This document shows positions 1 through 38,104 of a stretch of DNA of 38,104 nt, piece by piece. The stretch is taken from positions 1-38,104 of the IMG/VR virus record IMGVR_UViG_3300027973_000104; one strand, written 5' to 3'. Position 1 is the first letter of the stretch, and the number at the start of each line of letters is the position of its first letter. Both the position numbers and the translations under genes were made by a program. The notes under the pieces are model-generated. The model ran no database searches, was not told the origin of the DNA, and worked only from the letters and a program-made list of their open reading frames with translations. This stretch comes from a virus.

Positions 1-21
1 TAACTATACGCCTCCGGAGAG

Positions 22-63
22 GGTGACACCACCCTCATCCCACCCCCGCGCGGAAACAAATAA
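22..63 (+). repeat. Direct repeat A, copy 1
   Basis: A GTGACACC...CGGAAACAAAT segment that recurs at 767-804. In both copies it can be read as V-T-P-P...P-R-A-E-T-N, so this is a duplicated gene-start region, here forming the beginning of the first gene. Confidence 0.5.
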
Positions 64-625
64 GAAATCACCAATCCCCCCAAGATCAATACTTAAGGAC
101 ATGGAACTAGAAGAAAAAAACAAGAGAGATAAACAAGACACACCCCACCCCCAACAATACTCCGCACCCCAAGGCAGCAAGAGAGATAAACAACTCGACC
201 AGACGAAAGCCGACCTGGAAAGCGAAAATCCCGAAAGAATCCAACGTGCCTACGCCCGCAGGGAAAGAATGGAAAAGGCCGAAAGAGAAAAACCAGACTG
301 GAAAAACAAACCCAGACCAGATACCAAGGACGAATCGCTCGACCTCCTCAGGAACCTCATATCAGAAATCATCTCAGAAGAACTCAGCGCGACAACCAAA
401 TCCACCCTCAGAAAAAAAGCGGAAGACAGAGGCCTCACCCCCGGATCCGTGGAACAGGAATACAAGAAAGGCCTCGCCGCCTGGGCCACCTCGGGCTCAC
501 GTAAAGGAATGTCCCAACACCAATGGGCCATGGCAAGAGTCAATGCCGCCACCCCCTCGAAACACTGGGCCACGGTGAAGAAGTCCAAGTCCAAGAAGAA
601 GAAGAAAAAGGACGGCGGCGGCTAG
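23..625 (+). CDS. Lys/Arg-rich hypothetical protein with C-terminal phage-type domain
   Basis: 200-residue basic protein of unknown function. The first half is low-complexity and rich in Lys, Glu, Pro and Arg. Residues about 108-125 (DLLRNLISEIISEEL) form an amphipathic helix resembling the LRxIIxEEL helix that opens the genes at 26040 and 33352. Residues about 145-185 (EYKKGLAAWATSGSRKGMSQHQWAMARVN) resemble a short domain I associate with phage structural-region proteins; this recall is untested. The tail is poly-Lys then Gly. GTG at 23 has GGAGAGG almost touching it, so the in-frame ATG at 101 (preceded by AAGGAC) is an equally good start. The stop is TAG, and a LamG-like reading continues in the same frame after it. 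Confidence 0.6.
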   Translation: MTPPSSHPRAETNKKSPIPPRSILKDMELEEKNKRDKQDTPHPQQYSAPQGSKRDKQLDQTKADLESENPERIQRAYARRERMEKAEREKPDWKNKPRPDTKDESLDLLRNLISEIISEELSATTKSTLRKKAEDRGLTPGSVEQEYKKGLAAWATSGSRKGMSQHQWAMARVNAATPSKHWATVKKSKSKKKKKKDGGG

Positions 626-775
626 TTCAACATCTGCGGGACTTACAACGGTACTTATGCTCGTCTCTACATCAATGGATCATTGGTGACCGGTCCCACC
701 GCCAAGTCCCGGAACACGATCGACAGTTACGTGAATGGCGGCCCTGCAGACGTTCTCCGAATCCCTGTGACACCC
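626..775 (+). pseudogene. LamG/ConA-like lectin fold fragment after an in-frame TAG
   Basis: Directly after the TAG of the preceding gene and in the same frame the DNA reads F-N-I-C-G-T-Y-N-G-T-Y-A-R-L-Y-I-N-G-S-L-V, which fits the core 'agtYdGt..rlYvNG.lv' strand pattern of laminin-G/concanavalin-like domains common in phage fibres and bacterial surface proteins. Only about 50 residues match before the frame runs into direct repeat A copy 2 and C/A-rich DNA. No start codon or Shine-Dalgarno precedes it, so it is best read as a gene remnant. The fold assignment is from motif recognition only. Confidence 0.45.
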
Positions 776-804
776 CCCCTCCCTCGGGCGGAGACAAATT
801 CCAG
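767..804 (+). repeat. Direct repeat A, copy 2
   Basis: Second copy of the GTGACACC...GGAGACAAAT segment (see 22-63), here fused behind the LamG-like fragment. It suggests that the start of the first gene was duplicated or rearranged into this place. Confidence 0.5.
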
Positions 805-1214
805 AAATACCTCAAACTCCCGCCCAACATCGCCGACGAAGATCTCCATAGCGTATAGACTCGTAAGGAAACCAACTAGACCCAACAACTCCCCTACAAT
901 AATGTCGCAAATCACCATCACCCATCGATGAACACGCTAAAACGGATCCAGAGACGACACCACAACACAACGCCCACCTGCCTCCACCCCATATTCCACC
1001 ACTCCCACACCCCACTACACTGCCCCTCTACCACACTCATCCACTTCTTACCACCCTCGTGCAGAAATGCCACCCCACGAGCGAGGACAAGTGGACACAA
1101 TCTCGAGTACCTCTGGTGGGTCAGGAGGGCAGGTTTTCAGCAAATGTGTCATGGGAGCTCAGGAGATGACATCGGTGGGGATGAACTCCTAGCCCGCGAA
1201 CATTAACTATTCTG

Positions 1215-1256
1215 CTGAGAAGTGTTTGTACAGCTTTTTTTGCTGTTTTTTCTCAG
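1215..1256. other. Nested hairpin with T-rich loop
   Basis: Outer arms CTGAGAA (1215-1221) and TTCTCAG (1250-1256) enclose an inner hairpin ACAGC-T7-GCTGT (1230-1246) followed by a T run. The inner hairpin plus T run could be a plus-strand intrinsic terminator; there is no clear upstream gene to confirm that. Confidence 0.4.
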
Positions 1257-1274
1257 GCCGCGCGGTTGCAGATA

Positions 1275-1312
1275 GTGCCCCTGTGACGAGCTATGACAGG
1301 TTCGGTCTGCTT
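1275..1312. repeat. Direct repeat B, copy 1
   Basis: 38-base segment matching 1401-1438 at 34 of 38 positions by eye. The other copy spans the stop codon of the minus-strand gene at 1422-1676, so copy 1 looks like a duplicated gene end left downstream. Confidence 0.6.
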
Positions 1313-1400
1313 GTTCCGGTGGTGGATGGTTGTTGTTGTGTTGTTGGTATGAGCTCCTGAGTCGTGGGGGGTGGTTGAGGGTAGATGGCGGTGGCGGGAT

Positions 1401-1438
1401 GTGCCCCTGTGATGACCCATGTCAGGTTCGGTCTGCTT
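1401..1438. repeat. Direct repeat B, copy 2
   Basis: Copy spanning the 3' end and TGA stop of the minus-strand gene 1422-1676; see copy 1 at 1275-1312. Confidence 0.6.
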
Positions 1439-1676
1439 TTCGTGCTAGTCGACATGAGCCCGCGTGGACCCACACGGTACGCCCAGGGGGTAGGATGACG
1501 GCGAGGTAGAAGTCGTAGGTGGCTGTGACTATGGTGGTGATGAGCGTGGGACCGGAGGAGGGGGCACCTGCCGAGGAGTAGGCGGAGGGGTAGATGGGCG
1601 TGTTGGGTTCGATGGTGACGAGGTCGCCGGGGTCTATCCTTGGGGGGATGGGTGGTGTGTGGACCTGTGTCACCAT
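1422..1676 (-). CDS. Small hypothetical protein with P-G-D-L-V motif
   Basis: 84-residue protein of unknown function, last gene of the minus-strand VWA unit. Residues about 14-22 read DPGDLVTIE and the C-terminus reads GRTVWVHAGSCRLARK. The P-G-D-L-V start followed by hydrophobic strands resembles small SH3-like barrel proteins of large phages, and the genes at 1757 and 26691 have the same flavour. ATG at 1676 is preceded by AGGTG. A weak TTGCAA-17 bp-TACGAC promoter may lie in the gap upstream. Its stop region is duplicated at 1275-1312. The reading frame is chosen over a longer overlapping frame that is Pro/His/Arg-rich and without structure. Confidence 0.6.
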   Translation of the reverse strand: MVTQVHTPPIPPRIDPGDLVTIEPNTPIYPSAYSSAGAPSSGPTLITTIVTATYDFYLAVILPPGRTVWVHAGSCRLARKADRT

Positions 1677-1715
1677 CGTGGTTCACCTGTTGTCGTATCC
1701 TGGTGGGGTTGATGT

Positions 1716-1729
1716 TGCAACTAGTTGCA
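1716..1729. promoter_or_regulatory. TGCAA-N4-TTGCA palindrome, site 1
   Basis: Perfect 14-bp palindrome TGCAACTAGTTGCA in the gap between the minus-strand genes 1757-1960 and 1422-1676. Related sites are at 5694-5711, 9956-9971 and 18589-18604, all beside gene ends. Possible operator or processing site; function unknown. Confidence 0.45.
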
Positions 1730-1756
1730 CGCAGGTGTTGTCACGCGCCTGCGGGT

Positions 1757-1960
1757 TCACTTGTTCCATTGGATCTTGTTGTCGTCCAGGGGAAAGATGT
1801 CGTGGAGGTATTCTTCGGCGTGTCCGCGGGGGAATAGGACTTGCAGCCGGCCTCGAAGAGACAGGTCGGCGTTCTCGCCCGTAACAATGCCCATCTCCAT
1901 GGGTTTATTGTGCCAGTTCAGTTTGACGACCAGGTCTCCTCGGCTGAATTTGTGGTTCAT
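1757..1960 (-). CDS. Small GDLV-type hypothetical protein
   Basis: 67-residue protein, unknown function. It opens MNHKFSRGDLVVKLNW and continues with alternating hydrophobic strands (MGIVTG, LQVLFP), a pattern typical of a small SH3-like beta barrel. Its ATG overlaps the stop of the upstream gene as ATGA, which implies translational coupling within the VWA unit. I chose this start over a longer in-frame extension upstream because the extension lies inside the preceding gene and is Pro/Ser/Arg-rich. Confidence 0.65.
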   Translation of the reverse strand: MNHKFSRGDLVVKLNWHNKPMEMGIVTGENADLSLRGRLQVLFPRGHAEEYLHDIFPLDDNKIQWNK

Positions 1961-2163
1961 TCTTCCTCGCGGGTCTGTCTCATGAGGACGAAGGCACATC
2001 CGTATGCCACGCGTTTCACTTTTCCTGTAGCGTCGATGACCGTCATGTGTTGCGTGCCATTTCGGAGTTCGTCCATTCTTACCACTAGTTCGCCTCCATG
2101 AAGAACATCGTCGGGTCGTAGATGGCGTACCATCTCCATGACCATGTCTTGCATCAGCGCCAT
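1957..2163 (-). CDS. Small hypothetical protein between VWA and GDLV genes
   Basis: 68-residue protein, MALMQDMVMEMVRHLRPD... to ...CAFVLMRQTREEE. Unknown function; an N-terminal amphipathic helix is followed by probable beta strands (GELVVRM, THMTVIDATGKVKRVAYG). Its start overlaps the last codons of the VWA gene by 10 bases, and its stop overlaps the next start as ATGA, so it sits in a tight operon VWA-this-GDLV. A longer in-frame start exists inside the VWA gene but is not supported. Confidence 0.65.
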   Translation of the reverse strand: MALMQDMVMEMVRHLRPDDVLHGGELVVRMDELRNGTQHMTVIDATGKVKRVAYGCAFVLMRQTREEE

Positions 2164-3434
2164 GCTCCGGACTTGGGGGTCGAGGGGTCGAGGGAGATGG
2201 TGATCTCGTTGGTGGCGAACTCCAGCTTGTGGCCGGGGGACACCACCCAACCGCGCTTGACTCGGGAGGGTCCAGGGACACTACACTCGCCGTCGGTCAT
2301 GATGAGCATCCCGTCCCACTTGCCTCGGTTCTTCGGGTCGTTGGCAATCTTGGTGGGGGCGTTGAAGTCCGTGCCGCCTCCTCGGACCCTCTTCGCGGGG
2401 ACTTTGGTGCCCTTCTTCCATTCGAAGGCGTCACGGAGGTCGGCGACGCAGTCAAAGGGGAGGATGGTGACCGAGACCTTCTTCGTGAGGGATGCCAGTT
2501 CGCTGAAGAAGAGGGCGAGCTGGTTGTCATCCACGCTTCCGGATTGATCGATGGCGATGAGGAGCTTCGCGACGTAGCCACGCTTGACGCCGGGGTGGAT
2601 GTAGGGGTAGCGCTTGTTGATGCGTTTGATGGTCGTCGTACGTTCACCGCGGGCGATGTTGCCGATGAATTGTCGGAGGACGTTACGCCAGTCGACGAGC
2701 TTGCTGACCGAGCGTCGGATCTCCTCCCGCAGGTCTGAAGGGATGTTGCCCCATCCGTTGGCCTGGGAGTCGGCGTGCTTCGTGGCCTTCTCCACCATGC
2801 CGCTGACCTTGGAGGCGACCATTTCCTTCTGCTCGTCAGTCAGGTCATCCCAGGACGTGTGGTCATCGAAGGAGTCGAGGTCACCGATTCCTCCATCATT
2901 ACCCTTCTTCTTCTCCTCCTCGACCTTCTCCTTCAGCTTCTCGTAGTACCACTCCGACGACTGGTCCTTGGGGAAGGAGGCGATCAGCTGGGCGATGGGC
3001 ATGGCATCCTTCTCCTCCGTCGTCCACTCTCGGCCTTCGGGCGCCTCCGGGAACTTGCCGGGCATGAGGCAACCCGTGGGTAGGGACATGTTGTTATGGC
3101 CGGAGATGATGCTATTGATGGCGAGGTCAGTGGCCACGTTCCACATCTTGGCAGGCTTCTTACGACGTTCCGTGAGGTGGCGGAAGATGAGGTGGTAGAA
3201 CTCGTGGGTGAGGACGCCACGGATCTCCTGGTCGGTCATGTCGCGGAAGAACTCCGGGTTCCAGTACAGCGTGATGTCATCATACGTTGGATCGAAGGCA
3301 ACCGCGGCAGTGGGCATGTCGAGCGTCGGCGTCTTCCTGATGTGCCGGGACAGTTCTGCAAAGAACGGCGTGTCCTGGAGGAAAGAAATGAGGTGCCGGT
3401 CCAGGTTGAAGTCGGTGTCCGTGTGGCTGAACAT
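2154..3434 (-). CDS. VWA-domain putative metallopeptidase
   Basis: 426 residues. The N-terminal region has a zinc-protease motif HEFYH (residues 77-81) in the context GVLTHEFYHLIFRH. The middle is charged and helical. The C-terminal third is a von Willebrand A domain with a MIDAS sequence DQSGS (296-300), a later T in GGGTDF, and MTDGE. This layout is the VWA-like metallopeptidase family (DUF2201 type) that works with MoxR AAA ATPases; the likely partner is at 7779-8903. Family knowledge suggests chaperone- or protease-like remodelling of a protein target; the target is unknown. ATG at 3434 lies 6 nt behind a TAGGAT -10 box, so the mRNA is probably leaderless. It heads a four-gene operon. Confidence 0.88.
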   Translation of the reverse strand: MFSHTDTDFNLDRHLISFLQDTPFFAELSRHIRKTPTLDMPTAAVAFDPTYDDITLYWNPEFFRDMTDQEIRGVLTHEFYHLIFRHLTERRKKPAKMWNVATDLAINSIISGHNNMSLPTGCLMPGKFPEAPEGREWTTEEKDAMPIAQLIASFPKDQSSEWYYEKLKEKVEEEKKKGNDGGIGDLDSFDDHTSWDDLTDEQKEMVASKVSGMVEKATKHADSQANGWGNIPSDLREEIRRSVSKLVDWRNVLRQFIGNIARGERTTTIKRINKRYPYIHPGVKRGYVAKLLIAIDQSGSVDDNQLALFFSELASLTKKVSVTILPFDCVADLRDAFEWKKGTKVPAKRVRGGGTDFNAPTKIANDPKNRGKWDGMLIMTDGECSVPGPSRVKRGWVVSPGHKLEFATNEITISLDPSTPKSGAWR

Positions 3435-3440
3435 AGATAC

Positions 3441-3469
3441 ATCCTATCACGGGTGGCGTATACTTTGCA
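3441..3469 (-). promoter_or_regulatory. Leaderless-type promoter of VWA operon
   Basis: On the minus strand: TGCAAA (3469-3464), 17 bp, TAGGAT (3446-3441), then 6 nt to the ATG at 3434. Same geometry as the plus-strand units. Confidence 0.75.
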
Positions 3470-3510
3470 CCGTCCCCGAAAAAAATCGCAAAAGAAAGAT
3501 AGTTATATTG

Positions 3511-3690
3511 GTGAAGGGTCTCAAGTCATCCGCATCGTGGAGGACGTTTCTAGCAGGGTTCTTGCTAGGGTATCTGTCGGCCTGGGGATTTCATTGGGCC
3601 ACCACGTTCTACACATGGGGTGTACCTACCCACCATCACATTCCGGGTCTAACCCCTGAACCACCTTCGGCGGAGCGCCATGGACGATAA
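3511..3690 (+). CDS. Small membrane protein (59 aa)
   Basis: Starts VKGLKSSASWRTFLAG at GTG 3511 (or TTG 3508) and has one hydrophobic segment, FLAGFLLGYLSAWGFHW, near residues 12-30, followed by a His/Pro-rich tail. It ends inside the next gene with an 11-base overlap in another frame, which supports co-translation. No good Shine-Dalgarno or TGCAAA promoter is seen upstream; TATATT lies directly before the start. Function unknown; probably an inner-membrane peptide. Confidence 0.5.
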   Translation: MKGLKSSASWRTFLAGFLLGYLSAWGFHWATTFYTWGVPTHHHIPGLTPEPPSAERHGR

Positions 3691-3940
3691 TTCATGTAAG
3701 AAATGTGCAGAGAGGGAGGAAGCATGGGACACTCTCTTCCAGGTGAAGAACATGTTGGAGTCCGTCGACGTCATGATCTATCAGGCCACGGAGGCTGGAA
3801 TGGATCAAGGCCGTGTCTTAGGGCTCCTTGAGGCTGCCATGGCCCTCGAAAAAGCCGGATATGGGGAACTTGCAGACATTATTAGAAGATTAACCCAAGA
3901 GGACATGATGGTCCTGGGTGGTCACGCCGGGGAAGCCTAG
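3680..3940 (+). CDS. Small helical hypothetical protein
   Basis: 86 residues starting MDDNSCKKCAEREEAWDTL. A CxxC pair at residues 6-9 is followed by largely helical sequence with Met/Leu-rich segments. Unknown function. ATG 3680 is preceded by GGAG at a usable distance and overlaps the end of the small membrane protein. Its last four bases overlap the convergent minus-strand gene 3937-4137. Confidence 0.65.
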   Translation: MDDNSCKKCAEREEAWDTLFQVKNMLESVDVMIYQATEAGMDQGRVLGLLEAAMALEKAGYGELADIIRRLTQEDMMVLGGHAGEA

Positions 3941-4137
3941 AGTCCTGATAGGGATTCAAAGGTCTCCGATACCCGTCCCATCATGGACACTGCATCAACG
4001 AGATTCATGATTCGACTCTCTTCCCCGACCTTCACGTGGATTCGTCCATGATTAGAGACTGAGAAGACGAGATCCCCGAGCTCGTAGGCGGTCGTCCAAC
4101 GTTCAAGGCGGGCGGCTAGATCAATGACTTTGAACAT
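3937..4137 (-). CDS. Small hypothetical protein with operator-like promoter
   Basis: 66 residues, MFKVIDLAARLERWTTAYEL...; a mixed alpha/beta protein of unknown function. ATG 4137 sits 6 nt behind a TACCCT -10 box of the shared promoter type, so the transcript is probably leaderless. The promoter spacer contains a perfect 17-bp palindrome (4152-4168), suggesting repression or activation of this gene. It is convergent with 3680-3940. Confidence 0.65.
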   Translation of the reverse strand: MFKVIDLAARLERWTTAYELGDLVFSVSNHGRIHVKVGEESRIMNLVDAVSMMGRVSETFESLSGL

Positions 4138-4143
4138 GGTGTC

Positions 4144-4172
4144 AGGGTATCATGTCCTGTCAGGACATTACA
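4144..4172 (-). promoter_or_regulatory. Variant leaderless promoter containing a palindrome
   Basis: Minus strand: TGTAAT (4172-4167), 17 bp, TACCCT (4149-4144), 6 nt to ATG 4137. The spacer holds the 17-bp palindrome at 4152-4168. Confidence 0.65.
4152..4168. promoter_or_regulatory. Operator-like perfect palindrome
   Basis: ATGTCCTG-T-CAGGACAT, 8+1+8 with no mismatch, located exactly between the -35 and -10 boxes of the promoter for the gene 3937-4137. This position is typical for a repressor operator. Confidence 0.6.
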
Positions 4173-4183
4173 CTGAAGATTTG

Positions 4184-4270
4184 CGGAAAGAGCAGGATTT
4201 GAACCTGCGGTAAGGTTTCCCCTACGAGTGCTTAGCAAGCACTTGCCTTAAGCCACTCGGCCATCTTTCC
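4184..4270 (-). tRNA. tRNA-Ser(GCU)
   Basis: Full cloverleaf with long variable arm. Anticodon stem AGTGC/GCACT with loop TTGCTAA gives GCU. Acceptor GGAAAGA/TCTTTCC, discriminator G, CCA not fully encoded. Confidence 0.93.
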
Positions 4271-4280
4271 AAGATATTTG

Positions 4281-4367
4281 CGGAGAAGGAGAGATTCGAA
4301 CTCCCGGTGGGCTTTCACCCACGACGGTTTTCTAAACCGTTGCCATCGACCACTCGGCCACTTCTCC
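4281..4367 (-). tRNA. tRNA-Ser(AGA)
   Basis: Class II cloverleaf with long variable arm. Anticodon stem ACGGT/ACCGT with loop TTAGAAA gives AGA. A34 in a bacterial or phage serine tRNA is unusual. Acceptor GGAGAAG/CTTCTCC, discriminator G. Confidence 0.9.
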
Positions 4368-4368
4368 A

Positions 4369-4444
4369 TGGAGCCTCCTGTCGGAATTGAACCAACGACC
4401 GACGGTTTACAAAACCGTTGCTCTACCAGCTGAGCTAAGGAGGC
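4369..4444 (-). tRNA. tRNA-Thr(UGU)
   Basis: Anticodon stem ACGGT/ACCGT, loop TTTGTAA, anticodon UGU. Acceptor GCCTCCT/AGGAGGC; CCA encoded. Confidence 0.93.
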
Positions 4445-4445
4445 T

Positions 4446-4521
4446 TGGTGGACCTGGACAGAATCGAACTGACGACATCCAGCTTGCAAAGCTGGCGCTC
4501 TCCCAACTGAGCTACAGGCCC
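4446..4521 (-). tRNA. tRNA-Ala(UGC)
   Basis: Anticodon stem CCAGC/GCTGG, loop TTTGCAA, anticodon UGC. Acceptor GGGCCTG/CAGGTCC; CCA encoded. Confidence 0.93.
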
Positions 4522-4558
4522 GACGTGAATAACTATTCTGTTGTCAAAGATTTTTCCG

Positions 4559-4632
4559 TGGAACGTGGTGGATTCGAACCACCGACCTTCTCCTTATCAG
4601 AGAGACTATCTAACCAACTGATATAACGTTCC
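4559..4632 (-). tRNA. tRNA-Ile(GAU)
   Basis: Anticodon loop CTGATAA in stem TCTCT/GGAGA gives GAU. Acceptor GGAACGT/ACGTTCC, discriminator A, no encoded CCA. Confidence 0.92.
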
Positions 4633-4637
4633 AGCTG

Positions 4638-4719
4638 TGGGGCATGATGGACTCGAACCACCGAAGTCTATGACAGCTGATTTACAGTCAGCCCCCTTTG
4701 CCGCTCGGGACAATACCCC
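4638..4719 (-). tRNA. tRNA-Tyr(GUA)
   Basis: Class II cloverleaf; anticodon stem GCTGA/TCAGC, loop CTGTAAA, anticodon GUA. Acceptor begins GGGGTAT; no encoded CCA. Confidence 0.92.
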
Positions 4720-4722
4720 ATG

Positions 4723-4798
4723 TGGAGCGGGTGGACGGATTCGAACCGACGACCGGAAGCTTGGAAAGCTTCAGCTCTACCAACTGAGCTACACCCGC
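4723..4798 (-). tRNA. tRNA-Gly(UCC)
   Basis: Anticodon stem GAAGC/GCTTC, loop TTTCCAA, anticodon UCC. Acceptor GCGGGTG/CACCCGC; CCA encoded. A TATACT box lies upstream on the minus strand. Confidence 0.93.
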
Positions 4799-4844
4799 AT
4801 GATTCATATTTCTAAGTATACACCATATTTTCAAGATGTATCGG

Positions 4845-4916
4845 CTGGGGAACAGGGACTCGAACCCCAATTCGCGGATTCAAAGTCCGCTGTCCTAACC
4901 ATTGAACGATTCCCCA
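4845..4916 (-). tRNA. tRNA-Gln(UUG)
   Basis: Anticodon stem GCGGA/TCCGC, loop CTTTGAA, anticodon UUG. Acceptor TGGGGAA/TTCCCCA as usual for tRNA-Gln. Confidence 0.92.
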
Positions 4917-4921
4917 ATTTG

Positions 4922-4995
4922 CGTCCTCGGCAGGATTCGAACCTGCGACCCGCGGCTTAGAAGGCCGCTGCTCTATCCAGCTGAGCTACGAGGAC
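4922..4995 (-). tRNA. tRNA-Arg(UCU)
   Basis: Anticodon stem GCGGC/GCCGC, loop CTTCTAA, anticodon UCU. Acceptor GTCCTCG/CGAGGAC. It reads AGA/AGG codons, rare in GC-rich hosts. Confidence 0.93.
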
Positions 4996-4997
4996 AT

Positions 4998-5073
4998 TGG
5001 CTCCGACTGAAGGACTCGAACCTTCGACCAAGGCATTAACAGTGCCTCGCTCTACCAACTGAGCTAAGTCGGA
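4998..5073 (-). tRNA. tRNA-Asn(GUU)
   Basis: Anticodon stem AGGCA/TGCCT, loop CTGTTAA, anticodon GUU. Acceptor TCCGACT/AGTCGGA; CCA encoded. First tRNA of the cluster in the direction of transcription. Confidence 0.93.
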
Positions 5074-5099
5074 ATGTGGATGAATAACTATCTGTCAGC

Positions 5100-5131
5100 A
5101 AAAATCCCCCACCCCGACCTGCGGGGTGGGG
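5100..5131 (-). terminator. Intrinsic terminator after gene 5147-5398
   Basis: Stem CCCCACCCCG/CGGGGTGGGG (5107-5116 with 5122-5131) and a 5-nt loop. Read on the minus strand it is followed by GATTTTT. It lies just behind the stop codon at 5147 and before the tRNA cluster. Confidence 0.85.
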
Positions 5132-5146
5132 ACACATTCACTACTT

Positions 5147-5398
5147 TCAGCGGCGGCGTGAAGGGCGCTCTACTGGTCGAACCTCAGCAAAGTAGGCTGA
5201 GTAACCGTCTGGTCGTCGATAGTTAATGTTCGACGCGCATGACTGCGCCTCCTCACGAGTGTCGAATGTCGTAGCCTCATCGAAAGTACCCCAGACGCCC
5301 TGGACGCGACCGCTGTATGTTGGTCGTGTGAGGAACCGGCGGCTGTTAGACTCGCGGACGACGTATGCAGTGATTGTGTTGTTGTTCTTGTTTGTCAT
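5147..5398 (-). CDS. Small basic hypothetical protein
   Basis: 83 residues starting MTNKNNNTITAYVVRESNSRRF, ending in an Arg-rich tail (RPSRRR). Beta strands with Trp/Tyr are likely (VQGVWGTFDEA). Unknown function. Two ATGs are 6 nt apart. The inner one (5398) is chosen because it lies exactly 6 nt behind the TACCAT -10 box, as in the other leaderless genes; starting at 5404 would add two residues. A strong intrinsic terminator follows. Confidence 0.65.
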   Translation of the reverse strand: MTNKNNNTITAYVVRESNSRRFLTRPTYSGRVQGVWGTFDEATTFDTREEAQSCASNINYRRPDGYSAYFAEVRPVERPSRRR

Positions 5399-5404
5399 GG
5401 TCAT

Positions 5405-5432
5405 ATGGTATTCTTTCTTTTTTCGATTTACA
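5405..5432 (-). promoter_or_regulatory. Leaderless-type promoter
   Basis: Minus strand: TTGTAA/TGTAAA, 16-17 bp A-rich spacer, TACCAT, 6 nt to the ATG at 5398. Confidence 0.6.
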
Positions 5433-5596
5433 AACCTAAATCATCTTGGTGATTTGGCAAAGACTTTGGAGGGTCGGTTACTGTCCCGATGTGTGGCCCG
5501 GGGGTTCACCTGCTTATAGTATGAGCTTTCCTTGCGACACCAAGGTCCACAGCTGCAATAATTGTCTAAGTCTCCAGTATTCGTCGTTCCTGGAGG

Positions 5597-5671
5597 TGGT
5601 GGGCCACCTGTGAGTTGAACACAGTTCAGAAGGTTAAAAGCCTACTGCATCACCGCTAATGCTTGTAGCCC
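5597..5671 (-). tRNA. tRNA-Lys(UUU)
   Basis: Acceptor GGGCTAC/GTGGCCC, D-arm GCAT...ATGC, anticodon loop CTTTTAA (UUU) in a stem with one mismatch, T-arm CTGTG-TTCAACT-CACAG, CCA encoded. It is separated from the main cluster by about 520 bases. Confidence 0.85.
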
Positions 5672-5693
5672 GTTTGATGTCTCTAGGCCCGTA

Positions 5694-5711
5694 ATTGCAA
5701 CTAGTTGCAAT
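5694..5711. promoter_or_regulatory. TGCAA-N4-TTGCA palindrome, site 2
   Basis: Perfect 18-bp palindrome ATTGCAACTAGTTGCAAT, immediately behind the TAG stop of the minus-strand gene 5712-5921 and ahead of tRNA-Lys. See sites at 1716, 9956 and 18589. Confidence 0.5.
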
Positions 5712-5921
5712 CTAGTCATCTGACCAGGAGATGATTTCCGTTAAGGAGTTGAGGACTTCCTTTTCAATCTCTGATTTGATCGTTGGTTCGGATGGCGCAT
5801 CGGTGTACTTATGAGCCCTATGCCATCCTCTTTTGATTCCTTCTTCAACTGCTCGGGAGATGACAACGTACGTGTTGATCTTCAGTTGTGATTGAGGTCG
5901 AAGTCGTCGTGCCAGTTTCAT
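5712..5921 (-). CDS. Small conserved-looking phage protein
   Basis: 69 residues, MKLARRLRPQSQLKINTYVV... with RAVEEGIKRGWHRAHKYTD and an acidic C-terminus (SWSDD). The pattern AVxxGxxxGWxRAHKxTD recalls a small uncharacterised protein seen in many large phages; this is recognition only. It starts 6 bases downstream of the tRNA-Leu-like gene, so it is probably transcribed with that tRNA and freed by tRNA processing. No Shine-Dalgarno is visible in the short gap. Confidence 0.65.
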   Translation of the reverse strand: MKLARRLRPQSQLKINTYVVISRAVEEGIKRGWHRAHKYTDAPSEPTIKSEIEKEVLNSLTEIISWSDD

Positions 5922-5927
5922 CTTTGG

Positions 5928-6003
5928 TGGTGCCTACCGTGGGATTCGAACCCACCCTGTATCGATTTTGAGTCGACTGTCTCTGCCGCTGGACTACGTA
6001 GGC
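5928..6003 (-). tRNA. tRNA with CAA anticodon (Leu-type) but short variable loop
   Basis: Acceptor GCCTACG/CGTAGGC, discriminator A, CCA encoded, T-arm GTGGG-TTCGAAT-CCCAC. Anticodon stem GTCGA/TCGAT with loop CTCAAAA gives CAA, a Leu codon reader. Leu tRNAs of bacteria and phages normally have a long variable arm; here the variable loop is only 5 nt, so the amino acid charged is uncertain. Confidence 0.75.
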
Positions 6004-6046
6004 GTGTTGTTTTGTTATCTTCAATCTACCCCATCGGGGTTTCTTT

Positions 6047-6535
6047 TTACACCGTTCGAATCATATTAGGATCGTCAAGGAGATATTTGTTTTGCCCAAC
6101 GAGAATCGTACGAAACGCACGGTCGACCACATTGCCTTCGACGTGCGAGGAACCCGTGGAACGTTTCATCTTGACGGTCGTCATGCCGAGGTACACCGCG
6201 AATGTTCCTTGGGGAAGTTGATCGCTACCGGGGAGGGCAGCATACGTCACGGGTGCGCCGGCCGTGAAAATGGGCGTCAGCTTTGCCTTCTTCAAGAGAG
6301 GTAGGGGAAATCCCTTTGATTGAACAATCGTTGCCTCAATGACGAAGGTGATGGGTGATCCTTGATTGATCTCGTCCCACGCCACCCGAGTGGCATCGTT
6401 CATAGGGGGTTCTAGGTAGAACCATGGCTCATTGGCTACACGAACGACGCCACTCGGGCGGGGACGGCGGGGAGCCTTCTTGACCGGTGGCACCGCGGAC
6501 GGGTTGGTCCACGTGATCTTTGGTCGAGGCTTCAT
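6047..6535 (-). CDS. Hypothetical protein, Pro/Lys-rich N-terminus
   Basis: 162 residues. A basic, Pro-rich N-terminus (MKPRPKITWTNPSAVPPVKKAP) precedes a mixed beta-rich body (ITFVIEATIV, GTFAVYLGMTTVKMKR) ending QNKYLLDDPNMIRTV. No known domain recognised. ATG 6535 lies 6 nt behind TACCAT in a TGTAAA-17 bp-TACCAT promoter, so probably leaderless. It is the only protein gene of its transcript before the tRNA at 6003. Confidence 0.7.
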   Translation of the reverse strand: MKPRPKITWTNPSAVPPVKKAPRRPRPSGVVRVANEPWFYLEPPMNDATRVAWDEINQGSPITFVIEATIVQSKGFPLPLLKKAKLTPIFTAGAPVTYAALPGSDQLPQGTFAVYLGMTTVKMKRSTGSSHVEGNVVDRAFRTILVGQNKYLLDDPNMIRTV

Positions 6536-6541
6536 GGTCCA

Positions 6542-6570
6542 ATGGTAACCTATTGGACATTGACTTTACA
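6542..6570 (-). promoter_or_regulatory. Leaderless-type promoter
   Basis: Minus strand: TGTAAA (6570-6565), 17 bp, TACCAT (6547-6542), 6 nt to ATG 6535. Confidence 0.75.
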
Positions 6571-6573
6571 CCG

Positions 6574-7191
6574 TCATGATTTTTTCTTGGGCTTGAGCCC
6601 CTTGGATTTCATGTAGGCCGCGAGGATGACATCACGTTTTTTCTGGGGTGCGGAGGCCCATTGCCATAGGACCGAATTCTCGATATTTTTCAGGCGACCT
6701 TCCAGATCACCTGCAACCTTTTCCAGACGGGTGACGGCAGCCGTGGATGCTTCAGGTAGGTCCATACCTAGTTCCATCGCAACGGCCACGATCTCGTCGA
6801 TAGCCCCATCGGCCATAGCGGTGGCGGCTCGCTTGTAGAGTTCCGATTTCTCTGGGTCCCCACCTGTCTTGTCCGGATGGGTGGCGACCGCGATTTTCTT
6901 CCAGAGTGCCTTTATTTCTTCTGGGATTTCTGGATCTTCACGCGTCGGAAGATCGGGCTGAGAGGTAGGATCCCCTTCGGTCCGATCTTCCATGATGATG
7001 GTGGGTGGTGGCGGCGGCGGAGGTGCAGGTGGCGGTTCTTCGGTACCATCTGCTACCTGCGACAGTTCATCCATGAACTGTTTGGTGATGTCATCCATCA
7101 CCTCCTCTCGGTCTTCAATCTCGAGGCGTAGATGTTCGACCTTCAGAGTTAAGCTCTTCCACTTGCGTTTTCCGCTGCCCTTCATGGGCAT
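6574..7191 (-). CDS. J-domain (DnaJ-like) protein
   Basis: 205 residues. Charged helical N-terminus, then a Pro-rich linker (residues about 53-63) and a J-domain core: ALWKKIAVATHPDKTGGDPEK with the diagnostic HPD at 105-107. The C-terminus is helical and Lys-rich. J-domains stimulate Hsp70-type chaperones, so this protein probably recruits host DnaK to a phage client. It is the last gene of the MoxR-metallopeptidase-J operon, 22 bases behind the previous stop. ATG 7191 and ATG 7185 are both possible; no clear Shine-Dalgarno. Confidence 0.8.
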   Translation of the reverse strand: MPMKGSGKRKWKSLTLKVEHLRLEIEDREEVMDDITKQFMDELSQVADGTEEPPPAPPPPPPPTIIMEDRTEGDPTSQPDLPTREDPEIPEEIKALWKKIAVATHPDKTGGDPEKSELYKRAATAMADGAIDEIVAVAMELGMDLPEASTAAVTRLEKVAGDLEGRLKNIENSVLWQWASAPQKKRDVILAAYMKSKGLKPKKKS

Positions 7192-7213
7192 AAATATTCA
7201 TCGTGGAAATATT

Positions 7214-7774
7214 CTACGGATGGCTCTCGAAATCTGGGTCTTTTAGAGCCCACCGTATGTAGGACTTAATGAACCTCGATTTAAGTTCGTTCCATCGCAT
7301 GTCGTTGATCTCAATGTTCAACTTTTTAGCGAGCTTGCGCCCTCGGTGCCAAGCTTCAAATTCTTCTTCGAGGACTGAGCACCTGTGGATGAACTTACCT
7401 TTGATGGCTGGGTCATAGGTTGACGGGTAGCCTAAGGTGAACCTAGGGTTCGTTGTTCCGTCGCCGGATCCAACGAGGAGGTGGCCGCACTCATGGAGGA
7501 GGATGAAGAGCTGATTCTCATACGTTTGAGTGGAGTTGACGTAAATCTTTTTTTCATCTGAGACGAAAGAACCAGCCTCACGTCTGTTGGTGAACTCCAC
7601 TTCTATTTTTCGAGTGGCGCACCATGAGACCGTGAGGTCGAGCCCGGCCGAAGATGCTATATCTAGATCCAAACGGGCCCGAGCCTTGGGCTCGGTGGCA
7701 GGATCTTTCGACCTCTGCTTTTCGTACCGTGCCCAGGCTCGTTCCTCCCAGGATTGGCGCTGGAAGGGTGGCAT
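7214..7774 (-). CDS. Putative zinc metallopeptidase (HExxH)
   Basis: 186 residues from ATG 7774, four bases behind the MoxR stop. Residues 89-101 read LFILLHECGHLLV, with HECGH (94-98) as the zinc-binding HExxH of zincins; a downstream conserved-looking EEEFEAWHRG could supply the third ligand. Helical C-terminus. Overall it resembles small ImmA/IrrE- or SprT-like zincins, but the exact family is not resolved. Cotranscription with MoxR suggests a protein-remodelling or proteolysis role. A longer in-frame extension overlaps MoxR and is Ser/Thr/Arg-rich, so it is rejected. Confidence 0.75.
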   Translation of the reverse strand: MPPFQRQSWEERAWARYEKQRSKDPATEPKARARLDLDIASSAGLDLTVSWCATRKIEVEFTNRREAGSFVSDEKKIYVNSTQTYENQLFILLHECGHLLVGSGDGTTNPRFTLGYPSTYDPAIKGKFIHRCSVLEEEFEAWHRGRKLAKKLNIEINDMRWNELKSRFIKSYIRWALKDPDFESHP

Positions 7775-7778
7775 CGCG

Positions 7779-8903
7779 TCACTTCTTCTTCTTCGACTTT
7801 GCAGCTGCGTCGCCATTCCCCATGTTGATTCCCGGCACATCGGGGACCTTGTCCTTGTCGACGCCGAAGACAGAGAGAATGTGGTTGACGCACCACTTGT
7901 GAACCGACTTGGCGAGTTCGAGGTTGTTGACCCCACCAGCCGTCAGCTTCGACCAGGCCGAGACCCGTAGCTCTGCGGGGAGATCACCCATGAAGTCACG
8001 AAGGTTGGCACCTTGGTTGTCGTCGAGGACCTTCAGATTCTTCGTGACGTGGTCTGACACCTTTTCGATGGCAACGTTGAGCTTCTCTTGGCCAAGCTTG
8101 GCGATCTTGGACTTGACCTTCTTGTAGTCCTGAATGATCTCCTCACCCGTCACCTGGGAGTCGATCGTCTTGACGTAGCCGTGGAAGGCGATGGTGGCCT
8201 CCGTACCGACGTAACCGAGGCACAACGGATAGAAGAGCGAGTCATCCGGAAGATCCGCTACGCCATTGGAAACCAAGGCATGTGAGAGGCGTTCCCAGCT
8301 GCGGCGGCTAGGGGCAACGGCCGAGGCATCACCATTCTTCGGGGGATCGAGCCACTTCTCGTTGCCAGCGATGAAAGTGACGACGTTCTCATGCACCGTG
8401 CCTGACTCCTTGGCCCAGGCGAGCCAGTCCTGCGTGTCCGGCGTGAGGTCGATGGCCCAGAAGCGATCGAGAAGGGCAGGATCCATCTCGTTGACCGAGT
8501 AGGCCGCCGAGGCATTGATTGCCGCGTAGACCCGGGTCTGGGGGTGAAGCTTCCAGCCGTTGAGCTCACGATCGAGGACGACCTGGAAGGCTGCCTGCAT
8601 GACCTCGGGGGTGGCGCGGTTGAGCTCGTCGAGGAAGAGAGCCACCGGCTTGGAACACGCCCGCTTGTACCACTCTGGCGGGTTGAAGCGCGTAACCTCG
8701 CCATCCGTGGAGGGGAGACCGATCATGTCACCCTCACTCATCTGTGAGAGGCGGCGGTCAATGACATCAAGGCCGAAACCCTTGGCTACCTGGCGGACGA
8801 TCTGGGACTTGCCGATGCCGTGGTTACCACGGAGCAGGACCGAGGTCTCGACCGGGAGCTTAGAGGAGACCTTGAGGAAGGTACGGACGGACATGGTGGT
8901 CAT
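7779..8903 (-). CDS. MoxR-type AAA+ ATPase
   Basis: 374 residues. Walker A GNHGIGKS (26-33), Walker B LFLDELNR (89-96) and a sensor-like AAINAS support an AAA+ ATPase of the MoxR/CbbQ group. The C-terminal 130 residues are helical and end in a Lys-rich tail. Family members pair with VWA-domain proteins, here most likely the VWA metallopeptidase at 2154-3434, though the two genes lie 4.3 kb apart. Unlike most genes here it has a real leader: the -10 box is 32 bases ahead of the ATG and AAGGA lies about 11 bases upstream. It heads the operon with the zincin and the J-domain protein. Confidence 0.9.
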   Translation of the reverse strand: MTTMSVRTFLKVSSKLPVETSVLLRGNHGIGKSQIVRQVAKGFGLDVIDRRLSQMSEGDMIGLPSTDGEVTRFNPPEWYKRACSKPVALFLDELNRATPEVMQAAFQVVLDRELNGWKLHPQTRVYAAINASAAYSVNEMDPALLDRFWAIDLTPDTQDWLAWAKESGTVHENVVTFIAGNEKWLDPPKNGDASAVAPSRRSWERLSHALVSNGVADLPDDSLFYPLCLGYVGTEATIAFHGYVKTIDSQVTGEEIIQDYKKVKSKIAKLGQEKLNVAIEKVSDHVTKNLKVLDDNQGANLRDFMGDLPAELRVSAWSKLTAGGVNNLELAKSVHKWCVNHILSVFGVDKDKVPDVPGINMGNGDAAAKSKKKK

Positions 8904-8935
8904 TGCTTTGTTTCCTTGTTAGGAGGTATGATCAG

Positions 8936-8964
8936 ATACTACCAAGTTGGTCGTGAACTTTGCA
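8936..8964 (-). promoter_or_regulatory. Promoter of MoxR operon (with leader)
   Basis: Minus strand: TGCAAA (8964-8959), 17 bp, TAGTAT (8941-8936). The ATG at 8903 is 32 bases further, with AAGGA as Shine-Dalgarno, so this unit is not leaderless. Confidence 0.75.
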
Positions 8965-9007
8965 CTGTCGTCGAAAAAAGTTTCTGAATTTTTCGCCGCC
9001 GCCGGAT

Positions 9008-9640
9008 TCATCCAACTGCAACCCGAGTTTCAGATGGCGAGTCAGTAAGGACCGAGTCCTGGATCTCAACCAGCTCAACATCGCTAGTGAAGAGGTATAC
9101 AGGACGCTTGAAGCCGGGGACGTTTACGTAGCATCGGATGCGCTGGGCACGATCAACGGTTCCGAGCTTGCCGATGAACCGAGGATCACCACCTACGATC
9201 CGAACGTTGCTACCAGTCTCTACACTCTGGCCGAGGGCACGTTCTGTGGCCTTAGTGCGGTTGAAATGCTGGAGGTGAAGGGCGAGGGACGTCACCTGCT
9301 CTGCTGAGAGATTCGTCGTGATCTCGTCGAAGAGCCGTTGCGTGGCAGTGTTGATGGTCGGAAGCTTTGATGCCGCCTTGGCGATCTTCTTCATGTGAAC
9401 CGGACCCTTGGGCGCCACAGCCTTGGCCGCGCGCCGGGCTTCACGCTCTGCATCACGAAGCTTCTTGGCTTCGGCTCGGGCTACGTCATCAACCTTCTTC
9501 ACGGGCTTGGCCGTCGGGGTCTTGTATGCAGGCGATTCGTCACTTGTGATCTGTGCGCCTTCCTTCATGGCCTTACGGGCCTTGGCAGCGGCGAGAGCCT
9601 TGTCGATAGCCGAGAGCTTGTTGTCAGAAGCGTTTTGCAT
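9008..9640 (-). CDS. Hypothetical protein with C-terminal KOW-like segment
   Basis: 210 residues. The N-terminal 90 are Ala/Lys-rich and helical (possible coiled coil, EAKKLRDAEREARRAAK). The middle is helical. The C-terminus reads GSNVRIVGGDPRFIGKLGTV...CYVNVPG, which matches the strand-G-x-G pattern of KOW/NusG-type motifs that touch RNA or ribosomes. A nucleic-acid binding role is inference. It has a leader of about 50 bases with AAAAGGA before ATG 9640. Confidence 0.7.
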   Translation of the reverse strand: MQNASDNKLSAIDKALAAAKARKAMKEGAQITSDESPAYKTPTAKPVKKVDDVARAEAKKLRDAEREARRAAKAVAPKGPVHMKKIAKAASKLPTINTATQRLFDEITTNLSAEQVTSLALHLQHFNRTKATERALGQSVETGSNVRIVGGDPRFIGKLGTVDRAQRIRCYVNVPGFKRPVYLFTSDVELVEIQDSVLTDSPSETRVAVG

Positions 9641-9690
9641 GATGATGAGTCCTTTTCCGTTGGTGGGTTGATTAACCCGTTGATGTTATT

Positions 9691-9719
9691 AGTCTATCTT
9701 GTTATTCGGCAGCTTTACA
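9691..9719 (-). promoter_or_regulatory. Promoter with leader
   Basis: Minus strand: TGTAAA (9719-9714), 17 bp, TAGACT (9696-9691). The ATG at 9640 follows a leader with AAGGA and a small GGGTT/AACCC hairpin. Confidence 0.65.
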
Positions 9720-9743
9720 CTGTTCAGTGTCAAATTTTTTCTG

Positions 9744-9935
9744 TTACGAATTTTGCTTACGAAGAGCCTTCTTCGCTCCACTCACCCCACCAGCCAGGCC
9801 AGCCCCGAGTGCTTTGGCCTGTGCCGTGGGACGATTAAAGAAACGTTTGGTGGCCGCGAAGGCCAGGACGATCTGCGTCTTCATGGCGCGGGGGATGTAG
9901 AAGAACAACCACACGATACGTTTGATGAGGTTCAT
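9744..9935 (-). CDS. Small basic protein
   Basis: 63 residues, MNLIKRIVWLFFYIPRAMK then basic Ala/Gly-rich sequence ending ALRKQNS. The first 15 residues are hydrophobic with a Lys/Arg pair, suggesting membrane association. Unknown function. It lies downstream of the RadA-like gene across a TGCAA-N4-TTGCA site. A longer in-frame extension overlaps the RadA-like gene and is rejected. Confidence 0.55.
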   Translation of the reverse strand: MNLIKRIVWLFFYIPRAMKTQIVLAFAATKRFFNRPTAQAKALGAGLAGGVSGAKKALRKQNS

Positions 9936-9955
9936 GACTTTTCTTTCGATGATGT

Positions 9956-9971
9956 ATGCAATTAGTTGCAT
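9956..9971. promoter_or_regulatory. TGCAA-N4-TTGCA site 3
   Basis: ATGCAA-TTAG-TTGCAT, arms perfect, between the stop of the RadA-like gene and the small basic gene on the minus strand. Compare 1716, 5694 and 18589. Confidence 0.45.
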
Positions 9972-9978
9972 GGTTTCA

Positions 9979-10743
9979 TCAGTCGTTGTAGGAGATGGTG
10001 CCCTTCTCGTAGAGACCCTTCTTCTCGATGCCGAGGATGAAGGTCTTACCACTGCAACCGAACCGGTTCTTCTGCACCTCGAAGAGGCGCTCGCCGAAGG
10101 TCTCCGAGTTCTTCTTGTCGTCGATAAAGAGGTGGGCGTGGGCGTCGACGGTGTGCTTGATCTGTTGCTTGCCGGCGAACTCGCCACCCTTGGTGACCTG
10201 GCCGATGATGATAGCCACGCCGAAGTTCTCCTTGCACCAGTTGGTGATCATCTCGGTGGCACGGACCTGGCTCATCGAGTTGGTGAAGCCGTCCTTGTAT
10301 TTGCCGTCGTCGAGCGTTTGAAGCGAGTCGATGATGAGGAAGACCTGCTTGCCCTTGTTGGCCTTGCGCAGGTGATCGGCGTGCTCTAGGATGTCGGCGA
10401 CGAGGCTGTCCTGACCGGCGACGAAGCCGTCCTGCATGCCGAGCCGCTTGGCCACCTTGCGGACCTGGAAGAGCGACTCCTCTGCGGTGTTGAAGAGGCA
10501 GACGTTGCCGCTGGCCGTGATGGCGTTGGCGAGCTGGAGGCACATCGTCGTCTTACCGGCGCCGGGGGTACCGGTCAGGAGCATCGCGGTCGAGGGGGTC
10601 ATGCCTTCACCACCCATGGCCTCGTCGAAGAACTTGAGGCCGGTGCGAACCGTCTGCTCGAGCTGGGCGGGGACCTCGAGATCGAGGATGTTGGTGCCGC
10701 GCTTCCAGGACTTGAGGCCGACGTTCATCTTCATCTGCGACAT
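9979..10743 (-). CDS. RadA/RecA-fold ATPase
   Basis: 255 residues from ATG 10743. Walker A GTPGAGKT (58-65), Walker B FLIIDS (135-140), and the RadA signature KNRFG (225-229) followed by EKKGLYE. It lacks the N-terminal zinc finger and the C-terminal Lon-like domain of cellular RadA, so it is a minimal RadA core; RadA drives branch migration in recombination. Two starts compete. ATG 10743 has AAGGAG about 6 bases upstream. An in-frame ATG at 10782 lies 7 nt behind a TACAAC -10 box and would give a leaderless form with 13 extra residues (MAGKEPVPPRRTN). Both could be used. Confidence 0.88.
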   Translation of the reverse strand: MSQMKMNVGLKSWKRGTNILDLEVPAQLEQTVRTGLKFFDEAMGGEGMTPSTAMLLTGTPGAGKTTMCLQLANAITASGNVCLFNTAEESLFQVRKVAKRLGMQDGFVAGQDSLVADILEHADHLRKANKGKQVFLIIDSLQTLDDGKYKDGFTNSMSQVRATEMITNWCKENFGVAIIIGQVTKGGEFAGKQQIKHTVDAHAHLFIDDKKNSETFGERLFEVQKNRFGCSGKTFILGIEKKGLYEKGTISYND

Positions 10744-10789
10744 GTTCGTTCTCCTTGGTGGGACCGGCTCCTTGCCGGCCATGGATCTA

Positions 10790-10818
10790 GTTGTACCAGG
10801 TTTCGTCGAAGCTTTGCA
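10790..10818 (-). promoter_or_regulatory. Promoter of RadA-like gene
   Basis: Minus strand: TGCAAA (10818-10813), 17 bp, TACAAC (10795-10790). An in-frame ATG follows after 7 nt (10782) and a Shine-Dalgarno-led ATG at 10743. A CCGGC-AAGGA-GCCGG hairpin lies between them. Confidence 0.7.
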
Positions 10819-11023
10819 CCGCCCTCGCACAATTTGTAAAAGAGCCCGAAGGCCTTTAGAGAGGCCTTGCCGTGAGCAAAGGTGTAACCTCATTCGACTC
10901 GAGAAAAGCCTTCCAAAAGCATCCTGAGCCTACAACGGCCGAGCCCCTTATTTACACCGGTGGTTGAGCAAAAGTACCGCTCTTGTTGAAAGTAACTTTC
11001 GCAGCAAAAAAGTTCTCGGGCGG
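10819..11023. other. Divergent intergenic region
   Basis: About 240 bases between the minus-strand RadA-like gene and the plus-strand block. No gene seen. It holds a hairpin AAGGCC...GGCCTT (10849-10868) and A/T-rich stretches, and separates the two transcription directions of the window. No iterons or DnaA-like boxes were identified. Confidence 0.4.
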
Positions 11024-11052
11024 TGCAAAGGTTGGCCGTGCCATGGTATACT
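11024..11052 (+). promoter_or_regulatory. Leaderless-type promoter
   Basis: TGCAAA 11024-11029, 17 bp, TATACT 11047-11052, AGGACC, ATG 11059. Confidence 0.85.
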
Positions 11053-11058
11053 AGGACC

Positions 11059-11397
11059 ATGAAGAACATCAGAATCTACGTTGTCACGGTCTCGGTCGCC
11101 TACGAAGATCCCGCAGCCCAACACGTCTTCCTCGACGAGCCTTCGGCCCGCGTCGCCTTCAACAACCTGGCAGCCGAGCTGCGGGACGGTGGCCTTGAGT
11201 TCGGTGACGCCGTGGTCCTCAGCGGGCCCTTCGCCCCCGGGGATGACATCCACGACGCCATCAACAAGGTACAGGCCGTCTGCAACCCGGCCGTCGAGGC
11301 GGCTGCGGATCGGGCCGCGCGACGCAAGGCCAATCGCAAGAAGCCCGCCAAACCGGCCGACGCCTACGCCGCCATGCGCATGGCCGACGGCGGCTGA
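11059..11397 (+). CDS. Hypothetical protein, basic C-terminus
   Basis: 112 residues, MKNIRIYVVTVSVAYEDPAAQHVF... N-terminal beta strands and a helix (ARVAFNNLAAELRDGG) form a small alpha/beta fold; the C-terminus (DRAARRKANRKKPAK) is basic and could bind nucleic acid. First plus-strand gene after the divergent region. The ATG is fixed by the 6-nt distance to TATACT. Function unknown. Confidence 0.7.
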   Translation: MKNIRIYVVTVSVAYEDPAAQHVFLDEPSARVAFNNLAAELRDGGLEFGDAVVLSGPFAPGDDIHDAINKVQAVCNPAVEAAADRAARRKANRKKPAKPADAYAAMRMADGG

Positions 11398-11414
11398 AGA
11401 ACAACCGGACTCAG

Positions 11415-11443
11415 TGCAAAGTTCGCGTTAGAAAAGGTATACA
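11415..11443 (+). promoter_or_regulatory. Leaderless-type promoter (7-nt gap)
   Basis: TGCAAA 11415-11420, 17 bp, TATACA 11438-11443, 7 nt to ATG 11451. Confidence 0.8.
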
Positions 11444-11450
11444 TGGTATC

Positions 11451-11642
11451 ATGAAAACGATCGAGCTGCTCTTCTCTGACGTCAGTTTCGGCACACACGA
11501 GTTTGGCTTCCTGTCCCGGAAGCTCGGCTACGCCGACGCGGAGGATGCTGGAGACTCTGAGGATGTGCGCTACCGGAAGTACCTTGCCGGGATGGGGATC
11601 GAGGCTCGGGTGGTCGGGGGAAAGGTCCACCTCATACCCTGA
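11451..11642 (+). CDS. Small hypothetical protein
   Basis: 63 residues, MKTIELLFSDVSFGTHEFGF... ending GKVHLIP. Acidic middle (DAEDAGDSEDV) and mixed alpha/beta pattern. No family recognised. Own promoter, so an independently expressed single-gene unit. Confidence 0.65.
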   Translation: MKTIELLFSDVSFGTHEFGFLSRKLGYADAEDAGDSEDVRYRKYLAGMGIEARVVGGKVHLIP

Positions 11643-11647
11643 ACGTG

Positions 11648-11676
11648 TGCAAACTTCAACTCAGAAGTGATAGGGT
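11648..11676 (+). promoter_or_regulatory. Leaderless-type promoter (TAGGGT class)
   Basis: TGCAAA 11648-11653, 17 bp, TAGGGT 11671-11676, AGAACC, ATG 11683. Confidence 0.8.
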
Positions 11677-11682
11677 AGAACC

Positions 11683-11964
11683 ATGATTGATCTCTTCATT
11701 GGATGGGGCGTCTCTGTCCTGTTGGGTAGCGGAACTCTCTACCTCATCTTCATGGTCTTTGCGTTAGCCTTCCCTCGGCTCTTTCGGGTGGGCTACTGGC
11801 TTTTCATGATGCCCATCATGTCGCTGGGACCAGCCATCCTCGGGTGGCTCTTTCTCGGCTTCTGGCTCGGGTGGAACAGCGCAACATTCATGTTGACGTT
11901 GGCCTGCGGAACGGCCTTCGGCTTCGCTTTCTGCCTCTGGTCGGATCCGAAGCAAACGCCTTGA
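11683..11964 (+). CDS. Integral membrane protein
   Basis: 93 residues, almost entirely hydrophobic, with three probable transmembrane segments (about 4-29, 36-62, 65-86) and short polar ends. Unknown function. Phage membrane proteins of this size are often lysis, exclusion or host-takeover factors, but nothing here decides that. It may be cotranscribed with 11983 and 12201. Confidence 0.7.
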   Translation: MIDLFIGWGVSVLLGSGTLYLIFMVFALAFPRLFRVGYWLFMMPIMSLGPAILGWLFLGFWLGWNSATFMLTLACGTAFGFAFCLWSDPKQTP

Positions 11965-11982
11965 TTGCGAAAGGATGAACTC

Positions 11983-12201
11983 ATGGATCCTCGGCTCAAA
12001 GATGCTCTAATCGCCTACGTCGTAAGCACGTTGTCCGATTCTACAGGTGTCAATGAGGTGGCGATGCTGTCACTCTACAAGCTACGGGGTGAGTCCACCG
12101 ACATGGCCGTGCGGCGTGAGGTTGATACCTTGATCCACAGGGTTGAGAAGCGGGGCGATAGATACTATCTCAACGTCCCCGATCTGCTGAGCTGCATCTA
12201 A
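11983..12201 (+). CDS. Small protein, possible winged-helix type
   Basis: 72 residues, MDPRLKDALIAYVVSTLSDS... with helical repeats and a final RVEKRGDRYYLNVPDLL, a beta-wing-like ending seen in small winged-helix proteins. DNA binding is a guess. ATG 11983 is chosen over an in-frame TTG at 11965 because AAGGATGA precedes it at normal distance. Its stop overlaps the next start as TAATG. Confidence 0.6.
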   Translation: MDPRLKDALIAYVVSTLSDSTGVNEVAMLSLYKLRGESTDMAVRREVDTLIHRVEKRGDRYYLNVPDLLSCI

Positions 12202-12290
12202 TGTTTACCTTAGCCCTCAAGATCGTGTGCTGCGGATTCATCTTCGTGCTTCTTCCACTCTTCGTGGCGGCGACGTTAGATGAGAGGTAA
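12201..12290 (+). CDS. 29-residue membrane peptide
   Basis: MFTLALKIVCCGFIFVLLPL then VAATLDER: a single transmembrane helix with a charged end. The start shares one base with the preceding stop (TAATG), which indicates coupled translation and supports a real gene despite the size. Function unknown. Confidence 0.55.
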   Translation: MFTLALKIVCCGFIFVLLPLFVAATLDER

Positions 12291-12294
12291 GCAG

Positions 12295-12323
12295 TGCAAA
12301 GTCATCTCAAACTTGTTTAGGAT
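12295..12323 (+). promoter_or_regulatory. Leaderless-type promoter
   Basis: TGCAAA 12295-12300, 17 bp, TAGGAT 12318-12323, AGCCCT, ATG 12330. Confidence 0.75.
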
Positions 12324-12329
12324 AGCCCT

Positions 12330-13070
12330 ATGGACAATGCAGCCCGCACCACAGCTTTGAAGACCGCCAAGGCCTTGATCAAGACTCACGGGCTGATGGG
12401 CCACATGAACAAGTACAACCAAGACCAGCTGGCTCGCGAGGTTTATGAGGCCGACGCTGGTTTTCGTTGCGACTTCCATCTGGATCCAAAGGCGTCCGCC
12501 TGGGCTGATCAGAACCCCAGCTGTTCGATCATACTCAGCTACACGGTGGATCCCAAAGGTACCCGACTAGCTGACGACAGGAGTACGGTGCTTGACCATC
12601 ACCTGAGCGTAAGGATCTCTGCCAACGGGAACGACATGACCATGGAGACCTTTCGGAAACGGGAGGCCTTGATGTCTATGACGAACATGTTATGCGAGAT
12701 GTTGATCGCCAGCCTACCACGGAAAGTGACGTCCATGATGGAGACCGCCGCTGAGACCGCCGACAGGGTGCAACGAGCGATGGAACAGACTGTGGGTCAT
12801 CAGATCTTCCTTGCGCTTGGAACTGCGGCATTCAAGGGGTTACGTAAGAACGGAACAGCCAGAAGTTTCCGTCTTCCGACGACGGCCACCTCAACCGATG
12901 GCAAGTACCCCGACGCTGGGACTTACCGATACCGGCAAGTGAGGTCCACAGACAGCCTAGGTCGCCCGCGGGAGGTAGCCCATTATTCAATCAGGGTTTA
13001 CGGATCTGACGGAACTGTCCCACCATCTTTGTCAATTCGACGTGTCGACGCAGTGCAAAGTCAACTTTAG
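12330..13070 (+). CDS. Hypothetical protein, 246 aa
   Basis: No known domain recognised. The N-terminal half looks structured (helix KTAKALIKTHGLM; later strands SIILSYTVDP, HHLSVRIS). The middle is Met/Ala-rich helix (EMLIASLPRKVTSMMETAAETADRVQRAM). The C-terminus is Arg/Tyr-rich beta. The final codons overlap the -35 box of the next promoter (...AVQSQL). The start is fixed by the 6-nt rule. Confidence 0.7.
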   Translation: MDNAARTTALKTAKALIKTHGLMGHMNKYNQDQLAREVYEADAGFRCDFHLDPKASAWADQNPSCSIILSYTVDPKGTRLADDRSTVLDHHLSVRISANGNDMTMETFRKREALMSMTNMLCEMLIASLPRKVTSMMETAAETADRVQRAMEQTVGHQIFLALGTAAFKGLRKNGTARSFRLPTTATSTDGKYPDAGTYRYRQVRSTDSLGRPREVAHYSIRVYGSDGTVPPSLSIRRVDAVQSQL

Positions 13071-13082
13071 ACGTGGTAATAT
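13054..13082 (+). promoter_or_regulatory. Leaderless-type promoter inside previous gene end
   Basis: TGCAAA 13054-13059, 17 bp, TAATAT 13077-13082, AAATCT, ATG 13089. The -35 box is coding for the preceding gene. Confidence 0.8.
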
Positions 13083-13088
13083 AAATCT

Positions 13089-13697
13089 ATGATCGACACC
13101 ATCCTGCCGCCCCCGCCTGAGGAACCTGAGTTCGAGTCGATCTCTTCGATCCTCGCGAATGAGGCAAAAGAGAAGGCCCGGCTCGCTCAGAAGCCTATCA
13201 TCGATCTCCTTGAAGACGCGATCGAACTGGACGAGGATGGGGTGCCTGTGTTCACGATCCCTCCTGGTGAGCGGGTCATCATCGAGCGGGTCGCGACCGT
13301 CCTGCCGGGAAAGCAGTGGCTCGACACGAAGGTGTACACGGTTGAGACCATCGACGGTGTCACTGGTAACCTCATGTTGTGGGATGACGACGGCAAGTGC
13401 CATGCCATGTCGAACTACCTCACCGCTCCTAAGAAAGGCTACAAGTTCAAGGTTCCGCCGGCCAAGGGAAGTCTGCAAATCCAGGGACGTAAGCGAGGCC
13501 GGCCGCGTAAGGTGGTACCCCTTGGTCAGGAGAAGCCGGAGGTTCCCGTCCAACTGGATGAGAACGGGCAGCCGATCAAGAAGAAGAGGGGTCGCCCGGC
13601 TGGGACCAAGAATCGGCCAAGGGAGGTTGTGGCTGCGGAACGCAAGGCCAAGGCTCAGATGAAGTCGAAGAAGAAGGCAGGACGTAAAAAGGCCTGA
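13089..13697 (+). CDS. AT-hook-like DNA-binding protein
   Basis: 202 residues. The acidic, Pro-rich N-terminus (LPPPPEEPEFESISSIL) leads to a beta-rich middle (PGERVIIERVATVLPG). The C-terminal 75 residues are strongly basic with two AT-hook-like cores, RKRGRPRK and KKRGRPAGTK, and a Lys tail. AT-hooks bind the minor groove of AT-rich DNA; a nucleoid- or replication-associated role is inference. A tRNA-Arg follows 7 bases after the stop, so both probably share one transcript. Confidence 0.75.
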   Translation: MIDTILPPPPEEPEFESISSILANEAKEKARLAQKPIIDLLEDAIELDEDGVPVFTIPPGERVIIERVATVLPGKQWLDTKVYTVETIDGVTGNLMLWDDDGKCHAMSNYLTAPKKGYKFKVPPAKGSLQIQGRKRGRPRKVVPLGQEKPEVPVQLDENGQPIKKKRGRPAGTKNRPREVVAAERKAKAQMKSKKKAGRKKA

Positions 13698-13704
13698 CGG
13701 CCAT

Positions 13705-13778
13705 GCCGCTGTAGCTCAGACGGATAGAGCAGATCATTCCTAACGATCAGGCCGCAGGTTCGACTCCTGCCAGCGGTG
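13705..13778 (+). tRNA. tRNA-Arg(CCU)
   Basis: Acceptor GCCGCTG/CAGCGGT, anticodon loop TTCCTAA (CCU) in stem GATCA/CGATC with one mismatch, T-arm GCAGG-TTCGACT-CCTGC. Its last bases (GGTGCA) form part of the next promoter's -35 box TGCAAA. Confidence 0.88.
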
Positions 13779-13805
13779 CAAAGTTAACCTCCAACAAGGT
13801 AAGGT
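13777..13805 (+). promoter_or_regulatory. Leaderless-type promoter of Sir2 gene
   Basis: TGCAAA 13777-13782 (overlapping the tRNA 3' end), 17 bp, TAAGGT 13800-13805, AGAACC, ATG 13812. Confidence 0.85.
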
Positions 13806-13811
13806 AGAACC

Positions 13812-14654
13812 ATGGACACGCACGAGACTCTTCAACGGGCGGCTCAGCTGCTAAAGGCAGCCGATGCTATCATCATCACGGCAGGGGCAGGAATGGGGGT
13901 CGACAGCGGTCTACCCGATTTCCGTGGGGACGAGGGATTCTGGAATGCCTATCCTGCGTACCGGCACTTGGGTCTGGCTTTCTCGGACATGGCTAACCCT
14001 CGTTGGTTTGAGGACAATCCGTCGTTGGCCTGGGGGTTCTATGGCCATCGGCTCAACCTGTACCGGTCTACGACTCCCCATGCAGGGTTCGATGTTCTCC
14101 GCAGGTTTGCAAACAAGATGAAGCATGCCGCCTTCGTGTTCACCAGTAACGTCGATGGTGCCTTCCAGAAAGCAGGTTTCGATCCTCAACGGATCGTGGA
14201 GTGCCATGGGTCCATCCACCATGTTCAGTGCACCGCTGGTTGTGGCGTGGGAATCCTGGATGCAGATGACGTCCAGGTCAAGGTGGATCCTAAAACGTTC
14301 GAGGCTCAGGGGCCTCTTCCTAAGTGTCCTAGGTGCGGAGAGCTCTTGCGGCCCAACATCCTGATGTTCGGTGATCCAATGTGGGAGTACGCCCGAGCAG
14401 ATTCTCAGGAACAGAGGATGGTAGAGTGGACTCAAGACTTGGTCGAACGGCGAGCTGCCCTCGTCATCCTTGAGGTTGGAGCCGGGACGCATATCCCCAG
14501 CGTGCGGGCCAGGAGTTCTTCTTTGTCGAATCGTCTCAATGCTCCTCTTGTCCGCATCAACACCCGAGATCCTGAAGGTCCGCGTGGGACCCTTTCCTTG
14601 CCCATGAAAGCGAAGGAGGCTCTCATCGAACTAGAAATTCTTGTAGGAACTTGA
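13812..14654 (+). CDS. Sir2-family NAD-dependent protein deacylase
   Basis: 280 residues with the full set of sirtuin motifs: GAGMGVDSGLPDFRG (25-39), TSNVDG (111-116), catalytic His in CHGS (131-134), four zinc cysteines C140, C144, C172 and C175 (CxxxC...CxxC), and NILMFGD (182-188). Sirtuins use NAD+ to remove acyl groups from lysines; some act in NAD-based antiphage defence. In a phage context it could alter host protein acylation or NAD metabolism, which is inference. The leaderless-type promoter overlaps tRNA-Arg. Confidence 0.93.
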   Translation: MDTHETLQRAAQLLKAADAIIITAGAGMGVDSGLPDFRGDEGFWNAYPAYRHLGLAFSDMANPRWFEDNPSLAWGFYGHRLNLYRSTTPHAGFDVLRRFANKMKHAAFVFTSNVDGAFQKAGFDPQRIVECHGSIHHVQCTAGCGVGILDADDVQVKVDPKTFEAQGPLPKCPRCGELLRPNILMFGDPMWEYARADSQEQRMVEWTQDLVERRAALVILEVGAGTHIPSVRARSSSLSNRLNAPLVRINTRDPEGPRGTLSLPMKAKEALIELEILVGT

Positions 14655-14657
14655 CAG

Positions 14658-14686
14658 TGCAAAGTTCTTACCTCACGTGGTATACT
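14658..14686 (+). promoter_or_regulatory. Promoter with leader (ATC in place of ATG)
   Basis: TGCAAA 14658-14663, 17 bp, TATACT 14681-14686. Six nt later the DNA reads ATC instead of ATG; translation instead begins at 14736 after a leader of about 45 bases with an A/G-rich stretch. Confidence 0.75.
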
Positions 14687-14735
14687 AATATCATCAAGGC
14701 TTAGGCCGTAACCCCCTGAAACGAAAGAAAAAGAC

Positions 14736-14930
14736 ATGAGCAGCAAGGAATACAGCAGCATCGGGACCGACATCTGCGACGACTGTGGTCACCACGGTCC
14801 TGGAACTCGCTACTCCGTCAAGCAAGGTACGATCTACTTTGTCTGCATGTCGTGTGGATCGAAGCAGTTTGAGGCGAAGGCCCGCCGCGACATTGACGCC
14901 TGGCTCGCCGGAGGTGACTTCGGGGGATGA
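14736..14930 (+). CDS. Small zinc-ribbon protein (paralogue of 22978)
   Basis: 64 residues. Two CxxC knuckles, CDDC (about 14-17) and CMSC (about 37-40), form a zinc ribbon; the ending RRDIDAWLAGGDF matches the gene at 22978-23163 (RQDIDSWLAGGSF). Function unknown. Its stop overlaps the next start as ATGA. Confidence 0.72.
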   Translation: MSSKEYSSIGTDICDDCGHHGPGTRYSVKQGTIYFVCMSCGSKQFEAKARRDIDAWLAGGDFGG

Positions 14931-15181
14931 GCTGGAACTATCGGATCGTCAGAAAGGTCCACCAGGTTGACGGACGAGATGAATTCCAGTATGGAATTCA
15001 CGAGGTCTACTACGATGATGATCACGTACCGACTTCGTGTACCGTCGACCCTGTCTCCCCTCATGGCGACACCGAGGACGAGCTGGCCCAAGACATGCGG
15101 TATTTTGCCTCGGCCTTGGAGGAGCCGGTTCTCGATTACGATTCGATCGGTGTAAAGCCGAATTCGAACGTGATAGAGTAG
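14927..15181 (+). CDS. YxIVR...EVYYD family protein (paralogue of 16153)
   Basis: 84 residues, MSWNYRIVRKVHQVDG...YGIHEVYYDDD...LAQDMRYFASALEEPVLDY. The pattern [Y]-R-[IV]-V-R, then [YI]-x-[EV]-V-Y-Y-D and a final helix ending in P-[VI]-L is an uncharacterised small family found in phages and bacteria; the gene at 16153 is a second copy. Start coupled to the upstream stop (ATGA). The final codons overlap the next promoter. Confidence 0.75.
   Translation: MSWNYRIVRKVHQVDGRDEFQYGIHEVYYDDDHVPTSCTVDPVSPHGDTEDELAQDMRYFASALEEPVLDYDSIGVKPNSNVIE
15151..15179 (+). promoter_or_regulatory. Leaderless-type promoter inside previous gene end
   Basis: TGTAAA 15151-15156, 17 bp, TAGAGT 15174-15179, AGAACT, ATG 15186. 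Confidence 0.75.
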
Positions 15182-15185
15182 AACT

Positions 15186-15320
15186 ATGAAGAACAAGAGG
15201 AAGCAAAATCCGATCGCGGTAGCCATGACCCTTCGCCATGCCACTACGACAACACGCATGAAGGACCGACGTCAACGCCGCCATCGGGACGCCCGCAGCA
15301 AGAAGGAGTGGTACAAGTAG
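15186..15320 (+). CDS. 44-residue very basic protein
   Basis: MKNKRKQNPIAVAMTLRHAT then an Arg-rich run ending SKKEWYK. About a third of the residues are Arg or Lys, so it should bind nucleic acid or ribosomes. The promoter and 6-nt spacing to the ATG support expression. A similar K-N-P-[IV]-A-V-A-M opening with a basic tail occurs in short phage proteins as I recall it. Function unknown. Confidence 0.6.
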   Translation: MKNKRKQNPIAVAMTLRHATTTTRMKDRRQRRHRDARSKKEWYK

Positions 15321-15330
15321 ACCCAATGGG

Positions 15331-15359
15331 TTTACCTAAACGCAGAGGGGAGATACGAT
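15331..15359 (+). promoter_or_regulatory. Variant promoter
   Basis: TTTACC 15331-15336, 17 bp, TACGAT 15354-15359, 8 nt to ATG 15368. The -35 box departs from TGCAAA. Confidence 0.5.
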
Positions 15360-15367
15360 AGCGTGCA

Positions 15368-15646
15368 ATGCCACGAAAGAAAAAAGAAACAAATCCCGTT
15401 GATCTCCCCACGGGGCAAGTGATAGAGATTCAATTACCGGAACCAAAGATGGTTCCTGCAAATCAAGTCATGCCTGGACAAGTCGTGAAGGTCCCAGGTG
15501 GAGAGTTTCACAAGGTCGTATCCGTGGATCCCATCCTTGATCCGTCTCACCCACAACTCTGGGCCAATGAGGTCATCGCTAAGGTGGAAGACGGATCAGG
15601 AACGAAGTTGGTGATCCTGAAGGGACGGGTCGAGCTAGTGGCCTGA
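15368..15646 (+). CDS. Hypothetical protein, SH3-like pattern
   Basis: 92 residues. Basic start MPRKKKETNP, then Q-V-I-E-I-Q-L, PGQVVKVPGGEFHKVVSVDP and a final strand LVILKGRVELVA. The spacing of hydrophobic strands and P-G-x-V-V-K suggests a small beta barrel. Unknown function. Followed directly by hairpin element copy 1. Confidence 0.65.
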   Translation: MPRKKKETNPVDLPTGQVIEIQLPEPKMVPANQVMPGQVVKVPGGEFHKVVSVDPILDPSHPQLWANEVIAKVEDGSGTKLVILKGRVELVA

Positions 15647-15657
15647 TCCTGACATCC

Positions 15658-15736
15658 GGATGACCCAGGAGAGGTTTCGGGTAAATTGTGGAAGGCTACC
15701 AAAGGGTTGCTTTTCTTGACCTCTCCTGGGTCATCC
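15658..15736 (+). ncRNA. Long-hairpin element, copy 1
   Basis: Perfect 17-bp stem: 15658-15674 (GGATGACCCAGGAGAGG) pairs with 15720-15736, enclosing 45 nt. Two more copies lie at 19211-19291 and 22714-22794. Each follows a stop codon and precedes a TGCAAA promoter. No U tract follows. Candidate RNA processing site, terminator or small RNA. Confidence 0.7.
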
Positions 15737-15754
15737 TCAGATGAGGTCTCACAG

Positions 15755-15783
15755 TGCAAAAGCAAAAGAAAAAAAGATACAAC
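15755..15783 (+). promoter_or_regulatory. Leaderless-type promoter
   Basis: TGCAAA 15755-15760, 17-bp A-rich spacer, TACAAC 15778-15783, AAGTCC, ATG 15790. Confidence 0.75.
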
Positions 15784-15789
15784 AAGTCC

Positions 15790-16068
15790 ATGATCGAAGT
15801 TCTCGAATCGATTCCTTTCGACCTGAAGGTAGATCGCCCCACAGATGATGTGGCGGCTGGGCCTCTTTTCGAAATCCTATTCGAGGGTGCCTGGGTCTTT
15901 GCGGAGGAGGACGTGTTCGGGTGCTGGACCGGGTTGCGCCGGAGAAATGGCGATGAGGTCCACGGTTCGATCTACCCTCTCGGAGGTAAGACCTTTTATA
16001 CAGGAGCTCGTGTCTGCGGATGCGTTGCTTGTCAGGAACACGTAGAGCCCAAGTTCAGGAAGAACTGA
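15790..16068 (+). CDS. Hypothetical protein with C-terminal Cys cluster
   Basis: 92 residues, MIEVLESIPFDLKVDRP... A Trp-rich middle (FEGAWVFAEEDVFGCWTGLRRR) and a final C-G-C-V-A-C may bind a metal. Unknown function. ATG 15790 is preferred over a frame opening at 15754, because the extra residues would be translated promoter sequence. Confidence 0.65.
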   Translation: MIEVLESIPFDLKVDRPTDDVAAGPLFEILFEGAWVFAEEDVFGCWTGLRRRNGDEVHGSIYPLGGKTFYTGARVCGCVACQEHVEPKFRKN

Positions 16069-16069
16069 G

Positions 16070-16156
16070 ATGGACGAGATGACGTTCGGTGATAAGGTGT
16101 TGGCGGTCTTGACTATTGGCGTTGTGTTGGTGGTATTCGCGATGGAGTTGAAGTGA
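16070..16156 (+). CDS. 28-residue membrane peptide
   Basis: MDEMTFGDK, then a hydrophobic run VLAVLTIGVVLVVFAME and LK. A single transmembrane helix. It starts one base after the previous stop and its stop overlaps the next start (GTGA), so it is embedded in an operon. Unknown function. Confidence 0.5.
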   Translation: MDEMTFGDKVLAVLTIGVVLVVFAMELK

Positions 16157-16413
16157 AGTCCGACCAACGCGTCGTGAGGCAGATCCTTCCTTCGGGTGCC
16201 ACGTACGATGGTATCTACGAGGTTTACTACGATGAGGAAGGCAAGGCCATATCCAGGGCGTCTCAGCTGTCTACTCTAATCGCCCCCACGGCGAAGGCCC
16301 TTGCTATCGCGCTGAGTGACATGAGACGGGCCTTTGATCGGCCTATCTTACTCGAAGTGAATGATAAGTACGAAAGATTCGTGGAAATATCCACGGCAGG
16401 AGACATGACATGA
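16153..16413 (+). CDS. YxIVR...EVYYD family protein (paralogue of 14927)
   Basis: 86 residues from GTG 16153, which overlaps the upstream stop. QRVVRQILPSG...YDGIYEVYYDEEG...LAIALSDMRRAFDRPILL aligns by eye with the gene at 14927 across its whole length. Two diverged copies within 1.3 kb suggest an old duplication. Function unknown. Its stop overlaps the next start as ATGA. Confidence 0.75.
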   Translation: MKSDQRVVRQILPSGATYDGIYEVYYDEEGKAISRASQLSTLIAPTAKALAIALSDMRRAFDRPILLEVNDKYERFVEISTAGDMT

Positions 16414-16631
16414 CGACATTCTACAATCAAGAAAAGGCTGCACTGCTCCAGGCTTTCGTTGCGATCCTCAATGATGCTGAGGCCATCCTAGATAAGATCG
16501 AGGCTCTCGACATCACGCATAAGGGTGAACCTGATCATGACCACCTGGCGCTGAACGACCTGATCGGGGACGCCATTGAACTTGCGGAGGGCCTACGCGA
16601 CGCCGCCGACAGCGTCAAAGAAAGCATCTAG
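16410..16631 (+). CDS. Small helical acidic protein
   Basis: 73 residues, MTTFYNQEKAALLQAFVAIL... almost all helix with acidic patches (DHDHLALNDLIGDAIELAEGL). Probably a helical hairpin or coiled-coil dimer. Unknown function. Coupled to the upstream gene through ATGA; the Smr gene follows 20 bases later. Confidence 0.65.
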   Translation: MTTFYNQEKAALLQAFVAILNDAEAILDKIEALDITHKGEPDHDHLALNDLIGDAIELAEGLRDAADSVKESI

Positions 16632-16651
16632 TCCGGAGGTCAGAGGATACC

Positions 16652-16858
16652 CTGGACCTGCATGGGGTCTCCCATGAGGATGCTCCTGAGATGGTGCATC
16701 GTTTCATAAATAACCATTGGGTGGAAGGGTGGACTCTTCACATCATCACGGGACAATCAGAGAAGATGAAGGCAATCGTCCGGTCCGTCTTGGTCATGTA
16801 TCAGTTTGATTGGGCAGAGGACGTGTGGAACTCAGGAAGCATCAAGATTTTTACTTGA
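16652..16858 (+). CDS. Smr-domain protein with apparent CTG start
   Basis: 68 residues reading LDLHGVSHEDAPEMVHRFIN...WTLHIITGQSEKMKAIVRSVL. The LDLHG opening and the IITG-S core are hallmarks of the Smr (small MutS-related) domain; Smr domains bind or cut branched nucleic acids or RNA. The frame is open from 16580 but has no ATG, GTG or TTG. The best start is CTG 16652, 4-5 bases behind AGAGGA, which places Met exactly at the domain start. Alternatives are readthrough or a frameshift from the previous gene. Confidence 0.65.
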   Translation: MDLHGVSHEDAPEMVHRFINNHWVEGWTLHIITGQSEKMKAIVRSVLVMYQFDWAEDVWNSGSIKIFT

Positions 16859-16863
16859 GGCGG

Positions 16864-16892
16864 TGCAAAGTCGTCTAGACGCGTGGTATAGT
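16864..16892 (+). promoter_or_regulatory. Leaderless-type promoter
   Basis: TGCAAA 16864-16869, 17 bp, TATAGT 16887-16892, AGAACC, ATG 16899. Confidence 0.85.
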
Positions 16893-16898
16893 AGAACC

Positions 16899-17111
16899 AT
16901 GAGGATCTTACCCGTAGACAATTTCGATCTTTCGCACTATTCTCCGGCTCATTTGCGAGCGTTAGGGGAAGCGTTGGTCGATCGACTGAAAAAAGGAAAG
17001 ATCGAACTGGTCGGGCTTGACTTGGCAGCTTACAACATCGCGGCGAGCGGGATGGCAACAACACGTGACATCATTCGGCTGAAGGAGGCCTGCAGACTTG
17101 CAGGCGTATAG
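16899..17111 (+). CDS. Small helical protein
   Basis: 70 residues, MRILPVDNFDLSHYSPAHLR... with a helix-rich body (ALGEALVDRLKKGKIELVGLDL, DIIRLKEACRLAGV). Unknown function; heads the unit 16899-17847. A start further upstream is excluded by the promoter. Confidence 0.65.
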   Translation: MRILPVDNFDLSHYSPAHLRALGEALVDRLKKGKIELVGLDLAAYNIAASGMATTRDIIRLKEACRLAGV

Positions 17112-17113
17112 TC

Positions 17114-17371
17114 ATGGCATGGATCGACGACCACAGGATCGTGTTCATCTTCAAGACGGCCATGGAGTCTCTGAACCGTGGTGATGAGGCATCAGCCCAG
17201 TTCTACCTGAGACAACTACCACCTGAACAAATGGACTACGTCTGGGGTCTTGTGGCGGCTGCGACAGGACGACCTATCGAATCCCTCCGCAAACCGTGGT
17301 GGAAACGTCATTTCAAGCTTCTCTTCTGTGTGGCCCTGCTGGCCGCCACCATTCTCTACTTCATCCTGTGA
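17114..17371 (+). CDS. Tail-anchored membrane protein
   Basis: 85 residues. Soluble helical part (FKTAMESLNRGDEASAQFYLRQL), then a basic linker KPWWKRHFK and one C-terminal transmembrane helix LLFCVALLAATILYFIL ending the protein, so it is probably tail-anchored with its N-terminus in the cytoplasm. Starts 2 bases after the previous stop. Function unknown. Confidence 0.65.
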   Translation: MAWIDDHRIVFIFKTAMESLNRGDEASAQFYLRQLPPEQMDYVWGLVAAATGRPIESLRKPWWKRHFKLLFCVALLAATILYFIL

Positions 17372-17378
17372 GGACAAC

Positions 17379-17600
17379 ATGACCAACGATGAGTTCAACG
17401 ATCTGATCACACGACTTCGAAACTCCTCTACTCCAACCCGCCTGCGAGAGGAGACCATCATGGTTCTCAAGCAGCAACGTCAGATGTTGGAGGATATCTA
17501 CCTCGGGGCTCGCCACGGCCTGCGAGCTTCTTCTGAGAGACTTGCGGGGATCGCTCTCGGCAAGGCAGGATATGGAGGCATGGGTGATGCCGGTTTTTGA
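17379..17600 (+). CDS. Small helical protein
   Basis: 73 residues, MTNDEFNDLITRLRNSSTP... ending in a Gly-rich GKAGYGGMGDAGF. AGGA precedes the ATG. Largely helical; unknown function. The next gene starts inside its 3' end in another frame. Confidence 0.6.
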   Translation: MTNDEFNDLITRLRNSSTPTRLREETIMVLKQQRQMLEDIYLGARHGLRASSERLAGIALGKAGYGGMGDAGF

Positions 17601-17847
17601 TGACAAGAAAAATGTGTCGGGTGGCGTGAAGAAGAACAAGATATGGGTCATCAGATGCCTGAACGGAGCAGGCGAAGGACCTACCTACGTCTACTGGAAC
17701 CCGAATGAGGGTTGGGTTTACGATACAAACGCAGCGTTGGCGTATGATGGCCCGGAACAGGCCGCCGCGGCAGTGGAACACTATACTTCCTTGGGATTGT
17801 GGTTGAAAGAAAAAGTAGAGCCTGTGCAAATCTTCGTGCGAGCATGA
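17587..17847 (+). CDS. Small hypothetical protein
   Basis: 86 residues, MPVFDDKKNVSGGVKKNKIW... beta-rich with several Trp and Tyr (TYVYWNPNEGWVYD). GGAGG lies 8 bases before ATG 17587; an in-frame ATG at 17572 is the alternative. It overlaps the previous gene. Its last codons carry the -35 box of the promoter for the tRNA-like RNA. Confidence 0.6.
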   Translation: MPVFDDKKNVSGGVKKNKIWVIRCLNGAGEGPTYVYWNPNEGWVYDTNAALAYDGPEQAAAAVEHYTSLGLWLKEKVEPVQIFVRA

Positions 17848-17853
17848 TACTAT
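17825..17853 (+). promoter_or_regulatory. Promoter driving a tRNA-like RNA
   Basis: TGCAAA 17825-17830, 17 bp, TACTAT 17848-17853. The expected start (about 17860) coincides with the first base of the tRNA-like acceptor stem. Confidence 0.7.
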
Positions 17854-17860
17854 CTGTGTT

Positions 17861-17911
17861 GGGTCTGCAGGTTGATGGCAACCATCTTCTGGTTCGAATC
17901 CAGGCAGATCC
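17861..17911 (+). ncRNA. tRNA-like RNA lacking an anticodon arm
   Basis: Acceptor-like stem GGGTCTG (17861-17867) with CAGATCC (17905-17911), a GGTT-GATGGC-AACC arm, then only ATCT before a canonical T-arm TCTGG-TTCGAAT-CCAGG. Total 51 nt, with no room for an anticodon arm. No CCA. Followed by two hairpins. Confidence 0.55.
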
Positions 17912-17915
17912 TCTG

Positions 17916-17944
17916 GGATCACGGGTCGTGGTAACCCGTGATCC
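17916..17944 (+). other. 11-bp hairpin downstream of tRNA-like RNA
   Basis: GGATCACGGGT (17916-17926) pairs perfectly with ACCCGTGATCC (17934-17944), loop CGTGGTA. No U run follows. Possible 3' boundary of the small RNA. Confidence 0.6.
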
Positions 17945-17951
17945 TGACCAA

Positions 17952-17967
17952 GCAATTTTTTAATTGC
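17952..17967 (+). other. Short hairpin GCAATT-TTTT-AATTGC
   Basis: Six-bp AT-rich stem with a T4 loop, 7 bases after the 11-bp hairpin. May contribute to termination. Confidence 0.4.
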
Positions 17968-18077
17968 GGTCATTTAACGGCAAGAAGGATTGCCACGACG
18001 AGAAGCCGCCAGATTACGCAGGTGAACGGAGGACCTTCTGCCTCCATAGTAACTAACCCCGGGTTTCGGAGACGCCA

Positions 18078-18425
18078 GTGTACAACGATCCCATCTATAA
18101 GTTGAAGCTGCAGATCGAATTCCTCAACACAGGCATCGTACCCCTTGCTTGGCGCCTTGCTGAAGGAGCGCCTGCATGGTTCGACATCAACAAGATCTTG
18201 GCTGCCCTTCCACCGGATGAGGCGCTGAAGATGAAGCGCAAGTTCCGTAAGGCTTGGAGGAAGTTGGCGGCACATGACTTGAAGCGAGGCGGTCGAGCGG
18301 CCCGGAAGCGGTTGGCCATCATGGAGGTCGGCAAGGAAATTCCCACCCGCCAGGCGAAGAATGCCCGAAAGGTGGAGGTGCTGACGGCGCATAATCGAAA
18401 AGTCGTCTCAAAAGTAGGACAATGA
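18078..18425 (+). CDS. Basic hypothetical protein
   Basis: 115 residues from GTG 18078 behind CGGAG. Helical N-terminus; the middle and C-terminus are rich in Arg and Lys (KMKRKFRKAWRKLAAHDLKRGGRAARKRL), suggesting nucleic-acid contact. No family recognised. The 150 bases upstream hold two small hairpins (GGCAA/TTGCC and GGAGG/CCTCC) that could regulate translation. Its stop overlaps the next ATG. Confidence 0.6.
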   Translation: MYNDPIYKLKLQIEFLNTGIVPLAWRLAEGAPAWFDINKILAALPPDEALKMKRKFRKAWRKLAAHDLKRGGRAARKRLAIMEVGKEIPTRQAKNARKVEVLTAHNRKVVSKVGQ

Positions 18426-18598
18426 ATATGATGAAGCGTGAGGATTTGTTGGCCGCAGCTGACTTCTTGAAGAAGTATGCCACTGCAGTGGAGACGAAGC
18501 TGTATTGGAACATGACAACGAGTGAGTCACGAGCTGAGATCAAAGAGGCCAAACGTCTCGTAACACTCTTGACTGAGGCCTCTGAAGGTTGCAAATAG
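18422..18598 (+). CDS. 58-residue helical protein
   Basis: MNMMKREDLLAAADFLKKYA then a second helix EIKEAKRLVTLLTEASEGCK; a likely helical hairpin. Coupled to the preceding gene through ATGA. The TAG stop lies inside a TGCAA-N4-TTGCA palindrome (18589-18604). Unknown function. Confidence 0.6.
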   Translation: MNMMKREDLLAAADFLKKYATAVETKLYWNMTTSESRAEIKEAKRLVTLLTEASEGCK

Positions 18599-18604
18599 TT
18601 GCAT
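18589..18604. promoter_or_regulatory. TGCAA-N4-TTGCA site 4 / weak promoter
   Basis: TTGCAA-ATAG-TTGCAT spanning a stop codon. TGCAAA inside it is also 17 bp ahead of TACATG (18613-18618), so it may double as a weak -35 element for the deaminase-fold gene. Confidence 0.45.
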
Positions 18605-18632
18605 TGTGCGGGTACATGAGAACGGGTTTCGA

Positions 18633-19019
18633 ATGAAAAGATCTGACACCGAGATGTTGCTGATGGCGGCCGGAGCAGGCCTACGTAAGTCCGACCTGCG
18701 CGCATTCAGGCTTGGTGCAGTGGGAATCCGGAACGATGGCATCCTCGTCTCTGCTTCCAATGGTCCTGCCCCTTTCCCGCATCCTGATGCGCATGCCGAG
18801 GCACGGTTGACGATGAAGCTTACGCCTGGGTCTGAGATCTGGGTGGCGCGTGTTCGGAAGGACGGGACCCTTGGCATCGCTAGGCCTTGTCCCCGATGCA
18901 TGGTGAGGATTCGGGCGGCGGGTGTGTCCCGGGTGGCCTACACGATTTCAGATATAGAACATGGAGTGATCCATTTGCACTCCGGTGGCGAAGTTATGAA
19001 GCCAATGAGAGGGCGGTGA
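18633..19019 (+). CDS. Cytidine-deaminase-fold protein
   Basis: 128 residues from ATG 18633 (GTG 18606 would add nine). Zinc signature of the CDA superfamily: HAE (54-56, in PDAHAEARLT) and PCPRC (85-89, in RPCPRCMVRIRAAGV), 30 residues apart as expected, with the IARPCxxC-x-RI-xxxGV-x-RV-x-Y strand-helix-strand continuation. Such enzymes deaminate cytidine, dCMP or bases in nucleic acid. The substrate is not evident; nucleotide salvage or base modification are both possible. Confidence 0.75.
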   Translation: MKRSDTEMLLMAAGAGLRKSDLRAFRLGAVGIRNDGILVSASNGPAPFPHPDAHAEARLTMKLTPGSEIWVARVRKDGTLGIARPCPRCMVRIRAAGVSRVAYTISDIEHGVIHLHSGGEVMKPMRGR

Positions 19020-19022
19020 AGC

Positions 19023-19211
19023 ATGCGTGTCAAGAGAGCGAAAGAAGGAAAACGGGTGGAGCATGAGATGTCGCACCGTGAGAAGCTGCACTACGACCCG
19101 CGCCTGGATGTGTACTGGATCGTGACCCTGATGCCAGATGGGACGACACACATCGGATCCCCGTTCGCCATCACTGCCTTGGATGCCCTATACACCAGGT
19201 CTTGGGCATGA
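19023..19211 (+). CDS. Small basic hypothetical protein
   Basis: 62 residues, MRVKRAKEGKRVEHEMSHRE... basic N-terminus, then beta strands YWIVTLMPDGTTHIGSPF. Unknown. It starts 3 bases after the deaminase-fold gene. The stop codon touches the first base of hairpin element copy 2. Confidence 0.6.
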   Translation: MRVKRAKEGKRVEHEMSHREKLHYDPRLDVYWIVTLMPDGTTHIGSPFAITALDALYTRSWA

Positions 19212-19291
19212 GGATGACCCAGGGGAGGCTTTCATGAGGTCGGATGGGGTAACCTAGGTCCGGCATACCTCAGCCTCCCCTGGGTCATCCT
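19211..19291 (+). ncRNA. Long-hairpin element, copy 2
   Basis: Perfect 20-bp stem (19211-19230 with 19272-19291). Relative to copies 1 and 3, an A-T pair is a G-C pair here (CAGGGGAGG / CCTCCCCTG), a compensatory change. The loop contains TGAGGT/ACCTCA and CGGA/TCCG inner pairs around GGGGTAACCTAGG. Confidence 0.75.
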
Positions 19292-19320
19292 AGGGGTCAT
19301 GAGAAAAGCGCGGAGGTCAG

Positions 19321-19349
19321 TGCAAAGTCAACCTCAAGTAAGGTAAGGT
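19321..19349 (+). promoter_or_regulatory. Leaderless-type promoter (TAAGGT class)
   Basis: TGCAAA 19321-19326, 17 bp, TAAGGT 19344-19349, GGAACT, ATG 19356. Confidence 0.85.
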
Positions 19350-19355
19350 GGAACT

Positions 19356-19592
19356 ATGAAGCGAAACTCCTCTCCCAAGGCAAAGGTTCTTGAGCTGGCT
19401 TCTTTCTGCGTCGCGGAGGGTGTGCCCCTTGAAGTTCGCAGCACCCGCGTCAAAGGCCGGTTCGGTGGTGACTTCCTTGTTGAGGTCCTCGCAGGGGAGC
19501 CTTACCACATCCTGGTCCAGACGCGGCACCGCAACTGGCGCACGGCCTACAAGCTCCTCGGCATCGAATTGGCGCGTCGCGGCGTGGTCTGA
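19356..19592 (+). CDS. Small basic alpha/beta protein
   Basis: 78 residues, MKRNSSPKAKVLELASFCVA... then G-G-D-F-L-V-E-V-L and LVQTRHRNWRTAYKLLGIELARRG. Helix-strand-strand-helix pattern of a small nucleic-acid-binding fold, but no family recognised. Independent leaderless unit. Confidence 0.65.
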   Translation: MKRNSSPKAKVLELASFCVAEGVPLEVRSTRVKGRFGGDFLVEVLAGEPYHILVQTRHRNWRTAYKLLGIELARRGVV

Positions 19593-19593
19593 G

Positions 19594-19622
19594 TGCAAAG
19601 TCAACCTCAAATAAGGTAAGGT
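19594..19622 (+). promoter_or_regulatory. Leaderless-type promoter ahead of an 8-codon ORF
   Basis: TGCAAA 19594-19599, 17 bp, TAAGGT 19617-19622, AGAATC, ATG 19629. Confidence 0.8.
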
Positions 19623-19628
19623 AGAATC

Positions 19629-19655
19629 ATGGAAACGATCAAGATCGGCATCTGA
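19629..19655 (+). CDS. 8-codon ORF (METIKIGI)
   Basis: A consensus promoter and spacing lead to an ORF of only eight codons, followed by a hairpin CTCACG...CGTGAG at about 19659-19681. It may be a leader peptide, a gene truncated by mutation, or the 5' end of a small RNA. Confidence 0.35.
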   Translation: METIKIGI

Positions 19656-19689
19656 ATCTCACGAGCAACGTGACCGTGAGAGCTGAGTG

Positions 19690-19718
19690 GTATAAACTCA
19701 CCTCCAACAAGATAAGGT
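19690..19718 (+). promoter_or_regulatory. Degenerate leaderless-type promoter
   Basis: GTATAA 19690-19695 in place of TGCAAA, 17 bp, TAAGGT 19713-19718, 7 nt to ATG 19726. Confidence 0.5.
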
Positions 19719-19725
19719 AAAAATC

Positions 19726-19971
19726 ATGACGCGACGAGTTACAAACAAGCTTCTAGAGATGATGGAAGAGGGCGCCTTGGACGCCGAGGTGCTTGTACGG
19801 GCATGCTTGGTCTTCATGTCGGAGGCCGATGTGGCCGAGATGGCGGTCGGCGAGGGGTTCCTCGAGGAAGAGGATGCCGAGATCGACGAGGACGAAGAGG
19901 AGGACGAGGAGTTGGGTGAAGATGAAGATGAGGACGAACCTCTGTCCACCTTCGGGGTGGATGAAGACTGA
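19726..19971 (+). CDS. Acidic-tail protein
   Basis: 81 residues. Helical N-terminal half (LLEMMEEGALDAEVLVRACLVFMSEADVAEMAV), then about 30 residues that are almost all Glu and Asp. Such tails mimic DNA or bind basic proteins, and DNA-mimic anti-restriction or anti-nucleoid roles are known in phages; that is inference here. Function unknown. Confidence 0.65.
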   Translation: MTRRVTNKLLEMMEEGALDAEVLVRACLVFMSEADVAEMAVGEGFLEEEDAEIDEDEEEDEELGEDEDEDEPLSTFGVDED

Positions 19972-19988
19972 AAAAGTTCTCCCCTCAG

Positions 19989-20017
19989 TGCAAAGTTCCA
20001 CATCGAAAGGATACACT
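19989..20017 (+). promoter_or_regulatory. Leaderless-type promoter
   Basis: TGCAAA 19989-19994, 17 bp, TACACT 20012-20017, AGGACC, ATG 20024. Confidence 0.85.
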
Positions 20018-20023
20018 AGGACC

Positions 20024-20404
20024 ATGAGCAAGTCATTCACCGCCACCACCAAGATCAAGTTCGACGCACGTCTCGAGGCCGTGGAGTTCGGCACCGCCGC
20101 CGTCACTGTCAAGGTGCTTCGTCCGACGGTCAACCTGCCGGTCCGGATGGCGGCATTCATCCACGCCGACCAGGACTTCTACCACGCCAAGGAGCCGATC
20201 CTCGTGACCGAGATCGACCCCAATAAGGTCCCGACCTTCGGTCAGTTCGCCACCGTGGCCCGTGAGGCCGCCAAGGCTGCCGGTCTGAAGGGTGGCCACC
20301 TCGTTCAGAGCAAGATCTACATCACGCCGGTCTGGTGGAAGAAGCCCCACCACCAGGGCATGAGCTTCCACTACGTCACCAGCAAGGGGTTGATCAAGGT
20401 CTGA
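20024..20404 (+). CDS. Hypothetical alpha/beta protein, 126 aa
   Basis: MSKSFTATTKIKFDARLEAV... with strong beta strands (AAVTVKVLRPTVNL), a helix FATVAREAAKAAGL and a final Trp/His-rich part (YITPVWWKKPHHQG). Well-behaved composition and its own promoter support a real, expressed gene. No family recognised. Confidence 0.7.
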   Translation: MSKSFTATTKIKFDARLEAVEFGTAAVTVKVLRPTVNLPVRMAAFIHADQDFYHAKEPILVTEIDPNKVPTFGQFATVAREAAKAAGLKGGHLVQSKIYITPVWWKKPHHQGMSFHYVTSKGLIKV

Positions 20405-20410
20405 GATCTG

Positions 20411-20439
20411 TGCAAAGTTCCACCTTGAAGTGATAGGGT
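20411..20439 (+). promoter_or_regulatory. Leaderless-type promoter (TAGGGT class)
   Basis: TGCAAA 20411-20416, 17 bp, TAGGGT 20434-20439, AGAACC, ATG 20446. Confidence 0.85.
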
Positions 20440-20445
20440 AGAACC

Positions 20446-20769
20446 ATGAAGAAAGCTCCCCTCCCCGCCGGCCTGAAGACCGAGACCGTCCCGTCGGCCC
20501 TGTTCTCCTACGATGCCCGTGAGGAGCACCCGGACGTGACGGCCATCAACGTGACCCACATCCTCGACGTGGTGATCCCCGGCTACTGGTCGATGAACCT
20601 CCGGGAGCGTCCGGACTACACGACCAGCCGGACCCTCGTGGCGTCCTGGTGCGAGGCCCATGGTGCCCACTACTACGCCAAGGATCGCGAGGACTTCTCC
20701 CTCTACGAGGCCGCCCGGGAGGCTGTCGACAAGGGCCTGACCAGGATGGTCTACGAGGACCTATCGTAA
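20446..20769 (+). CDS. Hypothetical protein, 107 aa
   Basis: [20 protein letters not shown]... with a central [20 protein letters not shown] and a C-terminal helix [22 protein letters not shown]. Mixed alpha/beta, unknown function. Single-gene leaderless unit. Confidence 0.65.
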
Positions 20770-20777
20770 CGACGCAA

Positions 20778-20830
20778 AGTTCCCAAAAGAAACGGTGTAA
20801 AAGTTGTACTTCTTGGTGTATGGTTGATCC
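20778..20830 (+). promoter_or_regulatory. Overlapping tandem promoter elements
   Basis: CGCAAA, 17 bp, TGTAAA, 17 bp, TATGGT, TGATCC, ATA. The middle TGTAAA can be read as the -10 of one unit and the -35 of the next. The triplet at the usual start position is ATA; an in-frame ATG lies 6 bases later at 20837. Confidence 0.45.
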
Positions 20831-20836
20831 ATAGTC

Positions 20837-21361
20837 ATGTTATCATGGATCGCCATACTTTTATCAGCCCTCGCCTTGTTCGAGATCAGGACTCTCAAGC
20901 AGCGCCTCCGAACCATCAGCCGAACACCAGGACCACGGGGTCGCAGAGGGTTACCTGGACCGGCAGGTCCTCGAGGTGAGGACGGGGTTGCCGGACCACC
21001 TGGTCCATCAGGACCGCAGGGGAGTAATGGTATGCCTGGACCCCAAGGTGACAGAGGTCCTGCGGGTGGGCCTGGTATGCTTGGTACCACAGGACCCATG
21101 GGACCTACAGGCCCGCAGGGCGACAAGGGCGATCCCGGAGTTGTTGGCGAGGTAGGACCCCAAGGTCCGACAGGTGCCACAGGACCCCAAGGTGGGCGAG
21201 GTGAGGCTGGTCCAAAAGGTGATATGGGACCACCCGGTCCGCGGGGCGAAGTGGGTCCTAGAGGTCCCCAGGGCTTCAAGGGTGAGTCCAGCGGACCGGC
21301 CGAACGTGAACTCCTTGCCCATTGGGCCCACGAGGCCTTGAAGCCTTCTGGAGAAGAATAG
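20837..21361 (+). CDS. Membrane-anchored collagen-like protein
   Basis: 174 residues. N-terminal hydrophobic helix ([17 protein letters not shown]), a basic stretch, then about 110 residues of near-perfect Gly-X-Y repeats ([13 protein letters not shown]...) with an S-S-G interruption and a short helical tail. Gly-X-Y forms collagen triple helices; phage collagen-like proteins are usually fibre parts, but the membrane anchor here would place the rod outside the cell membrane or attach it to a cell surface. ATG 20837 is used; the in-frame ATA six bases upstream occupies the leaderless position. Confidence 0.85.
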
Positions 21362-21371
21362 CACTGAGCAG

Positions 21372-21400
21372 TGCAAAGTTCAACCTCAAAAGGATATACT
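21372..21400 (+). promoter_or_regulatory. Leaderless-type promoter
   Basis: TGCAAA 21372-21377, 17 bp, TATACT 21395-21400, AGGACC, ATG 21407. Confidence 0.88.
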
Positions 21401-21406
21401 AGGACC

Positions 21407-21727
21407 ATGAACATCGTCGAGTACGTCTCCGGTCTCCGCAAGTACCGCATCACCCTCGTCCCCGGTGCCTACGTCGTCGTCGAGGCCTTCAAGGATGACC
21501 AGTTCGTCTCGATGAAGAGGTTTGAGGTGGGGGACGAGGTGGAGTACGACTCCTTCAACCTGAGCTACACAGGCCTCATCATGGCGATCGGCAAGAAGAC
21601 GGTCACCGTGGAGACCTCTTTCAGGGGAAACAAGCGCCTCAAGGCCGAGGAGTTCGGCTGGCGGAACTGGGACTTCAATGCTGCTGAGACCGCACGACGC
21701 AACGCAGAAACGTCGCAATCTATCTGA
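21407..21727 (+). CDS. Small SH3/KOW-like protein
   Basis: 106 residues, [20 protein letters not shown]... with V-G-D-E-V-E-Y-D...[15 protein letters not shown], the strand-turn-strand pattern of a KOW/SH3-like barrel. Function unknown. A 13-residue upstream extension is open in frame but is translated promoter DNA, so ATG 21407 is the start. Confidence 0.68.
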
Positions 21728-21733
21728 GGGCTG

Positions 21734-21762
21734 TGCAAAGTTCGGACCCGAAAGGGTATACT
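21734..21762 (+). promoter_or_regulatory. Leaderless-type promoter
   Basis: TGCAAA 21734-21739, 17 bp, TATACT 21757-21762, AGAACC, ATG 21769. Confidence 0.88.
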
Positions 21763-21768
21763 AGAACC

Positions 21769-21933
21769 ATGGAAACGGTCTTCGCCAAGGTCCCCCAGCA
21801 CCTCTACCTCTTCCGGTCCGCCTGCGGGACCAAGTTCATCGACCGGGACGGTCGGGGCTGGAAGCTCCACACCCCGACCCTCGGGAAGTGGACCTACTTC
21901 CCCACCTTCAAGGCCTGCCTCACGGCGGCCTGA
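21769..21933 (+). CDS. 54-residue hypothetical protein
   Basis: METVFAKVPQHLYLFRSACG... beta-rich with Trp, Tyr and Phe; reads like a small barrel or hairpin protein. Its promoter decides the start. Unknown function. Confidence 0.62.
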   Translation: METVFAKVPQHLYLFRSACGTKFIDRDGRGWKLHTPTLGKWTYFPTFKACLTAA

Positions 21934-21949
21934 AAAGTCGCGGAGGCGG

Positions 21950-21978
21950 TGCAAAGTCAACCCTAAAAGAGGTAAGGT
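21950..21978 (+). promoter_or_regulatory. Leaderless-type promoter (TAAGGT class)
   Basis: TGCAAA 21950-21955, 17 bp, TAAGGT 21973-21978, AGAACC, ATG 21985. Confidence 0.88.
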
Positions 21979-21984
21979 AGAACC

Positions 21985-22710
21985 ATGCCGATCATCAAGA
22001 CGAGCTACGACGCCAACGTCGGCCCCGAGACCCTCTTCCGTGGTCGGGTGCTCAAGATCGAGAAGACCACGGAGACCCGCAACTGGTCGGACACGTTGGA
22101 CTACAGCGACCACCGCTCCACGGAGTGCACCTGGGCCCTCGTCTACCTCGGGACCCACGGCGTGCCGCCCCGCGGTTGGAACGGCCGGGTGATCGCCCAC
22201 ATCAAGGACCCGTTCTGGGAGACGCCCCGGGACCTGACGGTCGACGAGCGGTTCGCCTGGATGGACTGCACCAACCTCTTTGGGGACCGGCACGGTTACC
22301 TGCTCAAGGCCGAGGTCGACACGGTGGGCGACCTTCTCATCGCCGGTGGCACGGAGAACATCTACGACCAGCTCGCCGCCTGGGAGGCCCACCACAAGGC
22401 CGCCCTCGAGGCCCGAGTCGCGGAGCATGCCGCAAAGGAGGCCATCCGCCTCGCCGCCGAGAAGGCCGCGACCGAGAAGAATGCCGCCCGTGCTGCCAAG
22501 GCTGCCGAGAAGGATGCCGTCCTCAAGGCCGCCGCTGAAGGCCACCTCGCCCGGATCCCCACCAAGGGCACTCAGGTCACGGTGGATGGGTTCACAGGGA
22601 AGGTCTTCTGGATCGGGGTCTCCAAGTACCGTGGGTTCTGGTCCGCCCGGGCCGGCATCAAGGACTCCAGGGGCAACGTGCAGTGGGTTCCGGCGGACCG
22701 GTTCTCCTGA
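21985..22710 (+). CDS. Three-part protein with Ala/Lys coiled coil
   Basis: 241 residues. An N-terminal beta-rich domain (ETLFRGRVLKIEKTTETRNW...WALVYLGTHG) is followed by an Ala/Glu/Lys-rich helix of about 55 residues (likely coiled coil) and a C-terminal small barrel (KGTQVTVDGFTGKVFWIGVS...NVQWVPADRFS) of the G-T-x-V-x-V-x-G-x-x-G-x-V type, similar to KOW/SH3 barrels. A scaffold or oligomeric nucleic-acid binder is plausible. Followed directly by hairpin element copy 3. Confidence 0.7.
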   Translation: MPIIKTSYDANVGPETLFRGRVLKIEKTTETRNWSDTLDYSDHRSTECTWALVYLGTHGVPPRGWNGRVIAHIKDPFWETPRDLTVDERFAWMDCTNLFGDRHGYLLKAEVDTVGDLLIAGGTENIYDQLAAWEAHHKAALEARVAEHAAKEAIRLAAEKAATEKNAARAAKAAEKDAVLKAAAEGHLARIPTKGTQVTVDGFTGKVFWIGVSKYRGFWSARAGIKDSRGNVQWVPADRFS

Positions 22711-22713
22711 CCT

Positions 22714-22794
22714 AGGATGACACAGGAGAGGCTTCCATAAATCCGGGAGGGGTAACCAAGGCCCGACTCCCCAAAGCCTCTCCTGGGTCATCCT
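22714..22794 (+). ncRNA. Long-hairpin element, copy 3
   Basis: 21-bp stem with one mismatch (22714-22734 with 22774-22794). The loop carries GGGAG/CTCCC and GGG/CCC inner pairs around TAACCAAGG. See copies at 15658 and 19211. Confidence 0.75.
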
Positions 22795-22822
22795 CGAGAC
22801 CTCGAAAAAGTTCACAGGACAG

Positions 22823-22851
22823 TGCAAAGTTCCACCTTGAAGTGATAAGTT
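22823..22851 (+). promoter_or_regulatory. Leaderless-type promoter
   Basis: TGCAAA 22823-22828, 17 bp, TAAGTT 22846-22851, AGAACC, ATG 22858. Confidence 0.82.
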
Positions 22852-22857
22852 AGAACC

Positions 22858-22947
22858 ATGGACAAGCACACCGCCTCGGACATCCTCGGAGCCCTCATCA
22901 CGGTCGCCTCCACGGCCTTCGCCGGCTACTGGCTCCTCGCCCTCTGA
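22858..22947 (+). CDS. 29-residue membrane peptide
   Basis: MDKHTASDILGALITVASTA then FAGYWLLAL: one transmembrane helix. The consensus promoter and 6-nt spacing make this tiny gene credible. It is followed by a Shine-Dalgarno-led zinc-ribbon gene on the same transcript. Unknown function. Confidence 0.6.
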   Translation: MDKHTASDILGALITVASTAFAGYWLLAL

Positions 22948-22977
22948 CCCTTCACTCCCAACCACAAGGACGACACC

Positions 22978-23163
22978 ATGAACGACTCGATCACCATCAA
23001 GACCTGCAAGTGCGACGAGTGTGACCATACGGCACCTGGTGTGGAGTACACATCCCTCGGGTCCCCGGTTCTCTTCGTCTGCAAGCACTGCGAGCCCAAA
23101 GGGTTCGAGAAGCAGGCCCGACAGGATATCGATTCCTGGTTGGCCGGCGGTTCGTTCCGCTGA
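22978..23163 (+). CDS. Small zinc-ribbon protein (paralogue of 14736)
   Basis: 61 residues with CDEC and CKHC knuckles (KCDECDHTAPGVEYTS...FVCKHCEPKGFEKQARQDIDSWLAGGSF). It shares the D-I-D-x-W-L-A-G-G-x-F ending and overall length with 14736-14930. AAGGA precedes the ATG, so it is translated conventionally as second gene of its unit. Function unknown. Confidence 0.72.
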   Translation: MNDSITIKTCKCDECDHTAPGVEYTSLGSPVLFVCKHCEPKGFEKQARQDIDSWLAGGSFR

Positions 23164-23169
23164 TCCCGG

Positions 23170-23198
23170 TGCAAAGTCAACCCTGAAAGAGTTAAGGT
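23170..23198 (+). promoter_or_regulatory. Leaderless-type promoter (TAAGGT class)
   Basis: TGCAAA 23170-23175, 17 bp, TAAGGT 23193-23198, AGAACC, ATG 23205. Confidence 0.88.
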
Positions 23199-23204
23199 AG
23201 AACC

Positions 23205-23585
23205 ATGGCAACTCGCTCCTACATCGGCAAGCTCCTCAACGACGGCTCCATCACCGGCATCTACTGCCACTTCGACGGTTACCCGGAGGGCGTCGGTGCC
23301 ACCCTCAAGGAGCACTACACGGATCCGGTCAAGGTGGATGCCCTCCTCGCCCTCGGCTCCATCTCGTCCCTCGGGGCGGAGATCGGGGAACAACACGAGT
23401 TCGAGGATCGATCCCGCGACTGCGTCACGGCCTGCCACCGGGACCGTGGCGAACGCCTTGAGGCGCCGACCGTCTACCGGAACATCGACGAACTTCGCCG
23501 GAATGCCTTCAACGACCTCGGGGCTGAGTATGCCTACGTCTTCGTCAACGGGGAGTGGGCCACCACGGAGTTGGGTCCGGCGTGA
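23205..23585 (+). CDS. Conserved phage-type hypothetical protein
   Basis: 126 residues, MATRSYIGKLLNDGSITGIYCHFDGYPEGVG...HYTDPVKVDALLALGSISSLG. The I-Y-C-H-[FW]-D-G-Y-P-E-G-V-G core followed by a K-V-x-x-L-L-x-L-G-x-[IL]-S helix is a widespread uncharacterised family in phages and prophages. Function unknown. The stop overlaps the next gene's GTG start. Confidence 0.8.
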   Translation: MATRSYIGKLLNDGSITGIYCHFDGYPEGVGATLKEHYTDPVKVDALLALGSISSLGAEIGEQHEFEDRSRDCVTACHRDRGERLEAPTVYRNIDELRRNAFNDLGAEYAYVFVNGEWATTELGPA

Positions 23586-23815
23586 CCCTCGATGAGTTCC
23601 TCCGCAAGGCCCTGGAACCTCAACGTGCCACGAGACCGGGACAACGGTTCATCAACCTCCTCCACGAGGTGAAGCCCAGCCTCGCCTACAACCTGAAGAA
23701 GATCAACCTCGATCCGTACTACATGGATCAGCTCCTCCCCGCGGCCATCCAGTACGCCGTGGACAACTGGGACGCCTTCAGCCCAACCGACTACATCATA
23801 GGAGTCGATGAGTGA
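23582..23815 (+). CDS. Small helical hypothetical protein
   Basis: 77 residues from GTG 23582, coupled to the previous stop (GTGA). VTLDEFLRKALEPQRATRPG... helical with Tyr/Asn-rich middle (LAYNLKKINLDPYYMDQLLP). Unknown function. Confidence 0.62.
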   Translation: MTLDEFLRKALEPQRATRPGQRFINLLHEVKPSLAYNLKKINLDPYYMDQLLPAAIQYAVDNWDAFSPTDYIIGVDE

Positions 23816-23844
23816 TGAAAGATACAAGAAATTCCCTCATCTAG

Positions 23845-23873
23845 TGCAAAGTTCAACCGGGAAGTGATAGGGT
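23845..23873 (+). promoter_or_regulatory. Leaderless-type promoter (TAGGGT class)
   Basis: TGCAAA 23845-23850, 17 bp, TAGGGT 23868-23873, AGAACC, ATG 23880. Confidence 0.88.
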
Positions 23874-23879
23874 AGAACC

Positions 23880-24101
23880 ATGGGTTACGAATCGACCACG
23901 TACGAATGCCGGGGTTGCGGGCGATACGGTGACGGAACCTGGGTGTCCCTGCCACCTGAGTGGTCACGCATCGAGCGGATCGACGGGCCGAACAGCATCT
24001 GTCCTGCCTGTGTTCACGATCGTCTCGAGGATGTTCTCAAGGATCTTCGCGAGGACGGTTACGAGCACGCCCACGTGGTGCAAAGTTCAACCGAGAAGTG
24101 A
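23880..24101 (+). CDS. Small zinc-finger-like protein
   Basis: 73 residues. C-R-G-C near residue 10 and C-P-A-C near 43 form a CxxC...CxxC metal site; the rest is acidic helix (LEDVLKDLREDGYEH). The last residues VQSSTEK are encoded by the next promoter's -35 region and spacer, so the two functions overlap. Unknown role. Confidence 0.68.
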   Translation: MGYESTTYECRGCGRYGDGTWVSLPPEWSRIERIDGPNSICPACVHDRLEDVLKDLREDGYEHAHVVQSSTEK

Positions 24102-24107
24102 TAGGGT
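24079..24107 (+). promoter_or_regulatory. Leaderless-type promoter inside previous gene end
   Basis: TGCAAA 24079-24084, 17 bp containing the upstream TGA, TAGGGT 24102-24107, AGAACC, ATG 24114. Confidence 0.88.
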
Positions 24108-24113
24108 AGAACC

Positions 24114-24317
24114 ATGAAGAAGACGATCCCCCATGCGATCCCCCAGAGGCCGTGGCAGTCCTACCCCGGCGAGAACTTCGACCGCACGACCACCATGGCC
24201 CTCCAGATCGCGGACGAAGCTCGGGCCAATGGGCGGGTCGAACCGGCCCACGGCTACTCCCGAGGAGACTGGGAGACGGCTGAAGAACGTCTCGTCCGCA
24301 GTGCAAAGTTCGCCTGA
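24114..24317 (+). CDS. 67-residue hypothetical protein
   Basis: MKKTIPHAIPQRPWQSYPGE... Pro/Trp-rich start, then helix TTTMALQIADEARANG and DWETAEERLVRSAKFA. The end is encoded by the following promoter's -35 box. Unknown function. Confidence 0.62.
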   Translation: MKKTIPHAIPQRPWQSYPGENFDRTTTMALQIADEARANGRVEPAHGYSRGDWETAEERLVRSAKFA

Positions 24318-24330
24318 GAAAGGGTATATT
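24302..24330 (+). promoter_or_regulatory. Leaderless-type promoter inside previous gene end
   Basis: TGCAAA 24302-24307, 17 bp, TATATT 24325-24330, AGGACC, ATG 24337. Confidence 0.88.
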
Positions 24331-24336
24331 AGGACC

Positions 24337-24594
24337 ATGAAGAACGACATCACGGTGGGCGACCTCGTCGAAGAGGTGGGCACGGACTCCGGTTGGTGGG
24401 TGGTGACCGAGGTCTTCCGGAACACCCACCGCAAGTACATCGTCTGCGAGGATGCGGCGGGGCGACCGGTTCGCATGGTGACCGAGGTCTTCCGAAACAC
24501 CCTCCGCGAGGGGTTCGCGGCGAAGCTGGTCCTTAAGGATCGACCGGACTGCGTCACCTTCGTCCCCATCGACCGGTTGGCCAAGGTCGGCTGA
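24337..24594 (+). CDS. SH3-like protein with internal repeat
   Basis: 85 residues. MKNDITVGDLVEEVGTDSGW opens like the other GDLV barrel proteins, and VVTEVFRNT occurs twice 25 residues apart. The matching DNA (24403-24432 and 24478-24507) agrees at 28 of 30 positions, a recent in-frame duplication of a strand-turn unit. Unknown function. Confidence 0.68.
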   Translation: MKNDITVGDLVEEVGTDSGWWVVTEVFRNTHRKYIVCEDAAGRPVRMVTEVFRNTLREGFAAKLVLKDRPDCVTFVPIDRLAKVG

Positions 24595-24612
24595 GAAAAG
24601 TTCTCCCGGCGG

Positions 24613-24641
24613 TGCAAAGTTCCCAGCAGAAAGGATATACT
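24613..24641 (+). promoter_or_regulatory. Leaderless-type promoter
   Basis: TGCAAA 24613-24618, 17 bp, TATACT 24636-24641, AAGACC, ATG 24648. Confidence 0.88.
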
Positions 24642-24647
24642 AAGACC

Positions 24648-24821
24648 ATGAAGCTCACCAAGAAGCAGGTCCTCGAGATGTTCCGCGAGTTCTGGACCGG
24701 GCACCCCGGTTCGTGGACGGAGAGCGAGAGGCGGGAAGCCTGGAACGACTTCACGGATATGTTGTGCAAGGATCGGCAGATCACGGAACGCCAGTACGAG
24801 ACCTGGGCCAACCCGTTCTGA
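24648..24821 (+). CDS. 57-residue helical protein
   Basis: MKLTKKQVLEMFREFWTGHP... Trp- and Glu-rich, fully helical (ESERREAWNDFTDMLCKDRQITERQYETW). Unknown function; a protein-binding host-takeover factor would fit the size and expression style, but this is a guess. Confidence 0.62.
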   Translation: MKLTKKQVLEMFREFWTGHPGSWTESERREAWNDFTDMLCKDRQITERQYETWANPF

Positions 24822-24849
24822 GCCGGGGACAAAAAGTTCCCCAGCCCGG

Positions 24850-24878
24850 TGCAAAGTTCCCAGCAGAAAGTGTATACT
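24850..24878 (+). promoter_or_regulatory. Leaderless-type promoter
   Basis: TGCAAA 24850-24855, 17 bp, TATACT 24873-24878, GAGACC, ATG 24885. Confidence 0.88.
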
Positions 24879-24884
24879 GAGACC

Positions 24885-25112
24885 ATGAAGAACGCACGCT
24901 TCAACGAGGAGATGGCGATCATCAACGGCCGCGGCACCTGGAGCGCCGACGGCTCCACCCTCACCCTGGAGAACGGGCGGATCCTCACGAAGGACGAGCA
25001 GTGGTCGGAGCGTGACCGCCTCCTGTCCGCCCGTCTGGCGAAGCCTGCCAAGCCGACCTCCCCTGCGGTCAAGCGGGAACGAGCCCGTCGGATGGCAACC
25101 GGCTGGTACTGA
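24885..25112 (+). CDS. 75-residue basic protein
   Basis: MKNARFNEEMAIINGRGTWS... beta hairpin (TLTLENGRILT) followed by a basic C-terminal helix (VKRERARRMATGWY). Unknown function. Confidence 0.62.
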   Translation: MKNARFNEEMAIINGRGTWSADGSTLTLENGRILTKDEQWSERDRLLSARLAKPAKPTSPAVKRERARRMATGWY

Positions 25113-25143
25113 GCCGGGGGACGAAAAAAGATCCTCCAGCCCG

Positions 25144-25172
25144 TGCAAAGTTCAACCTCGAAAGGGTATACT
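25144..25172 (+). promoter_or_regulatory. Leaderless-type promoter
   Basis: TGCAAA 25144-25149, 17 bp, TATACT 25167-25172, AGGACC, ATG 25179. Confidence 0.9.
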
Positions 25173-25178
25173 AGGACC

Positions 25179-25355
25179 ATGAAGACCACGGTAGAGGTAG
25201 TCCAGGCCCGCGATGTTCTCCGGCTCACCTTATCCCTCGAGGAAGCCAAGCGGATCCGTGCGGCCCTCTCGGACCTGGACGGGGAAGACTTAGACGCCTA
25301 TGGCGGGATCCTTGAGGTCCTGCGGAAGGCCATTCCCCAACAATGGGCTCGGTGA
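25179..25355 (+). CDS. 58-residue hypothetical protein
   Basis: MKTTVEVVQARDVLRLTLSL... one strand then helices (EEAKRIRAALSDLDGEDLDAYGGILEVLRKAI). Unknown function; single-gene leaderless unit. Confidence 0.62.
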   Translation: MKTTVEVVQARDVLRLTLSLEEAKRIRAALSDLDGEDLDAYGGILEVLRKAIPQQWAR

Positions 25356-25373
25356 GAGCAGTTCTCCCGGCGG

Positions 25374-25402
25374 TGCAAAGTTCAACGAGGAAAGGATATA
25401 CT
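25374..25402 (+). promoter_or_regulatory. Leaderless-type promoter
   Basis: TGCAAA 25374-25379, 17 bp, TATACT 25397-25402, AGGACC, ATG 25409. Confidence 0.9.
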
Positions 25403-25408
25403 AGGACC

Positions 25409-25585
25409 ATGAAGAACGAAGCCATCTACGAGATCGCGTACTTCACCCCCAAGGGCAAGCCCGGCCGGAAGCAGGTCCGCCAGTCGCGAATCGTCAAGGA
25501 AGCTCAGAAGCTGTACGACGCCGGGTACCACGGCATCCAGGTCTCCTACTACCCACTGATCGCCGGCGTCGATCCGATCATCTGA
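25409..25585 (+). CDS. 58-residue hypothetical protein
   Basis: MKNEAIYEIAYFTPKGKPGR... strand, basic loop, helix (SRIVKEAQKLYDAGY), strand (GIQVSYYPL): a small beta-alpha-beta fold that could bind RNA or protein. Unknown function. Confidence 0.62.
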   Translation: MKNEAIYEIAYFTPKGKPGRKQVRQSRIVKEAQKLYDAGYHGIQVSYYPLIAGVDPII

Positions 25586-25592
25586 CCTGCGG

Positions 25593-25621
25593 TGCAAAGT
25601 TCAACCTCGAAAGGATATACT
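25593..25621 (+). promoter_or_regulatory. Leaderless-type promoter
   Basis: TGCAAA 25593-25598, 17 bp, TATACT 25616-25621, AGGACC, ATG 25628. Confidence 0.9.
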
Positions 25622-25627
25622 AGGACC

Positions 25628-25987
25628 ATGAAGAACCCCGGCAAGTACGAGTCGACTCTCGCCACCACCCTCAAGTCCCTAGGTCTCGACCACCGCGCGG
25701 AGGACCCCAACTTCCTGGAACTCCGCGAGGCGGCCTACAAGATCGACGACCTCCGTGCTGAACTGGAAGGTTGCTCCCGGCGTCGCGCGGACCGACTCAC
25801 GTCCTTCGCCAATGATGTGGCCTCGGGCCGGATCCACATGACACCCCCGACGGGCAGCTCCCTCGTCGATGACATCGCGGAGAAGACCACCATCCTCAAC
25901 GAGAAGTCCTCATCCTTCCCCACCCTCCTCCGCCTCGTCGCCGGACCAACCGCACCGAAGGAGTTCTTCGCGATCCTCCGCACCTGA
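25628..25987 (+). CDS. Hypothetical helical protein, 119 aa
   Basis: MKNPGKYESTLATTLKSLGL... helical with charged coiled-coil-like segment (YKIDDLRAELEGCSRRRADRLTSF). Unknown function. Last gene with the full TGCAAA promoter in the dense block. Confidence 0.65.
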   Translation: MKNPGKYESTLATTLKSLGLDHRAEDPNFLELREAAYKIDDLRAELEGCSRRRADRLTSFANDVASGRIHMTPPTGSSLVDDIAEKTTILNEKSSSFPTLLRLVAGPTAPKEFFAILRT

Positions 25988-26018
25988 GAAACCCAACCTT
26001 CGCCACCACCGACCCGCA

Positions 26019-26039
26019 GGAGGATGATATATATCCTCC
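26019..26039 (+). promoter_or_regulatory. Hairpin over a Shine-Dalgarno / TATATA box
   Basis: GGAGGAT (26019-26025) and ATCCTCC (26033-26039) form a 7-bp stem with loop GATATAT directly before ATG 26040. Alternatively TATATA (26028-26033) is a -10 box with the usual 6-nt gap (TCCTCC) to the ATG. Confidence 0.5.
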
Positions 26040-26327
26040 ATGAAGCTAACACGCCGCCACCTCCGCACCATCATCGATGAGGTCATCACAGAGGATCTCA
26101 AGAACGTTCGCAGCAGCCACGAGAAGACCATCGCCGGCACAACCGCGCTCCGCAAGATGCACGACGCCCCCGGCGTTCTCGATGCGCTATCGAAAATCAC
26201 TGACCCCAAAGAACTGGCTCAGGTCATAGAAGCCATCATCGACGCAGTTCCCATGGTCAAACGCGGAGACGTCCTAGCGGCTCTGGCGAAGGTGACACGT
26301 CATGAACGCACCACACACAGGTTCTAA
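26040..26327 (+). CDS. Hypothetical protein with N-terminal LRxII helix
   Basis: 95 residues, MKLTRRHLRTIIDEVITEDL... The M-K-[LI]-T-x-x-x-L-R-x-I-I opening also starts the gene at 33352-33693 and is common at the N-termini of uncharacterised phage proteins as I recall it. The remainder is helical. The upstream hairpin either hides the Shine-Dalgarno or marks a leaderless promoter without TGCAAA. Confidence 0.68.
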   Translation: MKLTRRHLRTIIDEVITEDLKNVRSSHEKTIAGTTALRKMHDAPGVLDALSKITDPKELAQVIEAIIDAVPMVKRGDVLAALAKVTRHERTTHRF

Positions 26328-26427
26328 CATGCGCCTCGACAGATCACATCTCGTGGCCTTCCTCGAAGGCACTGTCCTCGGGGTCATCTTCGGCTGGGTG
26401 CTGTGGTGGGGCCTGCTGCGCGACTGA
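26302..26427 (+). CDS. 41-residue membrane peptide
   Basis: MNAPHTGSNMRLDRSHLVAF... with one transmembrane helix (VLGVIFGWVLWWGLL). AAGGTG precedes ATG 26302; an in-frame ATG at 26329 is the alternative. Overlaps the end of the previous gene. Unknown function. Confidence 0.55.
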   Translation: MNAPHTGSNMRLDRSHLVAFLEGTVLGVIFGWVLWWGLLRD

Positions 26428-26690
26428 GACGCAAAGGGGCCCGATAAAGACGGCGCAAGGCCGGGGGCTGGGGGTTAAAAGGCTGTAAAAGGGCCCCTAA
26501 TTTAGGTGGGGGGCCGGCCCCTAAAATAGGCCCCTTTCGGGCCTAGGGGCCCCCCGGCCATTTATAGCATTTTCTGTGGGCTTTCTAGGGCCTCCGGGGG
26601 GCGCTAAGGTCGTTCGCGCGACTCGAGAAATTTTGAGATCAAAACGGTACCTTCTCCTGTCTCGTGGAGGCACATCAGCCTATTTAGATC
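26428..26690 (+). other. GC-rich structured non-coding element
   Basis: No gene. Dense runs of GGGGCC/GGCCCC with several palindromes: GGGGCCGGCCCC near 26511-26522, TAGGCCC-CTTTC-GGGCCTA near 26527-26545, CCTAATTTAGG near 26496-26506, and AGGGGCCCCCCGG. It sits at the junction between the dense leaderless block and the AT-rich region. Candidate structured RNA, replication origin or recombination site. Confidence 0.55.
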
Positions 26691-26873
26691 GTGTTGGACC
26701 TGAAGCCCGGCGATCTATGCACCTATCTAGACGATGGTGATACGCCGCGGGTCCTGTTGTCACGGGTCTTGATGTTCCTCTATGTAAATCCGAAGCATTC
26801 CGATGAAGGCATGTTCCTGTGTAATGATGGGTCGCTCGACGAGGAGTACTTCGTGTTCCTGAGGCGCCTGTGA
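26691..26873 (+). CDS. Small P-G-D-L protein
   Basis: 60 residues from GTG 26691, V/MLDLKPGDLCTYLDDGDTPR...LVMFLYVN-type strands ending EEYFVFLRRL. The K-P-G-D-L opening and strand pattern match the small barrel proteins at 1422, 1757 and 24337. No clear promoter or Shine-Dalgarno. Confidence 0.55.
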   Translation: MLDLKPGDLCTYLDDGDTPRVLLSRVLMFLYVNPKHSDEGMFLCNDGSLDEEYFVFLRRL

Positions 26874-26885
26874 CCGAGTTCCGGA

Positions 26886-26905
26886 GCGAGGGAAAGATCC
26901 CTCGC
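26886..26905 (+). terminator. Hairpin after gene 26691 (possible terminator)
   Basis: Perfect 8-bp stem GCGAGGGA/TCCCTCGC with AAGA loop just behind the stop codon. A second weak hairpin, AAATT/AATTT with T run, follows at about 26922-26942. Confidence 0.5.
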
Positions 26906-27003
26906 GGCCGTCGTGCTCGAAATTTCTCGGGAATTTTTTCGTATCGAAATCGACCGTTGTTCTTTGGTGGGATGATGCGTACCATGGATGGCGAGGTGAT
27001 GAG

Positions 27004-27105
27004 ATGCGAATGAGTTACGGCAAGCTGTTCGAGAGGATGTTCGTGACGTCAGTGTTCAGGTTGATCATTGGAGCGATCTTGAAGCCGTTCCGTCGGCTGC
27101 TGTAG
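27004..27105 (+). CDS. 33-residue membrane-active peptide
   Basis: MRMSYGKLFERMFVTSVFRL then IIGAILKPFRRLL. An amphipathic or short transmembrane helix with basic ends. GAGGTGATGAG gives a Shine-Dalgarno. Small and without promoter evidence, so moderate confidence. About 150 bases of A/T-rich DNA follow before the UVDE gene. Confidence 0.45.
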   Translation: MRMSYGKLFERMFVTSVFRLIIGAILKPFRRLL

Positions 27106-27214
27106 GCGGTGGTTCGGCGCCACTCTAAGCATTCCAGAAATATTCGAGAGTTCGTGGGGATATAAAACCTTGACGAGCTTTTTTTATTTTTAGAGAATGA
27201 TTACATCGTATAAG

Positions 27215-27243
27215 TTGTACAAACCTCTTATAGGATATAGTAT
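27215..27243 (+). promoter_or_regulatory. Promoter of UVDE gene
   Basis: TTGTAC 27215-27220, 17 bp, TAGTAT 27238-27243, 14 nt to ATG 27258. A second TATACA box lies 5 nt before the ATG without a matching -35. Confidence 0.55.
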
Positions 27244-27257
27244 AGGTATACAAATAT

Positions 27258-28193
27258 ATGGCCCTAGGTGTCTGTTGTCATTGGATTAGGCATGAAGTTG
27301 CGCCGCGGAGCGGCAAATCGCAAGTCATCAACGAATTGGATGAGAGAACCTTGCAATTGGGTCGATACGAACGAGGTTCTTATGCTGAGGACTCGATTCG
27401 TTCGTTGTATCTGCACAATGTTCGAATGTTGCGAGATGTGTTGCGGAAGGTTGCGGCGAGTGGCGTGCGGTTGTTCCGCGTGTCATCCGCGATGTTTCCG
27501 TTGAGTGATCGCGTTCCTCGAGGGTTGTGGGACAACGAGGTCGTGAAGCGCGAGTTGATGTTGTGTGGCGAGGTGGCACGGAAGCATGGCATTCGGTTGA
27601 CGACTCATCCGGGTCAGTTCTGCGTGTTGTCATCAGATTCTGATTCCGTGGTGGAGAAGGCCGTTGTCGAGCTCGAGCATCATGCCTGGATGTTTGATTC
27701 CATGGGGTTGCCGAGGAGCCCTTACGCTGCGATCAACGTGCACGGTGGCAAGTCAGATCGAGTTTCACGGTTGATCGATGCGATTCGATCTTTGCCTGAG
27801 GCGTCGAGGTCGAGGTTGACGTTAGAGAATGACGAGACGTGTTATTCGTTGGTGGACCTGTTGCCGGTGGCTCTCGAGACGGGCGTTTCTCTCGTTTGGG
27901 ATTCGCATCATCACGTGTTCAACGATGGTGGATTGGACGGCGCAGAGGCTGCAGATGCAGCCGATGAGACGTGGCCTAAGGGAGTGAAACCTCTGCAACA
28001 TATCAGTAACACGGAACCGGGTATGGAAGGCGGTTCATTCACCGAACGTCGGAAACACAGCAACATGATTCATTACGTGCCAGAAATCCAGCTCGAGCGC
28101 CTCCGGCGCGATGCTGTGGACGTTGAAGTCGAGGCCAAGTTGAAGAATTTGGCGGTGTTCGATATGTCAAAGAAATTTAGTATTCCTTTGTGA
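27258..28193 (+). CDS. uvsE: UV-damage endonuclease (UvsE/UVDE family)
   Basis: 311 residues, TIM-barrel UV-damage endonuclease. Recognisable family blocks: MALGVCCHW at the start, RVSSAMFPLSD (about residues 74-84), LTTHPGQFCVLSS (about 113-125), AINVHGGKSDR (about 157-167), LTLENDET (about 189-196) and LVWDSHHHVFN (about 213-223), carrying the metal-binding His, Glu and Asp residues. The enzyme nicks DNA 5' to UV photoproducts and some other lesions. It opens the AT-richer half with sigma factor and ligase and would serve phage DNA repair. Base composition at the gene start is still mixed. Confidence 0.92.
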   Translation: MALGVCCHWIRHEVAPRSGKSQVINELDERTLQLGRYERGSYAEDSIRSLYLHNVRMLRDVLRKVAASGVRLFRVSSAMFPLSDRVPRGLWDNEVVKRELMLCGEVARKHGIRLTTHPGQFCVLSSDSDSVVEKAVVELEHHAWMFDSMGLPRSPYAAINVHGGKSDRVSRLIDAIRSLPEASRSRLTLENDETCYSLVDLLPVALETGVSLVWDSHHHVFNDGGLDGAEAADAADETWPKGVKPLQHISNTEPGMEGGSFTERRKHSNMIHYVPEIQLERLRRDAVDVEVEAKLKNLAVFDMSKKFSIPL

Positions 28194-28274
28194 ATTACCT
28201 TTGAGCAAAGGTGTTTGAGAAAAGAGTATAAAGTAATTGACCTCGTAAAAGAGGATATACAGGAGAGAAAAAAC

Positions 28275-28556
28275 ATGGCGAAAAATAAGACAGTTCAGAA
28301 GCGTTCCTCGGATTTGACAGTGCAGTATCCCCAAAAGATTACGTTCGATGAGCTTGCAGTGGTAGATGATGACACGTTGGGTAGCATGCACAAGAGCCAC
28401 GTGGATGCGATCAATCGTATGTCAAGTCACGATCTCAACACGAGTCCATGGGAGATTGAGTTGTGTTATGTGCAGCGAGAGATGCAGATGAGGATCCTAC
28501 GGAAGGAGTTACACACGAAGTATCTCTCTAACGTGGTTTCTCATGAGGTGGACTGA
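28275..28556 (+). CDS. Hypothetical protein ahead of sigma factor
   Basis: 93 residues, MAKNKTVQKRSSDLTVQYPQ... then helical (TLGSMHKSHVDAINRMSS, WEIELCYVQREMQMRILRKEL). CAGGAG precedes the ATG, a conventional leadered start. It lies 2 bases before the sigma factor gene and is probably cotranscribed. No domain recognised; a sigma-associated role is only suggested by position. Confidence 0.65.
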   Translation: MAKNKTVQKRSSDLTVQYPQKITFDELAVVDDDTLGSMHKSHVDAINRMSSHDLNTSPWEIELCYVQREMQMRILRKELHTKYLSNVVSHEVD

Positions 28557-28558
28557 AG

Positions 28559-29386
28559 ATGAATTCCGAACCCCAAGGATTGAGAGAACGCTCTCGAGAT
28601 CTCGCCGGAGACGGCGATGCAATGGGTTACTATTTAAACTCGTTAAAGAAGCATCAACAGCTTAATCATGAACAGATGGTTGAGTTGTTCAAAATCTTAG
28701 AGGAAGGTGGGCCTACCTCTTCTAAGGTGAGGAATAAGCTGGTTGAAACCAACTTGAGATTGGTCGTTTACGTTGCAAAACAATATAAACGACACAACAT
28801 GCCTCTTGAAGACATTATTCAAGAGGGAAATTTGGGATTGATGAAGGCGATCGAGAAGTTCGACTGGCGGAAAGGTTTTAGATTTTCCACTTACGCCACT
28901 TGGTGGGTTCGACAAGCGATCGGTCAGCATATTCTAAAGAGAAAGAGAATCATTCGTATGTCGGCCCATGCTGTCAACACACAAAAAAAGTTGATGTCGG
29001 CGGCCGAAGAATACCGATCAACCATGGGTTGCGAGCCGAGCGTGGAGGAACTGAAGGAGCTGACAGGAACGTCAGATATGATCTTCAATGCCACGACGAT
29101 CAGCGGTCGGGCAATCATTTCTCTGGATCAACCTCTTTCATCAGATCCAGATTCTGACACAATTGAGGATAAGATTGGCGCGGATCTATCAGAGGATCCT
29201 ATGCAGATAGTTTCTTCAAGGGAACTGTTGGGCGTTGCGAAAGAAGTCATGGAGCAATTATCACCAAAAGAAGCGGCAATTTTGAGGTTACGGTTTGGGT
29301 TGGTTGAAGACGTTTCTGCTGATGATTCTTATAACTTGACGCAGGAAGAGGTGGCTTCAATTGCAGAAGGTCATGGGTTAACATGA
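28559..29386 (+). CDS. Sigma-70 family factor lacking the region 4.2 recognition helix
   Basis: 275 residues. Region 1.2-like GYYLNSLKKHQQLNHEQ, full region 2 (NLRLVVYVAKQYKRHNMPLEDIIQEGNLGLMKAIEKFDWRKGFRFSTYATWWVRQAI), region 3 (ILKRKRIIRMSAHAVN...), and region 4.1 (LSPKEAAILRLRFGL). It stops at EEVASIAEGHGLT, where housekeeping sigmas continue GVTRERIRQIEAKALRKL, so the helix that reads the -35 element is missing. The stop overlaps the next ATG. It could direct RNA polymerase by -10 contacts alone or with a partner. Confidence 0.88.
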   Translation: MNSEPQGLRERSRDLAGDGDAMGYYLNSLKKHQQLNHEQMVELFKILEEGGPTSSKVRNKLVETNLRLVVYVAKQYKRHNMPLEDIIQEGNLGLMKAIEKFDWRKGFRFSTYATWWVRQAIGQHILKRKRIIRMSAHAVNTQKKLMSAAEEYRSTMGCEPSVEELKELTGTSDMIFNATTISGRAIISLDQPLSSDPDSDTIEDKIGADLSEDPMQIVSSRELLGVAKEVMEQLSPKEAAILRLRFGLVEDVSADDSYNLTQEEVASIAEGHGLT

Positions 29387-29610
29387 TTGAGTATTTGATA
29401 CTTTTCTTTTCTACTTTAAGCTGCGTTCTATCAGGGATAGCTTTTAGTCTGTTGCGTAAGATTGCTAAAGAGCAATCAGGACGTGAATCTTTTGATACTA
29501 TGAAGCTAGAAGAGAACCTCAACACTCGTTTGAGAGATTTGCAGATGACTCAGTTTAGTTTACGAATGCCGAATTATCCGCGGCCGAGCGGTGTCACGAG
29601 GAAAAAATAA
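29383..29610 (+). CDS. Small membrane-anchored protein
   Basis: 75 residues. N-terminal transmembrane helix MIEYLILFFSTLSCVLSGIA then a charged helical cytoplasmic or periplasmic part. Start coupled to the sigma factor stop (ATGA). Unknown function. Confidence 0.62.
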   Translation: MIEYLILFFSTLSCVLSGIAFSLLRKIAKEQSGRESFDTMKLEENLNTRLRDLQMTQFSLRMPNYPRPSGVTRKK

Positions 29611-29613
29611 TTT

Positions 29614-29913
29614 ATGACGATGAAAAAAGGTAGCAAATTTGACGGCGGATATGCGACAATTGACGAGAATGGTGTTAATTATCGTGACATCGCTGAGACA
29701 ATGACTCATCTCGGATATAAGATGAACCATTCATCAGCTCGTAATTATGTTTTACGTGTTATGCGAAAGTTTGTAGATGCTATTGCAGAGAAGCATGGAG
29801 TCGCGTTGACAAGCGATGATGCAAACAAGATTTCAAAGTCTCCGCTATTCCAAAGCGGAATTTATGACTTGCTGCAGGACTTAGATGTCCATAGAAAAAT
29901 TGGTGAAAAATGA
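29614..29913 (+). CDS. Small HTH-like protein
   Basis: 99 residues, MTMKKGSKFDGGYATIDENG... with YRDIAETMTHLGYKMNHSSARNYVLRVMRKFVDAI, a helix-turn-helix arrangement resembling sigma region 4.2 / LuxR-like helices (I-A-x-x-[ML]...S-x-A-R-N-x-V-x-R-[VA]-M-x-K). It lies two genes after a sigma factor that lacks this helix. Whether it binds DNA or the sigma factor is untested. An in-frame start at the second ATG (29620) is also possible. Confidence 0.65.
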   Translation: MTMKKGSKFDGGYATIDENGVNYRDIAETMTHLGYKMNHSSARNYVLRVMRKFVDAIAEKHGVALTSDDANKISKSPLFQSGIYDLLQDLDVHRKIGEK

Positions 29914-30323
29914 AAGCGGTAAAATATCAAAAAAAATCTTTGATTAAACTAGAGAATTTGTTGAGGCGACGAAAAACGACGCTTTCCAAATTCTTACAAG
30001 AGAGAGGTATCACGACGTATCAGGCACTCGAGTCAGTTTGTTCTAGGCTAGGGGTTGTTACGCCTTCCTTTGAGGCATTTAACCTATGCATTCCTTCCTA
30101 CGTATCAGATCCGACTGATGGTGTTATTGTTGTTCCGCCGCTAGACGTTGTAAATGAGGTGACGGGCGAGAAAGAAGACGTTGGAGATATTTTCGTTGCA
30201 ATCTCGCCCGGGGCGACTTACGAAATCTCGATGATGGATAATGACGAGCAGATGTCTGGATCTGCAGACGTCGTTGACGTTCGCAGTTTTTCTCGTAAAA
30301 AGAATAAAAAGGCGGTTGGATGA
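29910..30323 (+). CDS. Hypothetical protein, 137 aa
   Basis: MKAVKYQKKSLIKLENLLRR... basic N-terminal helix, LSKFLQERGITTYQALESVCSRLG (possible HTH-like), then beta-rich middle (GVIVVPPLDVVNEVTGE) and basic tail. Overlaps its neighbours by ATGA at both ends, so it lies within the sigma operon. Function unknown. Confidence 0.65.
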   Translation: MKAVKYQKKSLIKLENLLRRRKTTLSKFLQERGITTYQALESVCSRLGVVTPSFEAFNLCIPSYVSDPTDGVIVVPPLDVVNEVTGEKEDVGDIFVAISPGATYEISMMDNDEQMSGSADVVDVRSFSRKKNKKAVG

Positions 30324-30592
30324 AGATGAGACGTGTTGTTTATGATATTGAAAATTTCAAGCAAGAAAAGAAACACAACAAGACCCCAGAAGATTCTCAA
30401 AACTGGTTATTTGAAAAGCGGAACATGGCTTTAAAACTCATCAACAATGCTTCAGCTTTGTCTGATGCCGTCGGTGTTTGTAACCATGTTCTGGAAAAGA
30501 ATCCAGATTCGGAGTTAAAATTTGCAGTTGAAAAAATCAACAAGGTTATTGAAGAGCTAAAAAAAGACTTTAAGAAGAATTACACATTCTAG
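30320..30592 (+). CDS. Small helical hypothetical protein
   Basis: 90 residues, MKMRRVVYDIENFKQEKKHN... Lys-rich, helical (LKFAVEKINKVIEELKKDFKKN). Coupled start. Unknown function. Confidence 0.62.
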   Translation: MKMRRVVYDIENFKQEKKHNKTPEDSQNWLFEKRNMALKLINNASALSDAVGVCNHVLEKNPDSELKFAVEKINKVIEELKKDFKKNYTF

Positions 30593-30599
30593 GTCACTC

Positions 30600-31331
30600 A
30601 TGAACAAACGAACTATGTTATCTCAACGTAATGTTTACATGAGATTGGCGTTAGAGAAATTTCTTAGTTCAAAATGTGTAGAGTACCTCGACAAAGAAGA
30701 ATTGGCAAATTTAAACTCCGCATTTCTTTCTCTAACACCAGGAGAGAATATCCACGTTTTTAAATTGGAAGTCGTCTTTCCTTTAGAAAAAAAATCGATA
30801 TTTCGGGGGATTGTTGCCGTTGTCAGTTTTGCGTGGAACGTAGCAAAAGAAAATGAAGTGGACAAACAAGGAAATCTTTGGTCGGTTTACGAATTTATGC
30901 CGACTCTTTCTCTTAAAGAGCGTTATTCTCTTTCAGGGGAAATACTGAAATATTGGGTAGAATGTATCTCTAGCATCTTACATCTTTTAGATGATATAAA
31001 ATCGTTAAATATTCCTCGTAAAGTCAAAGAAATGACGTGCACCAATGAGGAACGATTAAGAATCGAGTTGCAAAAAAAATATGAAGAATCTTGTGCGGCT
31101 TTATCAAGATATTTTCGAACTTCAGAAGGAAAAAAGTTAAGATTAAATTTAAGGAAAAAAGGTAAACAAAAAAAAATACCTCTCAAGTTTATATCTGAAT
31201 TTTTGTTAGATAGTTCACGCAAAAAATACGAATTTAAAGTTCGAGAGAATGACTCTTCTTATTTCAGCAAGTATAGAAGATATTCTATCTTAGTCGAAAA
31301 TGACTGCGCCTTAATAAGAAGAGAAGAGTGA
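30600..31331 (+). CDS. Hypothetical protein, 243 aa
   Basis: MNKRTMLSQRNVYMRLALEK... no known domain recognised. Contains a hydrophobic stretch IFRGIVAVVSFAWNVA (about residues 67-82) and a Lys-rich second half (GKKLRLNLRKKGKQKKIPLKF). Strongly AT-rich codon use. Last gene before the ligase promoter. Confidence 0.65.
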   Translation: MNKRTMLSQRNVYMRLALEKFLSSKCVEYLDKEELANLNSAFLSLTPGENIHVFKLEVVFPLEKKSIFRGIVAVVSFAWNVAKENEVDKQGNLWSVYEFMPTLSLKERYSLSGEILKYWVECISSILHLLDDIKSLNIPRKVKEMTCTNEERLRIELQKKYEESCAALSRYFRTSEGKKLRLNLRKKGKQKKIPLKFISEFLLDSSRKKYEFKVRENDSSYFSKYRRYSILVENDCALIRREE

Positions 31332-31357
31332 AATGTCTAAATTTTGTTTGTTATAAT
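31329..31357 (+). promoter_or_regulatory. Leaderless-type promoter of DNA ligase
   Basis: TGAAAT 31329-31334, 17 bp, TATAAT 31352-31357, AACAAC, ATG 31364. Same geometry as the GC-rich block with a consensus -10 box. Confidence 0.7.
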
Positions 31358-31363
31358 AACAAC

Positions 31364-32719
31364 ATGTCAACAGTAATTGATGTCCTCGAAGCGCTCGAGT
31401 CTGATAATTCAAGAATCTTCAAAGAAGATCTTCTTGATAGGTGCAAAGGAAATTCTTTGCTCAAAAAAGTCTTTGTCGCGGCATTCGATCCGTATTCAAA
31501 CTACTACGTCAAAAAATTTAAGTCATCCAAAAGTTTCAATAGAGTTGATGATGATGATACTGTCATCGAACGATTTCTGAACTTGATCGGACAAGAGCTA
31601 GCAACTCGAAAAATCACGGGTAATGATGCCAAGAGTGCCGTGGAACAGTTCTTTTTAGAACTAGATGAACGTCAAGCAAAGTGGTGCCAACGAATTCTTC
31701 TTAAGAATTTAAGATGTGGAGTTCAAGAAACGACCGTAAATAAGGTGTGGCCTGGTACCATCAAGAAATTCACCGTTCAACTTGCGGATAGCCTTGAAAC
31801 ACATCACGATCCTAACGCAGGCATTCAAATTAAGGATCAAATCATTTATCCTGTCCGGGTTGAACCTAAGTTAGATGGGTTACGATGCATCGCTGTGAAG
31901 CTAGCTGGCGAAGTTACTCTGTTTACGCGTAGCGGATCAATACTAGAGACTCTACCTAAGATTAAGTCGATTTTGGAAAATGTAGGGTGGGATAATTTTG
32001 TTCTCGATGGAGAGATCATGGGATCTGACTGGAATGAGTCTGCGTCCGTTGTGATGTCTCACAAAAAGAACAAAGATGATTCCAACATGATCTTACACGT
32101 TTTTGACGCGATGCCTTTCGACGATTGGCGTGATCAAAACAATGAGATGTCTCTAGCTGACAGAGCCATTCTAGCCCATAAGTTGGTCGAACAGGTCGCT
32201 GACAAGTCCATTGCAATTGTCGAAGGTAAGGTTGTCAATGATCAGCATGCTCTTTTAGAGTTTTATTCTGCAAAGATGGAAGCAGGATACGAAGGCATTA
32301 TGGTAAAGAAGTTGGATTCTAATTACGTTTTCAAACGCTCCAACTCAGTCCTCAAGCTTAAGCCAGTGTCTACCTACGAAGGAGTAGTGGTAGGAAACTA
32401 CCTGGGAACTCGAGGTTCAAAGAGAGAGGGCATGTGGGCAGGATTTGAAGTTGTTTTGCCGAACGGCGTTGTGACGAGGGTCGGTGGTGGGTTCACCGAC
32501 AAGATTAAGGCAGAGATCGGAATGAACCCCGCCGCATGGCTCGGCAAGGTGATTGAGATGGAAGGTCAGCCAGATCCTGCTACAAAAAATGGACTAACCA
32601 AGGATGGCCGAATCAGGTTTCCTGTCTTTGTTAGAGAGAGATCAAAAGATGACGTTGACGTAGTTGTATTAATCGCAGGAGAAAAGTTTATAAACAAAAA
32701 TATTGAACAGTTTGTTTGA
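31364..32719 (+). CDS. ATP-dependent DNA ligase
   Basis: 451 residues from ATG 31364. The N-terminal helical domain is followed by the adenylation domain: motif I EPKLDG (167-172, Lys169 takes the AMP), motif III region FTRSGS, FVLDGEIMG, motif IV EGIMVKK, motif V LKLKP, then an OB-fold domain. It resembles T4-type phage ligases and joins nicks in replication and repair. ATG 31364 is chosen over a frame opening at 31328 because TATAAT lies exactly 6 nt upstream, matching the leaderless rule; the upstream residues would be translated promoter. Confidence 0.93.
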   Translation: MSTVIDVLEALESDNSRIFKEDLLDRCKGNSLLKKVFVAAFDPYSNYYVKKFKSSKSFNRVDDDDTVIERFLNLIGQELATRKITGNDAKSAVEQFFLELDERQAKWCQRILLKNLRCGVQETTVNKVWPGTIKKFTVQLADSLETHHDPNAGIQIKDQIIYPVRVEPKLDGLRCIAVKLAGEVTLFTRSGSILETLPKIKSILENVGWDNFVLDGEIMGSDWNESASVVMSHKKNKDDSNMILHVFDAMPFDDWRDQNNEMSLADRAILAHKLVEQVADKSIAIVEGKVVNDQHALLEFYSAKMEAGYEGIMVKKLDSNYVFKRSNSVLKLKPVSTYEGVVVGNYLGTRGSKREGMWAGFEVVLPNGVVTRVGGGFTDKIKAEIGMNPAAWLGKVIEMEGQPDPATKNGLTKDGRIRFPVFVRERSKDDVDVVVLIAGEKFINKNIEQFV

Positions 32720-32787
32720 TAATGATATAGTTATCGTCGAAGTTGTAATACAATTGAACACAGCTTCGTTACAGGAGATTATTTAAA

Positions 32788-33018
32788 ATGACAAAGGTAT
32801 TATCAGTAGTTCTTGCCGCTCTTTTTATCGCTGCATGTGCCGCCACAGATGCACCAGCTCCAGCCGCTTCTGCTTCAGCTGAGGTAGTTGTTGATGTTGC
32901 TGCCTCGGTTTCGGCAGCAGCTCCAGTTGAGAGTGCTGCACTTGCTGCTACGCCAGCTTCGGCTGCGCCTGTTGCAACAGTTGCTCCCAGCGCAACAGCA
33001 ACAGCAGCTACAAAGTGA
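32788..33018 (+). CDS. Ala/Pro-rich lipoprotein
   Basis: 76 residues. Signal MTKVLSVVLAALFIAAC with a lipobox (FIAAC, Cys17), then a tail composed almost only of Ala, Pro, Ser, Val and Thr without charged residues. AGGAG precedes the ATG. It would be lipidated and anchored in a bacterial envelope. Phage lipoproteins can block superinfection; that role is inference. A tRNA gene follows 40 bases later. Confidence 0.72.
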   Translation: MTKVLSVVLAALFIAACAATDAPAPAASASAEVVVDVAASVSAAAPVESAALAATPASAAPVATVAPSATATAATK

Positions 33019-33058
33019 TGAACATTTGAAGGTTATAAATTATTATAACCTTCATATT

Positions 33059-33130
33059 GGTCCCATCGTCTAACGGTTAGGATACGTGATTTTCACTCAC
33101 ATAATCGGGGTTCGATTCCCCGTGGGATCG
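33059..33130 (+). tRNA. tRNA-Glu(UUC)
   Basis: Acceptor GGTCCCA/TGGGATC with one wobble, T-arm CGGGG-TTCGATT-CCCCG, anticodon loop TTTTCAC gives UUC. Stem has one mismatch. Followed at once by an intrinsic terminator. Confidence 0.9.
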
Positions 33131-33133
33131 CTG

Positions 33134-33157
33134 AAAGCCATCAAAGATGGCTTTTTT
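33134..33157 (+). terminator. Intrinsic terminator after tRNA-Glu
   Basis: AAAGCCATC-AAA-GATGGCTTT stem of 9 bp with a T run. It closes the plus-strand transcription of the ligase/lipoprotein/tRNA unit. Confidence 0.9.
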
Positions 33158-33160
33158 ATT

Positions 33161-33355
33161 ATGAATTCTTTACCAAAAATAGGCGAAAGAATAGTGGTTT
33201 ACGGTTTGCCACAAGAAGCAAAGGTAGCATCCGTTCAATGGGATACTACCTTTTTTGATTGGATTATCGGTTTAGATTGGGGAAATTACGGAACTTCAAA
33301 AGTTAAGTTACATGATGAATTTAAGATTTGGTATAGAATTTCAACGGTAAATTAG
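33161..33355 (+). CDS. Small barrel-like hypothetical protein
   Basis: 64 residues, MNSLPKIGERIVVYGLPQEA... strand-turn-strand pattern rich in Trp (VASVQWDTTFFDWIIGLDWG). It starts 3 bases after the terminator T run, with no Shine-Dalgarno; expression may depend on readthrough. Unknown function. Converges with 33352-33693. Confidence 0.55.
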   Translation: MNSLPKIGERIVVYGLPQEAKVASVQWDTTFFDWIIGLDWGNYGTSKVKLHDEFKIWYRISTVN

Positions 33356-33693
33356 TCAGATTCTACTTTTTTGAGAACATTCATCACTTTAATAGTGTCT
33401 TGTTCAGAAGCATCAATCAATTTTGCAACCATATCACCGAATATCTGATTGTCGTTAGAATTTCTTTTTCCTAAACGAAGATTCGTCACGGCTGTTTTCA
33501 ATTTTGCTCCATCGAGGCCAAGGGTTTTTGCAATTTTATTGACGTCAAGCGTACCTTCAGCTCCAGTGGCAGTTTGAGTACCAGACTTTGCAGGTTTAGA
33601 TCCTGCGTTAGCAGGATCTGTAGGGGCGGCCTCGTTCAATTTTAGTAATTCTTTTTTAATGATTTGTCGAAGTTGCGATTCTGTGATTTTCAT
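33352..33693 (-). CDS. Hypothetical protein with N-terminal LRxII helix
   Basis: 113 residues, MKITESQLRQIIKKELLKLN... The opening matches 26040 (M-K-[LI]-T-x-x-x-L-R-x-I-I). A flexible Ala/Pro/Thr linker follows (about 22-45), then a helical C-terminal domain (TLDVNKIAKTLGLDGAKLKTAVTNLRLGKRNS). The shared N-terminus could be a targeting or scaffold-interaction peptide. Function unknown. Confidence 0.7.
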   Translation of the reverse strand: MKITESQLRQIIKKELLKLNEAAPTDPANAGSKPAKSGTQTATGAEGTLDVNKIAKTLGLDGAKLKTAVTNLRLGKRNSNDNQIFGDMVAKLIDASEQDTIKVMNVLKKVESD

Positions 33694-33764
33694 GTTAATC
33701 CTGTGGCAACAATAAACGTATATATCTATGTAGCAACAAAAAGAAGTTTCATTTCACGTAATGC

Positions 33765-34139
33765 TTATCTTGCCTTAAAAATATTATTTTTAACCACCAA
33801 CGGATTATCCTTTATTTTCCAAAATTGTTTTTCTAGCGGTGGTTCTTGTCCTTCCTTAAACCACATTAATTTGCGGCCTTTGGTAGAATCATAAACACCT
33901 ATAATCGTTATTTGTCCTGCATGAATTAAGTCATGGCAGATATGACATACGATACTAAGATTATAATTGTTGTTAGTACATCTAGGATCGCATCGCGGAA
34001 TGATGTGATGAATGTTGAGAGCTGCTGGATTGTTGTATCCACAAATTTCGCAGGTTTCTTTGAGTAACTTTATTTGCCCTCTGTGCCTCTTGGATTCCAC
34101 GGATTGAATATAAGATAAAAATGGATCGTGTGTACACAC
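33765..34139 (-). CDS. HNH endonuclease
   Basis: 124 residues in the frame shown. CEICGY and CHICHDLIH supply zinc cysteines around the HNH core LNIHHIIPR...NYNLSIVCHICH. Free-standing phage HNH nucleases act in homing or packaging. The GTG at 34139 lies inside the terminator palindrome at 34120-34147, so translation may start further in, for example at the in-frame GTG of V-E-S-K-R-H. No Shine-Dalgarno is evident. Confidence 0.82.
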   Translation of the reverse strand: MCTHDPFLSYIQSVESKRHRGQIKLLKETCEICGYNNPAALNIHHIIPRCDPRCTNNNYNLSIVCHICHDLIHAGQITIIGVYDSTKGRKLMWFKEGQEPPLEKQFWKIKDNPLVVKNNIFKAR

Positions 34140-34147
34140 GATCCATT
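34117..34147 (-). terminator. Intrinsic terminator with 28-bp perfect palindrome
   Basis: AATGGATCGTGTGT/ACACACGATCCATT (34120-34147), perfect on both arms, followed on the minus strand by TTTTTATC. It ends the operon of the two beta-rich paralogues. Confidence 0.8.
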
Positions 34148-34173
34148 ATCCATTTTATTCATGATTTCTTAAA

Positions 34174-34614
34174 TCAAATCCCGCTGATGGTGCAGCTACC
34201 AGAAGCAGCCATGACTAAAAATGATCTTCCATCGCTTATAAGAGAAACTGATTTATTTGTTCCTGTTTCTAAAGTTAATTTGCTACCTTGGTTATTAGGC
34301 GTTGTTCCTGCCATGCCAGCAAATACTTTCGTGCCACCAGTTTCTTGAGAACCTGTTAGATTGTGGGGGGATCCGTCTGAAGTACGAAACACGAATACTC
34401 CTCCTGGAACAGACGACGCGAGTGGCATGATCCAAGTGGTGGCGAAGTCGTAATTTAAGTCGTATGCGCCAGGTCTCGTTATATTTCCTGGGTTAGTTTT
34501 CAATGAAACTCTTACCGTAGGAAGAGAACTCATAGAAATAGAAGAATTTATTTGTAATCCAGATCCTTCCTCTTCTACTACCCCCCTTGAATCGTCGATA
34601 GTTATTTTAGACAT
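34174..34614 (-). CDS. Beta-rich repeat-family protein, copy 2
   Basis: 146 residues from MSKITIDDSRGVVEEEGSG. Aligns end to end with the gene at 34635-35075 (same length; shared SGLQINSSIS, WVMPLASSVxGG-FVFR, LTGSQET-G-KVFAGMAG, ALISDG--FLVMAASGSC-ISGI). Ser/Thr/Gly-rich with alternating hydrophobics, as in beta-sandwich or fibre and decoration proteins of virions or cell surfaces. No signal peptide. Exact role unknown. The next upstream copy ends 20 bases before. Confidence 0.72.
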   Translation of the reverse strand: MSKITIDDSRGVVEEEGSGLQINSSISMSSLPTVRVSLKTNPGNITRPGAYDLNYDFATTWIMPLASSVPGGVFVFRTSDGSPHNLTGSQETGGTKVFAGMAGTTPNNQGSKLTLETGTNKSVSLISDGRSFLVMAASGSCTISGI

Positions 34615-34634
34615 GATTTTTGTTCTTTCGTTAA

Positions 34635-35075
34635 TCAAATCCCGCTGATGACGCAGCTACCAGAAGCAGCCATGACAAGGAATTTATTTCCGTCGCTGAT
34701 AAGTGCGACGGAAGACCCTTGGACATTTTCAAGAGCTAGTGCGCTGCCTTCGTTAGCGGGAGTAGCACCTGCCATGCCAGCAAACACTTTCTTACCGCTA
34801 GTTTCTTGAGAACCTGTTAAAACGTGAGCGTGAGCTGAAGCACTTCTAAAAACGAAAGTTCCTCCGGCGACTGAAGACGCAAGAGGCATCACCCAAGTCA
34901 ATGCTGAAGAGCCAGATAATGTATAAACGCCAGGCACGTTCAATGTGCCAGCTGAAGTTTGTGATGAAACAGCCGTAGTTGGCAAAGAAGTTAGAGAAAT
35001 TGAAGAATTGATCTGCAACCCTGAACCTGCAGATTGAATGAGACCTTGCGAATCACTAATGGTTACTTTTGGCAT
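34635..35075 (-). CDS. Beta-rich repeat-family protein, copy 1
   Basis: 146 residues, MPKVTISDSQGLIQSAGSGL... to GSCVISGI. Paralogue of 34174-34614 at roughly 60 percent identity by eye. Likely all-beta, without export signal. It may be a virion surface protein, or a surface or matrix component linked to the exported proteins upstream. Tandem duplication with conserved length suggests the two form a hetero- or homo-oligomer. Confidence 0.72.
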   Translation of the reverse strand: MPKVTISDSQGLIQSAGSGLQINSSISLTSLPTTAVSSQTSAGTLNVPGVYTLSGSSALTWVMPLASSVAGGTFVFRSASAHAHVLTGSQETSGKKVFAGMAGATPANEGSALALENVQGSSVALISDGNKFLVMAASGSCVISGI

Positions 35076-35128
35076 GATTTTCCCCCATGAAAGATGGTTA
35101 TGGGTAATTATTGTCTAATTAGTAAAAT

Positions 35129-36508
35129 TTAAATAGGATTTTGGTTAATAATTCCTGAAATCCATGGTCCCGTATAAAATTCTTCAACTCTGCGTCTATC
35201 ACCTTTGGCAACAGTAAAGGCGACGGCAGCTCCGGCAGATGAAGATGTAGTATTTGCAGATTGGTTGGGCACATCATTACCTGTCGTCGGGTCGAACCCT
35301 AAAATAGATCCGTCGGCTTTTACTCCTCCAAACCATCCTGTTTTAGTGTATCCATTACCCATTACATACAACCAATTTGAATTACCGGGGGTTCCATCAG
35401 GCCATCCTCCTCGTTCGAGCGGTGTCTTTGGAGTATCTCCATGGACTGTGATGACTACGTTGTCGGCAAGGGTCTTTCCTGAACATGTTGGATCGGGTGT
35501 TGCTGCAAGGTCATTCATGAACTCATCAAGGATGAGTCCTAGATGATTCACTGTGGCAAGTAGGGTTCCCATGTCAGCAAATGCTCCGTGAGGATCGTCT
35601 CGCATGACAGGAAGTGCCACGCAAGATGTGAGACCTAACTTGAAAGCCTTCGATGTGGTGATGAGAGTCTTTGCCAACTCACGTAGCTTATTAGGCGTAG
35701 AGTCTACAACGCCGTATCTCATTAGGTCATCTTGGGTTGGTTCCAAGAGTGCTGCCAGGTTTTTTCCAAGGAAGTTTGCACTCTTCTTTCCGATGTCTAG
35801 AGGACGTTGAACAGTTGGCCTAGTAGCAGCTGTATTTAGACCGAGGAATGTCTTGTAGTATGCCTCAAAGAGTTGTGCATCGCTCTCTACTTCGAGGATA
35901 GATCGGCTTGCGGCGCTGTTGAACAACTGAACCATGCCATCCGCGTTTCCTACCGTGGCAAGTTGAGGTGCACCAGGCGCAGTCCCGAATGCAAGAGGTG
36001 TAATGCCGATGACGGGAAGAAGCGTTGGATTTGCCCTTTGAACGGAAGAGCAAACTGCCAGCATGCTTTGACCTGCTCCTACCGACGCGGCAGATCCAGG
36101 TGTAGGTGTGTGGGTCTGGTTAGTACCTGCCATGAATGCAGAGATCCTCTTCAATTTATCTCTTTTTGTCCACGGTGATTGTGGAACATGATACAATGTC
36201 TTATCGGTGTCTGTGGCTTTAAGCTGTTGTCCCTGGGCATGGAATGCGAAATTATTATTGGTTGATGTGGCTACTTCATTGTGAGGCCATAATAACTGGA
36301 ACCATGCGAATCCACCATCACCTGCCACGAGATGAACTGATCTCATTGTGGTTGAGCATGAGGCCTCGTCCGCCATCGCAGAACCTGCAGAATCGCTAAT
36401 AACATTTAACACTTGTGATCGATCGAGGGCCAGAGCTGCGCCTGCGGCTGCGGTCCACTTTAGGAATCTTCTTCTTGATTGTCCACGTAGATCTTTTAGG
36501 TTTGACAT
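35129..36508 (-). CDS. Tat-exported DUF1501-like protein
   Basis: 459 residues from ATG 36508 behind AAAGGA. Perfect Tat motif S-R-R-R-F-L-K (11-17) and an Ala-rich hydrophobic stretch. The body has blocks typical of DUF1501-type (alkaline-phosphatase-like fold) proteins: LILDEFMNDL, LADNVVITVHGDTPKTP, GGWPDGTPGNSNW and GWFGGVKADG. Such proteins accompany DUF1588/DUF1592 or DUF1800 proteins in Planctomycetota, Myxococcota and relatives; their activity is not established. It would fold with a cofactor in the cytoplasm and be exported. It is unexpected beside phage genes. Confidence 0.75.
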   Translation of the reverse strand: MSNLKDLRGQSRRRFLKWTAAAGAALALDRSQVLNVISDSAGSAMADEASCSTTMRSVHLVAGDGGFAWFQLLWPHNEVATSTNNNFAFHAQGQQLKATDTDKTLYHVPQSPWTKRDKLKRISAFMAGTNQTHTPTPGSAASVGAGQSMLAVCSSVQRANPTLLPVIGITPLAFGTAPGAPQLATVGNADGMVQLFNSAASRSILEVESDAQLFEAYYKTFLGLNTAATRPTVQRPLDIGKKSANFLGKNLAALLEPTQDDLMRYGVVDSTPNKLRELAKTLITTSKAFKLGLTSCVALPVMRDDPHGAFADMGTLLATVNHLGLILDEFMNDLAATPDPTCSGKTLADNVVITVHGDTPKTPLERGGWPDGTPGNSNWLYVMGNGYTKTGWFGGVKADGSILGFDPTTGNDVPNQSANTTSSSAGAAVAFTVAKGDRRRVEEFYTGPWISGIINQNPI

Positions 36509-36518
36509 TGTTTTCCTT

Positions 36519-37247
36519 TCACTCGCAAGAATGTGCTGCGGATAGCAAAGTTGCGATTGCGATTGCTTGACCCTTTTCAGGAGTTGATGCATTAATGACC
36601 AAGTCAGTACAAATCGCAAGGTGTTGTTGCGTGGCAGGTTTTCCTAAGAGACACGTCACACCAGCCTCCAAACACCAACCATTCTCATCAAAGATGGGTG
36701 CTCCGACGCCTGACTCCTGACACTGTGCCATAGATGGAAGTGCAGCAATGATTTCCGGTGCCGCTTGAACGAAGATGTCGAATTGCTTCGCTGCGCCTGA
36801 AGATGTCCATACTGTCGTCTCACCAACTCGTGCATCATAGACAGCAGCGCCCAACGGGCCTGTTCCGTCATTCAACAATTGTCCTGCTGTCGGAGGATCT
36901 CCTGTTGCTGATAGATTAACACCGAAATTTTCTAGAATATTTCGTAATGTCGCAACTGGAATCTTCTGACAGGAATGCAACCTCGTCCTGATCTCCGGCG
37001 GGCCCTCATCCTGACGTTGGGCGAGCACCTCCAAGGGATCCTTGTTTCCGTCTTCACCTAGTCCTGACATATGATCGAAAGTGTTGTCTTCGCTGCCCGT
37101 GTAATCGTCAGGAGGCGGAGGTTCCTCAGGTGGTGGGTCTGTTTTGGGATCTTCGACAGGTGGTAGGAGACCATCAGGTGTATCTAGACCGCAGGATAGG
37201 CTAAGGAAGGCCAATGGGAGGCTCAAGAATAATCTTTTGTAATTCAT
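36519..37247 (-). CDS. Lipoprotein with Cys-rich C-terminus
   Basis: 242 residues from ATG 37247. Signal MNYKRLFLSLPLAFLSLSC with lipobox (SLSC, Cys19), then a Pro/Glu/Asp-rich linker (about 28-50) and a folded domain with several Cys (HSCQKIPVATLRNI..., MAQCQES..., WCLEAGVTCLL, AICTDL). Placed between the CxxCH protein and the Tat protein in one minus-strand operon; probably an envelope partner of both. Family not recognised. Confidence 0.75.
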   Translation of the reverse strand: MNYKRLFLSLPLAFLSLSCGLDTPDGLLPPVEDPKTDPPPEEPPPPDDYTGSEDNTFDHMSGLGEDGNKDPLEVLAQRQDEGPPEIRTRLHSCQKIPVATLRNILENFGVNLSATGDPPTAGQLLNDGTGPLGAAVYDARVGETTVWTSSGAAKQFDIFVQAAPEIIAALPSMAQCQESGVGAPIFDENGWCLEAGVTCLLGKPATQQHLAICTDLVINASTPEKGQAIAIATLLSAAHSCE

Positions 37248-37264
37248 ATGATGTTTTTCCTGCT

Positions 37265-38104
37265 TCAAAAATTTACAAAATCATCGTGCTTCAACATGAA
37301 GCGGAGAGTCTCTTTCACATTCATCCCCGTGGACTCGAACTTTTCCACGAGGGGATCGAGGACTTCAGGAGGAACAGTGGCGAGATCGTTGACGACATCC
37401 TCCTTCGACATGACCATGTTCCACAGGCGAGTCGTGACGCAGTCAGCAATGATAGGATCATCAGCAATTGCTGCGCCAAATGCTGGGAGATCATCAGCCT
37501 CGCTTCCAAAGCGCCATGCCGTCTTTTCGCCAGAAGAAAGCCAATGTTCTACTTCAGTCGTCACCGGTTCCGGAAGCACGGGTGTGCTCACTGAGCTCTC
37601 TCCCACCCACATGCCTTCGGCATCGAAGTTAGCGAATAGAGGAGCGATGTGGTTCATCGTCGCGTGACAGTTCGCACACACTACAGACTGTGTATCCCGG
37701 AAATTGATGGGAGAATCCGAGATAGATTCGAAAGGCCAAGGAGACACGTAATCCTTACCGTCCACGACAGTGGGCTTATCAACTGACTCGGCGGGAAATT
37801 TCTGGCACGCAAAGACTTCCTGGACCCACCTGACCCGACGGAAGGCCATGTTGCTGTAGAAATGCTTCATCGTGCCTGGGTTGGTGAGGACCCCTGCGTG
37901 AACAGGTACAGCGTTTTCACACTCCCCGTCGACAAAGTCTCCATTCTCAAAGGTAGGACACGTGTTCGTGGTGGCCGTGAACACATCGGTGAAAGGACTA
38001 CCATTTACTGAGATTCTTGCGGCGAGGACGGGTGAATGATCCATCATCTCAGAACCGCCTTGACGCATCGTGTCGCGCCAAAATTTCACCATGCGAGCTT
38101 GAAA
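37265..38104 (-). CDS. CxxCH protein with DUF1588/DUF1585-like C-terminus, partial
   Basis: The frame stays open to the window edge, so the N-terminus is missing. Visible part: NMAFRRVRWVQEVFACQKFPAE, a heme-c motif CANCH (in VVCANCHATMNHIAPLFANFDAEG) and a C-terminal helical part ending LRFMLKHDDFVNF. The C-x-x-C-H-...-D-P/HIAPLFANFDA-x-G pattern and the F-x-x-C...-T-L-R-F-M-L-x-x-D-x-F ending match the DUF1588/DUF1585 modules of large periplasmic cytochrome-like proteins in Myxococcota and Planctomycetota. Forms an operon with the lipoprotein (17-base gap) and the DUF1501-like gene. Confidence 0.75.
   Translation of the reverse strand, partial: FQARMVKFWRDTMRQGGSEMMDHSPVLAARISVNGSPFTDVFTATTNTCPTFENGDFVDGECENAVPVHAGVLTNPGTMKHFYSNMAFRRVRWVQEVFACQKFPAESVDKPTVVDGKDYVSPWPFESISDSPINFRDTQSVVCANCHATMNHIAPLFANFDAEGMWVGESSVSTPVLPEPVTTEVEHWLSSGEKTAWRFGSEADDLPAFGAAIADDPIIADCVTTRLWNMVMSKEDVVNDLATVPPEVLDPLVEKFESTGMNVKETLRFMLKHDDFVNF

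Follow-up and report, generated by a model that had tools for sequence, protein, structure and literature searches.

The window analysed here, an IMG/VR virus record of 38,104 nt, harbours an RNA element of exactly 51 nt that resembles a tRNA without an anticodon arm. On the evidence of comparison with related phages, this element was confirmed to be a real conserved structured RNA outside Rfam. It forms the first domain of a leader of ~217 nt, and it is tentatively proposed that this leader acts in cis at the 5' end of a phage mRNA, its first domain mimicking the upper half of a tRNA. The sequence comparison revealed the tRNA-like domain, hairpins 2 and 3, the link to a gene for a 115-aa protein and a promoter of a phage family; the function of the leader is what we infer. 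The features are as follows:

17824-17853, + strand: promoter of the phage family GTGCAAA-17-TANNNT, with the -35 at 17824-17830 and the -10, TACTAT, at 17848-17853
17861-18077, + strand: conserved structured leader, ~217 nt, with the tRNA-like domain as its first domain
17861-17911, + strand: tRNA-like domain, exactly 51 nt, conserved in 5 phage contigs
17861-17867/17905-17911, + strand: acceptor stem, 7 bp, GGGTCTG/CAGATCC, with one G.U pair (3-70)
17868-17873, + strand: unpaired D-like strand CAGGUU
17874-17886, + strand: stub GAUGG-CAA-CCAUC, 5 bp, the reading favoured by the relatives
17888-17904, + strand: T-arm TCTGG-TTCGAAT-CCAGG, invariant among relatives (TCTGG-TTCGAAT-CCAG)
17915-17945, + strand: hairpin 2, 11-12 bp, 100% of cells paired, one two-sided change
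17927-17931, + strand: loop of hairpin 2, CGTGG, candidate pseudoknot with CCACG at 17993-17997
17946-17971, + strand: hairpin 3, GACC-aa-GCAATT / AATTGC-GGTC, 100% paired, 2 pairs with two-sided changes
17993-17999, + strand: CCACGAC, 3' side of the candidate pseudoknot, up to 7 bp (GTCGTGG/CCACGAC)
18028-18045, + strand: hairpin GGAGG...CCTCC, stem invariant, loop variable
18046-18072, + strand: invariant motif ATAGTAACTAACCCCGGGTTTCGGAG, 26 nt, ending in the Shine-Dalgarno sequence (CGGAGA)
18078-18425, + strand: gene for a 115-aa basic protein, GTG start, headed by the leader

The 51-nt length, the 7-bp acceptor-like stem and the canonical T-arm, all noted in a first-pass annotation of this DNA, were confirmed from the sequence. 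The element has the 7-bp acceptor and the 5-bp T-stem with TTCRANN loop of a canonical tRNA. An anticodon arm with a 7-nt loop is absent, and neither ARAGORN nor the Rfam model RF00005 calls a tRNA at the element; the 14 ordinary tRNAs that ARAGORN found in the window all lie elsewhere. In Rfam no family, including those of cis-regulatory RNAs and riboswitches, scored above its gathering score at the element or leader, and the best tRNA-type match was tRNA-Sec (14.5 bits, E = 3). The middle arm can be read in two ways. GGUUG-AUGG-CAACC has the lowest energy for the element alone, while GAUGG-CAA-CCAUC, directly before the T-arm, is backed by the relatives. The annotation had described one short arm and a gap of four bases where the anticodon arm should be; the anticodon arm is indeed missing, but the layout is better described as an unpaired D-strand and an anticodon arm cut to a stub. 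As a stub with a loop of 3-4 nt, this arm supports the earlier view that the element cannot decode. Folded alone, the element adopts the described shape at -22.5 kcal/mol; with z = -1.65 and 14 of 200 shuffles folding equally well, the single sequence is not beyond chance.

Seven related phage loci were retrieved with the RecA/KaiC-like protein (9979-10893) as query. Four of these (L003-L006, on IMG/VR phage contigs) have the element in the same position and with the same neighbouring genes; one relative's contig, G003, measures 278 kb. L006 is identical to L005 over the leader, which leaves four distinct sequences including the window, closely related to each other from hairpin 2 onward, where L003 equals L004. 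Conservation of both stems in related genomes had been suggested as a check, and indeed the acceptor and T-arm of the element as well as hairpin 2 were kept. The acceptor reads GGGTCTG/CAGATCC in the window and GGGTCCA/TGGATCC in the other sequences, with two-sided changes at pairs 6-67 and 7-66, while G3.U70 and the T-arm are unchanged in all four distinct sequences. Their stubs (GAUGG-CAA-CCAUC, CGAUG-GUGA-CGUCG, UGGUG-AUAG-CACCA and CGAUG-GUGA-CAUCG) are, read by eye, fully paired at 5 bp in each case; the automatic alignment displaces the window by one base at the stub and scored this helix at 85%. Over the aligned leader of the four distinct sequences 98.9% of the cells are paired, with 6 two-sided changes. 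This pairing was matched by none of 500 shuffles, and sliding the partners by 1-3 columns left at most 45% paired. The identity of the tRNA-like domain between the window and its relatives is only 57-64%, because the D-strand and the stub vary freely. The stub, variable yet always paired, looks like a spacer.

A descriptor scan of ~2.1 Mb of phage DNA with 1,234 T-arm sites recovered this family and one other site, against a chance expectation of 0.69 random matches. The other site, L120 ~3379 (- strand), is a 59-nt element inside the 19-tRNA cluster of another phage; it is within the chance expectation, and its plan comprises a 7-bp acceptor, a 12-nt D-strand with UGGUU, a 5-bp stub and a T-arm, without an anticodon. 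A covariance model scored the five family members at 64-84 bits and the next matches, mostly ordinary tRNA genes with tRNA-Ala among them, at 35 bits or less; the loci behind these weaker matches were fetched by a GGGTC/GATCC pattern, so that the tRNA-Ala enrichment is biased. No second copy of the element was found, also with the covariance model, in the 278-kb record or other fragments of these phages. Pattern scans gave no members beyond the four relatives among the matches listed, and no description of a comparable element was found in the literature.

The first-pass annotation had placed a perfect 11-bp hairpin (17916-17944) behind the element. Both are present; however, they do not constitute a free 51-nt RNA with a hairpin but belong to the 217-nt leader of a predicted mRNA. 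The hairpin itself (z = -3.83) was confirmed and has 12 bp when G17915.U17945 is counted; it begins 3 nt after the acceptor stem. The halves of the candidate pseudoknot in which its loop would take part are complementary and invariant in all relatives, with no covariation, and this pseudoknot is considered possible, not proven. Identity between window and relatives is 79-83% over 17912-17973, 86-87% over 17974-18059 and 100% over 18043-18068. The ATAGTAACTAACCCCGGGTTTCGGAG motif is 100% identical in 5 phages, and when 22 nt of it were searched for in IMG/VR, exact matches came from the four relatives only. Compared with L003 and L004, the upstream gene is ~55% and the 115-aa gene ~61% identical, so the 3' two-thirds of the leader (79-87%) are better conserved than either flanking gene; a cytidine-deaminase gene further downstream is 85-88% identical. 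The whole window leader has z = -3.07. In the minimum-energy fold of the full leader, the tRNA-like domain is sometimes lost to pairings that involve the Shine-Dalgarno region. A conserved switch hiding the Shine-Dalgarno sequence, suggested by the energies in three sequences, was rejected since the pairings differ between phages. A coding upstream ORF or overlapping minus frame was likewise rejected, as 1-nt indels break the frames between phages (L005 shifts).

The leader is continuous with the Shine-Dalgarno sequence and start codon of the conserved 115-aa gene, as in an mRNA leader, and no terminator-like site is listed between the two. The protein is 66-68% identical in the four relatives. 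Leader and gene occur together in all four, and both are missing from three more distant fragments. No family of PHROG, Pfam or NCBIfam includes the protein, the PDB gave no convincing relative, and its AlphaFold model is all-alpha with low confidence (pLDDT 63.5). Searches in IMG/VR returned the same four only, and none was found in 84,980 species genomes or in GenBank phages.

The consensus promoter that had been proposed, TGCAAA (17825-17830) and TACTAT (17848-17853) with a 17-nt spacer, was borne out when its coordinates were re-read in the window sequence. GTGCAAA occurs 33 times in the window where 4.3 are expected, and in 25 of the 33 sites an ATG follows exactly 36 bases on (0.25 expected from shuffles). 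The 278-kb relative shows the same ATG register for 32 GTGCAAA sites, most of them within a GC-rich block at 50-76 kb. It appears that one promoter type serves dozens of leaderless phage genes, concentrated in one GC-rich block. The simplest reading is that this promoter family is leaderless, with +1 at the A of the ATG. By this register the predicted +1 falls exactly at acceptor G1 in L003-L006, and in the window it lies one base upstream of G1 (17860/17861); this supports the transcription start predicted earlier for the 5' end of the acceptor stem. If transcription does start there, a tRNA-like RNA would be made without need for RNase P. The end of the upstream gene falls inside the promoter.

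Further observations were made on this promoter family and its surroundings. Near-identical promoters, GTGCAAA-17-TATACT-6 with an ATG exactly at the expected +1, are found at 11023-25643 in the window and at 50-76 kb in G003. The leaderless promoter that follows tRNA-Arg(cct) (window 13705-13780) shares its -35 with the 3' end of this tRNA (GCGGTGCAAAG), and L004 has at this site (~5574, - strand) a different tRNA body with the same junction. Long near-perfect hairpins at window positions 15653, 19207-19306 and 22710-22809 have a common stem, AGGATGACCCAGG...CCTGGGTCATCCT, with the inner segment GGGGTAACC; two of them sit just ahead of leaderless promoters. G003 is a mosaic in GC content, ~57% at 50-80 kb vs 32-47% elsewhere, and its GC-rich block holds a tRNA cluster, the leaderless promoters and the tRNA-like leader.

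Some genes of the window touch on the host. Beside phage genes, the window encodes a TAT-signal protein (35129-36619, - strand) that shares 67% identity with a protein of a Myxococcales metagenome-assembled genome, and at 37265-38092 (- strand) there is a weak match to DUF1588 (PSCyt3). Such genes of bacterial type in a virus record point towards a myxobacterial host; the 67% identity suggests such a host for these large phages but falls short of proof. No relative of the 115-aa gene was found at a meaningful score in that Myxococcales genome. According to Pfam, the phage also carries a Sir2-family protein (13812-14654), a UvdE UV endonuclease (27258-28193) and a collagen-repeat protein (20837-21361).

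Judged by its base pairs, the acceptor is of alanine type with an incomplete alanine identity. The bacterial alanine identity set consists of A73, G2-C71, G3.U70, G4-C69 and G20 (PMC9976931). The element has G2-C71 and G3.U70, but U4-A69, with U or C at position 73 and without an encoded CCA. Of what an AlaRS substrate needs, G3.U70 is thus present, while A73 and a free CCA end are not. Because of the U or C at 73 and the missing CCA, the element as it stands would not be chargeable; several tRNA genes of these phages also lack an encoded CCA. The window's own tRNA-Ala acceptor (GGGCCTG/CAGGTCC; GGGCCUG/CAGGUCC in the RNA, with G3.U70) is one pair away from that of the element, which differs from the tRNA-Ala of these phages in having no decoding arm, no A73 and no CCA. 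A scan of IMG/VR for GGGTC...GGTTCGAATCC.....GATCC gave 28 stretches, namely the four relatives and 24 others, and ARAGORN placed a tRNA-Ala at that site in 14 of these 24.

The element resembles the tRNA-like domain of tmRNA (ssrA) in shape but is not a tmRNA. Both combine a 7-bp acceptor with G3.U70, a canonical T-arm and a deformed D-arm, and lack an anticodon arm (PMC3985003); the third acceptor pair of tmRNA is a completely conserved G-U and its D-arm is deformed (PMC3985003). In both, a tRNA half is linked to an mRNA as well as to hairpins or pseudoknots. However, the halves of the element are contiguous at the 5' end, whereas those of tmRNA lie at the RNA's two ends, and the acceptor 3' end is internal and followed by U/C-CUG instead of ending in A-CCA. 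Neither Rfam nor ARAGORN matched a tmRNA model at the leader, no tag-peptide reading frame was identified and no small ORF is conserved across the relatives. The operators of the E. coli thrS type are also tRNA-like elements that precede the start codon within the leader of an mRNA, and the present element could similarly recruit a tRNA-binding protein. The thrS operator, however, mimics the anticodon arm, whereas this element mimics the acceptor and T-arm and occupies the extreme 5' end. YrlA-type Y RNAs and the 3' tRNA-like structures of plant viruses are other bacterial or viral RNAs with tRNA-like domains, but they differ from the element in architecture and position; the plant-virus structures are located at 3' ends and are charged. 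The element is a variant within the tRNA-like RNA domains and mRNA leaders, and is itself new.

In the proposed mechanism, transcription would start at acceptor G1, so that the tRNA half would be the first part of the emerging transcript to fold and would not depend on cleavage by RNase P. The half-mimic and hairpin 2, which follows 3 nt later, may then close off the 5' end, and a protein that recognises just the acceptor and T-arm may dock on them. Given G3.U70, AlaRS is a natural candidate; other putative binders are EF-Tu, RNase P and enzymes that modify the T-arm. Binding could set the stability or translation of the downstream cistron. Lacking a free CCA end, the mimic would not be charged as long as it is part of the full-length mRNA. 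Three points favour a leader that acts in cis: the conserved stretch extends as far as the Shine-Dalgarno sequence, the gene accompanies the leader in every case, and no terminator-like site is listed between them. An extension of this proposal is that the mRNA carries from +1 a minimal alanine-type tRNA mimic that is bound by AlaRS or EF-Tu, or released by RNase Z, CCA-tailed and charged, so that the gene senses host charging or ribosome rescue; this is thought improbable.

Several other explanations have to be weighed. The RNA could be a stand-alone noncoding RNA of ~200 nt acting in trans, for example by sequestering a tRNA-binding host protein, with the gene merely sharing the transcript. 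It is better conserved than the gene and compactly structured, and tmRNA, YrlA and similar RNAs also combine a tRNA-like part with other domains. The constancy of the Shine-Dalgarno sequence, the lack of a terminator-like site ahead of the gene and the invariable co-occurrence of gene and leader argue against this, and a trans-acting role is regarded as somewhat unlikely. The acceptor and T-arm together form the minimal substrate of both RNase P and RNase Z, and the element could thus serve as a processing signal, cut by RNase P in read-through transcripts from the upstream gene and/or by RNase Z after position 73, like the tRNA punctuation of polycistronic transcripts. The overlap of the upstream gene with the promoter would fit, and since several phage tRNA genes lack an encoded CCA, trailer removal must occur. 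However, transcripts from the element's own promoter would start at G1 and leave nothing for RNase P to remove, hairpin 2 would hinder RNase Z so close to the acceptor, and 160 nt of further conserved leader are left unexplained; processing is considered unlikely to be its role.

It is quite unlikely that the domain is a 5'-end stabiliser only, in which pairing of the 5' end protects the RNA from pyrophosphate removal and 5'-dependent decay, the T-loop being just a compact structural motif. Bacterial mRNAs are protected by 5'-terminal stems, and the fold is retained while stub and D-strand drift, but a plain hairpin would suffice for this, whereas the UUCGAAU loop, the 7+5 bp geometry and G3.U70 have all been retained. 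A decayed or partly deleted tRNA gene, one of the readings offered in the first-pass annotation, or a chance resemblance is suggested by the abundance of tRNA genes in the window and by the unremarkable folding of the single sequence. However, none of the four relatives has an intact tRNA at the locus and all have the anticodon-less form. Because two-sided changes keep the pairing and the T-arm is 100% conserved, the element is taken to be neither, and this reading is judged very improbable. The earlier suggestion of a decoy for tRNA-cleaving enzymes found no support, as anticodon nucleases require the anticodon loop that is missing here.

Known tRNA mimics in mRNAs are, for the most part, 3'-terminal structures of plant viruses or bacterial operators that imitate the anticodon arm. 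Elements of the present kind are missed by tRNA finders. The mRNA of a DNA phage carrying at its 5' end the upper half of an alanine-type tRNA fold would be a compact natural test of acceptor and T-arm recognition in gene control. If the improbable extension of the proposal, with a mimic bound by AlaRS or EF-Tu or else released and charged, were true, the leader would represent a new class of riboregulators built on mimicry of the acceptor and T-arm and not of the anticodon.
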